DNA from: a virus
Strand: one strand, 5' to 3'
Virus record (IMG/VR): IMGVR_UViG_3300018080_000347
Location: 1-37,303 of that record
Length of the DNA stretch: 37,303 nt
How positions within the stretch are numbered: position 1 is the stretch's first letter; every line of letters begins with the position of its first letter. The notes below the pieces were generated by a model. The model had not been told where the DNA came from and did no database searches. It saw only the letters and a list, made by a program, of their open reading frames with translations. Of the stretch, positions 1 through 37,303 are shown in pieces. The translations under genes and the position numbers were made by a program.

Positions 1-26
1 AAAAGTTCTGATTTATTAATTTTCAT
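1..26 (-). CDS. Start of the gene that crosses the contig ends (N-terminal part)
   Basis: This is the first part of the gene listed at 37064-37303. When the duplicated 8 bases at the two ends are merged, an ATG at 26-24 (minus strand) reads MKINKSEL and runs in frame into the ORF at the right end. An AAGGAGA ribosome site lies at 37-31, five bases upstream of the ATG. Without merging the 8 bases the frame breaks at a stop, so the merge is supported by coding as well as by the repeat. Confidence 0.8.
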
Positions 27-57
27 TTTTTCTCCTTAGAGTTTTTTTAGGATTTGC

Positions 58-87
58 TTGACTTGTTAAATACAGTATCTCTAATAA
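58..87 (+). promoter_or_regulatory. Putative sigma70-type promoter P1 for the late operon
   Basis: TTGACT (58-63) and TAATAA (82-87) are separated by 18 bases and point towards the portal gene. A second promoter with the same -35 sequence and the same spacing lies at 146-175. Assignment is by consensus match only. Confidence 0.4.
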
Positions 88-102
88 AACCTTCTCTGTC
101 AA
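74..102 (-). promoter_or_regulatory. Putative leftward promoter for the junction-spanning gene
   Basis: On the minus strand TTGACA (102-97) is followed after 17 bases by GATACT (79-74). It would start transcription about 40 bases upstream of the ATG at 26. It overlaps P1 of the late operon, so the two divergent transcripts could compete for polymerase. Confidence 0.45.
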
Positions 103-145
103 GGGAAAAAATGCACAAAGAATGAAAAAGTTTATTTTTCTCTAT

Positions 146-175
146 TTGACTGAATGCATTAATTTTTTGTAATAT
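146..175 (+). promoter_or_regulatory. Putative sigma70-type promoter P2 for the late operon
   Basis: TTGACT (146-151) and TAATAT (170-175) are 18 bases apart, just upstream of the portal gene. Transcription would begin near 182, leaving a leader of about 25 bases. Confidence 0.45.
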
Positions 176-206
176 TCAGGAAAAATCAACACTTACTCAA
201 ACCATT

Positions 207-2342
207 ATGGCGACTGAAAAAGACAAAACAGGATATCCGCAAATCAGGGACACGAAAACCGCGCCGATTGGCACGTCTGGAATAGATATTTCCGGGAATC
301 GGTTCTATGAAGAGTACCTTCCGAGGCTTACGGGCACGGAACGTGCCGAGGAATATGACAAGATGCGCCGGAGTGACGATCAAATCACTCTAATTTTGCA
401 TATCGTCAAAAATCCGATTTTATCAGCTCGCTGGTTTATGCAACCCGCATCTCAAGAGGAAAAAGATAAAAAAATAGCTGAATTCATGCAGTATATTCTT
501 TTTGAAGACATGGGAACGCATGAACATCCAAAGACCTTTACCAAGTTTCTTAGAGAAGCTCTAACTTCAATAGACTTTGGGTATTCGCTTTTTGAGCTTA
601 CAAATAAAGTTGTTTTTGACGATGAAGTTTACGGTACCTATCTAGGTATTAAGGGACTGGACTGGCGTTCGCCGAAAACTATTGAAGAGTGGTATATTGA
701 CCGAGACGGAACGCTTTTAAAGGTTCGGCAGGACGATTATTCACAGCGCGCTGACACTGTCTATATGCCCGGAAAATTTCTCCTGCATATTGCTCCGGAA
801 ATGGAGGGCGATTTGTACGAGGGGATTTCAATGCTGCGCCCGATCTACGGAAATTATATCCGAAAAGATTTCTGGGAAAAAATCGATATGATAGGCGGAG
901 AACGGGCATCCACTGGCGTACCAATTGGCAGAATCCCGAGAGGGCAAGAAAATAGTGACGCTCAAAAAGTTTTAGAGGATTCATTATCGCGATTTGTCGC
1001 ACATGAACAACAATACATTACAGTTCCGGAGGGGTTTGAAATTGATTCCCTGAAAATTGACCACGACGGCGAAGCGATAGACCGAGCTATCCGCCGACAA
1101 AATCAGGGAATGGCAAAAAGCGTTTTAGCCGGGTTCATGGAGCTTGGCCTTTCCGGTTCTTCTGGTTCCTGGGCTTTAGGCTCCGACCTATCAGACATCT
1201 TTCTTGCCGGAATTCAGGTATACGCGAAGGCTATCAGCGACAATGTCAACGCAAAAGTAATTCGCATGCTCGTTGACCAGAATTTCGGGAGACAAAGAAA
1301 ATACCCTAAGCTGGCGGTTGAAGGCATCAATGACAAGGCCGGAAAAGAGTTTGCTGAAGTACTGCAAATTCTTTCAGGGAGTGATCTGATAGAAGTTACT
1401 GACGATCTGCAAAGGATTATTCATCAACGCTACAAGCTGCCTGAGATCGACATTAAAGGCACGAAGAAAACGCCGGACAAAAAGTCGGAGGCAAAGAAAC
1501 TCGCTGAAATTTATTACAGCCTTGCAGAGCGCAATATATCGCAGGGCATAGAGAAGAAAGGCAAAGACCTTTCGGAAATGATGTCTAAAAATATGAAGCG
1601 GCGGGGCGGACTGCTTGTCAATGGCATGATGACTATCTATAAAAACATTTCACCGGCTAAAAGGAGAAAAGAAGTCAACAAGCTTCAAGTTCCCGGAAAA
1701 AACGAGTATAAAGAACTTATATCCGACCAACTGGCAGGTATCTACGTCAACGCTACAGCCGCAGTCAAAAGCGAGCTTTCCGGATCAGGGCTGAAGCTTG
1801 CCGAAGAGTCCGAAATTAAAGCTTTGCCGTCCGATTCAAAAGCTGCCGCGGCGTCTCAAGCTGACCTGATTGTCGAAAGCCAAGATGCTGATATCAGGAA
1901 AAATCTTTTCTTTTCTTTTACAACTAAAGTTGATATTCTGCCGACGGAAGCTCAGATGGAAGCCAACTTGCTGAAAGTCGTCAAAGATTATGTGACCGGT
2001 CCGAGTGTTCGCGTAGCCGGGCCGAATGCAGTTTCAGCCGCCGTCAACACGGCGCGAAATGCGATCTTTCAGGAGAAGAAAGTCTTTGACTCGATAGAGT
2101 CTTTCATCTTTATGAATCCAAGCCCGGAGGCCGCGATCTGCAAAGAGCTTGCCGGTAGAGTTTTTACTAAAGAAGAATATGTGACTTCAAATAAATTGCC
2201 GCCGTTGCACCACAACTGTAATAGCTGGATAAAAGCGCAGATTTCAGGAAGAAAAGGCAACAAGCCTGTTAGTCCTGCAGGTCTGAGCATACAGGGAACG
2301 CCAAGTCAAATTGAAGAAATCGAGAAAAGTATAAAGTTTTAG
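207..2342 (+). CDS. Portal protein fused to Mu gpF / SPP1 gp7-like minor head protein
   Basis: The N-terminal ~410 residues look like a Mu gp29-type (DUF935) portal: an early region around NPILSARW, then DWRSP, and a later GGERASTG segment. The portal ring is the DNA gate and neck attachment of the capsid. The last ~80 residues carry the Mu gpF/SPP1 gp7 signature, with NPSPEAAICKELAG followed by PPLHHNCNSW near residue 665. At 711 residues it is much longer than a stand-alone portal of this family, which fits a fusion of two genes that are usually separate. No good ribosome site sits directly before the ATG; the nearest purine run is AGGAAAAA about 20 bases upstream. It is the first gene of the late operon and ends 2 bases before the protease gene. 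Confidence 0.85.
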   Translation: MATEKDKTGYPQIRDTKTAPIGTSGIDISGNRFYEEYLPRLTGTERAEEYDKMRRSDDQITLILHIVKNPILSARWFMQPASQEEKDKKIAEFMQYILFEDMGTHEHPKTFTKFLREALTSIDFGYSLFELTNKVVFDDEVYGTYLGIKGLDWRSPKTIEEWYIDRDGTLLKVRQDDYSQRADTVYMPGKFLLHIAPEMEGDLYEGISMLRPIYGNYIRKDFWEKIDMIGGERASTGVPIGRIPRGQENSDAQKVLEDSLSRFVAHEQQYITVPEGFEIDSLKIDHDGEAIDRAIRRQNQGMAKSVLAGFMELGLSGSSGSWALGSDLSDIFLAGIQVYAKAISDNVNAKVIRMLVDQNFGRQRKYPKLAVEGINDKAGKEFAEVLQILSGSDLIEVTDDLQRIIHQRYKLPEIDIKGTKKTPDKKSEAKKLAEIYYSLAERNISQGIEKKGKDLSEMMSKNMKRRGGLLVNGMMTIYKNISPAKRRKEVNKLQVPGKNEYKELISDQLAGIYVNATAAVKSELSGSGLKLAEESEIKALPSDSKAAAASQADLIVESQDADIRKNLFFSFTTKVDILPTEAQMEANLLKVVKDYVTGPSVRVAGPNAVSAAVNTARNAIFQEKKVFDSIESFIFMNPSPEAAICKELAGRVFTKEEYVTSNKLPPLHHNCNSWIKAQISGRKGNKPVSPAGLSIQGTPSQIEEIEKSIKF

Positions 2343-2344
2343 AA

Positions 2345-3451
2345 ATGCCTATCAAGATAGACAAAGACAACAAATCGAAGCGCGTTGAAATTCTGAGAGT
2401 CGGCAACTTTGAGCGAAGGTTCGAGGAAGATTTAAAGATCACTCTCACCGACCTGCAAAAGCTTAAGCAGAATTTTGACGCTGATTGCAGGCGGCAAAAG
2501 CTCAACGGAAAGCCTGTAGTTCCATTCAATTTTTCTCATAACATTTGGGACGAAGCGGCGGGATGGATCACTGAGCTGAATATCGATAAGGACGAGCAGA
2601 ATTATGATGCTCTTTTTGCTCAGGTAGATTGGACACCAAAGGGAGCGCAAAAAATCAAAGACAATGAGTTTAAATTTGTTTCGTCTGAATTTATCTACAA
2701 CTTTAAAGACCCTGAAACGGGCAAGATTTATGATGTTCTGCTGGGGGGTGCCGCTTTGACTAACATCCCTTTTATAAGAGACATGGAGGCTGTCAATTTA
2801 AGCGAATCGACAAGCGGTCAACGGACCTGCGTGTCTCTGAAACTGTCCGGCGCATCGGACTCTAACTTACATTTAGGTGAAAATATGCCTGATTTGATCA
2901 AAAAATTTAAAGCCATGCCGCCGGAAGAGAAGGAAAAATTCCTGGCTGAATGCGGCTTGGATAAAAAAGACGTCAAGCTCTCCGAGAAGCTTGAGCAAGC
3001 CGAAAAAGACTTGCGGCTCTCCGAAACGGAAAACAAAAAGCTTAAAGAGAAGTTTGCAGGCTCTGAAGACCTGGCAGACAAGCTCAAGTTAAGCGAAAGC
3101 AGAATTGACGACTTGAAAAAAGAAGTCTTTAAACTGACTGAGGAGCGCGAGAAGGACAAAAAAGAAGGCCAGTTCAACGCCATGCTGTCGGAGGGCAAGG
3201 TCTGCCCGGCTCAAAAAGAAGCGTTCATGAAAGGAGACATGGCCGACTTTGCCGCAAAAGCTCAGCCGGTCAAGCTGAATGAAAGCGGCAAGAATTCGCA
3301 GAGCGAAGAAGAAGGAGGAGACGTGCAGAGTAAAATCGACAAGCTTGCTGAGGAAAAAATGAAGCTTGACGAGTCGCTCAGTTATGGCGACGCTGTCCGC
3401 GCTGTTTTGTCTGAAGACTCTAAACTGTCAAAAGCATACGAGGAGGCATAA
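2345..3451 (+). CDS. Mu gpI-like prohead protease with C-terminal scaffold
   Basis: Residues 1-165 match the Mu gpI-type capsid maturation protease pattern: NFSHN (probable catalytic His), AAGWI, VDWTPKGAQ, KFVSSEF (probable catalytic Ser) and ALTNIPF. Residues ~180-330 are charged and predicted coiled coil, rich in EK and LSE repeats, as expected of an internal scaffold that is cleaved during head assembly. An in-frame ATG at 2885 could express the scaffold alone. The stop overlaps the next start as TAATG. It sits in the usual place between portal and capsid genes. Confidence 0.82.
   Translation: MPIKIDKDNKSKRVEILRVGNFERRFEEDLKITLTDLQKLKQNFDADCRRQKLNGKPVVPFNFSHNIWDEAAGWITELNIDKDEQNYDALFAQVDWTPKGAQKIKDNEFKFVSSEFIYNFKDPETGKIYDVLLGGAALTNIPFIRDMEAVNLSESTSGQRTCVSLKLSGASDSNLHLGENMPDLIKKFKAMPPEEKEKFLAECGLDKKDVKLSEKLEQAEKDLRLSETENKKLKEKFAGSEDLADKLKLSESRIDDLKKEVFKLTEEREKDKKEGQFNAMLSEGKVCPAQKEAFMKGDMADFAAKAQPVKLNESGKNSQSEEEGGDVQSKIDKLAEEKMKLDESLSYGDAVRAVLSEDSKLSKAYEEA
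2885..3451 (+). CDS. Possible nested scaffold protein, internal start in the protease gene
   Basis: ATG at 2885 is in frame with the protease gene (residue 181), and AGGTG at 2874-2878 stands 6 bases upstream. The 188-residue product, beginning MPDLIKKFKAMPPEEK, would contain only the coiled-coil scaffold part. Phage Mu and lambda both express a scaffold from an internal start inside the protease gene, so the arrangement is known. That this particular start is used is inference. Confidence 0.45.
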   Translation: MPDLIKKFKAMPPEEKEKFLAECGLDKKDVKLSEKLEQAEKDLRLSETENKKLKEKFAGSEDLADKLKLSESRIDDLKKEVFKLTEEREKDKKEGQFNAMLSEGKVCPAQKEAFMKGDMADFAAKAQPVKLNESGKNSQSEEEGGDVQSKIDKLAEEKMKLDESLSYGDAVRAVLSEDSKLSKAYEEA

Positions 3452-4191
3452 TGGGAAGCTACGCTAAAGAAAGATACACAAGGTCTCTGCTTGCCGCTGT
3501 CGATTTGAGCTCATCTCAATATCTGTATGTAGGCGACAACGGCTCCGGAAAAGCAAATGTTATTGGCGGCACGAACGGCGCTCATGGATTCGGATTTCTG
3601 ATGAATAATCCGCAGGCGGACGAAGCTTGCGAGATCGCCGATACCGGCGGGGGCGCGCAAGGTGTCGCGGCTGAAGTCATTACGCTGACTTCCTCCGGCG
3701 TGGTGGCATTGAAGGCCGACGCGGAAGGCAAGATGAGAAACGCTATTGTCGGGGATAAGGTTTGCGCGGTTGCCCTGGAAAGCGCGGCGGTTGGTGATCA
3801 ATTTGAGGTGCTGCCTGTGAAATACGTTCAAGGAGCTGCTCCGGTTGTTTTACCTGCTGGTGCGGACCTGAGTACGTCACAATATTTTTATGTCAAGGAT
3901 AACGGATCAGGCGCGATTGTCGCTAGTGATACAGCTGACGAAAAAGGGAATGGGTTTTTACTGAATGCTCCTGATTCTGCTGAAGACGCTATTGTCAGTG
4001 TCCCCGGCGACTCTTTTGCTAAAGGAATATCAGCTGCGGCTTTTGCGAGCGGCGCGGAGCTGCAATCTGCGGGAAACGGCAAACTGCAAACGGCGGGGGC
4101 TGGGGTTTACGTTGTAGCAATTGCTCTAGAGGCGGCAACAGCCGCAGATGAGGTTATTAACTTAATCCCGGTATTGTACCAGAAAAATTAG
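3451..4191 (+). CDS. Head decoration/cement protein with duplicated domain
   Basis: The protein is low in complexity and rich in Ala, Gly and Val, as in capsid cement proteins (DUF2190-like). The pattern includes ADAEGKMRNAIVGDKVCAVALESAAVGDQ, quoted here in part only as GDKVCAVALESAAVGDQ. Two tandem copies of about 120 residues are visible: VDLSSSQYLYVGDNGSG near residue 15 and ADLSTSQYFYVKDNGSG near residue 138. Each copy ends in a matching VxxIALE-A hydrophobic strand pair. AGGAGG at 3441-3446 precedes the ATG by 4 bases, and it lies directly before the major capsid gene. The capsid-surface role is inferred from family resemblance and position. Confidence 0.65.
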   Translation: MGSYAKERYTRSLLAAVDLSSSQYLYVGDNGSGKANVIGGTNGAHGFGFLMNNPQADEACEIADTGGGAQGVAAEVITLTSSGVVALKADAEGKMRNAIVGDKVCAVALESAAVGDQFEVLPVKYVQGAAPVVLPAGADLSTSQYFYVKDNGSGAIVASDTADEKGNGFLLNAPDSAEDAIVSVPGDSFAKGISAAAFASGAELQSAGNGKLQTAGAGVYVVAIALEAATAADEVINLIPVLYQKN

Positions 4192-4204
4192 GAGAAAATA
4201 AACA

Positions 4205-5155
4205 ATGTCAAGAACAACAACCGCCGCACGTGAAGACCGGCTTTTAGCAAATGTAAGCAGGCGGCACAACGTCGAAGGGCTTGTAGCGGATCAGGTATTG
4301 ACGGGAGTCACCGTAAAAAAAAGTACCGGACTAATTGGAAAATACGGAAATGAGCATCTTAGGATAGTTCATGATTTGGTTGGAGGTATGGCGACATATC
4401 CCCGAATTACAGTTGATACCAAAAGCTCGGATCGCTACATTCTTGAAAAACACGGTCTTTCAGACACGATCAGCGAAGAGGAAATCGGCAACGAAGTTGA
4501 ACCTTTCCAGGCGCGTGAAGATTCCACGATGGATGTAACTGAAAGATTGAAGCTTGGTAGAGAATTCGCGCTGGCTTCAAGTATGACAAGCACTTCAGTT
4601 TTAACGAACAATGTGACTTTGTCGGGGACGGATCAATTCAACGACTACGACAACTCGAAGCCCTTAGAAGTTTTCAGGGCAGCAAGAGCCTCCATTTACG
4701 CCAAAACCGGAAAAGACACCAGGATGCCGGGCGGATTCGCTCTGATAACCTGGGACGTTGAAAACGCGTTGAGCTATCACCCTGACCTGCTGGACTTGTA
4801 CAAGTATACGTCCGGTATGGGAAGCGGTTTAAGCCTTGAAGAACTCAAAAAAGCGATGAAGGTTGACCGGTTGATCATGGCCTGGTCTCAATACGCTCCC
4901 TCCAAAGGCGGACAACCGCTCGGCGATCCGCTGCCGACCTGGGGAAAAAATATCGTTTTCGGTTTTGCTCCGATGAAAGGAACAAAAAGAATAACGACTC
5001 TAGGGTTTACCCTCCGTAAATCTTCCTCAGTGCGTGTTTTTAGAAACAAGCTGGTTGAACCGCCAAACTCCGAGCTGATTCAGGTAGATCATACTTACGA
5101 GGACCTGATAACTGATGTTGGAGCGGCTTATCTGATTAAAGACGCGGTTGCTTAA
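4205..5155 (+). CDS. Major capsid protein (probable HK97 fold)
   Basis: At 316 residues it has the size and place of the major capsid protein: after protease/scaffold and decoration genes, before the gp36-like neck gene. Visible features are an acidic N-terminal arm, a long central helix region (FALASSMTSTSVLTNN), WDVENALSYHPD, and an ordered C-terminal beta region (VRVFRNKLVEPPNSE, then YLIKD). The ribosome site AGGAGAAAA lies at 4191-4199. I recognise it by context and general layout rather than by a diagnostic motif. It would form the icosahedral shell. Confidence 0.75.
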   Translation: MSRTTTAAREDRLLANVSRRHNVEGLVADQVLTGVTVKKSTGLIGKYGNEHLRIVHDLVGGMATYPRITVDTKSSDRYILEKHGLSDTISEEEIGNEVEPFQAREDSTMDVTERLKLGREFALASSMTSTSVLTNNVTLSGTDQFNDYDNSKPLEVFRAARASIYAKTGKDTRMPGGFALITWDVENALSYHPDLLDLYKYTSGMGSGLSLEELKKAMKVDRLIMAWSQYAPSKGGQPLGDPLPTWGKNIVFGFAPMKGTKRITTLGFTLRKSSSVRVFRNKLVEPPNSELIQVDHTYEDLITDVGAAYLIKDAVA

Positions 5156-5184
5156 ATATAAAGAAGTAAGGAGACAAGGAATCA

Positions 5185-5637
5185 ATGTCATACGCAACCG
5201 TAAACGACATAGAGAGCGAATTTAAAAATATTACCTTTGGCTCAACGCCTAACACGTTGACGAGTGACGAGGTAACTGAATTCATATCTCAAGAGGAAGC
5301 AATCATTGACGCTGCAATCTCGAATCGCTACACGGTTCCCTTGACCGGGACTGAAGCTTTGAAGATTGCAAAGAGCATAAGCATTGCTTTTGTCGCTTAC
5401 CGTGTCGCTAAAGTTCTGAATCTGAAAAAAGATGTCAGGATTCCTGAAAACTTTACTCCCCAGACTTTGAACTCTGGAACTTCTTTAAAAAGAGCAAAGA
5501 CTTTGCTGTCCGATATCCAGAGCGGCAAAGTCGTTTTAAACGATGCCGTGGCGAGATCAGCCGGGCAAGGCGTTCAGAGCTACAACGCGACGAACAATAT
5601 TTGCCCGGTTTGGGAAAGGGATACGGCGCAATGGTAG
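5185..5637 (+). CDS. Mu gp36-like head-tail connector (DUF1320)
   Basis: The pattern MSYATVNDIES followed by SQEEAIIDAAISNRYTVPL and a hydrophobic helix (IAFVAYRVAK) is characteristic of the Mu gp36/DUF1320 neck adaptor family. These proteins bind below the portal. The length of 150 residues is normal. AAGGAGA at 5168-5174 stands before the ATG. The 3' end overlaps the next start by a few bases. Confidence 0.78.
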   Translation: MSYATVNDIESEFKNITFGSTPNTLTSDEVTEFISQEEAIIDAAISNRYTVPLTGTEALKIAKSISIAFVAYRVAKVLNLKKDVRIPENFTPQTLNSGTSLKRAKTLLSDIQSGKVVLNDAVARSAGQGVQSYNATNNICPVWERDTAQW

Positions 5638-5891
5638 GGGATGATTTGATGATCCGCAAACCGCTTACATTGAATGAACTGGAACAAAAATTAAGTGAAC
5701 TCCGAAAATTGGGGGCAACAGGATATGAGCCAGTTTTTCTTGATGGAACAGTAGTCACAGGGGTCGAGGGGTTAAAGATATCAACCAGGACCAGGGCTTA
5801 TAATGCGGTGTTATGCCAGCCGCTGAACATGGGTATAGGACAAATTGTTAATATATGGGGAGTTCCTGATTCTCAAGAGGAATCCCTTTAA
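5631..5891 (+). CDS. Hypothetical small neck-region protein
   Basis: I do not recognise the family. The product (86 residues from this ATG) is soluble and has an amphipathic N-terminal helix (LTLNELEQKLSELRKLGA) followed by YEPVFLDG and a beta-rich end. The start at 5631 overlaps the previous stop by 7 bases. Another start at 5649 has GGGG 8 bases upstream and is equally possible; an ATG at 5601 lies deep inside the previous gene and is less likely. The position between gp36-like and gpG-like genes suggests a head-tail joining or accessory role, but nothing in the sequence proves this. Confidence 0.6.
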   Translation: MVGDDLMIRKPLTLNELEQKLSELRKLGATGYEPVFLDGTVVTGVEGLKISTRTRAYNAVLCQPLNMGIGQIVNIWGVPDSQEESL

Positions 5892-5895
5892 CTTT

Positions 5896-6168
5896 ATGGT
5901 AATTACCAAGTACCGGGGTTTAACCGGAGATATCGTAGAAGCCTTGCAATTTCGCCGGTCAAACTGGCAAAAATTAAGGCATTTTACGAAAAACGCGGCT
6001 CATAGTCTCATGATTCCGAAATGTCACAAAGAGCAAGTCAACTGCAAAGTCCAGAGTGCTGAAATGCAAATTATAACGCTTGAGCATGACTGGATCATCA
6101 AGAAAGAAGACGGTCTATTGCTTGTGAAGTCTCCTGATGAATTTTTGAAAGAATATAAAGCTTTGTAG
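5896..6168 (+). CDS. Small phage protein of the 'VEAxQF...DWIIK' type
   Basis: The 90-residue product resembles a widespread family of small phage proteins whose members run KYRG..VEAxQW at the start and GDWIIKG..GE...PDEF...Y at the end (sometimes called PGDYG-like). Here KYRGLTGDIVEALQF and HDWIIKKEDGLLLVKSPDEF are seen. The function of the family is unknown to me. ATG 5896 follows the previous stop by 4 bases; an upstream in-frame ATG at 5845 would overlap the previous gene by 47 bases. Such genes are usually found among structural or accessory genes. Confidence 0.65.
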   Translation: MVITKYRGLTGDIVEALQFRRSNWQKLRHFTKNAAHSLMIPKCHKEQVNCKVQSAEMQIITLEHDWIIKKEDGLLLVKSPDEFLKEYKAL

Positions 6169-6170
6169 AG

Positions 6171-6707
6171 ATGCCCGATAATCAAAACCCGATTTCCTAC
6201 GATGTAGACGCGGATAAGGCCTTTCAAAAAGCCTTGAATAAAGCCCAAAAAACCGGGCTGAACCTGTCTTTTTCAATGGGAGAGTCCGCAAGGATCATAA
6301 AGAAGGAATCGACAAAAAATTTTATTCTCAAGGGAACCGGCAAGTACCAGCCGCTTTCACGGCCTTATGCGAAAAGAAAGCAAGTTCTTGCTCCAGGCGC
6401 GCCGATTCTCACGGGCGCGCTTCCGGGCAGCGTTCGGCTTGGCCGGAAAGTATCAGGCGGGGGAGTCTCGGGAAAGCTGAAAAAATCAATTATCGGGCAG
6501 ACTAAGGACTCAATAACTCGTGTTGGTAAATTAAGTCTTGAGGTAGGAACAAGGGCGGAATCTGAAAAGGGCGCGCCATATCCGCTTTACGTGCAGGAGG
6601 GAACAAGCAAAATGCCTGCCAGAAAATTTCTCTTTTTCTCACAGCGTATGGTCCGCGAGATCATCAACACGATTGATGCGGACATAGCTAATCAACTGCC
6701 TGAATAA
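6171..6707 (+). CDS. Mu gpG / HK97 gp10-like neck protein (virion morphogenesis)
   Basis: The sequence contains GTGKYQPLSRPYAKRK, then APILTGALPGSVR and PLYVQEGTSKMPARKFL. Together these are the hallmark of the phage virion morphogenesis (tail completion, gpG/gp10) family. Proteins of this type sit at the neck and help join the tail to the head. The length of 178 residues is normal. It starts 2 bases after the preceding stop. Confidence 0.78.
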   Translation: MPDNQNPISYDVDADKAFQKALNKAQKTGLNLSFSMGESARIIKKESTKNFILKGTGKYQPLSRPYAKRKQVLAPGAPILTGALPGSVRLGRKVSGGGVSGKLKKSIIGQTKDSITRVGKLSLEVGTRAESEKGAPYPLYVQEGTSKMPARKFLFFSQRMVREIINTIDADIANQLPE

Positions 6708-6709
6708 AA

Positions 6710-6793
6710 ATGTCTATAAATCAAATAAATTGTTTGGTCGCCGTCTGCGCCGCGATTGTAATTGGAATCCCCGTTTTGAGATGGGTATTGTAA
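6710..6793 (+). CDS. Very small membrane peptide (27 residues)
   Basis: ATG at 6710 reads MSINQINC, then a hydrophobic stretch (LVAVCAAIVIGIPVL), ending RWVL and a TAA at 6791-6793. The reading frame fills the gap between the gpG-like gene and the next ATG at 6795 almost exactly, which is how real genes pack in this operon. No strong ribosome site is visible, so translation would depend on coupling. The function is unknown; a single membrane-spanning helix is the only feature. Confidence 0.4.
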   Translation: MSINQINCLVAVCAAIVIGIPVLRWVL

Positions 6794-6794
6794 A

Positions 6795-7277
6795 ATGAAG
6801 TGTGATATAGAAACGGTTGAGGCCGACTTGCTGAACTTGATAAAATCCAAGCTGCCGGCAAAACTGGCTGAAATCGATGCGGAGAAAGCGGACGGCGTTG
6901 TCCTGGATGTGCCGACTGACGAGCAATACTATAACAGCACTGATTTCGACGACAGAGTATTCAGCCAGGACTGGCTTGTCCGTTATGGCCTGGAAATGTC
7001 GGAGACGAATTCTATCACGTCGGCTACGGCTGAAGATAACACTTATATTTTTCTCGTGCAGTGGACAAACCTGAACGCACCGGAAGGTGATACAAGAAAA
7101 CGGCTTTTTCGTTATTCTCGTGCATTCAAGGAAATACTTGAAGAAAATTTTGACCGTTTTCCGTACATGTCAAAATTTAAAATTGTAACAATCGCCCCGG
7201 CCCTGTGGGCTGAAAATGCTCGTTCCCCGGTCTACAAGGTCGGCGGCGTGCGTCTAAAAACCGCTATCGCTTCTTAA
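6795..7277 (+). CDS. Putative tail terminator / tail-completion protein
   Basis: I do not recognise a diagnostic motif. The product is 160 residues, acidic and soluble, with an N-terminal helix (VEADLLNLIKSKLPAKLAEID) and a beta-rich second half that includes FLVQWTNL and RYSRAFKEILEENFD. This size and place, after the gp10-like gene and before the tube gene, is where the tail terminator (lambda gpU-type ring at the head-proximal end of the tail) usually lies. The call is by synteny. Confidence 0.5.
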   Translation: MKCDIETVEADLLNLIKSKLPAKLAEIDAEKADGVVLDVPTDEQYYNSTDFDDRVFSQDWLVRYGLEMSETNSITSATAEDNTYIFLVQWTNLNAPEGDTRKRLFRYSRAFKEILEENFDRFPYMSKFKIVTIAPALWAENARSPVYKVGGVRLKTAIAS

Positions 7278-7280
7278 ATT

Positions 7281-7478
7281 ATGCCTGAAGAACAAGAAAA
7301 AACGCCGGAATTGAGCGAGAAAGAGACTTTGCCCATCTCGCCGTTTTCCGGAAAAATCGCTAAAAAAGACTTTCGCTTTCAATTTAACAACAAGATTTAC
7401 GATATCAAGACAGGCGACGCGCTGGACGATATCCCGGAAATTCTTTTCCAGAACTTTAAAACCGAAAAAATAATATAG
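7281..7478 (+). CDS. Hypothetical small late protein
   Basis: The 65-residue product is highly charged, with an acidic N-terminus (EEQEKTPELSEKE) and a short beta-like stretch (FRFQFNNKIYDIKTGD). The family is unknown to me. It starts 3 bases after the previous stop and is followed by GGAGTC and the tube gene, so it belongs to the tail operon. Short genes of this kind between terminator and tube are common, with unclear roles. Confidence 0.55.
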   Translation: MPEEQEKTPELSEKETLPISPFSGKIAKKDFRFQFNNKIYDIKTGDALDDIPEILFQNFKTEKII

Positions 7479-7488
7479 GAGTCAAAAA

Positions 7489-8391
7489 ATGCCCTTAAGC
7501 AAGCCGAGAACATTATACGGGATTCATTCAATGACTCCCTACAATATAATTACGGGAAATCCTTACGGAACCTTCCGAGTCCTGGGAAACGCTTCTCTCA
7601 ATGTGACCGGCGAGCTGGTCACATTGACAGGCGGATCAGCCCCTTACCCCTGGTCGTCTCAGCCTGGCGCAAGCGCGGCGGAAATAGTTATGAGTCCGAA
7701 AGAAGTTCCGGATTTTCTTTTTCAATTGTTCCTGGGGGCAGTTCCCACGACTGTTGAAAATGCGGCTGGAAGCGTGGACGAATTCGCAAACAAACAAGGG
7801 ACAAGCGTCAATGACGCGACAACTGGTATTGCCAGTATTGGCGTTATCGCCGTTACCGGCGAAGCTAATCTGAAGTTCGGTAAATATACAGTTGTCGCGG
7901 TATCAGCGACGACAATTGATATATACGGACTGACTAATGTTGACTTTTTCAGGGGCGATGACCTGCAATATATAGATGACTCTCTAAAGTTGAACGATGC
8001 GCCTATCACGGTTCCAGGCACGGGCGGCACTGTTGATTTTTCCGACTTGGGAATTGTACTGACTGGCGGTTCTGGAGCTGTGGCGATGACGGTCGGCGAC
8101 ACTGCCGAATTTGAACTTAATCCGCCATCTCTCAAGAAAACTGAGGTGTTGGTCGGGCAAAACGGCGCATGTATTCAGGAATTCGGCGCGCTGATTTCTT
8201 CACAGAAGCAAACGGATGGCTCGATGTGGCTAATTGACTGCTTCAGGATAACCGCGCTTGGCTATCCGTTCGGCATGGCCGAAAAAGCCTTTAACGAAGG
8301 AGAGATCACGGCTAACCTGGTTTATGATTCTGATCAAGACGGCATTTTCAGAGCGCGACACATCATACCTGCAACCGGTTGCGGAAATTAA
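7489..8391 (+). CDS. Putative major tail tube protein
   Basis: The 300-residue protein is beta-rich and Gly/Thr/Val-rich, as in siphophage tube proteins. It begins with a Pro-rich arm followed by MTPYNIITGNPYG and has several alternating hydrophobic strands. GGAGTC stands 7 bases before the ATG. It lies after the probable terminator and upstream of the chaperones and tape measure, the canonical place of the tube gene. No sheath gene is present, so the tail is probably non-contractile. The call rests on position and composition. A baseplate or decoration protein is less likely. Confidence 0.6.
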   Translation: MPLSKPRTLYGIHSMTPYNIITGNPYGTFRVLGNASLNVTGELVTLTGGSAPYPWSSQPGASAAEIVMSPKEVPDFLFQLFLGAVPTTVENAAGSVDEFANKQGTSVNDATTGIASIGVIAVTGEANLKFGKYTVVAVSATTIDIYGLTNVDFFRGDDLQYIDDSLKLNDAPITVPGTGGTVDFSDLGIVLTGGSGAVAMTVGDTAEFELNPPSLKKTEVLVGQNGACIQEFGALISSQKQTDGSMWLIDCFRITALGYPFGMAEKAFNEGEITANLVYDSDQDGIFRARHIIPATGCGN

Positions 8392-8394
8392 GTC

Positions 8395-8715
8395 ATGAGC
8401 ACAAGACCTACGCAAAATTCAATTTACAGTTCGCGGACGAATGAATTATTCAATACGGTACAGGCGTTCGGAAGTATCCCCGCGAGCTTTGCTCCATTGC
8501 TTGATTTGGGAACGGATCAGTTTTCAACTACGCTGATGCTTTATAATTCAACGGATGTTGAAATGACGGTCCGATTTGCCGAGACTGGTAGTGAGTTAAA
8601 AGTTCCTGCGGGGATTGGTCCGGTTTTATATCCTTTCCCGCATAACGGGGTACTGGAATACAAATACAGTTCTGCCGTTCCTGGTTCAGGTTATTTTTAT
8701 ATTGTAAGCTGGTAA
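8395..8715 (+). CDS. Hypothetical tail-region protein
   Basis: The 106-residue product is beta-rich. An N-terminal polar arm is followed by strands such as FSTTLMLYNSTDVEMTVRF and VPGSGYFYIVSW. I do not recognise the family. It lies between the tube gene and the lectin-like gene, so it may be a small tail decoration or accessory protein. It starts 3 bases after the previous stop. Confidence 0.6.
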   Translation: MSTRPTQNSIYSSRTNELFNTVQAFGSIPASFAPLLDLGTDQFSTTLMLYNSTDVEMTVRFAETGSELKVPAGIGPVLYPFPHNGVLEYKYSSAVPGSGYFYIVSW

Positions 8716-8719
8716 AGAC

Positions 8720-9535
8720 ATGCCTGACCTATATTACGCGCTTCCTGCCGGGCTGACGAAGACTCTGAAGCCCGGAGGCGGTTTTTTTTCTGTGCAAACC
8801 GGCCCATTATTGCCAAAAGACATTGCAGGCTGCGTGTGCTGGCTGGACGGCTCCGACCCTTCGAAATTTATCTTGTCGGGAACAAATATCGACAGATGGA
8901 CAAGCTCGGAAGGGTTCAACGATGAGTTTGCTCCTTACGCAATAAGCCGTCCGAATTACAACGCGCTTACCGGAGCGGTAGAGTATCCGGTGCAAGGGCC
9001 GCAACTTGCCTGCGTTGACTGGAACAGGTTGAACAACGTTGACGATTTTACAATAGTGCTATTGGCCAGAATGATTTCAACTGACCCGAATGGTTTTTTC
9101 AGAGTATTTGTCGGCATCGACTCTGGCGGATCTGACACCGTTGTCCCGGTCCTTTGCGGACAAAGGGCTTTGGGAGGCGGAGACAACAGAGCGAGAATTC
9201 AGTATTCCGGGACGGGCGGCGGAGCTGGAACGCCTAACGACATTTTGACGTTTGGGCTTCCCGGTTTTTCGGGATCGTTGCAGACGATTGTTTATAAACA
9301 TCGCCGCAATGTTACGAATGGAGCTTCCGTGATTATTGACGGAGTTGAGACTCCCGCATTAGACACTACTATTGATCAGCCGCTTTTGAATACTCGAAAT
9401 CTCGTGTTAGGCGGAGCGATTTTCGATGATCCGGGTGGGATGATCGGAGAACTCCGTCAAAACGCAATTTATTCCCGCATTTTGTCAAATCCTGAAATCG
9501 CGGCGATATCTGCTTTTTACGACACTAAACGATAA
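8720..9535 (+). CDS. LamG/concanavalin-like carbohydrate-binding tail protein
   Basis: The middle and C-terminal parts follow the pattern of a concanavalin A-like (LamG/laminin G_3) jelly roll: CVCWLDGSDPSKF near residue 40, then FTIVLLARM, NLVLGGAIFDD, and the typical ending GELRQNAIYSRILSNPEIAAI. Such domains bind glycans or proteins and often decorate phage heads or tails. A position directly after the tube gene is unusual for a fibre, so a tail-tube decoration that binds the cell surface is a fair guess. AAGAC before the ATG is a weak ribosome site. Confidence 0.65.
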   Translation: MPDLYYALPAGLTKTLKPGGGFFSVQTGPLLPKDIAGCVCWLDGSDPSKFILSGTNIDRWTSSEGFNDEFAPYAISRPNYNALTGAVEYPVQGPQLACVDWNRLNNVDDFTIVLLARMISTDPNGFFRVFVGIDSGGSDTVVPVLCGQRALGGGDNRARIQYSGTGGGAGTPNDILTFGLPGFSGSLQTIVYKHRRNVTNGASVIIDGVETPALDTTIDQPLLNTRNLVLGGAIFDDPGGMIGELRQNAIYSRILSNPEIAAISAFYDTKR

Positions 9536-9554
9536 CCTGTTTTGGATAGTAATC

Positions 9555-9818
9555 ATGAATGACGTAGATGAAATAATAGCCGAACTGGAAGGCGGCAAAC
9601 AGGTTGTCCAGAGGGAGAGAGGAGAAAATTTTCTCGTGTTCTGGCTGCACGCGGGAAGCATAGATTATTTAGAATCTTTGGGATTCAATGAAGTGTTGCC
9701 TGAACAATGTCTCGCGGATATTCCAGATTGCCTGGGGAGATTAATGCGGACTGTGACGGAAGAAAAAACTTTGATTGGCTGGTTAACTTCTAAATCATGC
9801 CCCTTGGCTCAGGCATGA
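9555..9818 (+). CDS. Hypothetical small tail-operon protein
   Basis: The 87-residue product is acidic at the N-terminus (DVDEIIAELEGG) and has FLVFWLHAGSIDYL and IGWLTSK. I do not recognise it. Its 3' end lies inside a strong hairpin (9791-9822), and its TGA is in the second arm, so its translation could influence whether the hairpin forms. It is followed by the tail chaperone gene. Confidence 0.55.
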   Translation: MNDVDEIIAELEGGKQVVQRERGENFLVFWLHAGSIDYLESLGFNEVLPEQCLADIPDCLGRLMRTVTEEKTLIGWLTSKSCPLAQA

Positions 9819-9829
9819 TTTAACTAAAA
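9791..9829 (+). terminator. Terminator-like hairpin inside the tail operon
   Basis: TAAATCATGCC (9791-9801) and GGCATGATTTA (9812-9822) form a perfect 11-bp stem with a 10-base loop, followed by an A/T-rich stretch (ACTAAAATTTTA). The T run is not perfect, so it may act as a partial terminator or attenuator that sets the amount of chaperone and tape-measure message. It overlaps the end of the preceding gene. Confidence 0.5.
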
Positions 9830-9851
9830 TTTTATATATAGGGAACGTATA

Positions 9852-10325
9852 ATGACTTCAGCGATGAACCTTCAGGAACTTCAGCCGAAAGAGGTGAAGT
9901 TCACTGTCTCGGAAATAGAACTCACCTTAAGACCCTTCACTATAGCCGATGACTTGGCGGCTGAAATGCTGCTTGGCGGCAAAGAGAAAGTCTCGGAAGC
10001 TTTCGTGAATTGGGACGTTGAAAAACTTTCCTTGCTGGCCTGGCATCAACTGACGCTGGAAAGCCAAAAATCGGTTGTGGCGGCTGATATCGAAGCTGAA
10101 AAGATTGACCCTGATACTGGCGAAACAATCAAAGTCGATCTTACTCCGCTGCAAAAATTTCGTTCCCTTTTTTGGTCCGTGAAAGACAAGGCGCAATTAG
10201 TTAGAGTCCTTTGCAATTGTCGCGCGCTCAATATTCCTGAGCTTGACGACGTGGAGGGCCTGGGAAAGTGGCTAGAGGCGATCTTGCCGGTGATAAAAAA
10301 GCATCAAGAATTGACTGGTCAATAA
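9852..10325 (+). CDS. Tail assembly chaperone (G-type)
   Basis: The 157-residue acidic/helical protein lies immediately before a second overlapping ORF and the tape measure gene, the classic place of the lambda G chaperone. Features are KFTVSEIELTLRPFT, a helical middle region and an ending VIKKHQELTGQ. An A AAA AAG slippery heptamer at 10295-10301 lies 8 codons before its stop, allowing a -1 shift into the next ORF. GGGAAC 7 bases before the ATG is the ribosome site. It should bind the tape measure during tail assembly. Confidence 0.72.
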   Translation: MTSAMNLQELQPKEVKFTVSEIELTLRPFTIADDLAAEMLLGGKEKVSEAFVNWDVEKLSLLAWHQLTLESQKSVVAADIEAEKIDPDTGETIKVDLTPLQKFRSLFWSVKDKAQLVRVLCNCRALNIPELDDVEGLGKWLEAILPVIKKHQELTGQ

Positions 10326-10594
10326 TCTTCGACCTGATAGCGTCCGAGTACGGGTATACTTGGGAGCAATTCACAGGCATGACCTACAAAATTTTGGATG
10401 CCTGCCTTGAAGCGATACACAGGCGAACGCACAACAAAACAGCCGTGCTTGCTCAAATGCACGGTATAAAAATGGAGCTGTACGAAAAACGGCAAAAGAT
10501 AGCTCCGCCCTCAGAAAAAACTCTCAAGGCTGTAGATAAGCACATTTCAGACATACTCAAAGAGAAGCAGAAACAAGCGAAAAATAAGGCGTAG
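9852..10594 (+). CDS. Tail assembly chaperone G-GT fusion by -1 frameshift
   Basis: Reading shifts back one base at A AAA AAG (10295-10301): codons up to AAG at 10299-10301 are read in the first frame, and the second frame continues with GCA at 10301. The product is about 247 residues, 150 from the first ORF and 97 from the second. The second ORF is 29% identical to nothing I can name, but it is helical and Lys-rich, as in T-type extensions. The need for a fixed ratio of G to G-GT is well known in lambda; that it holds here is inference from the site and the gene order. Confidence 0.68.
10268..10594 (+). CDS. Tail chaperone T-type ORF (normally reached by frameshift)
   Basis: The frame is open from a GTG at 10268 to a TAG at 10592-10594. 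It overlaps the G-type ORF by 58 bases in the -1 frame. The part expressed after the shift starts at residue ~12 (ASRIDWSIIFDLIASEYG) and ends in a basic tail (KEKQKQAKNKA). No ribosome site precedes the GTG, so independent translation is doubtful. The stop abuts the tape measure ATG. Confidence 0.6.
   Translation: MARGDLAGDKKASRIDWSIIFDLIASEYGYTWEQFTGMTYKILDACLEAIHRRTHNKTAVLAQMHGIKMELYEKRQKIAPPSEKTLKAVDKHISDILKEKQKQAKNKA
10295..10323 (+). other. -1 ribosomal frameshift site (slippery heptamer plus hairpin)
   Basis: The heptamer A AAA AAG (10295-10301) is in the right phase with the G-type frame (ATA AAA AAG). After an 8-base spacer, ATTGA (10310-10314) can pair with TCAAT (10319-10323) around the loop CTGG, which places the zero-frame stop in the stem. 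The hairpin is short and weak, so most of the effect would come from the heptamer. Confidence 0.7.
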
Positions 10595-13500
10595 ATGGCT
10601 AAAGATAATGAGCTGATAATCAGAATTAACGGCAATATTCAGGGCTACAAGGACGCTCTGTCTAAAGCCGGAAAAGAGACTGCAGCTCTACAGGATACCT
10701 TTAACACGATAGCCAAAACGGGGGCGATAGCCTTTGCCGGATTCACGGGGACAATCGCGCTCGCTACAGCTCAATTTGCCGAGTTTGACAACGGGCTAAG
10801 AGGAGTCAAAACTCTGCTTGATGAAACCAGCTTCGCAACTGGCACTCTTGACGAGAACTTCCAAAAGCTTTCTGGTGACGCGCTTGGAGCATTGACTGAG
10901 TTTCCCGTTACACTGCAGGCCGTCAACAAATCCCTTTTCGATATCGTTTCAGCCGGGGTCAACGCCGAAAAAGCGATTGGAGTTCTGGGAAGCACGTCGC
11001 GCTTGGCCGTCGCCGGTATAACTTCGGCGGCGGTGGCGACAGACGGCGTAACGTCCGCCTTGAACGCTTACGGACTTGAAGCTGAACAAGCGGAACTTGT
11101 CGCGGCCAAGTTTTTCACTGCTCAGAAGTTTGGAAAGACGACGATTGCGGAACTTTCAAGTTTTTTCGGGGAGGCTGCCAGTTCAGCCCAGTCTTACGGC
11201 GTTTCGCTTGAAGAACTGCTCGCGGCGGTGTCGGCGGCGACAACGGGAGGAATCAAGACCGCTCAGGCATACACATCTGTAACTGCAGTATTAAGCAATG
11301 TAGCTAAGCCAACGAGGGAGGCGGCTGAAGAGGCTGAAAGGCTCGGTATTGAATTCAATTCAACTTCCCTTAGAGCGAAAGGACTTGAAGGTTTTTTGAA
11401 TGAGCTTACAAGCGCGCAGGACTTCAATAAACAGTCAGTTGAAAGATTATTCGGATCAGTTGAGGCTCAAAAGCTTATTTTTTCCTTAACGGGCGAGCAG
11501 GCCGGAAAATTCAAAGAAACTTTAGATGCCCTTTCCGATTCTCAACAGCTTCTGACGACCTTCACTAACGCTTACGAGGAGCAAAGTCAGAGCCTCAAGA
11601 ATCAGCTCGTAATTTTAGGGAATAACTTTCAAGCGCTCAATATTCTGGTAGGCGCGAACCTTGCGCCAAACGTTACTGTGCTGACGACCGCGACAACTAA
11701 ATTTCTAAAGCTTCTTCAGCAGAATCCCGCTCTGGCCGAATTTATTTCCAAACTGGTTTTGGCCGGAACGGTGACGGCGGCTTTAACGGCTGCCGTCGGT
11801 CTCTCGGGAATCGCTATTTTGAAGTTTCGGGCGGCTCTGATTGCTTCTTCAGCCGCTACGAAAGGTTTGACGCTTGCTACAAAAAGCTTGCTTGGCTCTA
11901 CCGGTCTTGGTCTGTTTATCGCGTTCCTGCCCGAAATAGTCCAGCTTCTGGATAATAGCCTGATTCCGGCGCTTGGCCTTACTGCCGTAGGGTTCTACAA
12001 GACACTAAAGGCGGTACAGGCCGCGACGACAGCAGTAAATGGGATGCGTGTCGCCATTAAAGGGTTGCTGATTCAAACCGGGCTAGGGCTTTTAATTGCT
12101 TTTTTGCCAGAGATCATTCAACTAATCGAGAAGTTTTTTGGCGACACGAACGAGGCGACGGCTAAAGGCACGGCGGAACAAAAACGGCTTCTTCTTCAGC
12201 AAGAGAAAGACCAAAAAGCGATCTACACGGCCAGGCTGCGAGGCGCGACGGAGCAGGAGCTTGAATTTCTGAGAAGAAAGCAGGAGCTGAGAGCGAAAGA
12301 AAACGCTTTAGAAAAGATCGCAGACGAGGATATAAAGCGGACTAAGCTTATTAATCTTAGATTGCTTCAGGAACAGCTTTTAAAAGAAGAAAGTGCGTAT
12401 CAGGAAGAACGTCAAAAAGAACGACAGGCGGCTGCGCAAAAAGAGTCTGAGACTGAGAAGAAGGTCGTTGACTCAAAACTTGAGGCTCTCAGGAATGAAA
12501 ACGAGAGAATTCAAGCTTTCTTGTCCGAGCAAAGCAGCGAAGAAATTGCTTTTCTGAAGCGGCGTCAAGGCCTAAAAACGAAGCAGAGAGAGGCCGAAGC
12601 GGAGCAGGACGAGCGACGAAGGGCGGCGGCTCTGGAAAATGTCAAACTTCTAAATGAACAGCTCATCAAAGAAGAACAGGATTTTTTCACTGAACAGGAA
12701 AAGATCAAAGCCGAAAAATCAGCAAAAGACGAAGAGGAGAGGCAAAAGGAAGAAGGCGAACGACAGAAAAGAATTCAAGGCCTGAAAGATGAAAGCGAAG
12801 CTCTAAGGGCTTCCTTTGACGACCAGAAAAAGCAAGAAGCCGCTTTTCTTCAGCAGCGTCAGGATATCAGAGAACAGGCGCGAGCAATTGAAAGCATCAA
12901 AGATGCTGAAGAGCGCGAAGCTGCTATTGAAAATTTAAGGCTTAAGCAAACTGCGCTGGCGATCGCCGAAGCTGAATACTTCGCTCAACGCTCGGAGCTT
13001 AGACGCGAAGAAGAAGAGCGAGAGATCGCTATAGCAGACGAGCTGGCCGCACTGGATGCCGAAAAGCGTAAAGCTCTACGAGATCAGGAATTACAGGAAT
13101 TGCGGGACTCTTTCGAGAGTAAAGAGAAAATTCGTTCTCAGGCGGTCAAAAAAGAAATTCTGGCTATCAGAAAAGAGAATCAGCTCAGAGCTAAAGATGA
13201 AGAGAAATTCGGCAAGACGATTGCCGCGATAAAGGCTTTTTTTCGAAAAGAGGAATTCCAGAACGCTCAACAGGCTTTGTTTGCTCTGACGCAGCTTCAA
13301 CGCTCTGAAAATGCGGTACAACAAGCTATCGGCAAGGCGGCGGCCCTGGTGCAAATCACAATCGACACGCAGCGCGGCGCTACGGCGGCTTACTCGGCTT
13401 TGGCCGGAATACCGGTCGTTGGGCCGGCGCTCGGTGCGGCGGCGGCTACAGCCGTAATCGCTTACGGAGCTGAAAGAGCTATTCAGGTGCAGAAAGCGCA

Positions 13501-13774
13501 GCAAGGCGGAATTGTCGCGGGAACTGGTTTCGGTGATCGAATTCCATTTCTGCTTGAACCGGGCGAGCTGATAACCCCACGCCAAAACTTCGAGGAGGTC
13601 GTCAACGCCGTGGCTGATCAGCGAGCGGTGCGGCGCGAGACTGAAGAGGTCGAAGAAGAAGCGGAAGCAAGGCGCGTTGAGGTGATAATCGGTTTTCAGG
13701 ACAACGCGGCTGACTTCCTGACGGTGCGGCAAAATGAGGATAGATTTTCGGGAACTTCTCAAAGGATAGGATAA
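10595..13774 (+). CDS. Tail tape measure protein
   Basis: At 1059 residues this is the longest gene in the window. It starts directly after the chaperone stop. The N-terminal third has the TP901-type tape-measure core with GITSAAVATDGVTSALNAYG, quoted as such, and a segment TAVLSNVAKPT around residue 230. Hydrophobic segments occur near 430-450 and 490-510 and share GLGLxIAFLPEIxQL, a visible internal duplication. Residues ~545-830 hold three coiled-coil repeats of about 95 residues, each starting EExAFLxxRQ-like. The C-terminal ~100 residues have a Gly/Ala-rich hydrophobic segment (IPVVGPALGAAAATAVIAYG). It sets tail length and probably enters the host envelope. Confidence 0.88.
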   Translation: MAKDNELIIRINGNIQGYKDALSKAGKETAALQDTFNTIAKTGAIAFAGFTGTIALATAQFAEFDNGLRGVKTLLDETSFATGTLDENFQKLSGDALGALTEFPVTLQAVNKSLFDIVSAGVNAEKAIGVLGSTSRLAVAGITSAAVATDGVTSALNAYGLEAEQAELVAAKFFTAQKFGKTTIAELSSFFGEAASSAQSYGVSLEELLAAVSAATTGGIKTAQAYTSVTAVLSNVAKPTREAAEEAERLGIEFNSTSLRAKGLEGFLNELTSAQDFNKQSVERLFGSVEAQKLIFSLTGEQAGKFKETLDALSDSQQLLTTFTNAYEEQSQSLKNQLVILGNNFQALNILVGANLAPNVTVLTTATTKFLKLLQQNPALAEFISKLVLAGTVTAALTAAVGLSGIAILKFRAALIASSAATKGLTLATKSLLGSTGLGLFIAFLPEIVQLLDNSLIPALGLTAVGFYKTLKAVQAATTAVNGMRVAIKGLLIQTGLGLLIAFLPEIIQLIEKFFGDTNEATAKGTAEQKRLLLQQEKDQKAIYTARLRGATEQELEFLRRKQELRAKENALEKIADEDIKRTKLINLRLLQEQLLKEESAYQEERQKERQAAAQKESETEKKVVDSKLEALRNENERIQAFLSEQSSEEIAFLKRRQGLKTKQREAEAEQDERRRAAALENVKLLNEQLIKEEQDFFTEQEKIKAEKSAKDEEERQKEEGERQKRIQGLKDESEALRASFDDQKKQEAAFLQQRQDIREQARAIESIKDAEEREAAIENLRLKQTALAIAEAEYFAQRSELRREEEEREIAIADELAALDAEKRKALRDQELQELRDSFESKEKIRSQAVKKEILAIRKENQLRAKDEEKFGKTIAAIKAFFRKEEFQNAQQALFALTQLQRSENAVQQAIGKAAALVQITIDTQRGATAAYSALAGIPVVGPALGAAAATAVIAYGAERAIQVQKAQQGGIVAGTGFGDRIPFLLEPGELITPRQNFEEVVNAVADQRAVRRETEEVEEEAEARRVEVIIGFQDNAADFLTVRQNEDRFSGTSQRIG

Positions 13775-14649
13775 TGGGAGTTACGGGCGGTATTAAATTT
13801 TTCGATATCAATTTGGCGGACAGTCAACGCTTTGAGACGGAGGCCGGAGCGACAAGCGGTGCTGACTCCGCGCCTTTCGTGCTGGATAGAAACTATTATA
13901 CTGTTTGGCGGTCTGTCGGCTCTGACGATCTTACGACCGAAACGCTGACTATCACAATTCCGATAGGCCAGAACAGGAACTTTAACCGGATTTTCCTTCT
14001 GAATCATAACTGGAAAGAGTATAATGTTCAATATTTCGACACTATCGGTTACGTAGATTTCACGAATGTCATAAGCGTCAACGGCGATACAAAGAGCGCG
14101 ATCAGCGAGACTGACTATGCTCGAAATTCGTCTTATTATGAGTTCGATACGGTCAATACAAGTACGATTTTCCCGGGAGTAGGCTTTCTCTTGAGAATTC
14201 AGGTCACCAAAACGCAGACGGCAAATCAGGAAAAATTTCTTAATTCCGTCGTCATGGCTGACGAACTTGGAACGCTCTTAGGCTTCCCGATAATATCCCA
14301 GGTGACGAAAGACAAAAACAACCGGGAAAATAAGTTGCTCAACGGCCGCGTGGATGTGGAAAAATCCCTGGAAGTCTTCAATCCTATTCAGATAGACTTC
14401 AAGAACTATCCGCCAGGCCTTAATGAAGACTTGGATTTGATTTACAGCCTGTTTGACCGTGATGTTCCTTTCTATGTCTCGCTTTGCGGCGGACGCGCCG
14501 GCGATCCGTATTTCAAATATGCGCTCCGGGGTTTTCGGCTTGAAGATTTGCCGCTTGTCCAGGTGACGAACAAGTACAAGGATAAATATAGAAAGAATCT
14601 ATATAACTCCATGGTGGATTTAAAAATGATTTTGAAAGAGGCTGGATAA
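13774..14649 (+). CDS. Putative distal tail (Dit-like) protein
   Basis: The 291-residue protein follows the tape measure directly (shared A at 13774), where the distal tail hub component is expected. It has beta-rich N-terminal strands (TLTITIPIGQNRNFNRIFLLNHNW), an arrangement like a galactose-binding or tail-tube fold, and a C-terminal half with GRVDVEKSLEVFNPIQIDF and DRDVPFYVSLCGGR. I cannot place it in a named family by motif, so the call is positional. Confidence 0.5.
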   Translation: MGVTGGIKFFDINLADSQRFETEAGATSGADSAPFVLDRNYYTVWRSVGSDDLTTETLTITIPIGQNRNFNRIFLLNHNWKEYNVQYFDTIGYVDFTNVISVNGDTKSAISETDYARNSSYYEFDTVNTSTIFPGVGFLLRIQVTKTQTANQEKFLNSVVMADELGTLLGFPIISQVTKDKNNRENKLLNGRVDVEKSLEVFNPIQIDFKNYPPGLNEDLDLIYSLFDRDVPFYVSLCGGRAGDPYFKYALRGFRLEDLPLVQVTNKYKDKYRKNLYNSMVDLKMILKEAG

Positions 14650-14650
14650 T

Positions 14651-14812
14651 ATGTTGCTGCCGCCTTTACCGCCTAAGCATCCACGACAAACGCGGGCAGA
14701 ATATCAAAAAATGATAGAGCAACGGTTGTCCAAAGCCTTGTTTATGGGAGTTATCGAGATTGTTGTAATAATTGCCGGTATAGCGGCTTTTGTTCTGCCT
14801 ATAGTATTATGA
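14651..14812 (+). CDS. Small membrane protein between tail-tip genes
   Basis: The 53-residue product starts MLLPPLPPKHPRQTRAEYQ and ends in a clear transmembrane helix (GVIEIVVIIAGIAAFVLPIVL, about 20 residues). It begins one base after the preceding stop, and its TGA overlaps the ATG of the next gene as ATGA, so it is tightly built into the operon. The function is unknown. Its tail-tip neighbourhood would fit a small protein acting at the membrane during DNA entry or assembly. Confidence 0.65.
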   Translation: MLLPPLPPKHPRQTRAEYQKMIEQRLSKALFMGVIEIVVIIAGIAAFVLPIVL

Positions 14813-16029
14813 GAGTCGAACAGGTCTTTATAACTCCGCTCGTCTCCGAGGGCGTGTACGGGGACGAAATCGAAGTCTCAGACTACGTCAAACTCGACGG
14901 TCTGAGTAAAGTCAAAAATTCGATTGACTCAACTGACTACTCAATCGGAATTTTTCGTTTCGACGACGTAACCCTGAAATGCCAGAACGGACAAGGAACT
15001 TTCAACGAGAACGACTCACGCTCTATTTTTACTTATGTGCGCGATCGTGCTAAGGTAAAGATACAAGCTTTGAAGATTGACTCGGAGACTTTCGTAAGCG
15101 AAGAAAAAATACAGTTTGAAGGGCTAATCAACGACGAAATGACCAGGCTGAACATCACGAATGACGAAATAACGCTGAAGGTCTACTCGAAAGATTCAGT
15201 TTTCAGAACAACCAGGGTTCCGGCTGGAATAATCCCGGCTGGCAGCACGGCGAAAACGGCTTTAATCAGCATTTTGTCTCAACCGGCTATTGGCGTAGTT
15301 CTGAACCTTGACCCGGCTGATATTAACCCGGAACTGGACTTTATTATTGACACTCCGGAAGCACTCGACAACTTGGAAGTCAAGGAAGCTTTAGACTTGA
15401 TTTTAATAGCTTCCAGTTCAGTCCTGATTTTGGAGGATGACGACATAATTGTCAGGAGCCGGAACAGAGACACGGGAACGCCTCTTGAACTTCGGGGACG
15501 CGGAGAAATCAGCAACAACGCGAACTTAATCAGCTTGAAAAACTACAACAACGGCAAGCAAAGACAGTTCAACTCAATCTACCTGAACGACGGAGCGGCT
15601 GTCATCGAGGATACAAATTCTATCCTTGAGTCTGGAGTCAGGCAAATCAAATTCGACTTCCCTATGATCGCCGACTCTGGAACGCTTCAGGATGTCGGGC
15701 AATCCATCGCTGATGAATTCAGATACCCCAAGATCGAGGTCATGGCGGAAGTGCCGGCTGTCGTAGCTGAAGATGTAAAATTGCTTGATCTGGTAAGCGT
15801 TGACGCTCCTTTTCTGAAAAAACCGGCTGAAGGCGATTTTCTACCGGTCTACGGTGTAGCGACTTACGGAGACGCGGTCACGCCTTACCCCCTGACTTTT
15901 GGAAGTATTGAAATAACGAGCAACATCAAATTTAAAGTCATCTCGATAGAGAAAGACCTGAAGAACTTCAGAACGGCTTTGAAGCTTCGACAATTTGGAA
16001 AAAACTTAAACGACGGCGTTTTTACGTAG
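14809..16029 (+). CDS. Putative baseplate hub / tail-tip protein
   Basis: The 406-residue beta-rich protein includes YVKLDGLSKVKNSIDSTDYS, then DVTLKCQNGQGTFNEN, and a later region with a VKEALDLILIASSSVLILEDDDIIVRS-type helix-strand unit, quoted in part as VLILEDDDIIVRS. This layout (an N-terminal strand region, a binding domain, then a repeat of the same fold) is typical of siphophage tail hub proteins of the gp27/Tal-N type. The motifs are not decisive. ATGA overlap with the small membrane gene shows translational coupling. Confidence 0.55.
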   Translation: MRVEQVFITPLVSEGVYGDEIEVSDYVKLDGLSKVKNSIDSTDYSIGIFRFDDVTLKCQNGQGTFNENDSRSIFTYVRDRAKVKIQALKIDSETFVSEEKIQFEGLINDEMTRLNITNDEITLKVYSKDSVFRTTRVPAGIIPAGSTAKTALISILSQPAIGVVLNLDPADINPELDFIIDTPEALDNLEVKEALDLILIASSSVLILEDDDIIVRSRNRDTGTPLELRGRGEISNNANLISLKNYNNGKQRQFNSIYLNDGAAVIEDTNSILESGVRQIKFDFPMIADSGTLQDVGQSIADEFRYPKIEVMAEVPAVVAEDVKLLDLVSVDAPFLKKPAEGDFLPVYGVATYGDAVTPYPLTFGSIEITSNIKFKVISIEKDLKNFRTALKLRQFGKNLNDGVFT

Positions 16030-16033
16030 CAAA

Positions 16034-18121
16034 ATGGGACTAGATACTTTAATTGATCGCAGCAACGGTCAAATCATAGATGCCGATCACATCAACCGGC
16101 TGAATCGAGTCTTAAAGGGCGATTTTGTAGGGCGGGACGGATCAGGCGCGCCAACTCCAGGACAAAATTTAGGAACTCCTTCTATTCCCTGGGGGACTGG
16201 AAGATTCAATAATCTCGTGATAGACGGCTTGCCGGTTGACCCTTCCGAGATTGCCGGGCAACCAAATCAGGTCATATCAGGCGCGGTTCGTTCAACTTCC
16301 GAGTTTCCAGCTTATCTTGACAGAAATGCATCGGGGCGCACCTTTACGATTTTAGGGGCCGCTACGTCTTTAATTTATGACGTAAACGGCGTTACAGCCG
16401 AGATTGACACTGATATAATATCATCTGTTCTACCAGCTCCCGCAGCTACAAATAATACCTGTCAGGTCAATGACGCTTCCTTGACAGGTCAGGACGATAC
16501 GCGATTTTTGGGAGAGAACGGCACGTTCATAACGGTCGATAATATGCAAAGCGAACTCACAAGTAAAATTGGTGAGTTCGTTATTTTGTTCAATCAATCT
16601 ACATTGGAGTGGTTTTATTGTCGTATCGCTTCGAATATTCGTCTTGATTATTGCCGTCGCGGATTCATGTTTGTTGACCCTGATACGCCTAATCCTGCTC
16701 AAGTACTCAATAATAATGATGTTCTTGAATTATTCAATTTAGGTTATATCTTCGCTGAAGATGACGGAAGTACTATCGATGTTACTTTTACAGCTCCGGT
16801 TATAGGGGGAGATGAGCCTGCAAGTCCTGCGACAGGCGATTATTGGTATGATTTCGATTTGAACGTTTGGAAACGTTACAACGGGTCAATATTTGAACAG
16901 ATAAATAGAGCTTTTATTGGCTATGTGGGAGTTGAAGCAACAAGCACTCTGGTAAGGCCGGAATACTTCGGTAAAGGCTACAGGGACATTAATTCACTGA
17001 CAATAAGGCTGCAAGATACCGACACGGTCATTTCTGAAAAACCTGATTTTGATGTTCACACGAATGGCCAGGACCGAAGATTTGATTTTGATTTTTTCCG
17101 GTGGTCCGCTTCGACTGACTTTGAAACTGGATTTACCAGAACGCCTGATCGTAATTATTGGCTTTATCTCACCGAGGATGGAAAACCGAAGATTTCAGGT
17201 TATAAGCCTTATGACAATATTGGATTTCTTCGGGGATGGTATCACCCGCATAATAGCTGGCGAGCGGTCGGTCAGGTCTACAATAACGCCTCTGATGAGT
17301 TTGAACTTGTAAATGATTCTGATACAAAGCTTAATAACATTCAGGAATCATTAGTTATTGGCACGCTTCCGCGAATAATTTTGTCGCATACGGGAAACGT
17401 CATAAACGGAACGGAAGGGCAGTTTATTCTAGATGACAATACCGGACAATTCAAAGCGTCTGCTTTGTCAAAAAATATTAATGCGACTTGGCAACAGGGA
17501 AATGGAAATGGAGCTAACCCTGGATTAACCTTAACGGCTTTCACCTATTATAAATATTTTATTCTTTCTGATGCTCAGGGATTGATTTTTGACGCGGGGA
17601 TAGACACTGTTCAGGCAGCAACTAATTTATTAAATTATGCTGCGGTGAAAAGCGCGGGACTGACAAAAGCGTCATATCAAGGCGAGTTCGCGCTTGATGG
17701 CGCACTGAATATTATCCCTTTCTATCAAGAAAAAAATTCGCGGTGGTTTTGGTTTAATCCTCGCTTGCAATTATGGAATATCCCAAATTACGCAACTGTC
17801 GGACCATCACCAATTTTACGGCTGGCTGGTTCTCCTTTTGATTATAAGCATAAAGCTAAAATTAATATTTTGCACATAGGAAGCGGGTCAATAACTGAAA
17901 TGATTTTTGATGACCCTGATTTAACCGCGTCTACGCCTGGTCCTCAAAATGCTAATTTTGTAAGCAATCTTCCCGCTCCTACTGCTCGCCCAATGGTTGC
18001 CGAGCTGGACATCGTCACGAATGCGAGCGGGTTGATCAGAGAATCATACGCGGGCGCACCGACTGGTGGGATACATGTTGGTTATGCAGTAGGGTATGAA
18101 AATTTACGATTAAAAGAATAA
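16034..18121 (+). CDS. Putative tail fibre / receptor-binding protein
   Basis: The 695-residue protein starts with a conserved-looking attachment region (GLDTLIDRSNGQIIDADHIN) that contacts the tail tip in similar phages, followed by short Gly/Asn/Asp-rich repeats, a GDYWYDFDLNVWKRYNG segment and a long beta-rich C-terminal half. It is followed by a DUF4376-like gene, which often stands beside fibres. The N-terminal part likely binds the phage and the C-terminal part the host receptor. Codon use is more A/T-rich after ~16570 than before it, which may mark an exchanged receptor-binding half. Confidence 0.6.
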   Translation: MGLDTLIDRSNGQIIDADHINRLNRVLKGDFVGRDGSGAPTPGQNLGTPSIPWGTGRFNNLVIDGLPVDPSEIAGQPNQVISGAVRSTSEFPAYLDRNASGRTFTILGAATSLIYDVNGVTAEIDTDIISSVLPAPAATNNTCQVNDASLTGQDDTRFLGENGTFITVDNMQSELTSKIGEFVILFNQSTLEWFYCRIASNIRLDYCRRGFMFVDPDTPNPAQVLNNNDVLELFNLGYIFAEDDGSTIDVTFTAPVIGGDEPASPATGDYWYDFDLNVWKRYNGSIFEQINRAFIGYVGVEATSTLVRPEYFGKGYRDINSLTIRLQDTDTVISEKPDFDVHTNGQDRRFDFDFFRWSASTDFETGFTRTPDRNYWLYLTEDGKPKISGYKPYDNIGFLRGWYHPHNSWRAVGQVYNNASDEFELVNDSDTKLNNIQESLVIGTLPRIILSHTGNVINGTEGQFILDDNTGQFKASALSKNINATWQQGNGNGANPGLTLTAFTYYKYFILSDAQGLIFDAGIDTVQAATNLLNYAAVKSAGLTKASYQGEFALDGALNIIPFYQEKNSRWFWFNPRLQLWNIPNYATVGPSPILRLAGSPFDYKHKAKINILHIGSGSITEMIFDDPDLTASTPGPQNANFVSNLPAPTARPMVAELDIVTNASGLIRESYAGAPTGGIHVGYAVGYENLRLKE

Positions 18122-18122
18122 T

Positions 18123-18575
18123 ATGTACTTAACTAACTTGATCACAGGGGAGACAATTTGGTCATCTTTTCCTATGAGCGGATGGCGCGAAGCAACTCAA
18201 GCTGAAATTGACGCGGTAGAACTTGAACAGGCCAAGTCCGCCAAGCTCGCGGAAATGAAAACAGCCTGTCAAGCTTTCATCGCGGCTGGATTTAAGTATG
18301 AAGACAATACTTTTTGCTTAAGGCCTGACGGCCTGAGCAATGTCTCCTGGAAATTCCTTTTGCCGCTTGACGCTCCAAACCGCTTCAAGTTTTGCACTGT
18401 CGATAATGAGCCGCATGACTTCGAGACCGATGGCGCATTTCGTACATTCGCCGATGCGCTTATGGAAGAAAATGACCGAATCATGTTTGAAAAGTACAAT
18501 CCGTACAAAGCGCAGATCAATGCTTGTCAAACCGTAGCCGAAGTTGAAGCTATCACAATAGATTTCGCTAAATAA
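18123..18575 (+). CDS. DUF4376-like tail fibre-associated protein
   Basis: The C-terminal ~110 residues have the pattern of DUF4376, with a helix (KMKTACQAFIAAGF-like), a short Phe/Tyr-rich hairpin, and a helical end with YNPYKAQINACQTVAEVEAI. The N-terminal ~40 residues include SGWREATQAEIDAVELEQAK. Such proteins sit next to fibre genes and may be fibre chaperones or tips. The ATG follows the fibre stop by one base. Confidence 0.6.
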   Translation: MYLTNLITGETIWSSFPMSGWREATQAEIDAVELEQAKSAKLAEMKTACQAFIAAGFKYEDNTFCLRPDGLSNVSWKFLLPLDAPNRFKFCTVDNEPHDFETDGAFRTFADALMEENDRIMFEKYNPYKAQINACQTVAEVEAITIDFAK

Positions 18576-18577
18576 AA

Positions 18578-19054
18578 ATGGACCCCGTCGAACAGCTTGT
18601 GCAGCTTATAAAAGAGCATGTGATTCCTCAGTTGAACGCGCTGGCAGGAAAGGTAGATGATGCTATCACTGAAAATCACTCTCTGCATGTCGCGAAAGAA
18701 AAGCATGCCGGTAAAATTTTCAGACTTGAGGAAAAAATTGGCGGACTGAAGTGCGAGGCGAATATGAATATTCTGCATGGCTACGGATCAAGACTTGCGA
18801 AGTTAGAAGAAAACGCCCGGCTTGGCCATATTCAGGACTCTGAATGCAAGGCCAAAAACAAACAGGTTGAACAAGCCTTGCATTTGGCAAAAAAGAACAA
18901 AACTAAAAACGAGGAGCAGGAAAAGCGATATCAGGAAGACTTAAGAGAGCAGAAAGATAAGAATCAGAAAATCATTAATAGATTGTGGTGGTTAATTGGT
19001 TTAGTTGCCAGTGCCGCCGCCGCCGGTTGGTTCAATCACTTTTTTTCAAAATAA
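18578..19054 (+). CDS. Coiled-coil membrane-anchored protein (lysis region)
   Basis: The 158-residue protein is almost wholly charged coiled coil (residues 5-130, EEQEKRYQEDLREQKDKNQK), and then has one C-terminal transmembrane helix (LWWLIGLVASAAAAGWF). This resembles hemolysin XhlA-type or holin-associated proteins. It precedes the endolysin gene by 15 bases, so a role in lysis is likely, though it could also be a tail-linked membrane protein. No canonical holin pair is recognised. Confidence 0.55.
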   Translation: MDPVEQLVQLIKEHVIPQLNALAGKVDDAITENHSLHVAKEKHAGKIFRLEEKIGGLKCEANMNILHGYGSRLAKLEENARLGHIQDSECKAKNKQVEQALHLAKKNKTKNEEQEKRYQEDLREQKDKNQKIINRLWWLIGLVASAAAAGWFNHFFSK

Positions 19055-19069
19055 AATTAAACGGGGAAC

Positions 19070-19582
19070 ATGGAACAAAAAACGCCGGAAATTATCTGGC
19101 AGACAATAGCGCCTTTTTTTAACAAAAATGAGTTTGGGGAAGGATGGGAGAACTTGAGGCCTGAAATATTGGTTCCTCTTTTCCATTTTCGTCAGACGTT
19201 GCCGGAAGGTCATAAAATTATAATCAACTGCGCCTATGAAGATCGTCCCGGCGGACATGGTAAAGGGCTTGCAATTGACTTCAGGATTCACAATCAGCAA
19301 ATCAATTTTGCCAGTCATGTTGGATTGCTTGAGTCTTTCCTGAGAAGACATGATCTTGAAAAGCATGTCGCTCTTGGAATTTATCCGGAATGGGGCAACG
19401 GGCAAAGACCCGGGTTTCATCTTGAAGCCGAAGAAAAACCGTTCAATTCACCTCGAAGATGGGGCGCGAAATATGAAAGAAATGAAAAAGGCGAGCCGGT
19501 CCGGCAGGGTGGACAATTTGTTCAGAAATATATCGGTTACGCCGAAGCTAAAAAATTGATTGGCGGACAATACAGCACTTAA
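19070..19582 (+). CDS. Peptidase M15-type endolysin
   Basis: The pattern HGKGLAIDF (His63 and Asp70) followed by GFHLE (His117) fits the zinc ligands and catalytic site of the peptidase M15 family (D,D-carboxypeptidase or L-alanoyl-D-glutamate peptidase). The 170-residue length is usual for a single catalytic domain. There is no signal peptide, so release to the wall would need a holin. GGGGAAC before the ATG is the ribosome site. It cuts peptide bonds of peptidoglycan to free progeny. Confidence 0.78.
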   Translation: MEQKTPEIIWQTIAPFFNKNEFGEGWENLRPEILVPLFHFRQTLPEGHKIIINCAYEDRPGGHGKGLAIDFRIHNQQINFASHVGLLESFLRRHDLEKHVALGIYPEWGNGQRPGFHLEAEEKPFNSPRRWGAKYERNEKGEPVRQGGQFVQKYIGYAEAKKLIGGQYST

Positions 19583-19591
19583 GGAGGGAAC

Positions 19592-19807
19592 ATGTATATA
19601 ATAGAGATTTTATCTGCTTTATCCGGGCTTGTCGCTGGAGTTTTGGGAATGGGCGTTGTCCTGGCGAAGGACAAGGAAAAGAAAGCGCAATTGCTTTCGG
19701 TCATTGATGCTTTAGACACCGCGAATCAAGATATTGCTGAAGTTGCCGAGCGGTACAATTTGGCAAAAGCCGCTCAGGAGATTAGAAAAAAGCTTATTAA
19801 TAGATAA
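19592..19807 (+). CDS. Small membrane protein of the lysis region
   Basis: The 71-residue product has an N-terminal transmembrane helix (IIEILSALSGLVAGVLGMGVVL) and a charged, helical C-terminal part (AEVAERYNLAKAAQEIRKK). AAGGAGGG at 19581-19588 is a strong ribosome site. A holin-like or spanin-like role is possible from its place after the endolysin, but one membrane span is all that is visible. It is the last late gene before the terminator. Confidence 0.6.
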   Translation: MYIIEILSALSGLVAGVLGMGVVLAKDKEKKAQLLSVIDALDTANQDIAEVAERYNLAKAAQEIRKKLINR

Positions 19808-19835
19808 TCAATAAAATCAATTATTTACCAAAAAC

Positions 19836-19928
19836 GTTATATGGCCGTTTTTCGAGCGTTTTTAACAAGCCATGTCTGAGTATTGGCGGCGTTTGAGTTT
19901 GCTGTTTTAAGGCCATATAACTGTTTTT
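19836..19928. terminator. Bidirectional terminator between converging operons
   Basis: GTTATATGGCC (19836-19846) and GGCCATATAAC (19911-19921) are perfectly complementary over 11 bp and enclose a 64-base loop. On the plus strand the second arm is followed by TGTTTTTTA, and on the minus strand the outer bases read GTTTT. It lies between the late operon end (19807) and the end of the minus-strand block (19928). The large loop is unusual for an intrinsic terminator. Confidence 0.6.
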
Positions 19929-20335
19929 TAAATATCTGATATTACTTGCTTTTTAGAAGTGTAACCTTTCAGAAGCTGGACGTACAGATTGACGAGATTT
20001 TCCAGTTCGTTAATAGAAATCTTGTCGATATCCGGCTTTTCAAGAGAGTAGATATCCGGAAGCTTGCATAATAGTCTAAGCTTTTCGCAATACTCATTGT
20101 ATTTCGCCGTCTGGTCTTTGCTAAGATCAAGCTCCAGGTACGAAGATTTCCAGCTATCACCTATTTCATTAAGAGATTGCTTGCTGAATTTGCGCTCTCC
20201 GTATGCGTCCTCGATCATGCACTGCGTCTTGGTCGTTCTGGTTATTTCACGAATAACAAAAAACCATCTGCGGTCATAATAATCTCCCACCAACTCACGA
20301 AGTAAAACTTTGTCTCCAACTTTTATTTCATGCAT
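19928..20335 (-). CDS. Hypothetical protein with N-terminal SH3-like beta part
   Basis: The first ~50 residues look like a small beta barrel (VGDKVLLRELVGDYYDRRWFFVI), followed by a helical C-terminal half with conserved-looking LPDIYSLEKPDI and many Leu/Lys. I do not recognise the family. The start overlaps the HNH gene by 13 bases, so it is the last gene of the minus-strand operon. Confidence 0.6.
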   Translation of the reverse strand: MHEIKVGDKVLLRELVGDYYDRRWFFVIREITRTTKTQCMIEDAYGERKFSKQSLNEIGDSWKSSYLELDLSKDQTAKYNEYCEKLRLLCKLPDIYSLEKPDIDKISINELENLVNLYVQLLKGYTSKKQVISDI

Positions 20336-20733
20336 GACTTTTTCTCCATATGGAATTTTCCTGAAAATGGCTTGTCTCGCGTAATTCCGAACAGCTCCGC
20401 GACTTCCAGAAGATAAGCCTTTTTTCTCTTGCTTTTTTCCGTTCTCGGATTTTTGGGAAGTTTCCCTAAACGCTCATGAAGTCCCGCGAGATACCAGTTC
20501 CTGAAATCTTCAAGATTGAGCGCGCCTTTATAGTGATTGACGATTTTCTGCACGGGAATCATGTTGTCTAATCTATGCTCATACTCGCGCAGCGCATCGT
20601 TTTTCCAGCCAGTCCGCAAGATCGGGACGACATGATCAATTTGCCAATCATCTTTCAGGGGAGTTCCCGTATAGGCGCATTTCCCGTCTAATTTCAGCCG
20701 AATAACCTCGCGGTTCTTCTTTGAGATGTACAT
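20323..20733 (-). CDS. HNH endonuclease
   Basis: Residues 15-70 have the HNH pattern: CAYTG (Cys19), WQIDHVVPI (Asp33-His34), then DNMIPVQKIVNHYKG (Asn57, His67). HNH proteins cut DNA. This one is 136 residues and lacks a second Cys pair, so it may be metal-dependent without a zinc knuckle. It could be a homing nuclease, a packaging-associated nuclease or an attack on host DNA. It is not beside the terminase, which argues against the packaging role. It overlaps the MazG-like stop by one base. Confidence 0.72.
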   Translation of the reverse strand: MYISKKNREVIRLKLDGKCAYTGTPLKDDWQIDHVVPILRTGWKNDALREYEHRLDNMIPVQKIVNHYKGALNLEDFRNWYLAGLHERLGKLPKNPRTEKSKRKKAYLLEVAELFGITRDKPFSGKFHMEKKSCMK

Positions 20734-21146
20734 TAGTATTTCTTGTTCCCGTGCCTTCTCGGTCTCTTCTTGTTCGCTTCAATCTTGGCTATGATAGCCG
20801 CGCCTAAATCAATGCCGAAGGCTCCCGCCAAGTCAAACAGCCTGATAACGGTATCAGCCAACTCGATATCAAAATTGTCGAATTCCGGGCAATGCTTGTC
20901 TTTTTCCAGCTCCGGCTTTCTGGCCGCTTCCAGAGCTTCGCTGATCTCCGAATGAACCAGCGCGAGCTTTTCAGCGACGTTGATTTTTGCGCGGGCTTGC
21001 AATAGGTTGCGTTGATTAAGAGCATCGTCCGTGGTTGACTCCCATCCTTCCAGTTCAGGCCACCACCCGTTTTTACAGGCTTCATCATGAATTATTTCCC
21101 GCAGGTGTCTAAGGGAAACAATTATATAATTATTTTGTGCTGTCAT
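20733..21146 (-). CDS. MazG-like nucleotide pyrophosphohydrolase
   Basis: The core (residues 55-137) follows the MazG-like/all-alpha NTP pyrophosphatase pattern: EKLALVHSEISEALEAAR (Glu67, Glu70), then HCPEFDNFDIELADTVIRL (Glu95, Asp98), and the typical ending KRPRRHGNKKY. The fold hydrolyses (d)NTPs to NMPs, or (p)ppGpp in some members. In phages it is thought to keep the host in a growth state or clean nucleotide pools. I chose ATG 21146; a TTG at 21173 would add 9 residues inside the neighbouring tape-measure-like segment. Confidence 0.75.
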   Translation of the reverse strand: MTAQNNYIIVSLRHLREIIHDEACKNGWWPELEGWESTTDDALNQRNLLQARAKINVAEKLALVHSEISEALEAARKPELEKDKHCPEFDNFDIELADTVIRLFDLAGAFGIDLGAAIIAKIEANKKRPRRHGNKKY

Positions 21147-21660
21147 CTTTAATTGTGTTGAATTCGATGCCAAGTCTTTCGGCTTCTTCGCGAGCTTGCT
21201 TGGTCGGTTTAGCTATATTACTGAGAACGGCAGTAAGCGAAAGACCGCCGACTTGCCGTGTTTCGTCTTCGTCAAAGGGGTCGAAGCTTTTTTCGCAAGC
21301 TTCGCAATAGATCATTTTCCTGTAGTCGGGAACTTGATCTTCACGCCTGTTCAAATCCTCCGGCGCAGGCAAAAGCAATTGCTCAGTGTCCATGGACCGT
21401 CCCGCCTTCAAATGCTCCTGAACCGCCTCTAGAAAGATTCCGTTGTTCATGATGAAATGCTTTAGCCACCATACCGGTATCCAATCACTAAAGGCTCCAT
21501 GCTCTACGATGTCTTTAGCCGGGGTAGGATCTAAATTTTTATCAATCCATTTTTTCACCTGCATTTCTCGTCGAAGCCGTTTTTGCTCTCTGATAGCCAT
21601 CTCTCTAGACTCAAAAAGATCGCCGTCTTGCGTTTTATAGCAAGTTACTTTTTCAATCAT
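21130..21660 (-). CDS. Hypothetical protein ending in a tape-measure-like segment
   Basis: The 176-residue product begins MIEKVTCYKT and has a basic helical N-terminus, a CEAC motif (Cys119, Cys122) and an acidic stretch. Its last ~36 residues (from LSLTAVLSNIAKPT) closely resemble residues ~228-257 of the tape measure protein in this genome: TAVLSN-AKPT and EEAERLGIEFN are shared, but the DNA differs at many third positions. The function is unknown; the C-terminal part looks captured from a related tape measure gene. The start follows GAGGACATGGA, and the gene overlaps the MazG-like start by 17 bases. Confidence 0.7.
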   Translation of the reverse strand: MIEKVTCYKTQDGDLFESREMAIREQKRLRREMQVKKWIDKNLDPTPAKDIVEHGAFSDWIPVWWLKHFIMNNGIFLEAVQEHLKAGRSMDTEQLLLPAPEDLNRREDQVPDYRKMIYCEACEKSFDPFDEDETRQVGGLSLTAVLSNIAKPTKQAREEAERLGIEFNTIKDDSTK

Positions 21661-21848
21661 TCCATGTCCTCCCGTATCTATTAACCGTTTGTTCCTTCAT
21701 ATATCCCTTGATATTTTTCCCGCCGTCAATCCATCGCTGAATACCTTGCAAAGCTTCACGATAGGCGAAATCAAGGTTTTCAGGCTCATCGGGATGAAGA
21801 GTCCAGCACGGCTTCTTTCCCGCAATAATCGCAGATGACTTTACTCAT
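21653..21848 (-). pseudogene. Frameshifted small zinc-binding gene
   Basis: ATG at 21848 with AAGGAGAG upstream reads MSKVICDYCGKEAVLD and stops at 21786 after 20 residues. Shifting +1 after the TGC at 21824-21822 (inside a GGGAAA run) opens a frame reading GKKPCWTLHPDEPENLDF and onwards to a TGA at 21655-21653, which overlaps the next ATG. The joined product would be about 64 residues with Cys at 6, 9 and 14. A one-base sequencing error, a true frameshift mutation or programmed shifting all remain possible. Confidence 0.55.
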
Positions 21849-21871
21849 TTCACTCTCCTTTCGGTCTGTTT

Positions 21872-22066
21872 TTACAGAATATCAACGCCGTCATCTCCAG
21901 TTAGCGCGTCTTTATGCTTTTCAGTCACTTCTTTATTATAAAGGCTTAAAGCCTTTTTTATCGCGGTCATCTTGTCTTCGCAGTTCATTGCGCGAAGCAT
22001 TGCGAATCTAAGCCATAGCACCTTAGGTAACTTGATGTGCGTTGAAATAAATTCCTGTTTATCCAT
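21872..22066 (-). CDS. Small ribbon-helix-helix-like protein (possible repressor)
   Basis: The 64-residue protein has a THIKLPKVLWLRFAMLRAM stretch, then DKMTAIKKALSLYNK. This is the strand-helix-helix pattern of CopG/Arc-type DNA-binding proteins. GGGAGG lies just upstream of the ATG. It is the first gene of the minus-strand block and is transcribed from a strong consensus promoter in the 22067-22211 spacer, so it may regulate that divergent region. The motif match is moderate. Confidence 0.55.
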   Translation of the reverse strand: MDKQEFISTHIKLPKVLWLRFAMLRAMNCEDKMTAIKKALSLYNKEVTEKHKDALTGDDGVDIL

Positions 22067-22099
22067 AATGCCTCCCTTAAAAGTTATTCAATGACTCAA

Positions 22100-22128
22100 A
22101 TAGTAATCAGATGTATATTTGATGTCAA
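22100..22128 (-). promoter_or_regulatory. Strong leftward sigma70-type promoter
   Basis: On the minus strand TTGACA (22128-22123) is followed by exactly 17 bases and TACTAT (22105-22100). It would transcribe the ribbon-helix-helix-like gene and the rest of the minus-strand block. Confidence 0.7.
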
Positions 22129-22142
22129 GTGAATAATTTATG

Positions 22143-22171
22143 TTGACAGAATAAAACTCGCTTACTAGCCT
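22143..22171 (+). promoter_or_regulatory. Putative rightward promoter for the recombination operon
   Basis: TTGACA (22143-22148) is followed after 17 bases by TAGCCT (22166-22171), a weak -10. Its -35 lies 14 bases from the opposing -35 (22123-22128), giving TGTCAA-N14-TTGACA. Confidence 0.4.
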
Positions 22172-22211
22172 TGAGCACAGATTACGAATTTCAATTCATT
22201 TAAGGATAGCC

Positions 22212-24059
22212 ATGAAAATTATTCTAAAAAAACTCATTCTCCGAAACTTCAAGAAACTGAGCGGAGAATTTGAATTTAACGAGAAGCGCACAGTCTATGC
22301 CGGGCGAAATGGAGCTGGGAAGACGACTCTATATGATGCCGAATGCTGGTTAAGGACCGGAAAGGACAGTCAGGGCAAGGCGAATTTCAGCATCAAAACA
22401 GTTGAGGGCGGCGAGGAAATGAGCAAGACGGAACACGCGGTCAAGGCTGTGTATGAGGTTGACGGCCGTGAACGGTCCTTCGAACGTATTTTTAAAGAAA
22501 AATGGACCAGGAAACGCGGCCGGATTGAAGCTGAATTCGGCGGTCATGTGACTGAATTCCGGCTTAACGACAAGGCGAAGACACCCAAGCGAGAGTTTGA
22601 AAAGGAGATCAAGGAAATTTTCGGAGACTGGAAGTTTACGCTTGTCTCCGATCGGACTTATTTTGCCGGACTTTCGGGAGAGCAACGTCGGGAACTCTTG
22701 ATAGAGCTTGCCGGAGAAATCGATAAAGACGAGATCGTGGACGGAGTTGAAGGTTTACGGGGATCTATCGGGGATATGTCGCTTGAAGAAAAGGCGGCCT
22801 GGGCGAAGCAGCGCAGGACTCAGATAAATGACGATCTGAAAGAGCTTCCGGCCAGGATTGACGAGAACAGGCGGCAATTAAAGGAAGCGACCGACGGCCA
22901 GAAAATTTCTCTGGAAGGGGCTGAACAAGCGGTGACTAACGCTAACCAGGCTCATGATCTGGCCGAAGCCAATATCAAGAGTTTTAAAGATTCTCAGGCC
23001 ATTGATGCGACAGACAAGCTTTCCGAACTTTCAGGAGAACTGAGAAGGGCGATTGCCGAGTTTGAGCAGAAGAAGACGGAAGCATCCCTGCAATTGGCAA
23101 TTGTCATTCAAAAAAAAGACAAGATCAACTTTAATTTGAAACATTATAAAAATGATATCGAATATTGTGAAAATCAGCTAGATGTTTCCCGCGAAAAGTA
23201 TCGTTCTGTCCATGCCCTGGAATTTCAGAAGCAAAGCAATGAGTGCCGCTTTTGCGGCGAAGTGATAGTTTGCCCTCACTGCGACGAGAATGAAGAGGAA
23301 GGACTCAAGCAATTTAATAATGAAAGAGCTAAATCCTTATCTGATGTGAACGAAAAAGGCAAAAAGCTTTTTGCCCATAAAAAAGGGCTGGAAGAAAAGC
23401 TTGTCGCAGCTAAAAAAGAACTGGCGGAGCTTGAGAAAGTTCAGCCTGACCCGATTTTAGAGCAGGTCGACAACGAACTAATCCGTGAACTGAAAGAGCA
23501 GATATTGAAAATTGAACAGGAGCTTCCGGAAAAAACGCCAGTCCCGGAAGAACTTTTCCAGGAGCTTCAAAAAGCTTCTGATCGGCGCGACAAGGCGCGA
23601 GAAACGCTTTCCGCGATCAAGGCCAGTCGAAGCATCCAGGAGAGAATGGAAGAGCTTGAAGCGCGAATGACGAAACTTTCAGGCGAATTCAACGAGCTGG
23701 AAAAGTTCTTTTACCTGCTTGATCAATATAACCGGAAGCTTGCCGAAGTCACGGAGATGAGCGTCAACAAGTACTTTGAATATGTCTCTTTTAAGATGTT
23801 CAGGCAGCAAGTAAACGGCGCGGTGCTTCCGGTCTGCGAGATCATGAATAAAGAAGAGTGCTTGTACGAGACCGCGATGAGCACCGGAGAGCGAATCAGA
23901 GCCGGGCTCGACATCATCAAAACTTTTTCAAGACATTATAACTTGTACGCTCCGGTGTTCATTGATCACAGCGAATCTTTGACGACAAGGCCGGAACTTG
24001 ATTGTCAGGTTATAGAGCTTTGCGTGGCTGAAAAATATGAAGAATTAACTAAACTGTAA
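22212..24059 (+). CDS. SbcC/Rad50-like zinc-hook ATPase
   Basis: The 615-residue protein has Walker A GRNGAGKTT (31-39), a long coiled coil (~195-330), a zinc-hook region CRFCGEVIVCPHC (Cys345, 348, 354, 357), a second coiled coil, the ABC signature STGERIRAGLD (557-567) and Walker B PVFIDHSES (581-589). The Walker B ends DHSE where DE is typical, as in other phage members. It is an SMC-like head that may hold DNA ends with a partner nuclease. No SbcD gene is next door; the MBL gene may fill that place. It is first in an operon with recT. Confidence 0.85.
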   Translation: MKIILKKLILRNFKKLSGEFEFNEKRTVYAGRNGAGKTTLYDAECWLRTGKDSQGKANFSIKTVEGGEEMSKTEHAVKAVYEVDGRERSFERIFKEKWTRKRGRIEAEFGGHVTEFRLNDKAKTPKREFEKEIKEIFGDWKFTLVSDRTYFAGLSGEQRRELLIELAGEIDKDEIVDGVEGLRGSIGDMSLEEKAAWAKQRRTQINDDLKELPARIDENRRQLKEATDGQKISLEGAEQAVTNANQAHDLAEANIKSFKDSQAIDATDKLSELSGELRRAIAEFEQKKTEASLQLAIVIQKKDKINFNLKHYKNDIEYCENQLDVSREKYRSVHALEFQKQSNECRFCGEVIVCPHCDENEEEGLKQFNNERAKSLSDVNEKGKKLFAHKKGLEEKLVAAKKELAELEKVQPDPILEQVDNELIRELKEQILKIEQELPEKTPVPEELFQELQKASDRRDKARETLSAIKASRSIQERMEELEARMTKLSGEFNELEKFFYLLDQYNRKLAEVTEMSVNKYFEYVSFKMFRQQVNGAVLPVCEIMNKEECLYETAMSTGERIRAGLDIIKTFSRHYNLYAPVFIDHSESLTTRPELDCQVIELCVAEKYEELTKL

Positions 24060-24075
24060 GTTTACGGAGGAAACA

Positions 24076-24900
24076 ATGACTAAGGAATTAGCTAAACCTA
24101 TCGATCGTTTCAAGGCGGTTATAAATCATCCCACGGTGCAGGAGCAATTCAAAAACGCTATGGGCAAGGGGGCTGACTTGTTTGTCGCCTCACTGATTGA
24201 CGCATATGCAAGCGATTTGCAAGATTGCGAACCGGGACCGGTTATCCGGGAAGCCTTAAAGGCCGCTGTCCTAAAACTCACCGTCAGCAAGAGCTTAGGA
24301 ACCGCCTATATCGTGCCTTACAACAAAAGTTATAAGGAAAACGGCGAGTGGAAGAAGAAAAAAGTCCCTCAATTCCAGCTTGGCTATAAGGGTATGATCC
24401 AGCTTGCGCAAAGAAGCGGACAATTAAAGAGCTTCAATGATAAAGTGATTTATGAAGGACAGGTGGTGAATGAAGACCAGGTGACCGGAGATATAACGAT
24501 TACGGGAGAGCGCGCCAGCGACAGGGCAATCGGCTATTTCTTTTTTATGCGCCTGATCAACGGTTTTGAAAAATCAATCTACTGGACAAAAGAGCAGGTT
24601 ATCAAGCATGCTGAGGCGAAGAGCCCAAGCTATAAAAATAAAAAATCCGCCTGGTTCACCGACTTTGACGCCATGGCTTTGAAAACGGTTATCAGGCGGC
24701 TTCTCAGCAAGTATGCGCCCATGTCGATTGAATTCGTCAATGTGATGTCTCAGGATGAATCCGAAGAGACCAAAAAACCTGAAGACAAAAATATTGATTT
24801 GGAAGTTGAAGAGCTGCCGCCGAAGCAGGGGGAGGAGCAGTCACAATCAGCACCTATCTCCGAAGAAGAGCGGGACTTTCCAGACGAACCTGCATTTTAA
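24076..24900 (+). CDS. recT: RecT-like single-strand annealing protein
   Basis: The 274-residue protein matches RecT: AVLKLTVSKSLGTAYIVPY, then FQLGYKGMIQLAQRSGQ and KSIYWTKEQVIKHAE, with an acidic C-terminal tail (ISEEERDFPDEPAF). RecT coats single-stranded DNA and anneals complementary strands in phage recombination and replication. No RecE-type exonuclease is present; the adjacent ATPase and MBL proteins could supply end-processing. ACGGAGGAAAC gives a good ribosome site. A hairpin follows at 24916-24934. Confidence 0.9.
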   Translation: MTKELAKPIDRFKAVINHPTVQEQFKNAMGKGADLFVASLIDAYASDLQDCEPGPVIREALKAAVLKLTVSKSLGTAYIVPYNKSYKENGEWKKKKVPQFQLGYKGMIQLAQRSGQLKSFNDKVIYEGQVVNEDQVTGDITITGERASDRAIGYFFFMRLINGFEKSIYWTKEQVIKHAEAKSPSYKNKKSAWFTDFDAMALKTVIRRLLSKYAPMSIEFVNVMSQDESEETKKPEDKNIDLEVEELPPKQGEEQSQSAPISEEERDFPDEPAF

Positions 24901-24915
24901 GAAGCGTAAACAATT

Positions 24916-24941
24916 GGGCGGAAATTTTCCGCCCCACTTTT
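24916..24941 (+). terminator. Hairpin between recT and the MBL gene
   Basis: GGGCGGAA (24916-24923) pairs with TTCCGCCC (24927-24934) around a 3-base loop, followed by CACTTTT. The T run is short, so it may be a weak terminator or an mRNA-stabilising hairpin that lowers expression of the MBL gene. Confidence 0.45.
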
Positions 24942-24955
24942 ACGATGGATAACTG

Positions 24956-25660
24956 ATGAACATCAAAACTATCGCAAGCGGCTCGAAGGGCAACTGCTAC
25001 ATAGTCGAGCATGAAGGCGAGCGGCTTATTCTTGAGTGCGGCGTGAAGCTTGACGATATCAGGAAAGCCCTTGATTTCGACTTCAGCAATGTAGCCGGCT
25101 GCCTAATCAGTCACGAGCACAAAGACCATGCTTTGTCTGTTGAAAAGCTTTTGAGAAATACGCCGATCAAAGTTTTTGGGCCGCCTTCTAGGATGCTTAT
25201 AGATGCCGTCGGCGAACTTGGGTACGTGGCAATGTCGCCAGGATGCTATACGAAATTTAGCGGGGACTCTCAATTTATGATTTATCCATTTTGCGGAACT
25301 CATGATGTTGAGTGCTATTCGTACCTGATCCAGGCCGGCGAAAAGCGTCTTTTTTTCGCCTCGGATACCTCCAGTGTCCCCTTTATAAAATATAACGCGG
25401 TTACTCATTTGATGATTGAAGCTAATCATTCCTTCGCTATCATGTCGGACTCGGAGATGACCCCAAAACTCAAGCAGCGAGTATGGGATTATCATATGGA
25501 TATTCAGGGAGCCGTCAAGTTTGCGAAAGAGCACAAGAATTCTCTTGATGAGGTTCACCTATTGCATTTGAGTAACGAGCATTCCGACGAGGAGCTGTTT
25601 AAAAAAATGATGGTGGAGGCGGTCGGAGTGCCGGTTTATGTCGCCGGTAATAACTGTTGA
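24956..25660 (+). CDS. MBL-fold metallohydrolase (YycJ-like, probable nuclease)
   Basis: The 234-residue protein has HEHKDH (53-58), GTHD (His116), FASDT (Asp137) and IEANH, the metal-binding set of the metallo-beta-lactamase fold. Phage members near recT and an SbcC-like gene are usually grouped with the YycJ/WalJ DNA exonucleases. Its place here suggests a nuclease working with the ATPase and RecT, as a RecE/RecT-type or SbcCD-type end-processing set. That role is inference. A strong promoter begins over its stop codon. Confidence 0.78.
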   Translation: MNIKTIASGSKGNCYIVEHEGERLILECGVKLDDIRKALDFDFSNVAGCLISHEHKDHALSVEKLLRNTPIKVFGPPSRMLIDAVGELGYVAMSPGCYTKFSGDSQFMIYPFCGTHDVECYSYLIQAGEKRLFFASDTSSVPFIKYNAVTHLMIEANHSFAIMSDSEMTPKLKQRVWDYHMDIQGAVKFAKEHKNSLDEVHLLHLSNEHSDEELFKKMMVEAVGVPVYVAGNNC

Positions 25661-25685
25661 CAGATAGATGCTGCAAGCATACAAT
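25657..25685 (+). promoter_or_regulatory. Near-consensus sigma70 promoter of the small RNA
   Basis: TTGACA (25657-25662), a 17-base spacer and TACAAT (25680-25685) match the consensus at 11 of 12 positions. The -35 overlaps the stop codon of the MBL gene. Transcription should start near 25691-25693. The dyad CAAGCAT / ATGCTTG (25674-25680 and 25691-25697) overlaps the -10 and start, so a repressor could bind there. Confidence 0.7.
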
Positions 25686-25690
25686 AAGAC

Positions 25691-25858
25691 ATGCTTGTAT
25701 TAAGCGTCAAATTCGTCCGCCTAAGTCGTACCTTGCGCGGCGGGTGAATCGGTCCTGCTTTAAAACCTGCAGGCTTAAAAGGAGGCGCGCAAGACACTTA
25801 TCATAATGGATAAGCTTGAAAATGGTAATACCCGGCATACATGGCCGGGTATTTTTTT
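25691..25858 (+). ncRNA. Putative structured small RNA with its own terminator
   Basis: Between the promoter and the terminator lie about 135 bases with no convincing ORF but several perfect dyads. These are CTTGCGCG / CGCGCAAG (25732-25739 with 25786-25793), CCTGC / GCAGG inside it (25754-25758 with 25769-25773), and CTTATC / GATAAG (25797-25802 with 25809-25814). CCGCC (25717-25721) with GGCGG (25739-25743) would make a pseudoknot with the first stem. TTAAGC (25700-25705) can close on GCTTGA (25814-25819). AAGGAGG at 25779-25785 is a perfect Shine-Dalgarno match, but the next ATG is 20 bases away. I do not recognise a known RNA family. The RNA would be about 168 bases. Confidence 0.55.
25827..25858 (+). 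terminator. Strong intrinsic terminator
   Basis: AATACCCGGC (25827-25836) and GCCGGGTATT (25844-25853) form a perfect 10-bp stem with loop ATACATG, followed by an unbroken T run to 25857. It ends the putative small RNA and the recombination operon. Confidence 0.85.
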
Positions 25859-25883
25859 AATACTCTAAATGCTACCGGCATAC

Positions 25884-26168
25884 ATGGCGACAACAGTAAA
25901 AATAAAATCAGACAAGCTTCTGAAAAGGCTGGATGCTATCCAGTCTCAGTACGGGTTGGAAACACGGCAAAACACGGCAATTATCCTGCTCCGCAAAGCT
26001 ATTGATTTTGTAGAGTGCAACGGCTGGGAGGAAATCCTAAAGCTGCCGACTCGAAAAATACAGGAGAGCTGCGAGCATGAGAGCGGCGAATTTTTTCAGA
26101 AGATAGAAAATCGCGAGAAAAAGCAATATATGAAGTGCTTAGATTGCGGATTTATTCAGAGAATATAA
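25884..26168 (+). CDS. Hypothetical protein with C-terminal Cys/His cluster
   Basis: The product (94 residues from ATG 25884, 99 from ATG 25869) has an N-terminal strand-helix-helix-like part (TTVKIKSDKLLKRLDAIQ) that may be a ribbon-helix-helix and a C-terminal cluster CEHE...CLDCG resembling a zinc ribbon. I do not recognise a family. The first five codons include a 14-base copy of the terminator loop region. It opens the next plus-strand operon. Confidence 0.55.
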   Translation: MATTVKIKSDKLLKRLDAIQSQYGLETRQNTAIILLRKAIDFVECNGWEEILKLPTRKIQESCEHESGEFFQKIENREKKQYMKCLDCGFIQRI

Positions 26169-26266
26169 CAATTTTGAATCGATACGCTGAAAGAGAAAAT
26201 CCCGGAAAAAATTAAACATAGGTTGAGGCCGGGAATTGATCCGAAACCTGTTTATTAAGAAGAAAT

Positions 26267-26698
26267 ATGAATAAAGAAGAAAAAACCCTGGAAATCTTAT
26301 TTCAAGAAATGGAATCTGTAGGGCAACCGCACTTGAACGGAATTTATATCAGCTTTAGAGACTTTTGGAAACTGGCCGTGGCGATTGCTCCGCTTTTGCA
26401 TGGAGCCAGCTATGACGCTCCTGTTCCGGCTGAAGCAGATATGCTTATCTCTGCCGCTGACGCGGCGAAAATGTGCAATACATTGGATACACATTTGTAC
26501 CAATGGGCTAAGAAAGGGAAATTCCCGAACGCGGTCAGGATGGACAAAAAGTCTAGAAATGGGCTGGGATTTCGCCTTTCAGAGGTGCAGAAATGGATCA
26601 AAGACCCGGCCGCGTGGGGAGTACGTAGGCATAAAAAGAAAACTGATGACGAGCAGATTGAAGATTTTGCAAGTCAGTTTGCCGAATATTCGGAGTAG
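26267..26698 (+). CDS. AlpA/excisionase-type helix-turn-helix protein
   Basis: Residues ~62-115 (ISAADAAKMCNTLDTHLYQWAKKGKFPNAV, then GLGFRLSEVQKWI) follow the winged helix pattern of AlpA, MerR-like and excisionase proteins that bind DNA. An N-terminal ~55-residue part precedes it, with FRDFWKLAVAIAPLL. No integrase is present, so a regulatory role is more likely than excision. It lies directly before the secreted protein gene, which it may control. Confidence 0.62.
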   Translation: MNKEEKTLEILFQEMESVGQPHLNGIYISFRDFWKLAVAIAPLLHGASYDAPVPAEADMLISAADAAKMCNTLDTHLYQWAKKGKFPNAVRMDKKSRNGLGFRLSEVQKWIKDPAAWGVRRHKKKTDDEQIEDFASQFAEYSE

Positions 26699-26700
26699 TT

Positions 26701-27591
26701 ATGAAATATTTCTTGTCTCTTTTGTTGATTTGCCTGACCATGTCCGCCTATAGTCAGGCAAAAATAATGAGCAGCTTTAATCCGATTAGCACGCAAAGAT
26801 TTACGGCTACCGTTAAGCATGAACGGGGCGAGGAGGCCGCCATCGCCTCCAAAAGTCGTTCTAAAAAACAGGGGAGGGCGAGAAAATGTAATGCCCCCGG
26901 AGCCTGGCAGGACGGAGACATGTGTTATTGTTCCGTTTACGGAAGTCGCGTGTACTGCCGCGCCGACGAGGGCGGTTGTTGCGGAATACCGAGTAAAACT
27001 AAAAAGTTTGGGATCGGGGCATTTGGAGGAACATTTTTCCAATCGCCAAAACGCGGGATTCAAGCGGAAAAGCAGAGCGTTACAACGTCTGAAATAAAAG
27101 AAGAAGCAACTTTGGTAAGGAAATCTGATTCTTTACCAAAAGAGCCGCAAGAAGTCAGTCATCCGTTTTTCGAGCGGCTTGAGGAGGTTCTCGGAAAAGG
27201 TAATTTGGCGGCCGATCAAGCGGTCAAAGACGAAATAGCCACGATGGAGGTTGAAGCCGTAAGCGGGACAAGCTACGGGGGGCTACCCGCGCCCTCTCGC
27301 GGTTCATCTTCAGCCGCGCGACGAAAAGGGGCACGCCGGGAAAATCCGAAATTATCAGAGAAACGGATCCTTAAGCTTAAAGGGATCCGGGGTAAATGCG
27401 CCACGAATGAAACACGCTCGTTTTGTACTATGCTTGGGCGGGACGGACTCACCCTTAAAGAACGGATAGACCGAGTGATAAGCGGAGAACTGCCGCCAAA
27501 AATTTATCATGAGATTATTTTTGACGATGCCGTGGACGAAGCTTTGTTTTTTTTAGGAGCTTCCGGCTTAGAAGTTCCGGGCAAAAAATAA
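26701..27591 (+). CDS. Secreted Cys-rich protein of unknown function
   Basis: The protein begins with a classical signal peptide (KYFLSLLLICLTMSAYSQA, cleavage likely after Ala20). The mature part has six Cys in a short region (Cys63, 75, 77, 86, 93, 94) in the context WQDGDMCYCSVYGSRVYC, then a low-complexity basic stretch (SSSAARRKGARR) and a C-terminal helical region with two more Cys. Disulphides are plausible after export. CGGAG stands before the ATG. I cannot assign a family; a phage early gene for an exported protein could alter the host surface or block superinfection, but this is inference. Confidence 0.62.
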   Translation: MKYFLSLLLICLTMSAYSQAKIMSSFNPISTQRFTATVKHERGEEAAIASKSRSKKQGRARKCNAPGAWQDGDMCYCSVYGSRVYCRADEGGCCGIPSKTKKFGIGAFGGTFFQSPKRGIQAEKQSVTTSEIKEEATLVRKSDSLPKEPQEVSHPFFERLEEVLGKGNLAADQAVKDEIATMEVEAVSGTSYGGLPAPSRGSSSAARRKGARRENPKLSEKRILKLKGIRGKCATNETRSFCTMLGRDGLTLKERIDRVISGELPPKIYHEIIFDDAVDEALFFLGASGLEVPGKK

Positions 27592-27629
27592 TAAACGGCT
27601 TCTCTGAGTGAGTAAAAATTATTTTTAAC

Positions 27630-27647
27630 CGTGTCGATTTAGACACG
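27630..27647 (+). promoter_or_regulatory. Small hairpin next to a ribosome site
   Basis: CGTGTC (27630-27635) and GACACG (27642-27647) form a 6-bp stem with loop GATTTA, 3 bases before GGAGG of the following gene. It could influence initiation there. Alternatively it is a weak terminator for the secreted protein gene, since only TTT follows. Confidence 0.35.
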
Positions 27648-27659
27648 TTTGGAGGATTT

Positions 27660-27974
27660 ATGAGTAAGGTTATACATTGCTACGCTATTTCAATAGAACG
27701 CATAAATAGTGAAGAGATATTAAAATTAAAGCTTCATATAGGGGCAAAAATTTTGCACGTCTCCCAGCAGATTGAAGACGTCCGCATTTGGGCGGAGGTT
27801 GATTCCGATGTGGCGGAGGAAGTTCGTCACTTTGAGGTTTTTATGACAGGTCAGGAGATTCCGCAAGATATCGGTATTGAACGACGATATTTGGGGACGG
27901 CGATTTCTGACGGAGGACTTTATGTCTTGCATATTTACGAAAGGCATGAGGTACCGCATGAGCAAAATTCCTGA
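27660..27974 (+). CDS. Small phage protein of the ERRYLGT type
   Basis: The 104-residue protein has IWAEVDSDVAEEVRHFEVF, then ERRYLGTAI and YVLHIYE. This resembles a common family of small phage proteins that end in 'ERRYxGTxxxxGxxVxHxxE' (I believe annotated as DUF7352). The function of the family is not known to me. GGAGG 5 bases before the ATG gives a strong start. Its stop overlaps the next gene by 17 bases. Confidence 0.65.
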   Translation: MSKVIHCYAISIERINSEEILKLKLHIGAKILHVSQQIEDVRIWAEVDSDVAEEVRHFEVFMTGQEIPQDIGIERRYLGTAISDGGLYVLHIYERHEVPHEQNS

Positions 27975-28200
27975 AAAGGTTGATAAAGGACTCTGCCTCA
28001 AAACAAAGTACGGCATAAAAACTATGTACGACGTTGAGGAGCTTACGTTTGAACTGAATAACGTAATCAACCTCTTTCTGAACAGAAAATGTCATGGCAA
28101 CCCCGAGCTGCAAGCCGCTGTTTGGGATCGTCTTGCAACTCACATTGAGGAGTCGGTGCCTAAAGCTTTTCCGGGGTGCTGGCCGGTTAATTATTACTAG
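27958..28200 (+). CDS. Hypothetical small protein with duplicated 3' end
   Basis: The 80-residue product begins MSKIPEKVDKGLCLKTK and ends VPKAFPGCWPVNYY. The family is unknown to me. GAGG precedes the ATG at 27958; an ATG at 27877 is inside the previous gene. A second copy of the last 14 codons is found at 28733-28774 with only synonymous changes, so sequence was inserted behind this gene. Confidence 0.6.
   Translation: MSKIPEKVDKGLCLKTKYGIKTMYDVEELTFELNNVINLFLNRKCHGNPELQAAVWDRLATHIEESVPKAFPGCWPVNYY
28156..28197 (+). repeat. 3'-end repeat, copy 1
   Basis: Codons for VPKAFPGCWPVNYY. The copy at 28733-28774 is identical except for three third-position changes (TTT/TTC, CCG/CCA, TAC/TAT). Confidence 0.9.
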
Positions 28201-28208
28201 GAGGAGTG

Positions 28209-28277
28209 ATGAATATTGTTTCTTTTAGCGGCGGCAAGGACTCGACCGCAATGCTTTTGATGATGACTGCGGAGTAA
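28209..28277 (+). pseudogene. Remnant of a PP-loop (PAPS reductase-like) gene
   Basis: An ATG with GGAGGAG just before it reads NIVSFSGGKDSTAMLLMM and stops after 22 residues. SGGKDST is the PP-loop ATP-pyrophosphatase motif found at the start of phage PAPS reductase-like proteins. The family is normally over 200 residues, so all but the first ~20 residues are gone. The surviving start with a good ribosome site suggests a recent deletion. Confidence 0.65.
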
Positions 28278-28295
28278 TAAAAAGGAGCTAAATCA

Positions 28296-28643
28296 ATGAA
28301 ATGGTGCGAACAAACATTAAAGCCGTCAACTGGGCAAGAAATCGTTGTAAGAGCTAGAGACGGTGCCGGAAGCCGCTGGCATTATCAAATCGGAGTATGG
28401 CTTAACAATGAGTTTCAAAAACAAACTATGGGATATGATATGTACGAATGGCTGCCTCTAGATACTTTTATTAACCTTGAACGTAGGCTTGATCATTTGG
28501 AATTTGAAAGGGCAAGAATGTATGCCCGAGCGTTGCGAGCTGAAGAAGTTATGTATGAAGCCGTTATTAATGGTAATGCTAACAAGTTGATTGATTATGT
28601 CAAGTTGATTGATTATGTAAAGACTGGACTCGAAAACATATAA
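28296..28643 (+). CDS. Hypothetical protein with a tandem KLIDYV repeat
   Basis: The 115-residue product has an N-terminal beta-like part (GQEIVVRARDGAGSRWHYQIG), then helices (LERRLDHLEFERARMYARAL). An 18-base unit coding for KLIDYV is repeated twice near the C-terminus. I do not recognise the family. GGAGC lies before the ATG. It lies in the cargo between the two 3'-end repeats. Confidence 0.55.
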   Translation: MKWCEQTLKPSTGQEIVVRARDGAGSRWHYQIGVWLNNEFQKQTMGYDMYEWLPLDTFINLERRLDHLEFERARMYARALRAEEVMYEAVINGNANKLIDYVKLIDYVKTGLENI

Positions 28644-28791
28644 AAATCCATAAAAATCCATAAAATCACAGAGAAGTTTATTTTGATCATGAGTTTCAGA
28701 CTGAATTCTCAGTGAGAGACGCAGTCTTATCAGTGCCTAAAGCTTTCCCAGGGTGCTGGCCGGTTAATTATTATAATAAAGAGGATTAATA
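28644..28791 (+). other. Spacer with the second 3'-end repeat
   Basis: This stretch carries short tandem ATAAAAATCC units just after the stop at 28643, then a short open frame that ends VPKAFPGCWPVNYYNKED (28733-28789), a remnant of a relative of the gene at 27958. GAGGATTAATA at its end serves as ribosome site for the next gene. No complete gene is seen in it. Confidence 0.6.
28733..28774 (+). repeat. 3'-end repeat, copy 2
   Basis: Second copy of the last 14 codons of the gene at 27958. It is followed here by codons NKED and a TAA at 28787-28789 in place of the TAG. Confidence 0.9.
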
Positions 28792-29166
28792 ATGGAAAAA
28801 GATATTATAAAATGCCATAAATGCAAACATTTTTGCATATTTGAATACTTTGAGGCATGCGCCAAAGGGCATTGGGAGGGCGAGCCTTTGCCCGGTTTTG
28901 TTGACCCTGATTGTAAGGATTTCAAGGAGAAACAAGAATATAAAATGCAGTTAACGGTCAGTCAGGTGATTTTTCAATTAACTGAATTCATGCGGGAGCA
29001 TGGTGATATGCCTTGTTATATCAATACGAACGATAATGCTTATAATATCATTCCTTTAAAGCAAGAGCATATAGAGCATATAGACTTGGGGATGGCATCT
29101 TCGTTTTCCATTGACGATATTCCAGGAAACCACGACGACCTGATTTGTTATCTGGGAGAATTGTAA
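28792..29166 (+). CDS. Hypothetical protein with N-terminal Cys cluster
   Basis: The 124-residue product has CHKCKHFCIFEYFEACAKG and DPDCKDF in the first 45 residues, a small Cys cluster that could bind zinc. After these, QLTVSQVIFQLTEFMREHGDMPCYI and DDLICYLGEL resemble the 'L...L.......D..V' pattern of small phage proteins with a helix and beta hairpin. The function is not recognised. It follows the 3'-end repeat and precedes the methyltransferase remnant. Confidence 0.6.
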   Translation: MEKDIIKCHKCKHFCIFEYFEACAKGHWEGEPLPGFVDPDCKDFKEKQEYKMQLTVSQVIFQLTEFMREHGDMPCYINTNDNAYNIIPLKQEHIEHIDLGMASSFSIDDIPGNHDDLICYLGEL

Positions 29167-29176
29167 GGAATTGGAA

Positions 29177-29345
29177 ATGAAACCTTATTTCGAGACTGAA
29201 AACGGAGTTTTGTATTGCGGCGATCGCCTGCGAGAATCTTGGCCGTAAATGGGCGGTAATCGAAAGGGAGGAGAAATATTGCGAGATAGCGGCCAGGCGT
29301 ATTGAAACGGCTGCTAATCAGAAAAGCATTGATGACTATTTGTAA
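29177..29345 (+). pseudogene. Remnant of a DNA (N4/N6) methyltransferase gene
   Basis: The N-terminal frame reads MKPYFETENGVLYCGDRL and stops at 29248. The start resembles phage DNA methylases (MKPYY.D....YHGDCLE). In another frame the end reads CENLGRKWAVIEREEKYCEIAARRI to a TAA at 29343-29345, matching the C-terminal motif ENLGRKWIGIE. The 150+ residues between the two parts (including the DPPY and FxGxG regions) are missing. Thus the first ~16 residues and last ~40 residues of a methylase gene are joined out of frame. Confidence 0.7.
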
Positions 29346-29463
29346 CGAGTATGTGCAATTTTTGCACTGACTGACGGATGTATTTTTTTTGCTTGACATA
29401 TTCATAACATGGTTGTTAGCTTTAAGAAAAACAACGACAATCAACAATTTAAATTTTTAAGCA

Positions 29464-29649
29464 ATGCCAAGAGAACTTCTGGAAGGCGAAATTTTAAAAC
29501 CGGTGTCGATCACCTTGAATCCTAAGACCTTGAAGATTTTTGACGGAATCGTCGGCAAGGACATGAGGAGTAAGAAGGTGCGTCAGCTCATTCAAGATTT
29601 TATCGAGGCAAACAATGAGATGGTTCAAGCACCTGACAAACGCTCATGA
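29464..29649 (+). CDS. Ribbon-helix-helix-like small DNA-binding protein
   Basis: The 61-residue product contains KPVSITLNPKTLKIFDGIV and RSKKVRQLIQDFIE, which is the strand-helix-helix pattern of Arc/MetJ/CopG proteins. Its gene overlaps the next ORF by 35 bases in another frame, so it may regulate the replication genes it precedes. No strong ribosome site is visible before the ATG. Confidence 0.6.
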   Translation: MPRELLEGEILKPVSITLNPKTLKIFDGIVGKDMRSKKVRQLIQDFIEANNEMVQAPDKRS

Positions 29650-30385
29650 CGATGAGTGCATGTCTGAATTAATCGACGAATTTGGACCTGAGGGCTATGG
29701 GGTGTGGTGGATAATTCTAGAAAAAATTGCCGCCCAAATGGACAAAACTGAACGCTGTTTTGCTCGTTATTCTCTCAAAAAGTGGTCAAAAACTTGCGGG
29801 ATTTCAGTCAAAAAGTTTCAGAAAACTGTCAGTTTTCTGTCAAAACTTGAAAAAGTTACAGCGAAAAAATGTGAAAAAAACTCAGATTTTTTAATAATTG
29901 AGTGCCGTAACTTATTGAAATTTAGAGATGAGTACACAAAAAAGTCCATACAAACTCCTGACAAACGCCGGATTTTATCCGGAGCGACTCCGGACCAAGA
30001 AACAGACGAACAGAAGCAGAAACAGAAGCAGAAACAGAAGCAGACCCCCCATAGCCCCCCAAGAGAATTTTTCGAGCCTGAGCCGAAAACTGAATCTGAA
30101 GACACGACCGTTCAGGACGCTTTTCTTGATTGCGAGAAATTTCTGGGGATGAGCCAGCAGGAGATTATTGAAATTTATTCAGTCTGTCATGAGCGAGAAA
30201 GATTCGCGGAAGCTGTGAGATTCGCAATCGAGAAGAACAATCAGCAGCTGCTTGAAAATCCTTCGGGGTTTATCAGATGGGCTTACGAGAATGGGAAGAC
30301 CTCAAAGGAAACCAGGACGCGGCACCAAACTAAAAACCCGCACGCGGCTAAATACGATCCTGAGTTCGCGGCGATGTTGGAGTAA
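29615..30385 (+). CDS. Phage replication protein (DnaD-like / DUF4373-like)
   Basis: The N-terminal ~80 residues (MRWFKHLTNAHDDECMSEL, then GPEGYGVWWIILEKIA) are the winged-helix part of the Lin1244/DUF4373-type replication proteins. A Lys/Gln-rich linker of 12-base repeats (QKQKQKQKQ, ~residues 132-142) and an acidic stretch lead to a C-terminal helical domain with a LLENPSGFIRWAYENGK segment, as in DnaD-type proteins. It should open or mark the phage origin and recruit the helicase loader encoded next. Confidence 0.72.
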   Translation: MRWFKHLTNAHDDECMSELIDEFGPEGYGVWWIILEKIAAQMDKTERCFARYSLKKWSKTCGISVKKFQKTVSFLSKLEKVTAKKCEKNSDFLIIECRNLLKFRDEYTKKSIQTPDKRRILSGATPDQETDEQKQKQKQKQKQTPHSPPREFFEPEPKTESEDTTVQDAFLDCEKFLGMSQQEIIEIYSVCHERERFAEAVRFAIEKNNQQLLENPSGFIRWAYENGKTSKETRTRHQTKNPHAAKYDPEFAAMLE

Positions 30386-30388
30386 ATC

Positions 30389-31264
30389 GTGAATGCTAAA
30401 AATGAAATTCTTGCCGCCAAAATCGCGCGAGAATTAAAAAACGATACGTCAAAGGTAACTTTGGTTAGCTTTGGAGATTTCTGCAGAAATATGGCACTTA
30501 AAACGCGAAAATCGAACCTACCTAAAAAAACTGATAGTCTGGAAATTTTCAAGCGCGACGGGCAAGGCCGCTATTGCGTGAAAAAAGAGGACTTGCAGGT
30601 CATTCATGACAGGGAGGCGGCCGCCAGACACGGGAATGATCCCGACGCCAGGTTTGACGAGTGGAACTTTCCGGGAACGCGGGAGGAAAGAAAGTTTATT
30701 TTCGCTCATGATTTCGGTTCAGTTGTCGAGGCATCATTGACTGCTCTGGAAGCTGGAAAATGGGTTTATATTTTTGGTGAAGTCGGAAACGGCAAGACCT
30801 CGCTCGCTATGCGGCTGACTTGGGAATTTTTGAAAGATCGTCCTTCCCGCAAAGCTTCTTTCGTGTCTATGAATCGATACAGTATTGATCAGGTCAAGCG
30901 GGAAATGTCGGAACAGGCGATGATTAGAGCCGGTCACGAGACCTACAGCGAAGAATTGAGACTGGCTAACTTTGTGATTCTGGACGATCTGGACAAGGTC
31001 AATTATCGAAACGAGCACAAAACGAGGACGATTCTTGATCTTGTCGAGAGATTGAAAAAAGGCGGTCACCGAGTCGTCGTTACGTCTCAAATTTCACTAA
31101 AGACGATATACGAGCGATATCAGGAAAATTGGGACATGAAACCCCTGATAGACCGCTTCCGGCAAATGTGCCTGATTCTACCGGAATTTCAAGAAAAGAG
31201 TAAAAGAAGGTATGAAAATTTTAGACCTGTTCGCCGGCTCGGGCGGCTTCAGTCTCGGATTTAA
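30389..31264 (+). CDS. DnaC/IstB-like AAA+ helicase loader
   Basis: The 291-residue protein has Walker A GEVGNGKTS (130-138) and Walker B FVILDD (195-200), followed by TSQISL (sensor) and an arginine near 'DRFRQM'. This is the DnaC/IstB type of helicase loader. The N-terminal ~110 residues include a probable helicase-binding part. It starts at GTG 30389 with GGAG 8 bases upstream; no earlier in-frame ATG exists. It overlaps the methyltransferase by 53 bases. Confidence 0.8.
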   Translation: MNAKNEILAAKIARELKNDTSKVTLVSFGDFCRNMALKTRKSNLPKKTDSLEIFKRDGQGRYCVKKEDLQVIHDREAAARHGNDPDARFDEWNFPGTREERKFIFAHDFGSVVEASLTALEAGKWVYIFGEVGNGKTSLAMRLTWEFLKDRPSRKASFVSMNRYSIDQVKREMSEQAMIRAGHETYSEELRLANFVILDDLDKVNYRNEHKTRTILDLVERLKKGGHRVVVTSQISLKTIYERYQENWDMKPLIDRFRQMCLILPEFQEKSKRRYENFRPVRRLGRLQSRI

Positions 31265-31970
31265 GAAAGCCGGATTCGAGACGGCCGCATTCTGCGAAAT
31301 AGACGAGAATTGCCATAATGTCTTGAGTAGAGAGTTTCCTCACGTTCCCATTTACAAAGACATCAAAAAATTTAACGCCGGCGATATTGGTCACGTTGAC
31401 GTGGTAACGGGTGGTTTTCCGTGTCAGGGGCTTTCAATTGCCGGACTTCAGAGAGGAATACGCGATGACGACAGATCAAATTTGTGGTGGGACATGCATG
31501 GAATCATTCGCCAAGTACGACCGAAATTCGCGGTTATGGAAAACGTCCCAAATTTCCTTCGCGAAGGGAACGGAACTTGGTTTGGCGACTTTCTCGGGAG
31601 CCTGGCCGAAATCGGGTATGATGCGGAATGGAAATGTATATCAGCAGCAGACGTCGGCCTCCCGCATCTCCGGGAAAGGGTCTGGGTTGTTGCCTACCCC
31701 ATTGGCGTCAGATTGGATGCCGCTATTTTTAACAAAATCAGCCTGCAGGAATACTTTAAAAAACAACCCCCGCTTCCCAAAATTATCAACTCTCCTGAGA
31801 GCGGCTGGCGTTTATCCTGGAATATTCCCGAACATCTACGAATGGATAATGGGGTACCCCTCGGACTGGACGAAATTAAAGCGAGGGTAAAGATGATGGG
31901 CAATGCGATAGTCCCGGAGATAGCTTATCTGATAGCGAAGGAAATAAGAAAGTTTTTGGAGGAAATATGA
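31212..31970 (+). CDS. DNA cytosine-5 methyltransferase (small Dcm type)
   Basis: Motif I LDLFAGSGGFSLGF (4-17), motif IV GGFPCQG (Cys71 nucleophile), motif VI ENV (110-112), motif VIII RERVWVVAYP (154-163) and motif X GNAIVPEIA are all present. It transfers a methyl group from S-adenosylmethionine to C5 of cytosine, probably to protect phage DNA. At 252 residues it is short, because the target-recognition region (~165-225) is small. A second ORF lies in the +1 frame within it. The last ~24 codons recur at 32873-32943. Confidence 0.88.
   Translation: MKILDLFAGSGGFSLGFKKAGFETAAFCEIDENCHNVLSREFPHVPIYKDIKKFNAGDIGHVDVVTGGFPCQGLSIAGLQRGIRDDDRSNLWWDMHGIIRQVRPKFAVMENVPNFLREGNGTWFGDFLGSLAEIGYDAEWKCISAADVGLPHLRERVWVVAYPIGVRLDAAIFNKISLQEYFKKQPPLPKIINSPESGWRLSWNIPEHLRMDNGVPLGLDEIKARVKMMGNAIVPEIAYLIAKEIRKFLEEI
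31465..31890 (+). CDS. Overlapping +1-frame gene inside the methyltransferase
   Basis: ATG at 31465 with GAGAGGA 7 bases upstream opens a 141-residue frame to 31890, wholly inside the methyltransferase gene. It reads ICGGTCMESFAKYDRN, WKTSQ, WPKSGMMRNGNVY, RISGKGSGLLPTPLASDW and YEWIMGYPSDWTKL. I recognise this as the pattern of phage proteins annotated as methyltransferase-related. The motifs are the shifted reading of conserved methyltransferase motifs: EIGYDAEWK gives KSGMMRNG, and LPHLRERVWVVAYP gives RISGKGSGLLPTP. Translation is supported by start, ribosome site and motif match only. Confidence 0.5.
   Translation: MTTDQICGGTCMESFAKYDRNSRLWKTSQISFAKGTELGLATFSGAWPKSGMMRNGNVYQQQTSASRISGKGSGLLPTPLASDWMPLFLTKSACRNTLKNNPRFPKLSTLLRAAGVYPGIFPNIYEWIMGYPSDWTKLKRG
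31893..31963 (+). repeat. Methyltransferase 3'-end repeat, copy 1
   Basis: This is codons MMGNAIVPEIAYLIAKEIRK and on to LEE of the methyltransferase, including the GGAGGA ribosome site used by the following gene. A second copy at 32873-32943 differs by four third-position changes. Confidence 0.92.
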
Positions 31971-32848
31971 AAGGATATAAAGTTTTTGATCAAAACTGGC
32001 GATGCAAAGATTTTAAATACGAAATCGGCAAGACCTATAAAACAGATAAAAAAATAGTTTTATGTAAAGAAGGTTTTCATTTCTGTGAAAAATTAGTGGA
32101 TTGCTTTAATTATTATGAATTCAATCCGAATAATAAGGTCGCTATTATTGAAGCAAGAAATGACATCATTAAAGGTGATGATAAACACGTCACAAATGAA
32201 ATTGAAATAATTAAAGAACTCACTTGGCATGAAGTTTTAGACATAGTGAACGTTGGAAAAGACAACACAGGCTACAGTAATAGCGGCCACAGTAATAGCG
32301 GCCACAGTAATAGCGGCCACAGTAATAGCGGCCACAGTAATAGCGGCCACTGGAATAGCGGCGACAGTAATAGCGGACACAGTAATAGCGGCGACAGGAA
32401 TAGCGGCGACTGGAATAGCGGCTACAGGAATAGCGGCGACAGGAATAGCGGCTACTGGAATAGCGGCTACTGGAATAGCGGCCAAGGGAATAGCGGCGAC
32501 TGGAATTCAAGCAATTATGAGACTGGATTCTTTAATTCACGGCAATCAAACATTATAAATGTATTCAATAAACCCTGCGAACGTAAAGTGTGGGAAGAAT
32601 CAAAAAAACCAGATTTTATATTTTTCAACGTCACTCAATGGGTATCGGAATCAGATATGACTGAACGGGAAAAAGAAGACAACCCTAATTGTAAAACAGC
32701 CGGCGGCTATTTAAAAACGCTTGAATATAAAGAAGCTTGGCGTTTGGCTTATGAATCAGCTACGCAGGAAGATATTGAACTTCTAAAAGCTTTGCCGAAT
32801 TTCGACGTTGATGTTTTTGAAGAAATTTCAGGAATACGAGTAGACTAG
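31967..32848 (+). CDS. NSG-pentapeptide repeat protein (DUF7666-type)
   Basis: The N-terminal ~95 residues (YKVFDQNWRCKDFKYEIGK, CKEGFHFCEKLVDCFNYY) resemble a phage domain I know as DUF7666. Residues ~100-181 are about 16 copies of a 5-residue unit NSG(H/D/Y)(S/R/W), coded by a 15-base unit. The C-terminal ~110 residues end with a helical part (LKTLEYKEAWRLAYESA). Similar proteins are frequent in phages, with unknown roles; the repeats may form a stacked helix. It starts by ATGA overlap with the methyltransferase and is flanked by the 3'-end repeats. Confidence 0.7.
   Translation: MKGYKVFDQNWRCKDFKYEIGKTYKTDKKIVLCKEGFHFCEKLVDCFNYYEFNPNNKVAIIEARNDIIKGDDKHVTNEIEIIKELTWHEVLDIVNVGKDNTGYSNSGHSNSGHSNSGHSNSGHSNSGHWNSGDSNSGHSNSGDRNSGDWNSGYRNSGDRNSGYWNSGYWNSGQGNSGDWNSSNYETGFFNSRQSNIINVFNKPCERKVWEESKKPDFIFFNVTQWVSESDMTEREKEDNPNCKTAGGYLKTLEYKEAWRLAYESATQEDIELLKALPNFDVDVFEEISGIRVD
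32269..32510 (+). repeat. Tandem 15-base repeat array
   Basis: About 16 units of (A/T)(G)(T/G)AATAGCGGC(C/G/T)AC type code for NSGxx pentapeptides. The first five units are almost identical and later units vary at the first and last codons. Other frames and the opposite strand are also open across the array, which follows from the repeat itself. Confidence 0.92.
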
Positions 32849-32959
32849 AAAAAATAAACTAAAATAGGCTAAATGATGGGCAATGCGATAGTGCCGGAAA
32901 TAGCTTATCTGATAGCTAAGGAAATAAGAAAGTTTTTGGAGGAGGTTTAAGGAAATGAT
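32849..32959 (+). pseudogene. Spacer holding a methyltransferase 3' remnant
   Basis: After the repeat gene stop, ATG ATG at 32873 reads MMGNAIVPEIAYLIAKEI to LEEV and TAA at 32948-32950. This is a 25-codon remnant of a methyltransferase end. GGAGG and AAGGAA near 32940-32954 can act as ribosome sites for the membrane gene that follows. Confidence 0.8.
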
Positions 32960-33154
32960 ATGATCAATGTTATGATCAATGTGCCGTTTTACTGGTGGTA
33001 TATACCAGTTGTTTTATTCTGCATTCCTCTTGTTTATAGCTTTTTGGTGTCAAGGCATATGATTAAAGGCGATATAATAATTGAAATGGTCCTGGTACTG
33101 ACTTGTTGGTCTGTCTGTTTAGGTATGTATTTAATGTATTTTTTCACAGGATAA
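32960..33154 (+). CDS. Small two-span membrane protein
   Basis: The 64-residue product has two hydrophobic helices (WWYIPVVLFCIPLVYSFLV and IIIEMVLVLTCWSVCLGMYL) around a short basic loop. The first 12 bases are duplicated (ATGATCAATGTT then ATGATCAATGTG), so a start 12 bases later at 32972 is possible. The function is unknown; a membrane role such as superinfection exclusion is conceivable without evidence. Confidence 0.6.
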   Translation: MINVMINVPFYWWYIPVVLFCIPLVYSFLVSRHMIKGDIIIEMVLVLTCWSVCLGMYLMYFFTG

Positions 33155-33157
33155 CTA

Positions 33158-33358
33158 ATGGCTAAAATGAATTATGGAAGAGCTGACACACGCGCTTCAG
33201 AAGTGATAGTGGCGGAGAAAATTGACTGCCGTTTTCATCTTGCCGCGACTGAAATGAAACGCAGAAAGAAAGTATCTGATTTTCAGCCGGATTCAGAGTA
33301 TATCAAAAACGCCGTTCAGGAGTTTATCAAGGGCGGCGGAAAAATCAAAAAACTATAA
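33158..33358 (+). CDS. Hypothetical small basic protein
   Basis: The 66-residue product is basic (MAKMNYGRADTRASEVIVAEK, KMKRRKKVSDFQ-type middle, GGGKIKKL end) and helical. I do not recognise it. It starts 3 bases after the previous stop. Confidence 0.5.
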   Translation: MAKMNYGRADTRASEVIVAEKIDCRFHLAATEMKRRKKVSDFQPDSEYIKNAVQEFIKGGGKIKKL

Positions 33359-33376
33359 TAGGAGAAGACAGGAGAA

Positions 33377-33919
33377 ATGGAAGAGGAAATTAAAAAACTG
33401 GTACATAAGGCAATAGAGAATTTTGGGAGAATTCAAGAAAAACAGCTTGAAGCTTTCAGGCGCGAGCTGCAAGAAATAGTTAAACAGAAAAAAGAGCCGG
33501 AGAAGCGGGAGGAGGTTTTTGTATGGGGATTAAGTTTTGTTGACGGCGACTTTATCCTTGCTGAAGAACCGATACGAGGGCAAGACATGGGAAGAACGCA
33601 GGCGCTGAAATCCTCAGTGCGAAATATTTTTCCGTCTGATTTTGCCAAAAAATACCGCCTAGTCCCCGCCGACGATCCTTCAACGCCAATCCCTTGGCAA
33701 GAGTTCGATCCTGAGAAGATGCAAGATATATCAGGGACAATTTGCATCGTCACGAAAAGCGGGACGTGGCATTTCGTCAACTGGCCACAAAAATATGAGT
33801 CATTACCTTCTGAGTTAATTGGAATGTCATTCAACGCAGTGAAGCATTATTGTCATATTCATGAGCTGCCTCACCCGAGTCAAATCTACCTGCCGGAATC
33901 AAAGTGCCAAGACTCATAG
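33377..33919 (+). CDS. Hypothetical protein with N-terminal coiled coil
   Basis: Residues 1-45 are a charged coiled coil (EEEIKKLVHKAIENFGRIQE) and the rest is a mixed domain with FVWGLSFVDGDFILAEEP, SGTICIVTKSGTWHFVNW and a possible His-rich end (VKHYCHIHELPHP). The family is not recognised. Ribosome site GGAGAA stands before the ATG. It overlaps the RuvC-like start by 16 bases and is thus co-expressed with it. Confidence 0.6.
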   Translation: MEEEIKKLVHKAIENFGRIQEKQLEAFRRELQEIVKQKKEPEKREEVFVWGLSFVDGDFILAEEPIRGQDMGRTQALKSSVRNIFPSDFAKKYRLVPADDPSTPIPWQEFDPEKMQDISGTICIVTKSGTWHFVNWPQKYESLPSELIGMSFNAVKHYCHIHELPHPSQIYLPESKCQDS

Positions 33920-34311
33920 CCGGCATTGACACGGGAACGAAAACCGGCCTCGCGCTCTGGGATGTTGAGAAGCAGTGTTTCGAAGTCATCAAAACTACTT
34001 CGATTATTGAAGCGCAAGAGATTTTAAGATACTTCAATAATCGCGGACTCCGTGAAATTTGGTTCGAAGACGCCAGACTCAGGGGCGGGAACGCTTATAC
34101 CTGTAAGCTTCAAGGAGTTGGATCAGTCAAGCGGGACGGAGCGATCTGGCAGGAATTTTGCGAATATCACAAGATTTCATACAAAAGAATTAAACCGGAG
34201 AAAGGTAATACAAAATGGTCTGCGGTTTATTTTAAACAACAAACCGGCTGGACGAAGCGGACAGACGAACACGGAAGGGACGCTGGAGTGCTGGTCTGGA
34301 AAGCGAGGTGA
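33904..34311 (+). CDS. RuvC-like Holliday junction resolvase
   Basis: The 135-residue protein shows GIDTGTKTGLAL (Asp9), WFEDAR (Glu55) and DEHGRDAGVLV (Asp121, His123, Asp126), the acidic catalytic set of the RuvC/RNase H-like fold. It probably cuts branched DNA (Holliday or replication forks) before packaging. Start codon is GTG at 33904 within the previous gene. It precedes the terminase genes, the usual place of such resolvases. Confidence 0.75.
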   Translation: MPRLIAGIDTGTKTGLALWDVEKQCFEVIKTTSIIEAQEILRYFNNRGLREIWFEDARLRGGNAYTCKLQGVGSVKRDGAIWQEFCEYHKISYKRIKPEKGNTKWSAVYFKQQTGWTKRTDEHGRDAGVLVWKAR

Positions 34312-34315
34312 CAGC

Positions 34316-34537
34316 ATGGATAAACGATATCTTTGTCCGCGCTGCGCCAGGTCCGAAATCAAAGAGATTGACGGGGAGAAAGGAAGATTCTGCGCTCATT
34401 TCACAAAGACATTTCTGCCCGGAGAAGACACGAAAGGAGCTAAATTTTTGTTTACATGGATGGGGTGGACGCAGACGAAAGAGTGCCGGCTTGTTTTTCA
34501 AAAATGGAGGTGTTCGGGGTTTAGGAGAAATGACTAA
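34316..34537 (+). CDS. Small zinc-ribbon-like protein
   Basis: The 73-residue product begins MDKRYLCPRCARSE and later has RFCAHF and ECRLVFQKWRC. CxxC with later Cys and His suggests a small zinc-binding domain. I do not recognise a family. Its 3' end overlaps the terminase small subunit start by 8 bases. Confidence 0.5.
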   Translation: MDKRYLCPRCARSEIKEIDGEKGRFCAHFTKTFLPGEDTKGAKFLFTWMGWTQTKECRLVFQKWRCSGFRRND

Positions 34538-34985
34538 AGCGATAGTGATTCATCATGGCGATGAAGAGTTTAAAAAGGAAAAGCCGGGATACAGAACAGG
34601 AAGGCCGCGCGACTATGAAACGCCGGAGGAGCTTGCCGAAGCCATGCTTGGTTATTTCAAGTATTGCGATCAGAAAAAGAGATATTACAGTGTAGCGGGG
34701 CTTTGCCTCTGGCTGGAAATTAGCAGAATGACGCTAAAAAGGTACGCGGAGCGCGATGAATTTCGTTACACAGTTGAAAAAGCTAAACTTATGATCATTG
34801 ATCATTATACTCAAAAGTCTCTTACGCCAGGACTGGCTACCGGTGCTAACTTCCTGCTACGTTCTATGGGAGTTACTGATAAGATTGCTGAAAAGACACA
34901 GAAAGGAGAAGGAGAAGGAGCGAACGGCGAGGAAGGCGAAAAAGAATCTGTTACGCATATCACTGTTGAATACGTTGATGCATGA
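34530..34985 (+). CDS. terS: Terminase small subunit
   Basis: The 151-residue protein begins MTKAIVIHHGDEEFKKEKPGY, quoted up to there, and has GRPRDYETPEELAEAML, then a helix-turn-helix region (YYSVAGLCLWLEISRMTLKRY) and an acidic C-terminus. This is the terS pattern: DNA recognition at the packaging site by the helix-turn-helix. I chose ATG 34530 with TAGGAG 5 bases before it; longer frames to 34308 have no good site. TGA overlaps the terL ATG. Confidence 0.8.
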   Translation: MTKAIVIHHGDEEFKKEKPGYRTGRPRDYETPEELAEAMLGYFKYCDQKKRYYSVAGLCLWLEISRMTLKRYAERDEFRYTVEKAKLMIIDHYTQKSLTPGLATGANFLLRSMGVTDKIAEKTQKGEGEGANGEEGEKESVTHITVEYVDA

Positions 34986-36286
34986 GGGTTAAAATTCAAG
35001 TCCCTCGCAAATTTCAACCATTGTCGAGGGCAAAAAGATTCAAGGTTTTCTACGGCGGCAGAGGAGGAGCGAAAACTATCACTGCTTGCGATGTCGCCTT
35101 GATCAATGGCTCTAAAAAAACGCTAAGGATTCTGGGGTTAAGGGAATTCATGAACTCTATAGATGATTCCATTCACGCGACTTTGGAGGACCGTATCCAC
35201 GCGCACTCGCTTTATGATTTTTATCAAATACAACGCAATCAAATACAAGGTGCGAACGGTACTTTATTTCGCTATGCTGGCCTTTCGCGCAATCTTGGCT
35301 CAATCAAATCAAAGCATAATTTCGATATTGCGTTAGTGGAAGAAGCGCAAACAGTCAGACGCAAAAGCCTTGATGTATTAATTCCTACTATTAGAGCCGC
35401 CGGGTCAGAACTTTGGTTTTTATTCAACCCCGAAAATGAAGACGATCCGGTCTATGAAGATTTCGTCCTTCCCTACAAGGATATCCTTGATGAACACGGC
35501 GTTTATGAAAATGACGAGCTAGTAGTAGTCAAGACAAACCTGACTGACAATCCCTTTGCCCCACGGGAGTTGCTTGACCATTCCGCTAAGATGAAAGAGG
35601 ACAATTTTAAAAAATGGCTTCATATCTACGGCGGAGAGTGCGGCGGAAACTATGAAGAAGGCATTTTCGAAGCGGATAAATTCGAGTCTTACGAGGTCTT
35701 GCCGGCATGGGAATACAAGGCTATTTTCTGCGATACGGCATTGAAAGACGGAGAACAAAATGACTACACGGTCTTTCAATGTTGGGTGAAGTATAAAGGC
35801 AGGATTTATCTTGTCGATCAATTTAGAGCAAAAATCAAGGCTACTTATCTGAAAGAAAGATTATTGGAATTCTGGGAGAAGCACAAAGCGCAAAGCTCAG
35901 TAGCTCAACCGCTAAGGGCTTTGTATGTCGAAGATAAAGTGAGCGGGACGCAGCTTATACAGGATATTCAGCGAGAAGGGGGGATTCCGGTGATAGGGGT
36001 TCCGAGACCGCGCGGAAACGGCAAGCTGCTTCGGGCAAATAATTTTTCGCCATGGATTTCCTCAGGACTTGTTTTTCTCCCGAAGCGCGAACCCTGGGTT
36101 CATGGGTACAGGAAAGAGTTTAGGAATTTTACGAGTGATGACTCTCACTCCTATGACGATCAGGTTGACCCCACGCTGGACGCTATCGCATACATGCTCG
36201 TTGATGGCGCTCCGATAAAAAAGGCGGATAAAAATAAACCAGCCTCGCGCCCTATGGCTCCTCCAAAAAGCGCGCAAAGCTGGTAA
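34982..36286 (+). CDS. terL: Terminase large subunit (PBSX/Terminase_3 type)
   Basis: The 434-residue protein has Walker A YGGRGGAKT (24-32), Walker B IALVEEAQ (116-123), a C-motif region FLFNP (147-151) and a nuclease domain with FCDTALKDG (Asp251), VEDKVSG and DDQVDPTLDAIAY. It pumps DNA into the prohead and cuts the concatemer. Overlap ATGA with terS shows coupling. It is the last gene of the plus-strand group, and the next gene converges on it with a 4-base gap, so no clear terminator is visible between them. Confidence 0.88.
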   Translation: MRVKIQVPRKFQPLSRAKRFKVFYGGRGGAKTITACDVALINGSKKTLRILGLREFMNSIDDSIHATLEDRIHAHSLYDFYQIQRNQIQGANGTLFRYAGLSRNLGSIKSKHNFDIALVEEAQTVRRKSLDVLIPTIRAAGSELWFLFNPENEDDPVYEDFVLPYKDILDEHGVYENDELVVVKTNLTDNPFAPRELLDHSAKMKEDNFKKWLHIYGGECGGNYEEGIFEADKFESYEVLPAWEYKAIFCDTALKDGEQNDYTVFQCWVKYKGRIYLVDQFRAKIKATYLKERLLEFWEKHKAQSSVAQPLRALYVEDKVSGTQLIQDIQREGGIPVIGVPRPRGNGKLLRANNFSPWISSGLVFLPKREPWVHGYRKEFRNFTSDDSHSYDDQVDPTLDAIAYMLVDGAPIKKADKNKPASRPMAPPKSAQSW

Positions 36287-36290
36287 AAGA

Positions 36291-36509
36291 TTAATCGCTG
36301 AATGTTTTTATAAATAATTCAACTGTACTGGGAGACGAATGATCAAGCAGAAACTCGATCATCTCCAGTGGCTTTGAAATAATCGTTTTCTGCCGACGCT
36401 TGATTCTTTCAACCGTCGACAATGAGCAATCGACAAATTTAGCGAATTTTTTGTCGGTATTTTGAAGCGTCATATACTTCAAACTTTCAATTGTGGTTGG
36501 TTTTTTCAT
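36291..36509 (-). CDS. Small helix-turn-helix protein
   Basis: The 72-residue product has DKKFAKFVDCSLSTVERIKR, then a basic RRQKTI region, resembling a helix-turn-helix with the recognition helix STVERIKRR. The remainder is a short helical segment. It could be a regulator of the converging terminase or of the junction operon. The family match is moderate. It is the last gene of the minus-strand group at the right end. Confidence 0.55.
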   Translation of the reverse strand: MKKPTTIESLKYMTLQNTDKKFAKFVDCSLSTVERIKRRQKTIISKPLEMIEFLLDHSSPSTVELFIKTFSD

Positions 36510-36521
36510 GTTTTATATGTT

Positions 36522-37028
36522 TTATTGCGTTAAAAAATTATCTACACACAACCGCCACTCGCGGTCTATCTTGCGATAGTAAAGCAATGCATACCCAATT
36601 GAATGCTGGGTATTGCTGCTTCCGCAATGCATAAAAACATTGATGATATCCCAAAGTTTTTCTACTTTTTCCGGTTGATTAAACCTAAAAGTTTGAGTGA
36701 AAAAGCTGGATATGGCTTTCTTAGCAGCTAATTTCGCCTCTTTATTCCGACTTGCCTTTTTCATTAAATCGACAATCTGATCTCTCTGTTGATTCAATGT
36801 AGGATATTTTTTTAAATTTAGTTCCCGGCATAGCCCAAGAGCATTTTTCAGCAAAGTAGAATTAAGCATTTTCACTTTGCTGCTGTCGGCATATTTCAGG
36901 CAAGCCACAAATGTGCGAAGTCCCTCTTTGTTTAGGATCGTCTTCAGAGAGATCTCGGCTGATACATCATCAGACTTGATGTATCTTGGGGTTGCCACTT
37001 CTGTAAGCTGATAGTATTTAATTTTCAT
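36522..37028 (-). CDS. Hypothetical helical protein
   Basis: The 168-residue protein is mostly helical and basic, with KADSSKVKMLNSTLLKNALG-like helices and CxxxxNTQHSIGYALLYYRKID near the end. I do not recognise it. The ribosome site is GAGG before the ATG. It follows TTTRCG hexamer repeats at 37039-37065 that separate it from the junction gene. Confidence 0.55.
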   Translation of the reverse strand: MKIKYYQLTEVATPRYIKSDDVSAEISLKTILNKEGLRTFVACLKYADSSKVKMLNSTLLKNALGLCRELNLKKYPTLNQQRDQIVDLMKKASRNKEAKLAAKKAISSFFTQTFRFNQPEKVEKLWDIINVFMHCGSSNTQHSIGYALLYYRKIDREWRLCVDNFLTQ

Positions 37029-37038
37029 GTTGCCTCGA

Positions 37039-37065
37039 TTTACGTTTGCGTTTACGTTTGCGTTT
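37039..37065. repeat. Tandem TTTRCG hexamer repeats
   Basis: TTTACGTTTGCG occurs twice in direct order (37039-37050, 37051-37062), followed by TTTA. Four TTT(A/G)CG hexamers lie in the short gap between two minus-strand genes, where an operator or iteron-like protein site could lie. Confidence 0.7.
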
Positions 37066-37303
37066 AATAAAAAATGACTTCGCTGTCCCCGAACTGCCGA
37101 TTCGGGTTAGCTCCCTCGTAATCATAAATAATCCGGCAATTACAGGCCTTTTCGATTTCGTTTATAACGTCGTCATTTATTTCGAACCCGCTATCTCTAG
37201 CGAATTCATCAAGATGAAGATCGTCAATAAACAACCTGCCGGCAAATTCAGTTTCGTCATATTCGCCTGACGCGTTCCAAATTTTTGAGATTCTCAAAAG
37301 TTC
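37064..37303 (-). CDS. Junction-spanning small acidic protein (C-terminal part)
   Basis: This is the gene that begins at 26 on the minus strand and continues at 37303. The merged product is 85 residues (MKINKSELLRISKIWNASG at the start, DSEVIFY at the end), acidic, with IDDLHLDEFARDSGFEI and ANPNRQFGDSEVIFY. Its family is unknown to me. Within the window alone only a TTG at 37297 is available as a start. A leftward promoter precedes it at 74-102. Confidence 0.75.
   Translation of the reverse strand, partial: ELLRISKIWNASGEYDETEFAGRLFIDDLHLDEFARDSGFEINDDVINEIEKACNCRIIYDYEGANPNRQFGDSEVIFY

Follow-up and report, generated by a model that had tools for sequence, protein, structure and literature searches.

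The DNA analysed here comprises the 37,303 bases of a virus record, referred to as the window, and contains phage portal, head and terminase genes as well as a gene for RecT. Between a gene encoding an MBL-fold protein and a small gene downstream of it, a promoter and a terminator enclose a stretch of non-coding sequence, which raises the question of what purpose an RNA made from this interval would serve. An earlier note had described it as a free-standing structured small RNA. Our analysis instead leads us to propose, at about even chances, that the interval supplies the downstream gene with a promoter and with a structured 5' leader that ends in a terminator, an interpretation that draws on sequence-based evidence from the promoter, the terminator, the lack of space for a second promoter and the presence of TTGACA in both carriers of a homologous gene. 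The features of the locus are collected in Table 1.

Table 1. Positions of the features of the locus, numbered from the first base of the window.
Feature	Position	Strand	Remarks
MBL-fold gene (phrog_392)	24956-25660	+	upstream neighbour of the RNA interval
Sigma-70-type promoter, TTGACA-17-TACAAT	25657-25685	+	11/12 consensus matches; overlaps MBL stop codon
Dyad CAAGCAT-N10-ATGCTTG	25674-25697		7-bp perfect, across -10 box; operator-like; weak by itself
Predicted leader or small RNA, ~168 nt	25691-25860	+	start ±2 nt from promoter geometry
Pseudoknot stem S1, 11 bp	25711-25749	+	25711-25721 with 25739-25749
Pseudoknot stem S2, 7 bp	25732-25793	+	25732-25738 with 25787-25793; abuts S1 directly
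Hairpin CCTGC/GCAGG	25754-25773	+	in long pseudoknot loop
AAGGAGG	25779-25785	+	Shine-Dalgarno-like; no normally spaced start codon
Hairpin CTTATC/GATAAG, 6 bp	25797-25814	+	
Intrinsic terminator	25827-25858	+	10-bp stem, 7-nt loop, seven T
CCGGCATACATGGC, copy 1	25832-25845	+	inside terminator
CCGGCATACATGGC, copy 2	25875-25888	+	includes start codon of downstream gene
Downstream gene, 94 aa	25884-26168	+	ribbon-helix-helix-like by pattern alone

Promoter, terminator and the gap between them

The promoter had been assigned to a position across the stop codon of the MBL gene, where both of its hexamers and the 17-nucleotide spacer are found. Among the 70 promoter-like sites of the window (29 + 41), two score 11 out of 12, and this is the only one of them on the + strand. 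For dyads such as the one crossing its -10 box, the background was taken from 80-bp pieces drawn at random from the window: out of 2000, 288 have arms of at least 7 bases, 93 of at least 8 and 11 of at least 11. The perfect 10-bp terminator that was thought to end a unit of about 168 bases is equally present: positions 25827-25836 pair with 25844-25853, seven T occupy 25852-25858, the hairpin has an energy of -16.1 kcal/mol, and its stem contains the most pairs among 39 terminator-like sites in the window. CCGGCATACATGGC, one copy of which is embedded in this terminator, is an exact 14-base direct repeat with no further copy at up to two mismatches in the window.

The enclosed gap of 223 bases ranks third in length in the window according to our own gene list and shows the lowest folding z-score (-3.11) among the six longest gaps folded, a value to which the terminator contributes much. 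Another non-coding gap with a low z-score (-2.32) is located at 36287-36521, and the RecT and MBL genes are separated by a gap that contains a GC-rich hairpin at 24916-24934 (GGGCGGAAAATTTCCGCCC on the - strand). As had been stated, the interval holds no convincing open reading frame, its content being restricted to a 20-residue ATG frame (25806-25868) and unsupported + strand frames of 49-54 residues. Weighed as leader ORFs, neither the 20-residue frame nor one of 18 residues (25691-25747, read by eye) is supported, with a leaderless version of the latter beginning at the predicted start site being possible. Elsewhere in the window, positions 19928-20335 of the - strand show a weak match to Phage_ProQ_C_like (E 0.00098, under the Pfam cut-off), possibly indicating a phage RNA-binding protein, and 31967-32848 of the + strand encode a DUF7666 domain fused to pentapeptide repeats immediately after a cytosine methylase gene.

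That the top + strand promoter and the top terminator of the window bracket the same non-coding interval, and that the terminator tail is T-rich, would also be expected of an independent trans-acting phage sRNA, a cassette of promoter, RNA and terminator placed between two genes, whose targets would be RNAs or proteins of host or phage and whose terminator would insulate its neighbours. Phage sRNAs are known, with lambda PreS as an example in sections of PMC12197685. We consider this possibility less probable than a leader, yet a serious rival to it. Antisense targets within the window are not supported: a duplex scan of 43 gene starts in the window revealed no convincing target, the best duplex (-29.1 kcal/mol at 28296), which was equalled by 0 of 30 shuffles, being bulged, partly anti-Shine-Dalgarno-like and the best of 43.

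Folding of the RNA

The 8-bp stem CTTGCGCG/CGCGCAAG, the inner hairpin CCTGC/GCAGG and the 6-bp hairpin CTTATC/GATAAG described in the earlier note are all found in the interval, and all parts named there are present at, or no more than a few bases away from, the coordinates given. These nested stems compete with each other, as the minimum-energy fold of 25691-25860 omits the 8-bp stem, which is included in the fold of 25691-25930. With its terminator, the 170-nt RNA is more stable than its shuffles (z = -2.58), an excess that originates from the terminator, since after its removal the nested fold becomes ordinary (z = -0.78 for 25691-25826 with 109 of 500 shuffles at least equally stable, and z = 0.06 for the core 25691-25791 with 254 of 500).

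A different picture is obtained for the CCGCC/GGCGG pairing, which had been suggested to form a pseudoknot. This pairing extends to the 11 bp of S1 and, combined as S2 with CTTGCGCG/CGCGCAAG, of whose 8 bp 7 are used, defines an H-type pseudoknot with zero bases between its stems and loops of 10 and 37 nt. Its summed stacking of -33.8 is matched by 1 in 1000 dinucleotide shuffles and is the highest obtained when the window is cut into 548 non-overlapping pieces, whereas a denser control of 8094 overlapping pieces from the window and 12 loci contains 8 other places that score at least as high, one of them in the window with an S1 of 4 bp. The pseudoknot is thus suggestive, with less support from this broad control than from the shuffles. 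The score takes no account of loop geometry, and in several of the control pseudoknots the loops, at 2-3 nt, are probably too short to span the stems. In our view, the H-type pseudoknot, the strongest structural feature of the RNA, is likely but unproven.

The same numbers bear on the possibility that the locus consists of a plain promoter and terminator, with structure in the spacer arising by chance. The ordinary nested fold without the terminator, the equal scores at 8 places in control DNA and the failure to find relatives would all agree with such a scenario, yet the pseudoknot had been proposed ahead of testing, its score is rarely reached in shuffles and several of the competing control cases are geometrically strained, and we thus regard it as rather unlikely.

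The AAGGAGG motif is located, as had been noted, without a normally spaced start codon, the next ATG at 25806 beginning 20 nt past the motif, and its proposed role in binding 16S rRNA has found no support. We assign a low probability to the idea that the pseudoknot together with this Shine-Dalgarno-like loop represents a new class of cis-regulatory RNA, which at the head of an operon would sense a ligand, the state of the ribosome or a phage protein to set read-through of the terminator. Control of termination had been proposed to proceed via pairing of GTATT with AATAC of the terminator stem. Pairing of upstream sequence with the two terminator arms is at chance level, with 190 and 86 of 500 shuffles being equally good, so this form of control is unsupported. 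Since no antiterminator pairing beats shuffles, no switch is visible, and the mutually exclusive antiterminator that characterizes attenuators and riboswitches was not found.

Relation to the downstream gene

In its longest frame, the downstream gene opens with ATG 25869. From an alignment with two homologues, its true start is probably ATG 25884. The protein has no match to a Pfam family, its structure model contains two helices at low confidence (mean pLDDT 61.4), and a fold search gave no match at E 0.001; by its sequence pattern, it looks like a ribbon-helix-helix regulator. The gene starts 25 bases beyond the T run, which ends at 25858, a distance into which no promoter would fit, and its expression would therefore depend on read-through, either from the promoter at 25657 or from further upstream.

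The two homologues, the only ones identified in viral contigs, start at 15344 in L070, a locus of a phage relative whose major head protein is 76% identical, and at 3007 in L079. In both cases, an exact TTGACA precedes the start by 62-64 bases (at 15282 and 2943, respectively), a hexamer that is scarce on the + strand, with 4 occurrences in 19.4 kb of L070 and 3 in 6.2 kb of L079. The -10 elements are less clear at these sites, neither of which was listed in promoter scans. Both promoter regions contain inverted repeats, of 8 bp in L070 and 11 bp in L079. The latter, a perfect and operator-like repeat (TTGACAATATA...TATATTGTCAA, 2943-2989) just 5' of the gene, is the only dyad that is notable by itself compared to random 80-bp pieces, and the dyad sequences of the window, L070 and L079 are not alike. 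The window shares the arrangement of TTGACA and inverted repeat, with about 165 extra bases in front of the gene, whereas in L070 and L079 neither a comparable RNA nor a terminator nor a long leader is found between TTGACA and the gene.

Because there is no space after the terminator and because TTGACA is located upstream of both homologues, we provisionally assign the promoter to the downstream gene, in a comparison of leaders that encompasses two homologous loci. The earlier description of the RNA as free-standing is thus retained in part: a discrete terminated RNA follows naturally from the promoter and terminator, but as an independent unit it would leave the downstream gene promoterless, whereas the homologues have TTGACA about 60 nt upstream. 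The absence of the unit at the corresponding place in relatives would suit an independent sRNA. Two further points weigh against a leader: the terminator, being strong, would be as appropriate for the end of a transcript as for attenuation, and the downstream gene could be transcribed from the upstream operon instead.

If the interval acts as leader, RNA polymerase would start near 25691 and the nascent RNA would fold, probably as the H-type pseudoknot. The majority of transcripts would presumably stop at the terminator to yield the ~168-nt product, while the fraction that reads through, possibly in a regulated manner, would serve as mRNA of the downstream gene, which would head a phage transcription unit. 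The terminated short form could be a stable RNA with an additional role, possibly as sRNA.

Search for relatives and comparison with known systems

Relatives of the RNA, by sequence or structure, were found in none of the phages, plasmids, virus records and loci searched, and the present account thus builds on a single sequence. Distant blastn searches returned nothing from the plasmid collection and, from the phage collection, only short matches with E values of about 0.9 and above. DNA searches of virus records gave 0 of 16 in one set and 3 of 34 in a second, the latter matches covering 14-34 bases at E 0.01-0.1. Neither blastn nor nhmmer detected an RNA relative in 70 loci, and, leaving the window aside, a covariance model built on the single sequence found no credible relative in 52 loci and 27 records; its best two off-target matches (L035 and G031) overlap open frames, with 6 of the 11 S1 pairs lost in G031. 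The 12 matches of a 17-base core in viral contigs are attributed to chance, their surroundings, read by eye, being unlike the interval beyond the pattern and the longest extension comprising 25 bases at 92% (in L054). Relatives of the MBL gene were located at 42 loci, and in the 31 whose 3' flank was read by eye (11 were left out) no such RNA unit is present and the next gene usually follows immediately. The near-identical record L068 spans positions 379-17172 of the window only, and a search of genome contigs for prophage relatives gave 0 for both the major head protein and the downstream protein.

The claim that no named family has this layout is borne out by Rfam 15, which gave no window match at the gathering threshold and contains no fitting family; STnc240, the best match below threshold (27.3 bits vs 55), spans the last hairpins only and is not credible. 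No account of such an RNA was found in the literature on phage sRNAs, put RNA, pseudoknot attenuation and P4 CI/C4 RNAs, as covered mostly by open-access papers. Type III toxin-antitoxin RNAs consist of tandem repeats followed by a terminator and a ToxN-like gene; the interval contains no tandem repeats and the downstream protein belongs to no Pfam family. The P1 c4 and P4 CI RNAs are structured RNAs in the leaders of phage operons, a property that the candidate would share, although it has no credible Rfam match. c4 RNA is named in sections of PMC12197685. With lambda PreS and similar sRNAs, the candidate has in common that it is a short non-coding phage RNA, here without evidence for a target or Hfq.

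The put RNA of phage HK022 resembles the candidate in its location, as a structured RNA immediately after an early promoter and before terminators. By analogy to putL, the interval, placed just 3' of a promoter and 5' of a terminator and genes, could form a nascent-RNA antitermination element that allows polymerase to pass the adjacent and later terminators. We find this quite improbable, since put, as described in parts of PMC9378689, is about 70 nt long, contains two stem-loops and is present twice, as related copies that each belong to one early promoter. The RNA described here is ~168 nt long with several stems, its promising structure is a pseudoknot, and neither DNA nor model searches identified a second copy in the window.

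A closer parallel in layout is provided by IsrK of the Salmonella prophage Gifsy-1, where, according to sections of PMC4825925, part of the transcripts pass the sRNA's own terminator, the short form acts in trans and an antiterminator gene is part of the system. Both loci combine a phage-borne promoter, a short RNA, an intrinsic terminator and small genes downstream, which in the window, judged by layout alone, have no promoter of their own. Read-through, trans action and the antiterminator gene have been shown for IsrK, whereas for our candidate partial read-through is predicted and a pseudoknot is probable, the two sequences having been compared via Rfam only. As in IsrK, a short RNA and an mRNA would share one promoter. 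If real, the interval would encode a phage leader RNA of no described family, whose pseudoknot and neighbouring terminator could control an operon, and it would join IsrK and put among the few phage loci where the RNA itself decides on the readout of genes.

Follow-up and report, generated by a model that had tools for sequence, protein, structure and literature searches.

A +1-frame protein overprinted on a phage C5 cytosine methyltransferase gene, proposed as the recognition subunit of the enzyme

The virus record IMGVR_UViG_3300018080_000347 from IMG/VR (37,303 nucleotides; this whole stretch is referred to here as the window) contains a C5 cytosine methyltransferase (MTase) locus that very probably specifies a two-subunit enzyme, in which the specificity subunit (beta) is overprinted in the +1 frame on the gene for the catalytic subunit (alpha). 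This reading builds on what the analysis showed: the two frames are both intact, each is under selection, their motif contents complement each other, and modules are exchanged in beta. The translation of beta, its complex with alpha, the methylation, and the protective role of the enzyme are inferred. Beyond this locus, we consider it probable that such genes form a major and largely unrecognized class of phage C5 MTases, in which the specificity subunit lies in +1 inside the catalytic gene. Recognition modules would come, go, and be exchanged in this subunit, with the other frame serving as an open linker, and motifs IX and X would switch frames over evolutionary time.

An earlier note on this DNA had pointed to a 141-codon +1 frame lying wholly inside the MTase gene. 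This frame is intact at 31465 to 31890, begins with an ATG behind a Shine-Dalgarno (SD)-like sequence, and is entirely nested in the MTase open reading frame (ORF; 31212 to 31970), with a GTG at 31411 as an alternative start. The peptides quoted in that note are also present and map as it described: KSGMMRNG lies over EIGYDAEW of alpha, GKGSGLLPTP over LRERVWVVAYP, and EWIMGYPSDWTKL over MDNGVPLGLDEIK. The features of the locus are as follows (window positions; basis in parentheses).

31212 to 31970, + strand: alpha, C5 cytosine MTase catalytic subunit, 252 aa (PF00145, M.HhaI alignment, motif X)
31410 to 31427, + strand: GGFPCQ of alpha, motif IV with the catalytic Cys (invariant in the alpha family alignment)
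31450 to 31457, + strand: SD-like AGAGAGGA, 7 nt upstream of the beta ATG at 31465 (sequence)
31465 to 31890, + strand: beta, +1-frame protein, 141 aa, proposed recognition (specificity) subunit (phrog_1008, shuffles, tblastn)
31465 to 31683, + strand: N-terminal domain of beta (MESFAKYD..WKTSQ..SGMMRNG), overprinted on alpha motifs IV to VIII
31539 to 31547, + strand: ENV of alpha, motif VI (E-N invariant in the alpha family alignment)
31671 to 31694, + strand: RERVWVVA of alpha, motif VIII; the same bases give GKGSGLLP of beta (sequence)
31684 to 31821, + strand: proposed target-recognition block of beta (GLLPTPLASD...), a single module in the window beta
31695 to 31880, + strand: alpha segment from motif VIII to motif X (weakly constrained frame in relatives; modeled as disordered by AF2 in a type-B relative)
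31825 to 31878, + strand: motif-IX-like stretch of beta, FPNIYEWIMGYPSDWTKL (sequence comparison)
31881 to 31964, + strand: motif X of alpha (ARVKMMGNAIVPEIAYLIAKEIRKFLEE), which begins at the end of beta (hhalign)
31967 to 32848, + strand: next gene, DUF7666 plus pentapeptide repeats, with its start overlapping the alpha stop (ATGA; context)

The N-terminus of the gene downstream of alpha corresponds to DUF7666 (PF24703; E 2e-31) and is accompanied by pentapeptide-like NSG repeats. Upstream, a DnaC-like helicase-loader ORF (30389 to 31264) extends 53 nt beyond the alpha start in another frame, and alpha may therefore be translationally coupled to it.

The two frames have complementary motif contents. 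Alpha matches PF00145 (E 8e-52) but is aligned only to positions 1 to 180 of the 324-position profile, and the alpha family HMM aligns to residues 13 to 189 of M.HhaI (motifs I to VIII; E 4e-44). Alpha carries the catalytic motifs I to VIII, with PCQ and ENV, and its C-terminus is motif X (hhalign E 2.4e-5), which follows directly after the motif-IX-like stretch of beta; nothing similar to a recognition domain or motif IX was found in the alpha frame in the PF00145 and M.HhaI alignments. The C-terminus of the beta family reads LNPxWVEWLMGFPxGWT (FPNIYEWIMGYPSDWT in the window) and is in register with the canonical motif IX (RxLTxREAARLQGFPD; E 0.001 to 0.005), although this is a short match to distant single-chain enzymes. 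The beta HMM also matches the frame-0 motif IX of locus L067, LNPDWVEWLMGYPISWT, with an E value of 4e-8.

Three ARRANGEMENTS were defined by motif placement. In type A, which includes the window and most loci, alpha carries motifs I to VIII and X, and beta carries the recognition block and motif IX. In type B (29 loci; the L067 clade), alpha carries motifs I to X, including motif IX, and beta consists of recognition-like blocks without motif IX; in every one of the 29 loci, the +1 ORF is open to a greater extent than chance predicts. In type C (L099, L101, L102, L109, L111, and L120), alpha carries motifs I to VIII and ends early, and beta contains the block and motifs IX and X. Judged from these placements, motif IX or X shifts between frames in relatives, yet each pair has the full set.

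Conservation of alpha together with codon bias could by themselves produce the similarity in the +1 frame as a mere by-product, with no second protein. As a null model, synonymous codons were shuffled within each MTase, with the protein and codon usage kept. The longest +1 open run of the window gene was 160 codons versus 60 expected and was reached by 0 of 400 shuffles; its +2 frame was ordinary in the same test (P 0.45). Median values over loci were 224 codons for the observed +1 run and 93 for the shuffled average, and openness at P<0.05 was found for the +1 frame in 81 of 95 loci versus 5 of 95 for the +2 control. On a family HMM built without the window, the window beta scored 168 bits versus 81 +/- 12 for 1,000 shuffles (maximum, 120; z 7.5). 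The median scores for all loci were 196 bits for real genes and 92 bits for synonymously shuffled ones, i.e., roughly half of the family score of beta is a "shadow" given by any synonymous recoding of the MTase. This shadow, like the weak +1 matches to beta from single-chain MTases (13 to 26 bits), is what a by-product would leave, and to this extent the suggestion in the earlier note that MTase motifs, read with a shift, give those of beta holds. It does not account for the scores of the real genes, however, nor for their open +1 frames. The stretch EWIMGYPSDW in particular does not shadow any conserved MTase motif; rather, it overlies a poorly conserved alpha segment and resembles motif IX. 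Indeed, alpha is poorly conserved precisely over the recognition block and motif IX of beta, which also counts against a by-product.

As a control, 15 bacterial genomes carrying a split locus were scanned for PF00145. Among the 14 full-profile C5 MTases found in these genomes, the +1 frame was unusually long in 1, and a beta match of >50 bits was absent from all, whereas 13 of the 16 MTases limited to motifs I to VIII had a long +1 frame, and 13 had beta. Inspection of the other three revealed two single-chain enzymes (L294 and L310) and a divergent split enzyme with a weak beta (L302). Ordinary single-chain MTases of the same genomes are without the +1 protein.

Selection was examined through the geometry of the +1 overlap, in which the third codon position of alpha is the second position of beta and the first position of alpha is the beta wobble. 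Position-specific change was computed over 321 pairs. Outside the overlap, the differences at alpha positions 1, 2, and 3 were 0.17, 0.08, and 0.52 in the N-terminus and 0.27, 0.20, and 0.57 in the C-terminus. Within the overlap as far as motif VIII, the value for position 3 drops to 0.37 to 0.38, and after motif VIII position 1 (i.e., the beta wobble) is the fastest (0.50 versus 0.43 at position 3). In an OLGenie-like count, from which the saturated dSS was left out, the rate of changes that are synonymous in alpha and nonsynonymous in beta was 0.50 to 0.84 inside the overlap versus 1.4 to 2.7 outside, and dNN/dNS of beta was 0.41 to 0.53 after motif VIII, 0.71 to 0.75 before it, and approximately 1 outside. 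Synonymous change in the MTase is lowered approximately 2- to 3-fold in the overlap; the absence of such a reduction would have told against dual coding. The results apply to the family; the pairs are non-independent, and the loci were collected by similarity to the split subfamily. The window compared with its nearest relative (L393; beta 54% identical) points in the same direction, with wide intervals, and is weak alone. At the family level, both frames are under purifying selection, with constraint falling on the +1 frame in the stretch between motifs VIII and IX. In the VIII-IX region of type B, the ratio of change at position 1 to that at position 3 is 1.83 (1.57 to 2.21), compared with 0.46 to 0.51 outside the +1 ORF; this region is fastest at the beta wobble, and the recognition region is therefore read in +1 even where alpha has its own motif IX. 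These dual-frame tests contradict the by-product explanation, and the enrichment of internal starts described below also tells against it; we regard it as scarcely credible.

An internal +1 ATG with an SD sequence of at least 5 nt occurs in 21 of 78 loci, compared with 8.6 expected from synonymous shuffling (z 5.3). In the MSWLYS group, the ATGs of alpha and beta are 4 nt apart in several members (e.g., L014), and almost the entire gene is therefore dual coding. We infer, from sequence alone, that beta is translated from its own internal start. Programmed frameshifting could instead take ribosomes from alpha into +1 after motif VIII, producing one chain with the recognition block and motif IX and no separate beta. 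Such a join would yield the canonical order of motifs I to VIII, recognition block, and motif IX, and two loci (L121 and L160) have alpha and beta parts in one ORF. However, the N-terminal domain of beta would then stay untranslated although it is constrained before motif VIII, and motif X would require a second shift back. The enriched internal SD and ATG and the closely spaced starts of the MSWLYS group are also at odds with frameshifting, which we judge unlikely.

Searches with tblastn identified 125 phage records matching beta across many host groups. In all 16 phage loci that were fetched and opened, both frames are open for >100 codons and the MTase is intact. The beta match is +1 relative to the deposited MTase coding sequence (CDS) in 12 of these; in the other 4 (L008, L010, L014, and L016), the deposited CDS is the beta frame, and the overlapping intact MTase frame is unannotated (beta-only annotations APU88996, WWO60469, XAI65183, and AUS01725). 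Altogether, the arrangement recurs in hundreds of phages and prophages, mostly with just one member of the pair annotated. The 80 IMG/VR loci chosen by the MTase frame all gave a beta HMM match, in +1 except for L093. Another set of 160 loci, which included 80 from bacterial species genomes, was chosen by beta alone; in 155 of these, beta is in +1 over alpha. The remaining five also match alpha and show a switch of frame, a short overlap, or a PCQ missed by the search pattern (the last applies to L162, L190, and L267, which have an alpha HMM match). No free-standing beta without alpha was found among the examined phage, IMG/VR, and bacterial loci, and no alpha of the split subfamily was seen there without beta. 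Of 5,426 complete Escherichia coli genomes, only 4 contain a gene resembling the one in Salmonella phage S9-5. The longest overlap seen is that of L095 (1982 to 3491), in which 457 codons of open +1 frame lie over an MTase of 492 codons.

Beta matches the PHROG family phrog_1008 ("DNA methyltransferase"; 329 positions; HMM E 1.9e-18) and has no match in Pfam or NCBIfam. The family phrog_1008 is the +1 protein family and not the catalytic one; its label describes the overlapped gene. The earlier note had linked motifs of the +1 protein to phage proteins annotated as methyltransferase-related. Its broader proposal, that a whole phage family is overprinted on the MTase, is borne out by the matching records, the fetched dual-frame loci, and the identity of phrog_1008. 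The absence of homologues, or stops in relatives, would have spoken against it; homologues of the +1 frame exist and map over the MTase in +1, and the frame is unbroken in relatives with an intact MTase of the split subfamily.

Several loci depart from the usual layout. L121 (399 to 1419) and L160 (2774 to 3512) contain the N-terminal part of alpha and beta in a single ORF, as if by a 1-nt frame switch, which may be an assembly error or a natural fusion. In L093 (1130 to 1397), the C-terminal part of beta lies in the +2 frame and overlaps alpha by only 43 codons, possibly because of an indel or a different split. L079 (911 to 1952) has a second beta-like ORF (E 3e-33) in another frame after the first alpha/beta pair, perhaps a tandem or multi-block copy. 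L100 and L108 have GTG at the usual position of the beta ATG; their +1 ORF continues approximately 440 nt upstream of alpha, and beta may therefore be fused to an upstream gene in these loci.

In a tree of the catalytic region, the split enzymes fall in one group (100/98), with the single-chain enzymes L089, L005, and L311 inside and all other single-chain enzymes outside; the support values are rough, and L311 has a long branch. The simplest reading, which is not proven, is that the split arose once and that motif IX later went back to alpha on several occasions. Bacterial copies are flanked by integrases, repressors, and primases, and most of them are therefore probably prophage genes. No recurrent restriction endonuclease was found in their flanks.

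The betas contain zero to four xPTP modules. Among near relatives of the Pseudomonas phage phPA-G gene, the N-terminal domains of beta are 86 to 97% identical, the recognition regions are often only 26 to 47% identical, and in some cases (L104/L106) the latter are 95% identical. This pattern looks as if recognition regions had been exchanged between relatives, like DNA-recognition domains. When a type-B alpha was modeled with AF2 (pTM 0.73), motifs I to VIII, IX, and X folded like M.HhaI (Z 28.6; 240 residues), with the overprinted segment (residues 165 to 253) disordered (pLDDT, approximately 30). The AF2 model of the window beta with 75 relatives has low confidence (pLDDT 63; pTM 0.23) and does not establish a fold. 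The beta profile had no match to PDB sequences up to an E value of 10, a result that does not speak against a small-domain fold. With no solved relative of beta and no confidently predicted fold, beta could be a real, overprinted protein of another kind (e.g., an MTase regulator or inhibitor, or an anti-restriction protein). We hold this to be very unlikely: what beta resembles is exactly what alpha lacks, relatives differ in which frame holds motifs IX and X, the modular exchange is as expected for recognition domains, and no alpha of the subfamily was seen without beta. The view in the earlier note of a two-protein locus, rather than of an unrelated domain, stands in that both frames are constrained, with the refinement that the +1 protein is better viewed as the recognition subunit of the MTase than as a gene unrelated to it.

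In the proposed two-subunit enzyme, alpha (frame 0) would bind AdoMet and the target cytosine through motifs I to VIII and X. Beta, initiated within the alpha message at its own SD and ATG in the +1 frame, would provide the absent small domain in trans, i.e., the DNA-recognition block or blocks and motif IX. Over motifs IV to VIII, both products are constrained, and over the recognition region beta is constrained while alpha would be just an open linker that reaches motif X. Methylation of phage DNA at sites determined by beta is the most likely activity of the enzyme and presumably protects this DNA from host restriction.

If this is correct, few conserved same-strand overlaps in phages would be as long (up to 457 codons) or as widely distributed (many phage and bacterial groups). 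The arrangement would explain the truncated look of many phage "C5 methyltransferases," the annotation of the same locus in either frame, and the existence of a PHROG named DNA methyltransferase without methyltransferase motifs. The annotated frame cloned alone would be a dead enzyme, and the class would therefore escape both activity screens of phage MTases and predictions of their specificity. The locus would also offer a natural test case of a modular, fast-evolving recognition domain that evolves under a second frame.

A literature search, with subscription journals mostly outside its coverage, found no report of the +1 family; within that coverage, we did not find descriptions of the breadth of the arrangement, the overprinted recognition region, the shifts of motifs IX and X from one frame to the other, or the repeated misannotation. 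Naturally split C5 MTases are already known, namely, M.AquI and M.EcoHK31I. The gene for the small subunit of M.EcoHK31I overlaps that for its large subunit in another frame. M.EcoHK31I (YGGCCR) is a two-polypeptide enzyme with motifs I to VIII and X on the large subunit and motif IX on the small one (PMC3404938, citing Lee 1995). The window pair has the same motif split, with motif IX on the small chain supported by a short match in register. The predicted recognition domain of M.EcoHK31I is on the large subunit (PMC3404938), whereas conservation places the recognition region of the phage pair on the small, overprinted subunit. M.EcoHK31I is also part of a restriction-modification system, whereas the window enzyme is an orphan phage MTase. 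In M.AquI (CYCGRG), another two-polypeptide enzyme, alpha has part of the variable region and beta has its distal half and motifs IX and X (PMC3404938). It resembles the phage pairs as a natural split of a C5 MTase, and type C loci (L099, L101, and L109) also have motifs IX and X on beta; it differs in that the phage pair overlaps almost fully in +1 and the window alpha keeps motif X. Under an M.AquI-type criterion (i.e., the small chain carries motif IX as well as motif X), the window fails, and its relatives L099 and L101 qualify. Phages SPbeta and phi3T encode multispecific C5 MTases with several recognition domains in a single chain. These share with the present family the use of multiple exchangeable recognition blocks per enzyme (here up to four xPTP modules), which in our case lie in an overprinted subunit rather than in a single chain. 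Finally, the ShiLan element is an HNH homing endonuclease gene inserted out of frame in a phage methylase gene (PMC11855218); it likewise places a second out-of-frame gene within a phage methylase gene, but the inserted HNH gene is not part of the enzyme and does not overlap conserved motifs.

Follow-up and report, generated by a model that had tools for sequence, protein, structure and literature searches.

A gene 3'-end direct repeat flanks an insert at two loci of the window, i.e. the whole 37.3-kb virus record analysed here, which carries tailed-phage genes (Table 1). At both loci, the left gene is intact and the right copy is truncated on its 5' side. At the locus studied in most depth, a C5 cytosine DNA methyltransferase gene ends in copy 1, is followed by a cargo gene with a DUF7666 domain, and its 3' end recurs as copy 2 ahead of a small membrane gene. 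With moderate confidence, we propose that this arrangement is the scar left when related phages recombined and a gene was acquired, in which copy 1 would be the incoming version and copy 2 the resident one.

Duplicated gene ends around inserted genes

The direct repeat detected by a repeat search covers 71 nt (31893-31963 and 32873-32943; 68/71 identical) on the same strand, 980 nt apart, and a match of this length at 96% identity is not due to chance. The comparison of the 24 whole codons (31893-31964 versus 32873-32944) yielded four differences, GTC/GTG, GAG/GAA, GCG/GCT and GAA/GAG (copy 1/copy 2), which all lie at third positions and are all silent. Beyond these codons, the last codon (ATA/GTT) and the stops (TGA/TAA) differ. 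The two approaches agree with the original prediction that the last 24 codons of the methyltransferase recur behind a gene with N-S-G repeats, and differ only by silent changes and the last codon.

Table 1. Features of the window at and around the two duplicated gene ends.
Coordinates	Strand	Feature	Details
24076..24900	+	RecT-family annealing recombinase	PF03837, E=1e-42
27958..28200	+	Second case: small gene, 80 aa	Final 15 codons (28153-28197) duplicated
28201..28729	+	Second case: insert, ~0.5 kb	PP-loop/PAPS-reductase-like start and 115-aa gene
28730..28774	+	Second case: displaced copy	41/45 nt and 15/15 aa identical; then NKED and stop
31212..31970	+	C5 cytosine DNA methyltransferase, 252 aa, intact	3' end is copy 1
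31411..31890	+	Overlapping +1 reading frame inside the methyltransferase gene	
31893..31970	+	Copy 1: methyltransferase final 25 codons and stop	With GGAGG ahead of the cargo gene
31967..32848	+	Cargo gene, 293 aa	DUF7666 domain and N-S-G pentapeptide-type repeat
32849..32872	+	AT-rich spacer, 24 nt	Immediately 5' of ATGATGGGC; read directly from the sequence
32873..32950	+	Copy 2: 25 codons and stop of a second methyltransferase allele	3' end displaced
32960..33154	+	Small membrane gene, 64 aa	AAGGA 6 nt upstream

In profile searches, the methyltransferase matched PF00145 (E=8e-52) and, across residues 1-248, phrog_363 (E=2e-68). The motifs PCQ, ENVP and GNAIVP were seen by reading the sequence, and this reading together with the PF00145 match places the C5 motifs I, IV, VI, VIII and X in a single frame. 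The cargo gene matched PF24703 (E=2e-31), PF01469 (E=3e-17) and phrog_14105. The GC contents of 0.29 and 0.37 in the cargo gene outside the repeats, versus 0.48 in the methyltransferase gene, fit a foreign origin of the cargo gene itself. For the membrane gene, which we propose to be the original neighbour of copy 2, no relatives were found in Pfam, PHROG and sequence searches. At the junctions, no promoter or terminator stood out above chance, except for one weak terminator-like hairpin (32991-33009) within the membrane gene.

It had also been proposed that each copy carries a GGAGG-type ribosome site. This is the case for copy 1, the GGAGG of which (31958-31962) stands 4 nt ahead of the cargo ATG at 31967, but in copy 2 the GGAGGAGG ends 14 nt short of the membrane-gene ATG at 32960, for which the AAGGA lying just beyond the repeat (32949-32953) is a better-spaced site. 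The accompanying proposal that an insertion between the copies spares both downstream genes holds, as each of them has its own leader and neither neighbour is broken. Copy 2 itself is probably not translated.

The whole-window repeat scan revealed a second gene-end duplication with the same layout (28153-28197 and 28730-28774). The small gene concerned ends in SVPKAFPGCWPVNYY, the duplicated 15 codons, and the four differences between its two copies are again all silent. The insert comprises a 115-aa gene (28296-28643) without family and, at 28209-28277, a 22-codon remnant (MNIVSFSGGKDSTAMLLMMTAE) that resembles the start of PP-loop/PAPS reductase-type proteins (weak matches).

Other gene pieces were found in the window. 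A 29-codon piece (11276-11362) of the tape-measure gene (10595-13774) recurs at 21154-21240, close to the C-terminal end of an ORF on the minus strand, with 79% identity at the protein level and 19 of 27 differences at third positions. In the same region as the duplicated gene ends, at 29178-29345, what seems to be an N6/N4 DNA methylase gene has lost its central part, and the first codons, from 29178 (start MKPYFETENGVLYCGDRL), run directly into the last 41 (C-terminal AIACENLGRKWAVIEREEKYCEIAARRIE). Together, the second pair, the tape-measure piece, the collapsed methylase and the PP-loop start indicate that this genome repeatedly took up and cut gene pieces. The RecT-family protein that it encodes is a possible agent of recombination between diverged sequences. 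On the minus strand, 20323-20733 likely encodes an HNH-type endonuclease, as judged by eye (CAYTGTPLKDDWQIDHVVP), with no match in Pfam or NCBIfam.

Silent divergence and the proposed origin of the copies

When both pairs are taken together, all changes are silent (8/8). Without selection, random changes in these sequences should be silent in a proportion of 0.20-0.27. The chance of four silent changes out of four is then p ~0.002-0.003 (methyltransferase pair) or ~0.002-0.005 (second pair), and the joint chance of 8/8 under free drift is ~4e-6 to 2e-5. These values indicate that, in each pair, the two copies derive from functional genes. As suggested by the pattern of substitutions, the divergence most likely predates the meeting of the two versions in a single genome, and arose while each was part of a functional gene. 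The prediction that the second copy derives from a functional methyltransferase, and not from a neutral duplicate, was borne out by this silent-only pattern and strengthened by the second pair, and a duplication within one lineage, after which the second copy drifted freely, is unlikely. The silent differences also gauge the distance between the parental alleles, about 6-9% at the DNA level.

Silent-only changes would also be left by a local duplication in one lineage with both copies under purifying selection, the displaced 25-codon piece (MMGNAIVPEIAYLIAKEIRKFLEEV) being used as a short protein or as a leader of the membrane gene; in keeping with such a use, copy 2 opens with ATG ATG straight after a TAA. 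We nevertheless regard this possibility as quite unlikely, from the following lines of evidence. First, there is no evident ribosome site in the sequence upstream of 32873. Second, a leader role would not preserve codons. Third, the unrelated second gene end has the same pattern, and its displaced copy is without an evident start.

With respect to the direction of the transfer, it had been predicted that copy 2 came in from a relative together with the cargo gene, copy 1 being resident. The silent-only divergence is equally compatible with this order, but we find it unlikely and infer the reverse one. First, the cargo ATG overlaps the methyltransferase stop (ATGA, 31967-31970), a junction typical of established operons, so that copy 1 probably arrived coupled to the cargo gene and copy 2 would be the displaced resident. 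Second, copy 2 stands directly ahead of the membrane gene, whereas the AT-rich spacer, which is non-coding, parts it from the cargo gene. Third, no gene body lies ahead of copy 2. The blocks that met would be copy 1 with the cargo gene, on the one hand, and copy 2 with the membrane gene, on the other hand.

We propose that the resident genome recombined with a DNA block from a relative, in which a methyltransferase end was coupled to the DUF7666 gene. At the left end, an exchange within the methyltransferase gene, either homologous or homeologous, would result in one intact enzyme gene ending in the 3' end of the incoming allele. At the right end, an illegitimate join inside the resident methyltransferase gene, about 25 codons ahead of its stop, would push the resident 3' end and the downstream membrane gene behind the cargo gene. 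The AT-rich spacer is the putative site of this join, and no clear microhomology was seen at the right junction. Such insertions could persist, because the downstream gene retains its own leader and ribosome site. Speaking against this explanation, two such events within a single early region would require that exchange with close relatives occurred repeatedly, and no such relative has been sampled.

The e14 prophage brings a recoded replacement 3' end for icd. If the cargo gene were likewise a mobile element targeting gene ends, its recoded 3' end would restore an intact gene, as seen here twice in one genome. This interpretation is very improbable, because neither insert shows a recombinase or an endonuclease: the first insert is a single DUF7666 gene, without integrase, recombinase or homing endonuclease gene in Pfam and PHROG searches, and the second one has no recombinase or homing endonuclease gene in Pfam/NCBIfam searches. 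In addition, the two inserts are unrelated, as are the two target sites, and there are neither inverted ends nor a repeat common to both cases.

Two alleles of one gene end could occur in one contig if the assembly had joined two co-existing strains, with and without the cargo gene, and the record is one without known completeness. Such an artefact appears improbable, since the right junction has no long word in common with the resident sequence, as a graph assembler would need, since two such joins would have to occur in one contig, and since a similar scar is present in another deposited phage sequence (MT835533, see below).

Searches of IMG/VR, INPHARED, GTDB contigs and terminase-based relatives found neither this methyltransferase nor the copy-2 variant nor the cargo-free gene order in any relative, so that the parental arrangements and junctions are unseen, which limits the confidence in the recombination between related phages that we favour. 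In INPHARED phages, the best match to the methyltransferase reached ~38% identity across most of its length, compared with 34-36% in IMG/VR and GTDB, and a degenerate DNA pattern for MMGNAIVPEIAY had no match in IMG/VR. No close relative emerged from a plasmid search, from INPHARED protein and DNA searches, from searches with the helicase loader, the membrane gene or the second-case gene as queries, or from scanning the terminase-based relatives for a methyltransferase and a DUF7666 gene. Judged by its structural genes, L020 is the nearest phage (terminase 61%, portal 65%, capsid 76%), and according to a scan it has neither a methyltransferase nor a DUF7666 gene. Another candidate, L023, possesses a C5 methyltransferase gene upstream of a DUF7666 gene, but it was rejected because the enzymes resemble each other only distantly, the two genes are separated by others and no gene end is duplicated.

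The proposed mechanism resembles known systems. Homology at one end combined with illegitimate joining at the other end has been described in bacteria as homology-facilitated illegitimate recombination (HFIR; PMC3240628), and as in our proposal it introduces foreign DNA in one step. However, HFIR is known from bacterial transformation and conjugation, and its predicted product is a deletion, whereas here the recipient gene end is kept downstream. In the T6SS arrays of Vibrio cholerae, which contain orphan immunity genes, an incoming module is proposed to shift old effector 3' ends downstream (PMC5361080). In both situations, a conserved 5' part receives a new module behind it and the former 3' end persists at a downstream position, but the T6SS cargo is a chromosomal effector-immunity pair of a bacterium for which related strains are known, whereas the window has a phage cargo gene without assigned role and no parental strains were found. 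Finally, phage Red proteins efficiently recombine genes diverged by 22% (PMC2327257), and homeologous recombination of this type explains block exchange between diverged phages. The window has RecT, which is a different protein from the one tested in that work, and duplicated gene ends were not its subject. The mechanism of the scar is an already known kind of recombination, and the gain in understanding is modest.

A +1 reading frame overlapping the methyltransferase gene

The methyltransferase gene also contains an overlapping +1 reading frame, which we rate as more striking than the gene-end scar, and the stop of which ends 2 nt ahead of the repeat start. Sequences related to its translation occur in 50 phage records, and the translation matches phrog_1008. 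Sixteen genes, from the window, other phages and one archaeal plasmid, were tested in the methyltransferase frame, and the +1 open stretch was longer than the synonymous-codon-shuffle expectation in 14 of them (p 0.035 or less), the exceptions being L074 and L075. The genes listed with the +1 frame are those of the window, L033-L039, L071-L073, L076-L078 and L081. For two further genes (L071 and L078), the deposited annotation gives the +1 frame in place of the methyltransferase frame, which is found beside it.

The +1 frame overlies conserved methyltransferase motifs and displays the pattern SFAKYD...WKTSQ...FSGxWPRSGMMRNG...LLPTPxASD...EWMMGFPxGWT. Its MGFPxGWT segment resembles the methyltransferase motif IX, and motif X stays in frame 0; in the window, the motif IX-like EWIMGYPSDWT occurs in the +1 frame and is absent from frame 0. 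The frame-0 glycine ahead of Y/F-D/N-A-x-W is encoded by GGG in all genes with a motif-search match (12/12, including two longer, more typical C5 methyltransferases), and GGG represents 9-37% of the glycine codons in those genes. Only GGG preserves the glycine of the +1 motif SGMMRNG. As judged from these sequence comparisons, the +1 frame is conserved across distant phages.

A literature text search found no description of this overlapping frame; being keyword-based, it is no proof of novelty. The nearest described case, to be compared with the +1 frame and not with the repeat, is the out-of-frame HNH insertion in the methylase gene of phage ShiLan (PMC11855218). Both are phage methylase genes with a second coding frame, but that of ShiLan is a homing insertion, whereas the +1 frame of the window is not in an insertion.

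Frequency and meaning of gene-end scars

As a base rate, gapless direct repeats of at least 36 nt and at least 85% identity, within 150-4000 nt of each other, were searched for in ~0.99 Mb from 71 sequences, which include the window and are not all independent. Apart from tandem repeats, the search yielded just a few cases, so gene-end scars are an uncommon class, which is not unique to the window. In MT835533 (an unrelated gut phage), the copies 31098-31140 and 31505-31547 surround one inserted gene: NLSYFPYKKK occurs at the end of a gene and again, behind the insert, ahead of the next gene, the repeat being made of the last codons of the gene and the leader.

The scan also returned a repeat of 66 nt (88%) in L020, at 1243-1308 and 2089-2154, upstream of two minus-strand genes and not at gene ends. 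It includes promoter- or operator-like sequence, and the accessory genes there may have a common control region.

The two cases of the window and the one in the gut phage are compatible with, but do not prove, the view that phages recurrently, and under selection, expand tight operons by single-gene insertion with copying of the upstream 3' end, a route that leaves the neighbours unbroken. We consider this general view unlikely; if true, displaced gene ends would mark gene gains genome-wide. The scar itself offers a clean record of a phage gaining a gene, and such scars, which are countable across phage genomes, could measure gene gain.
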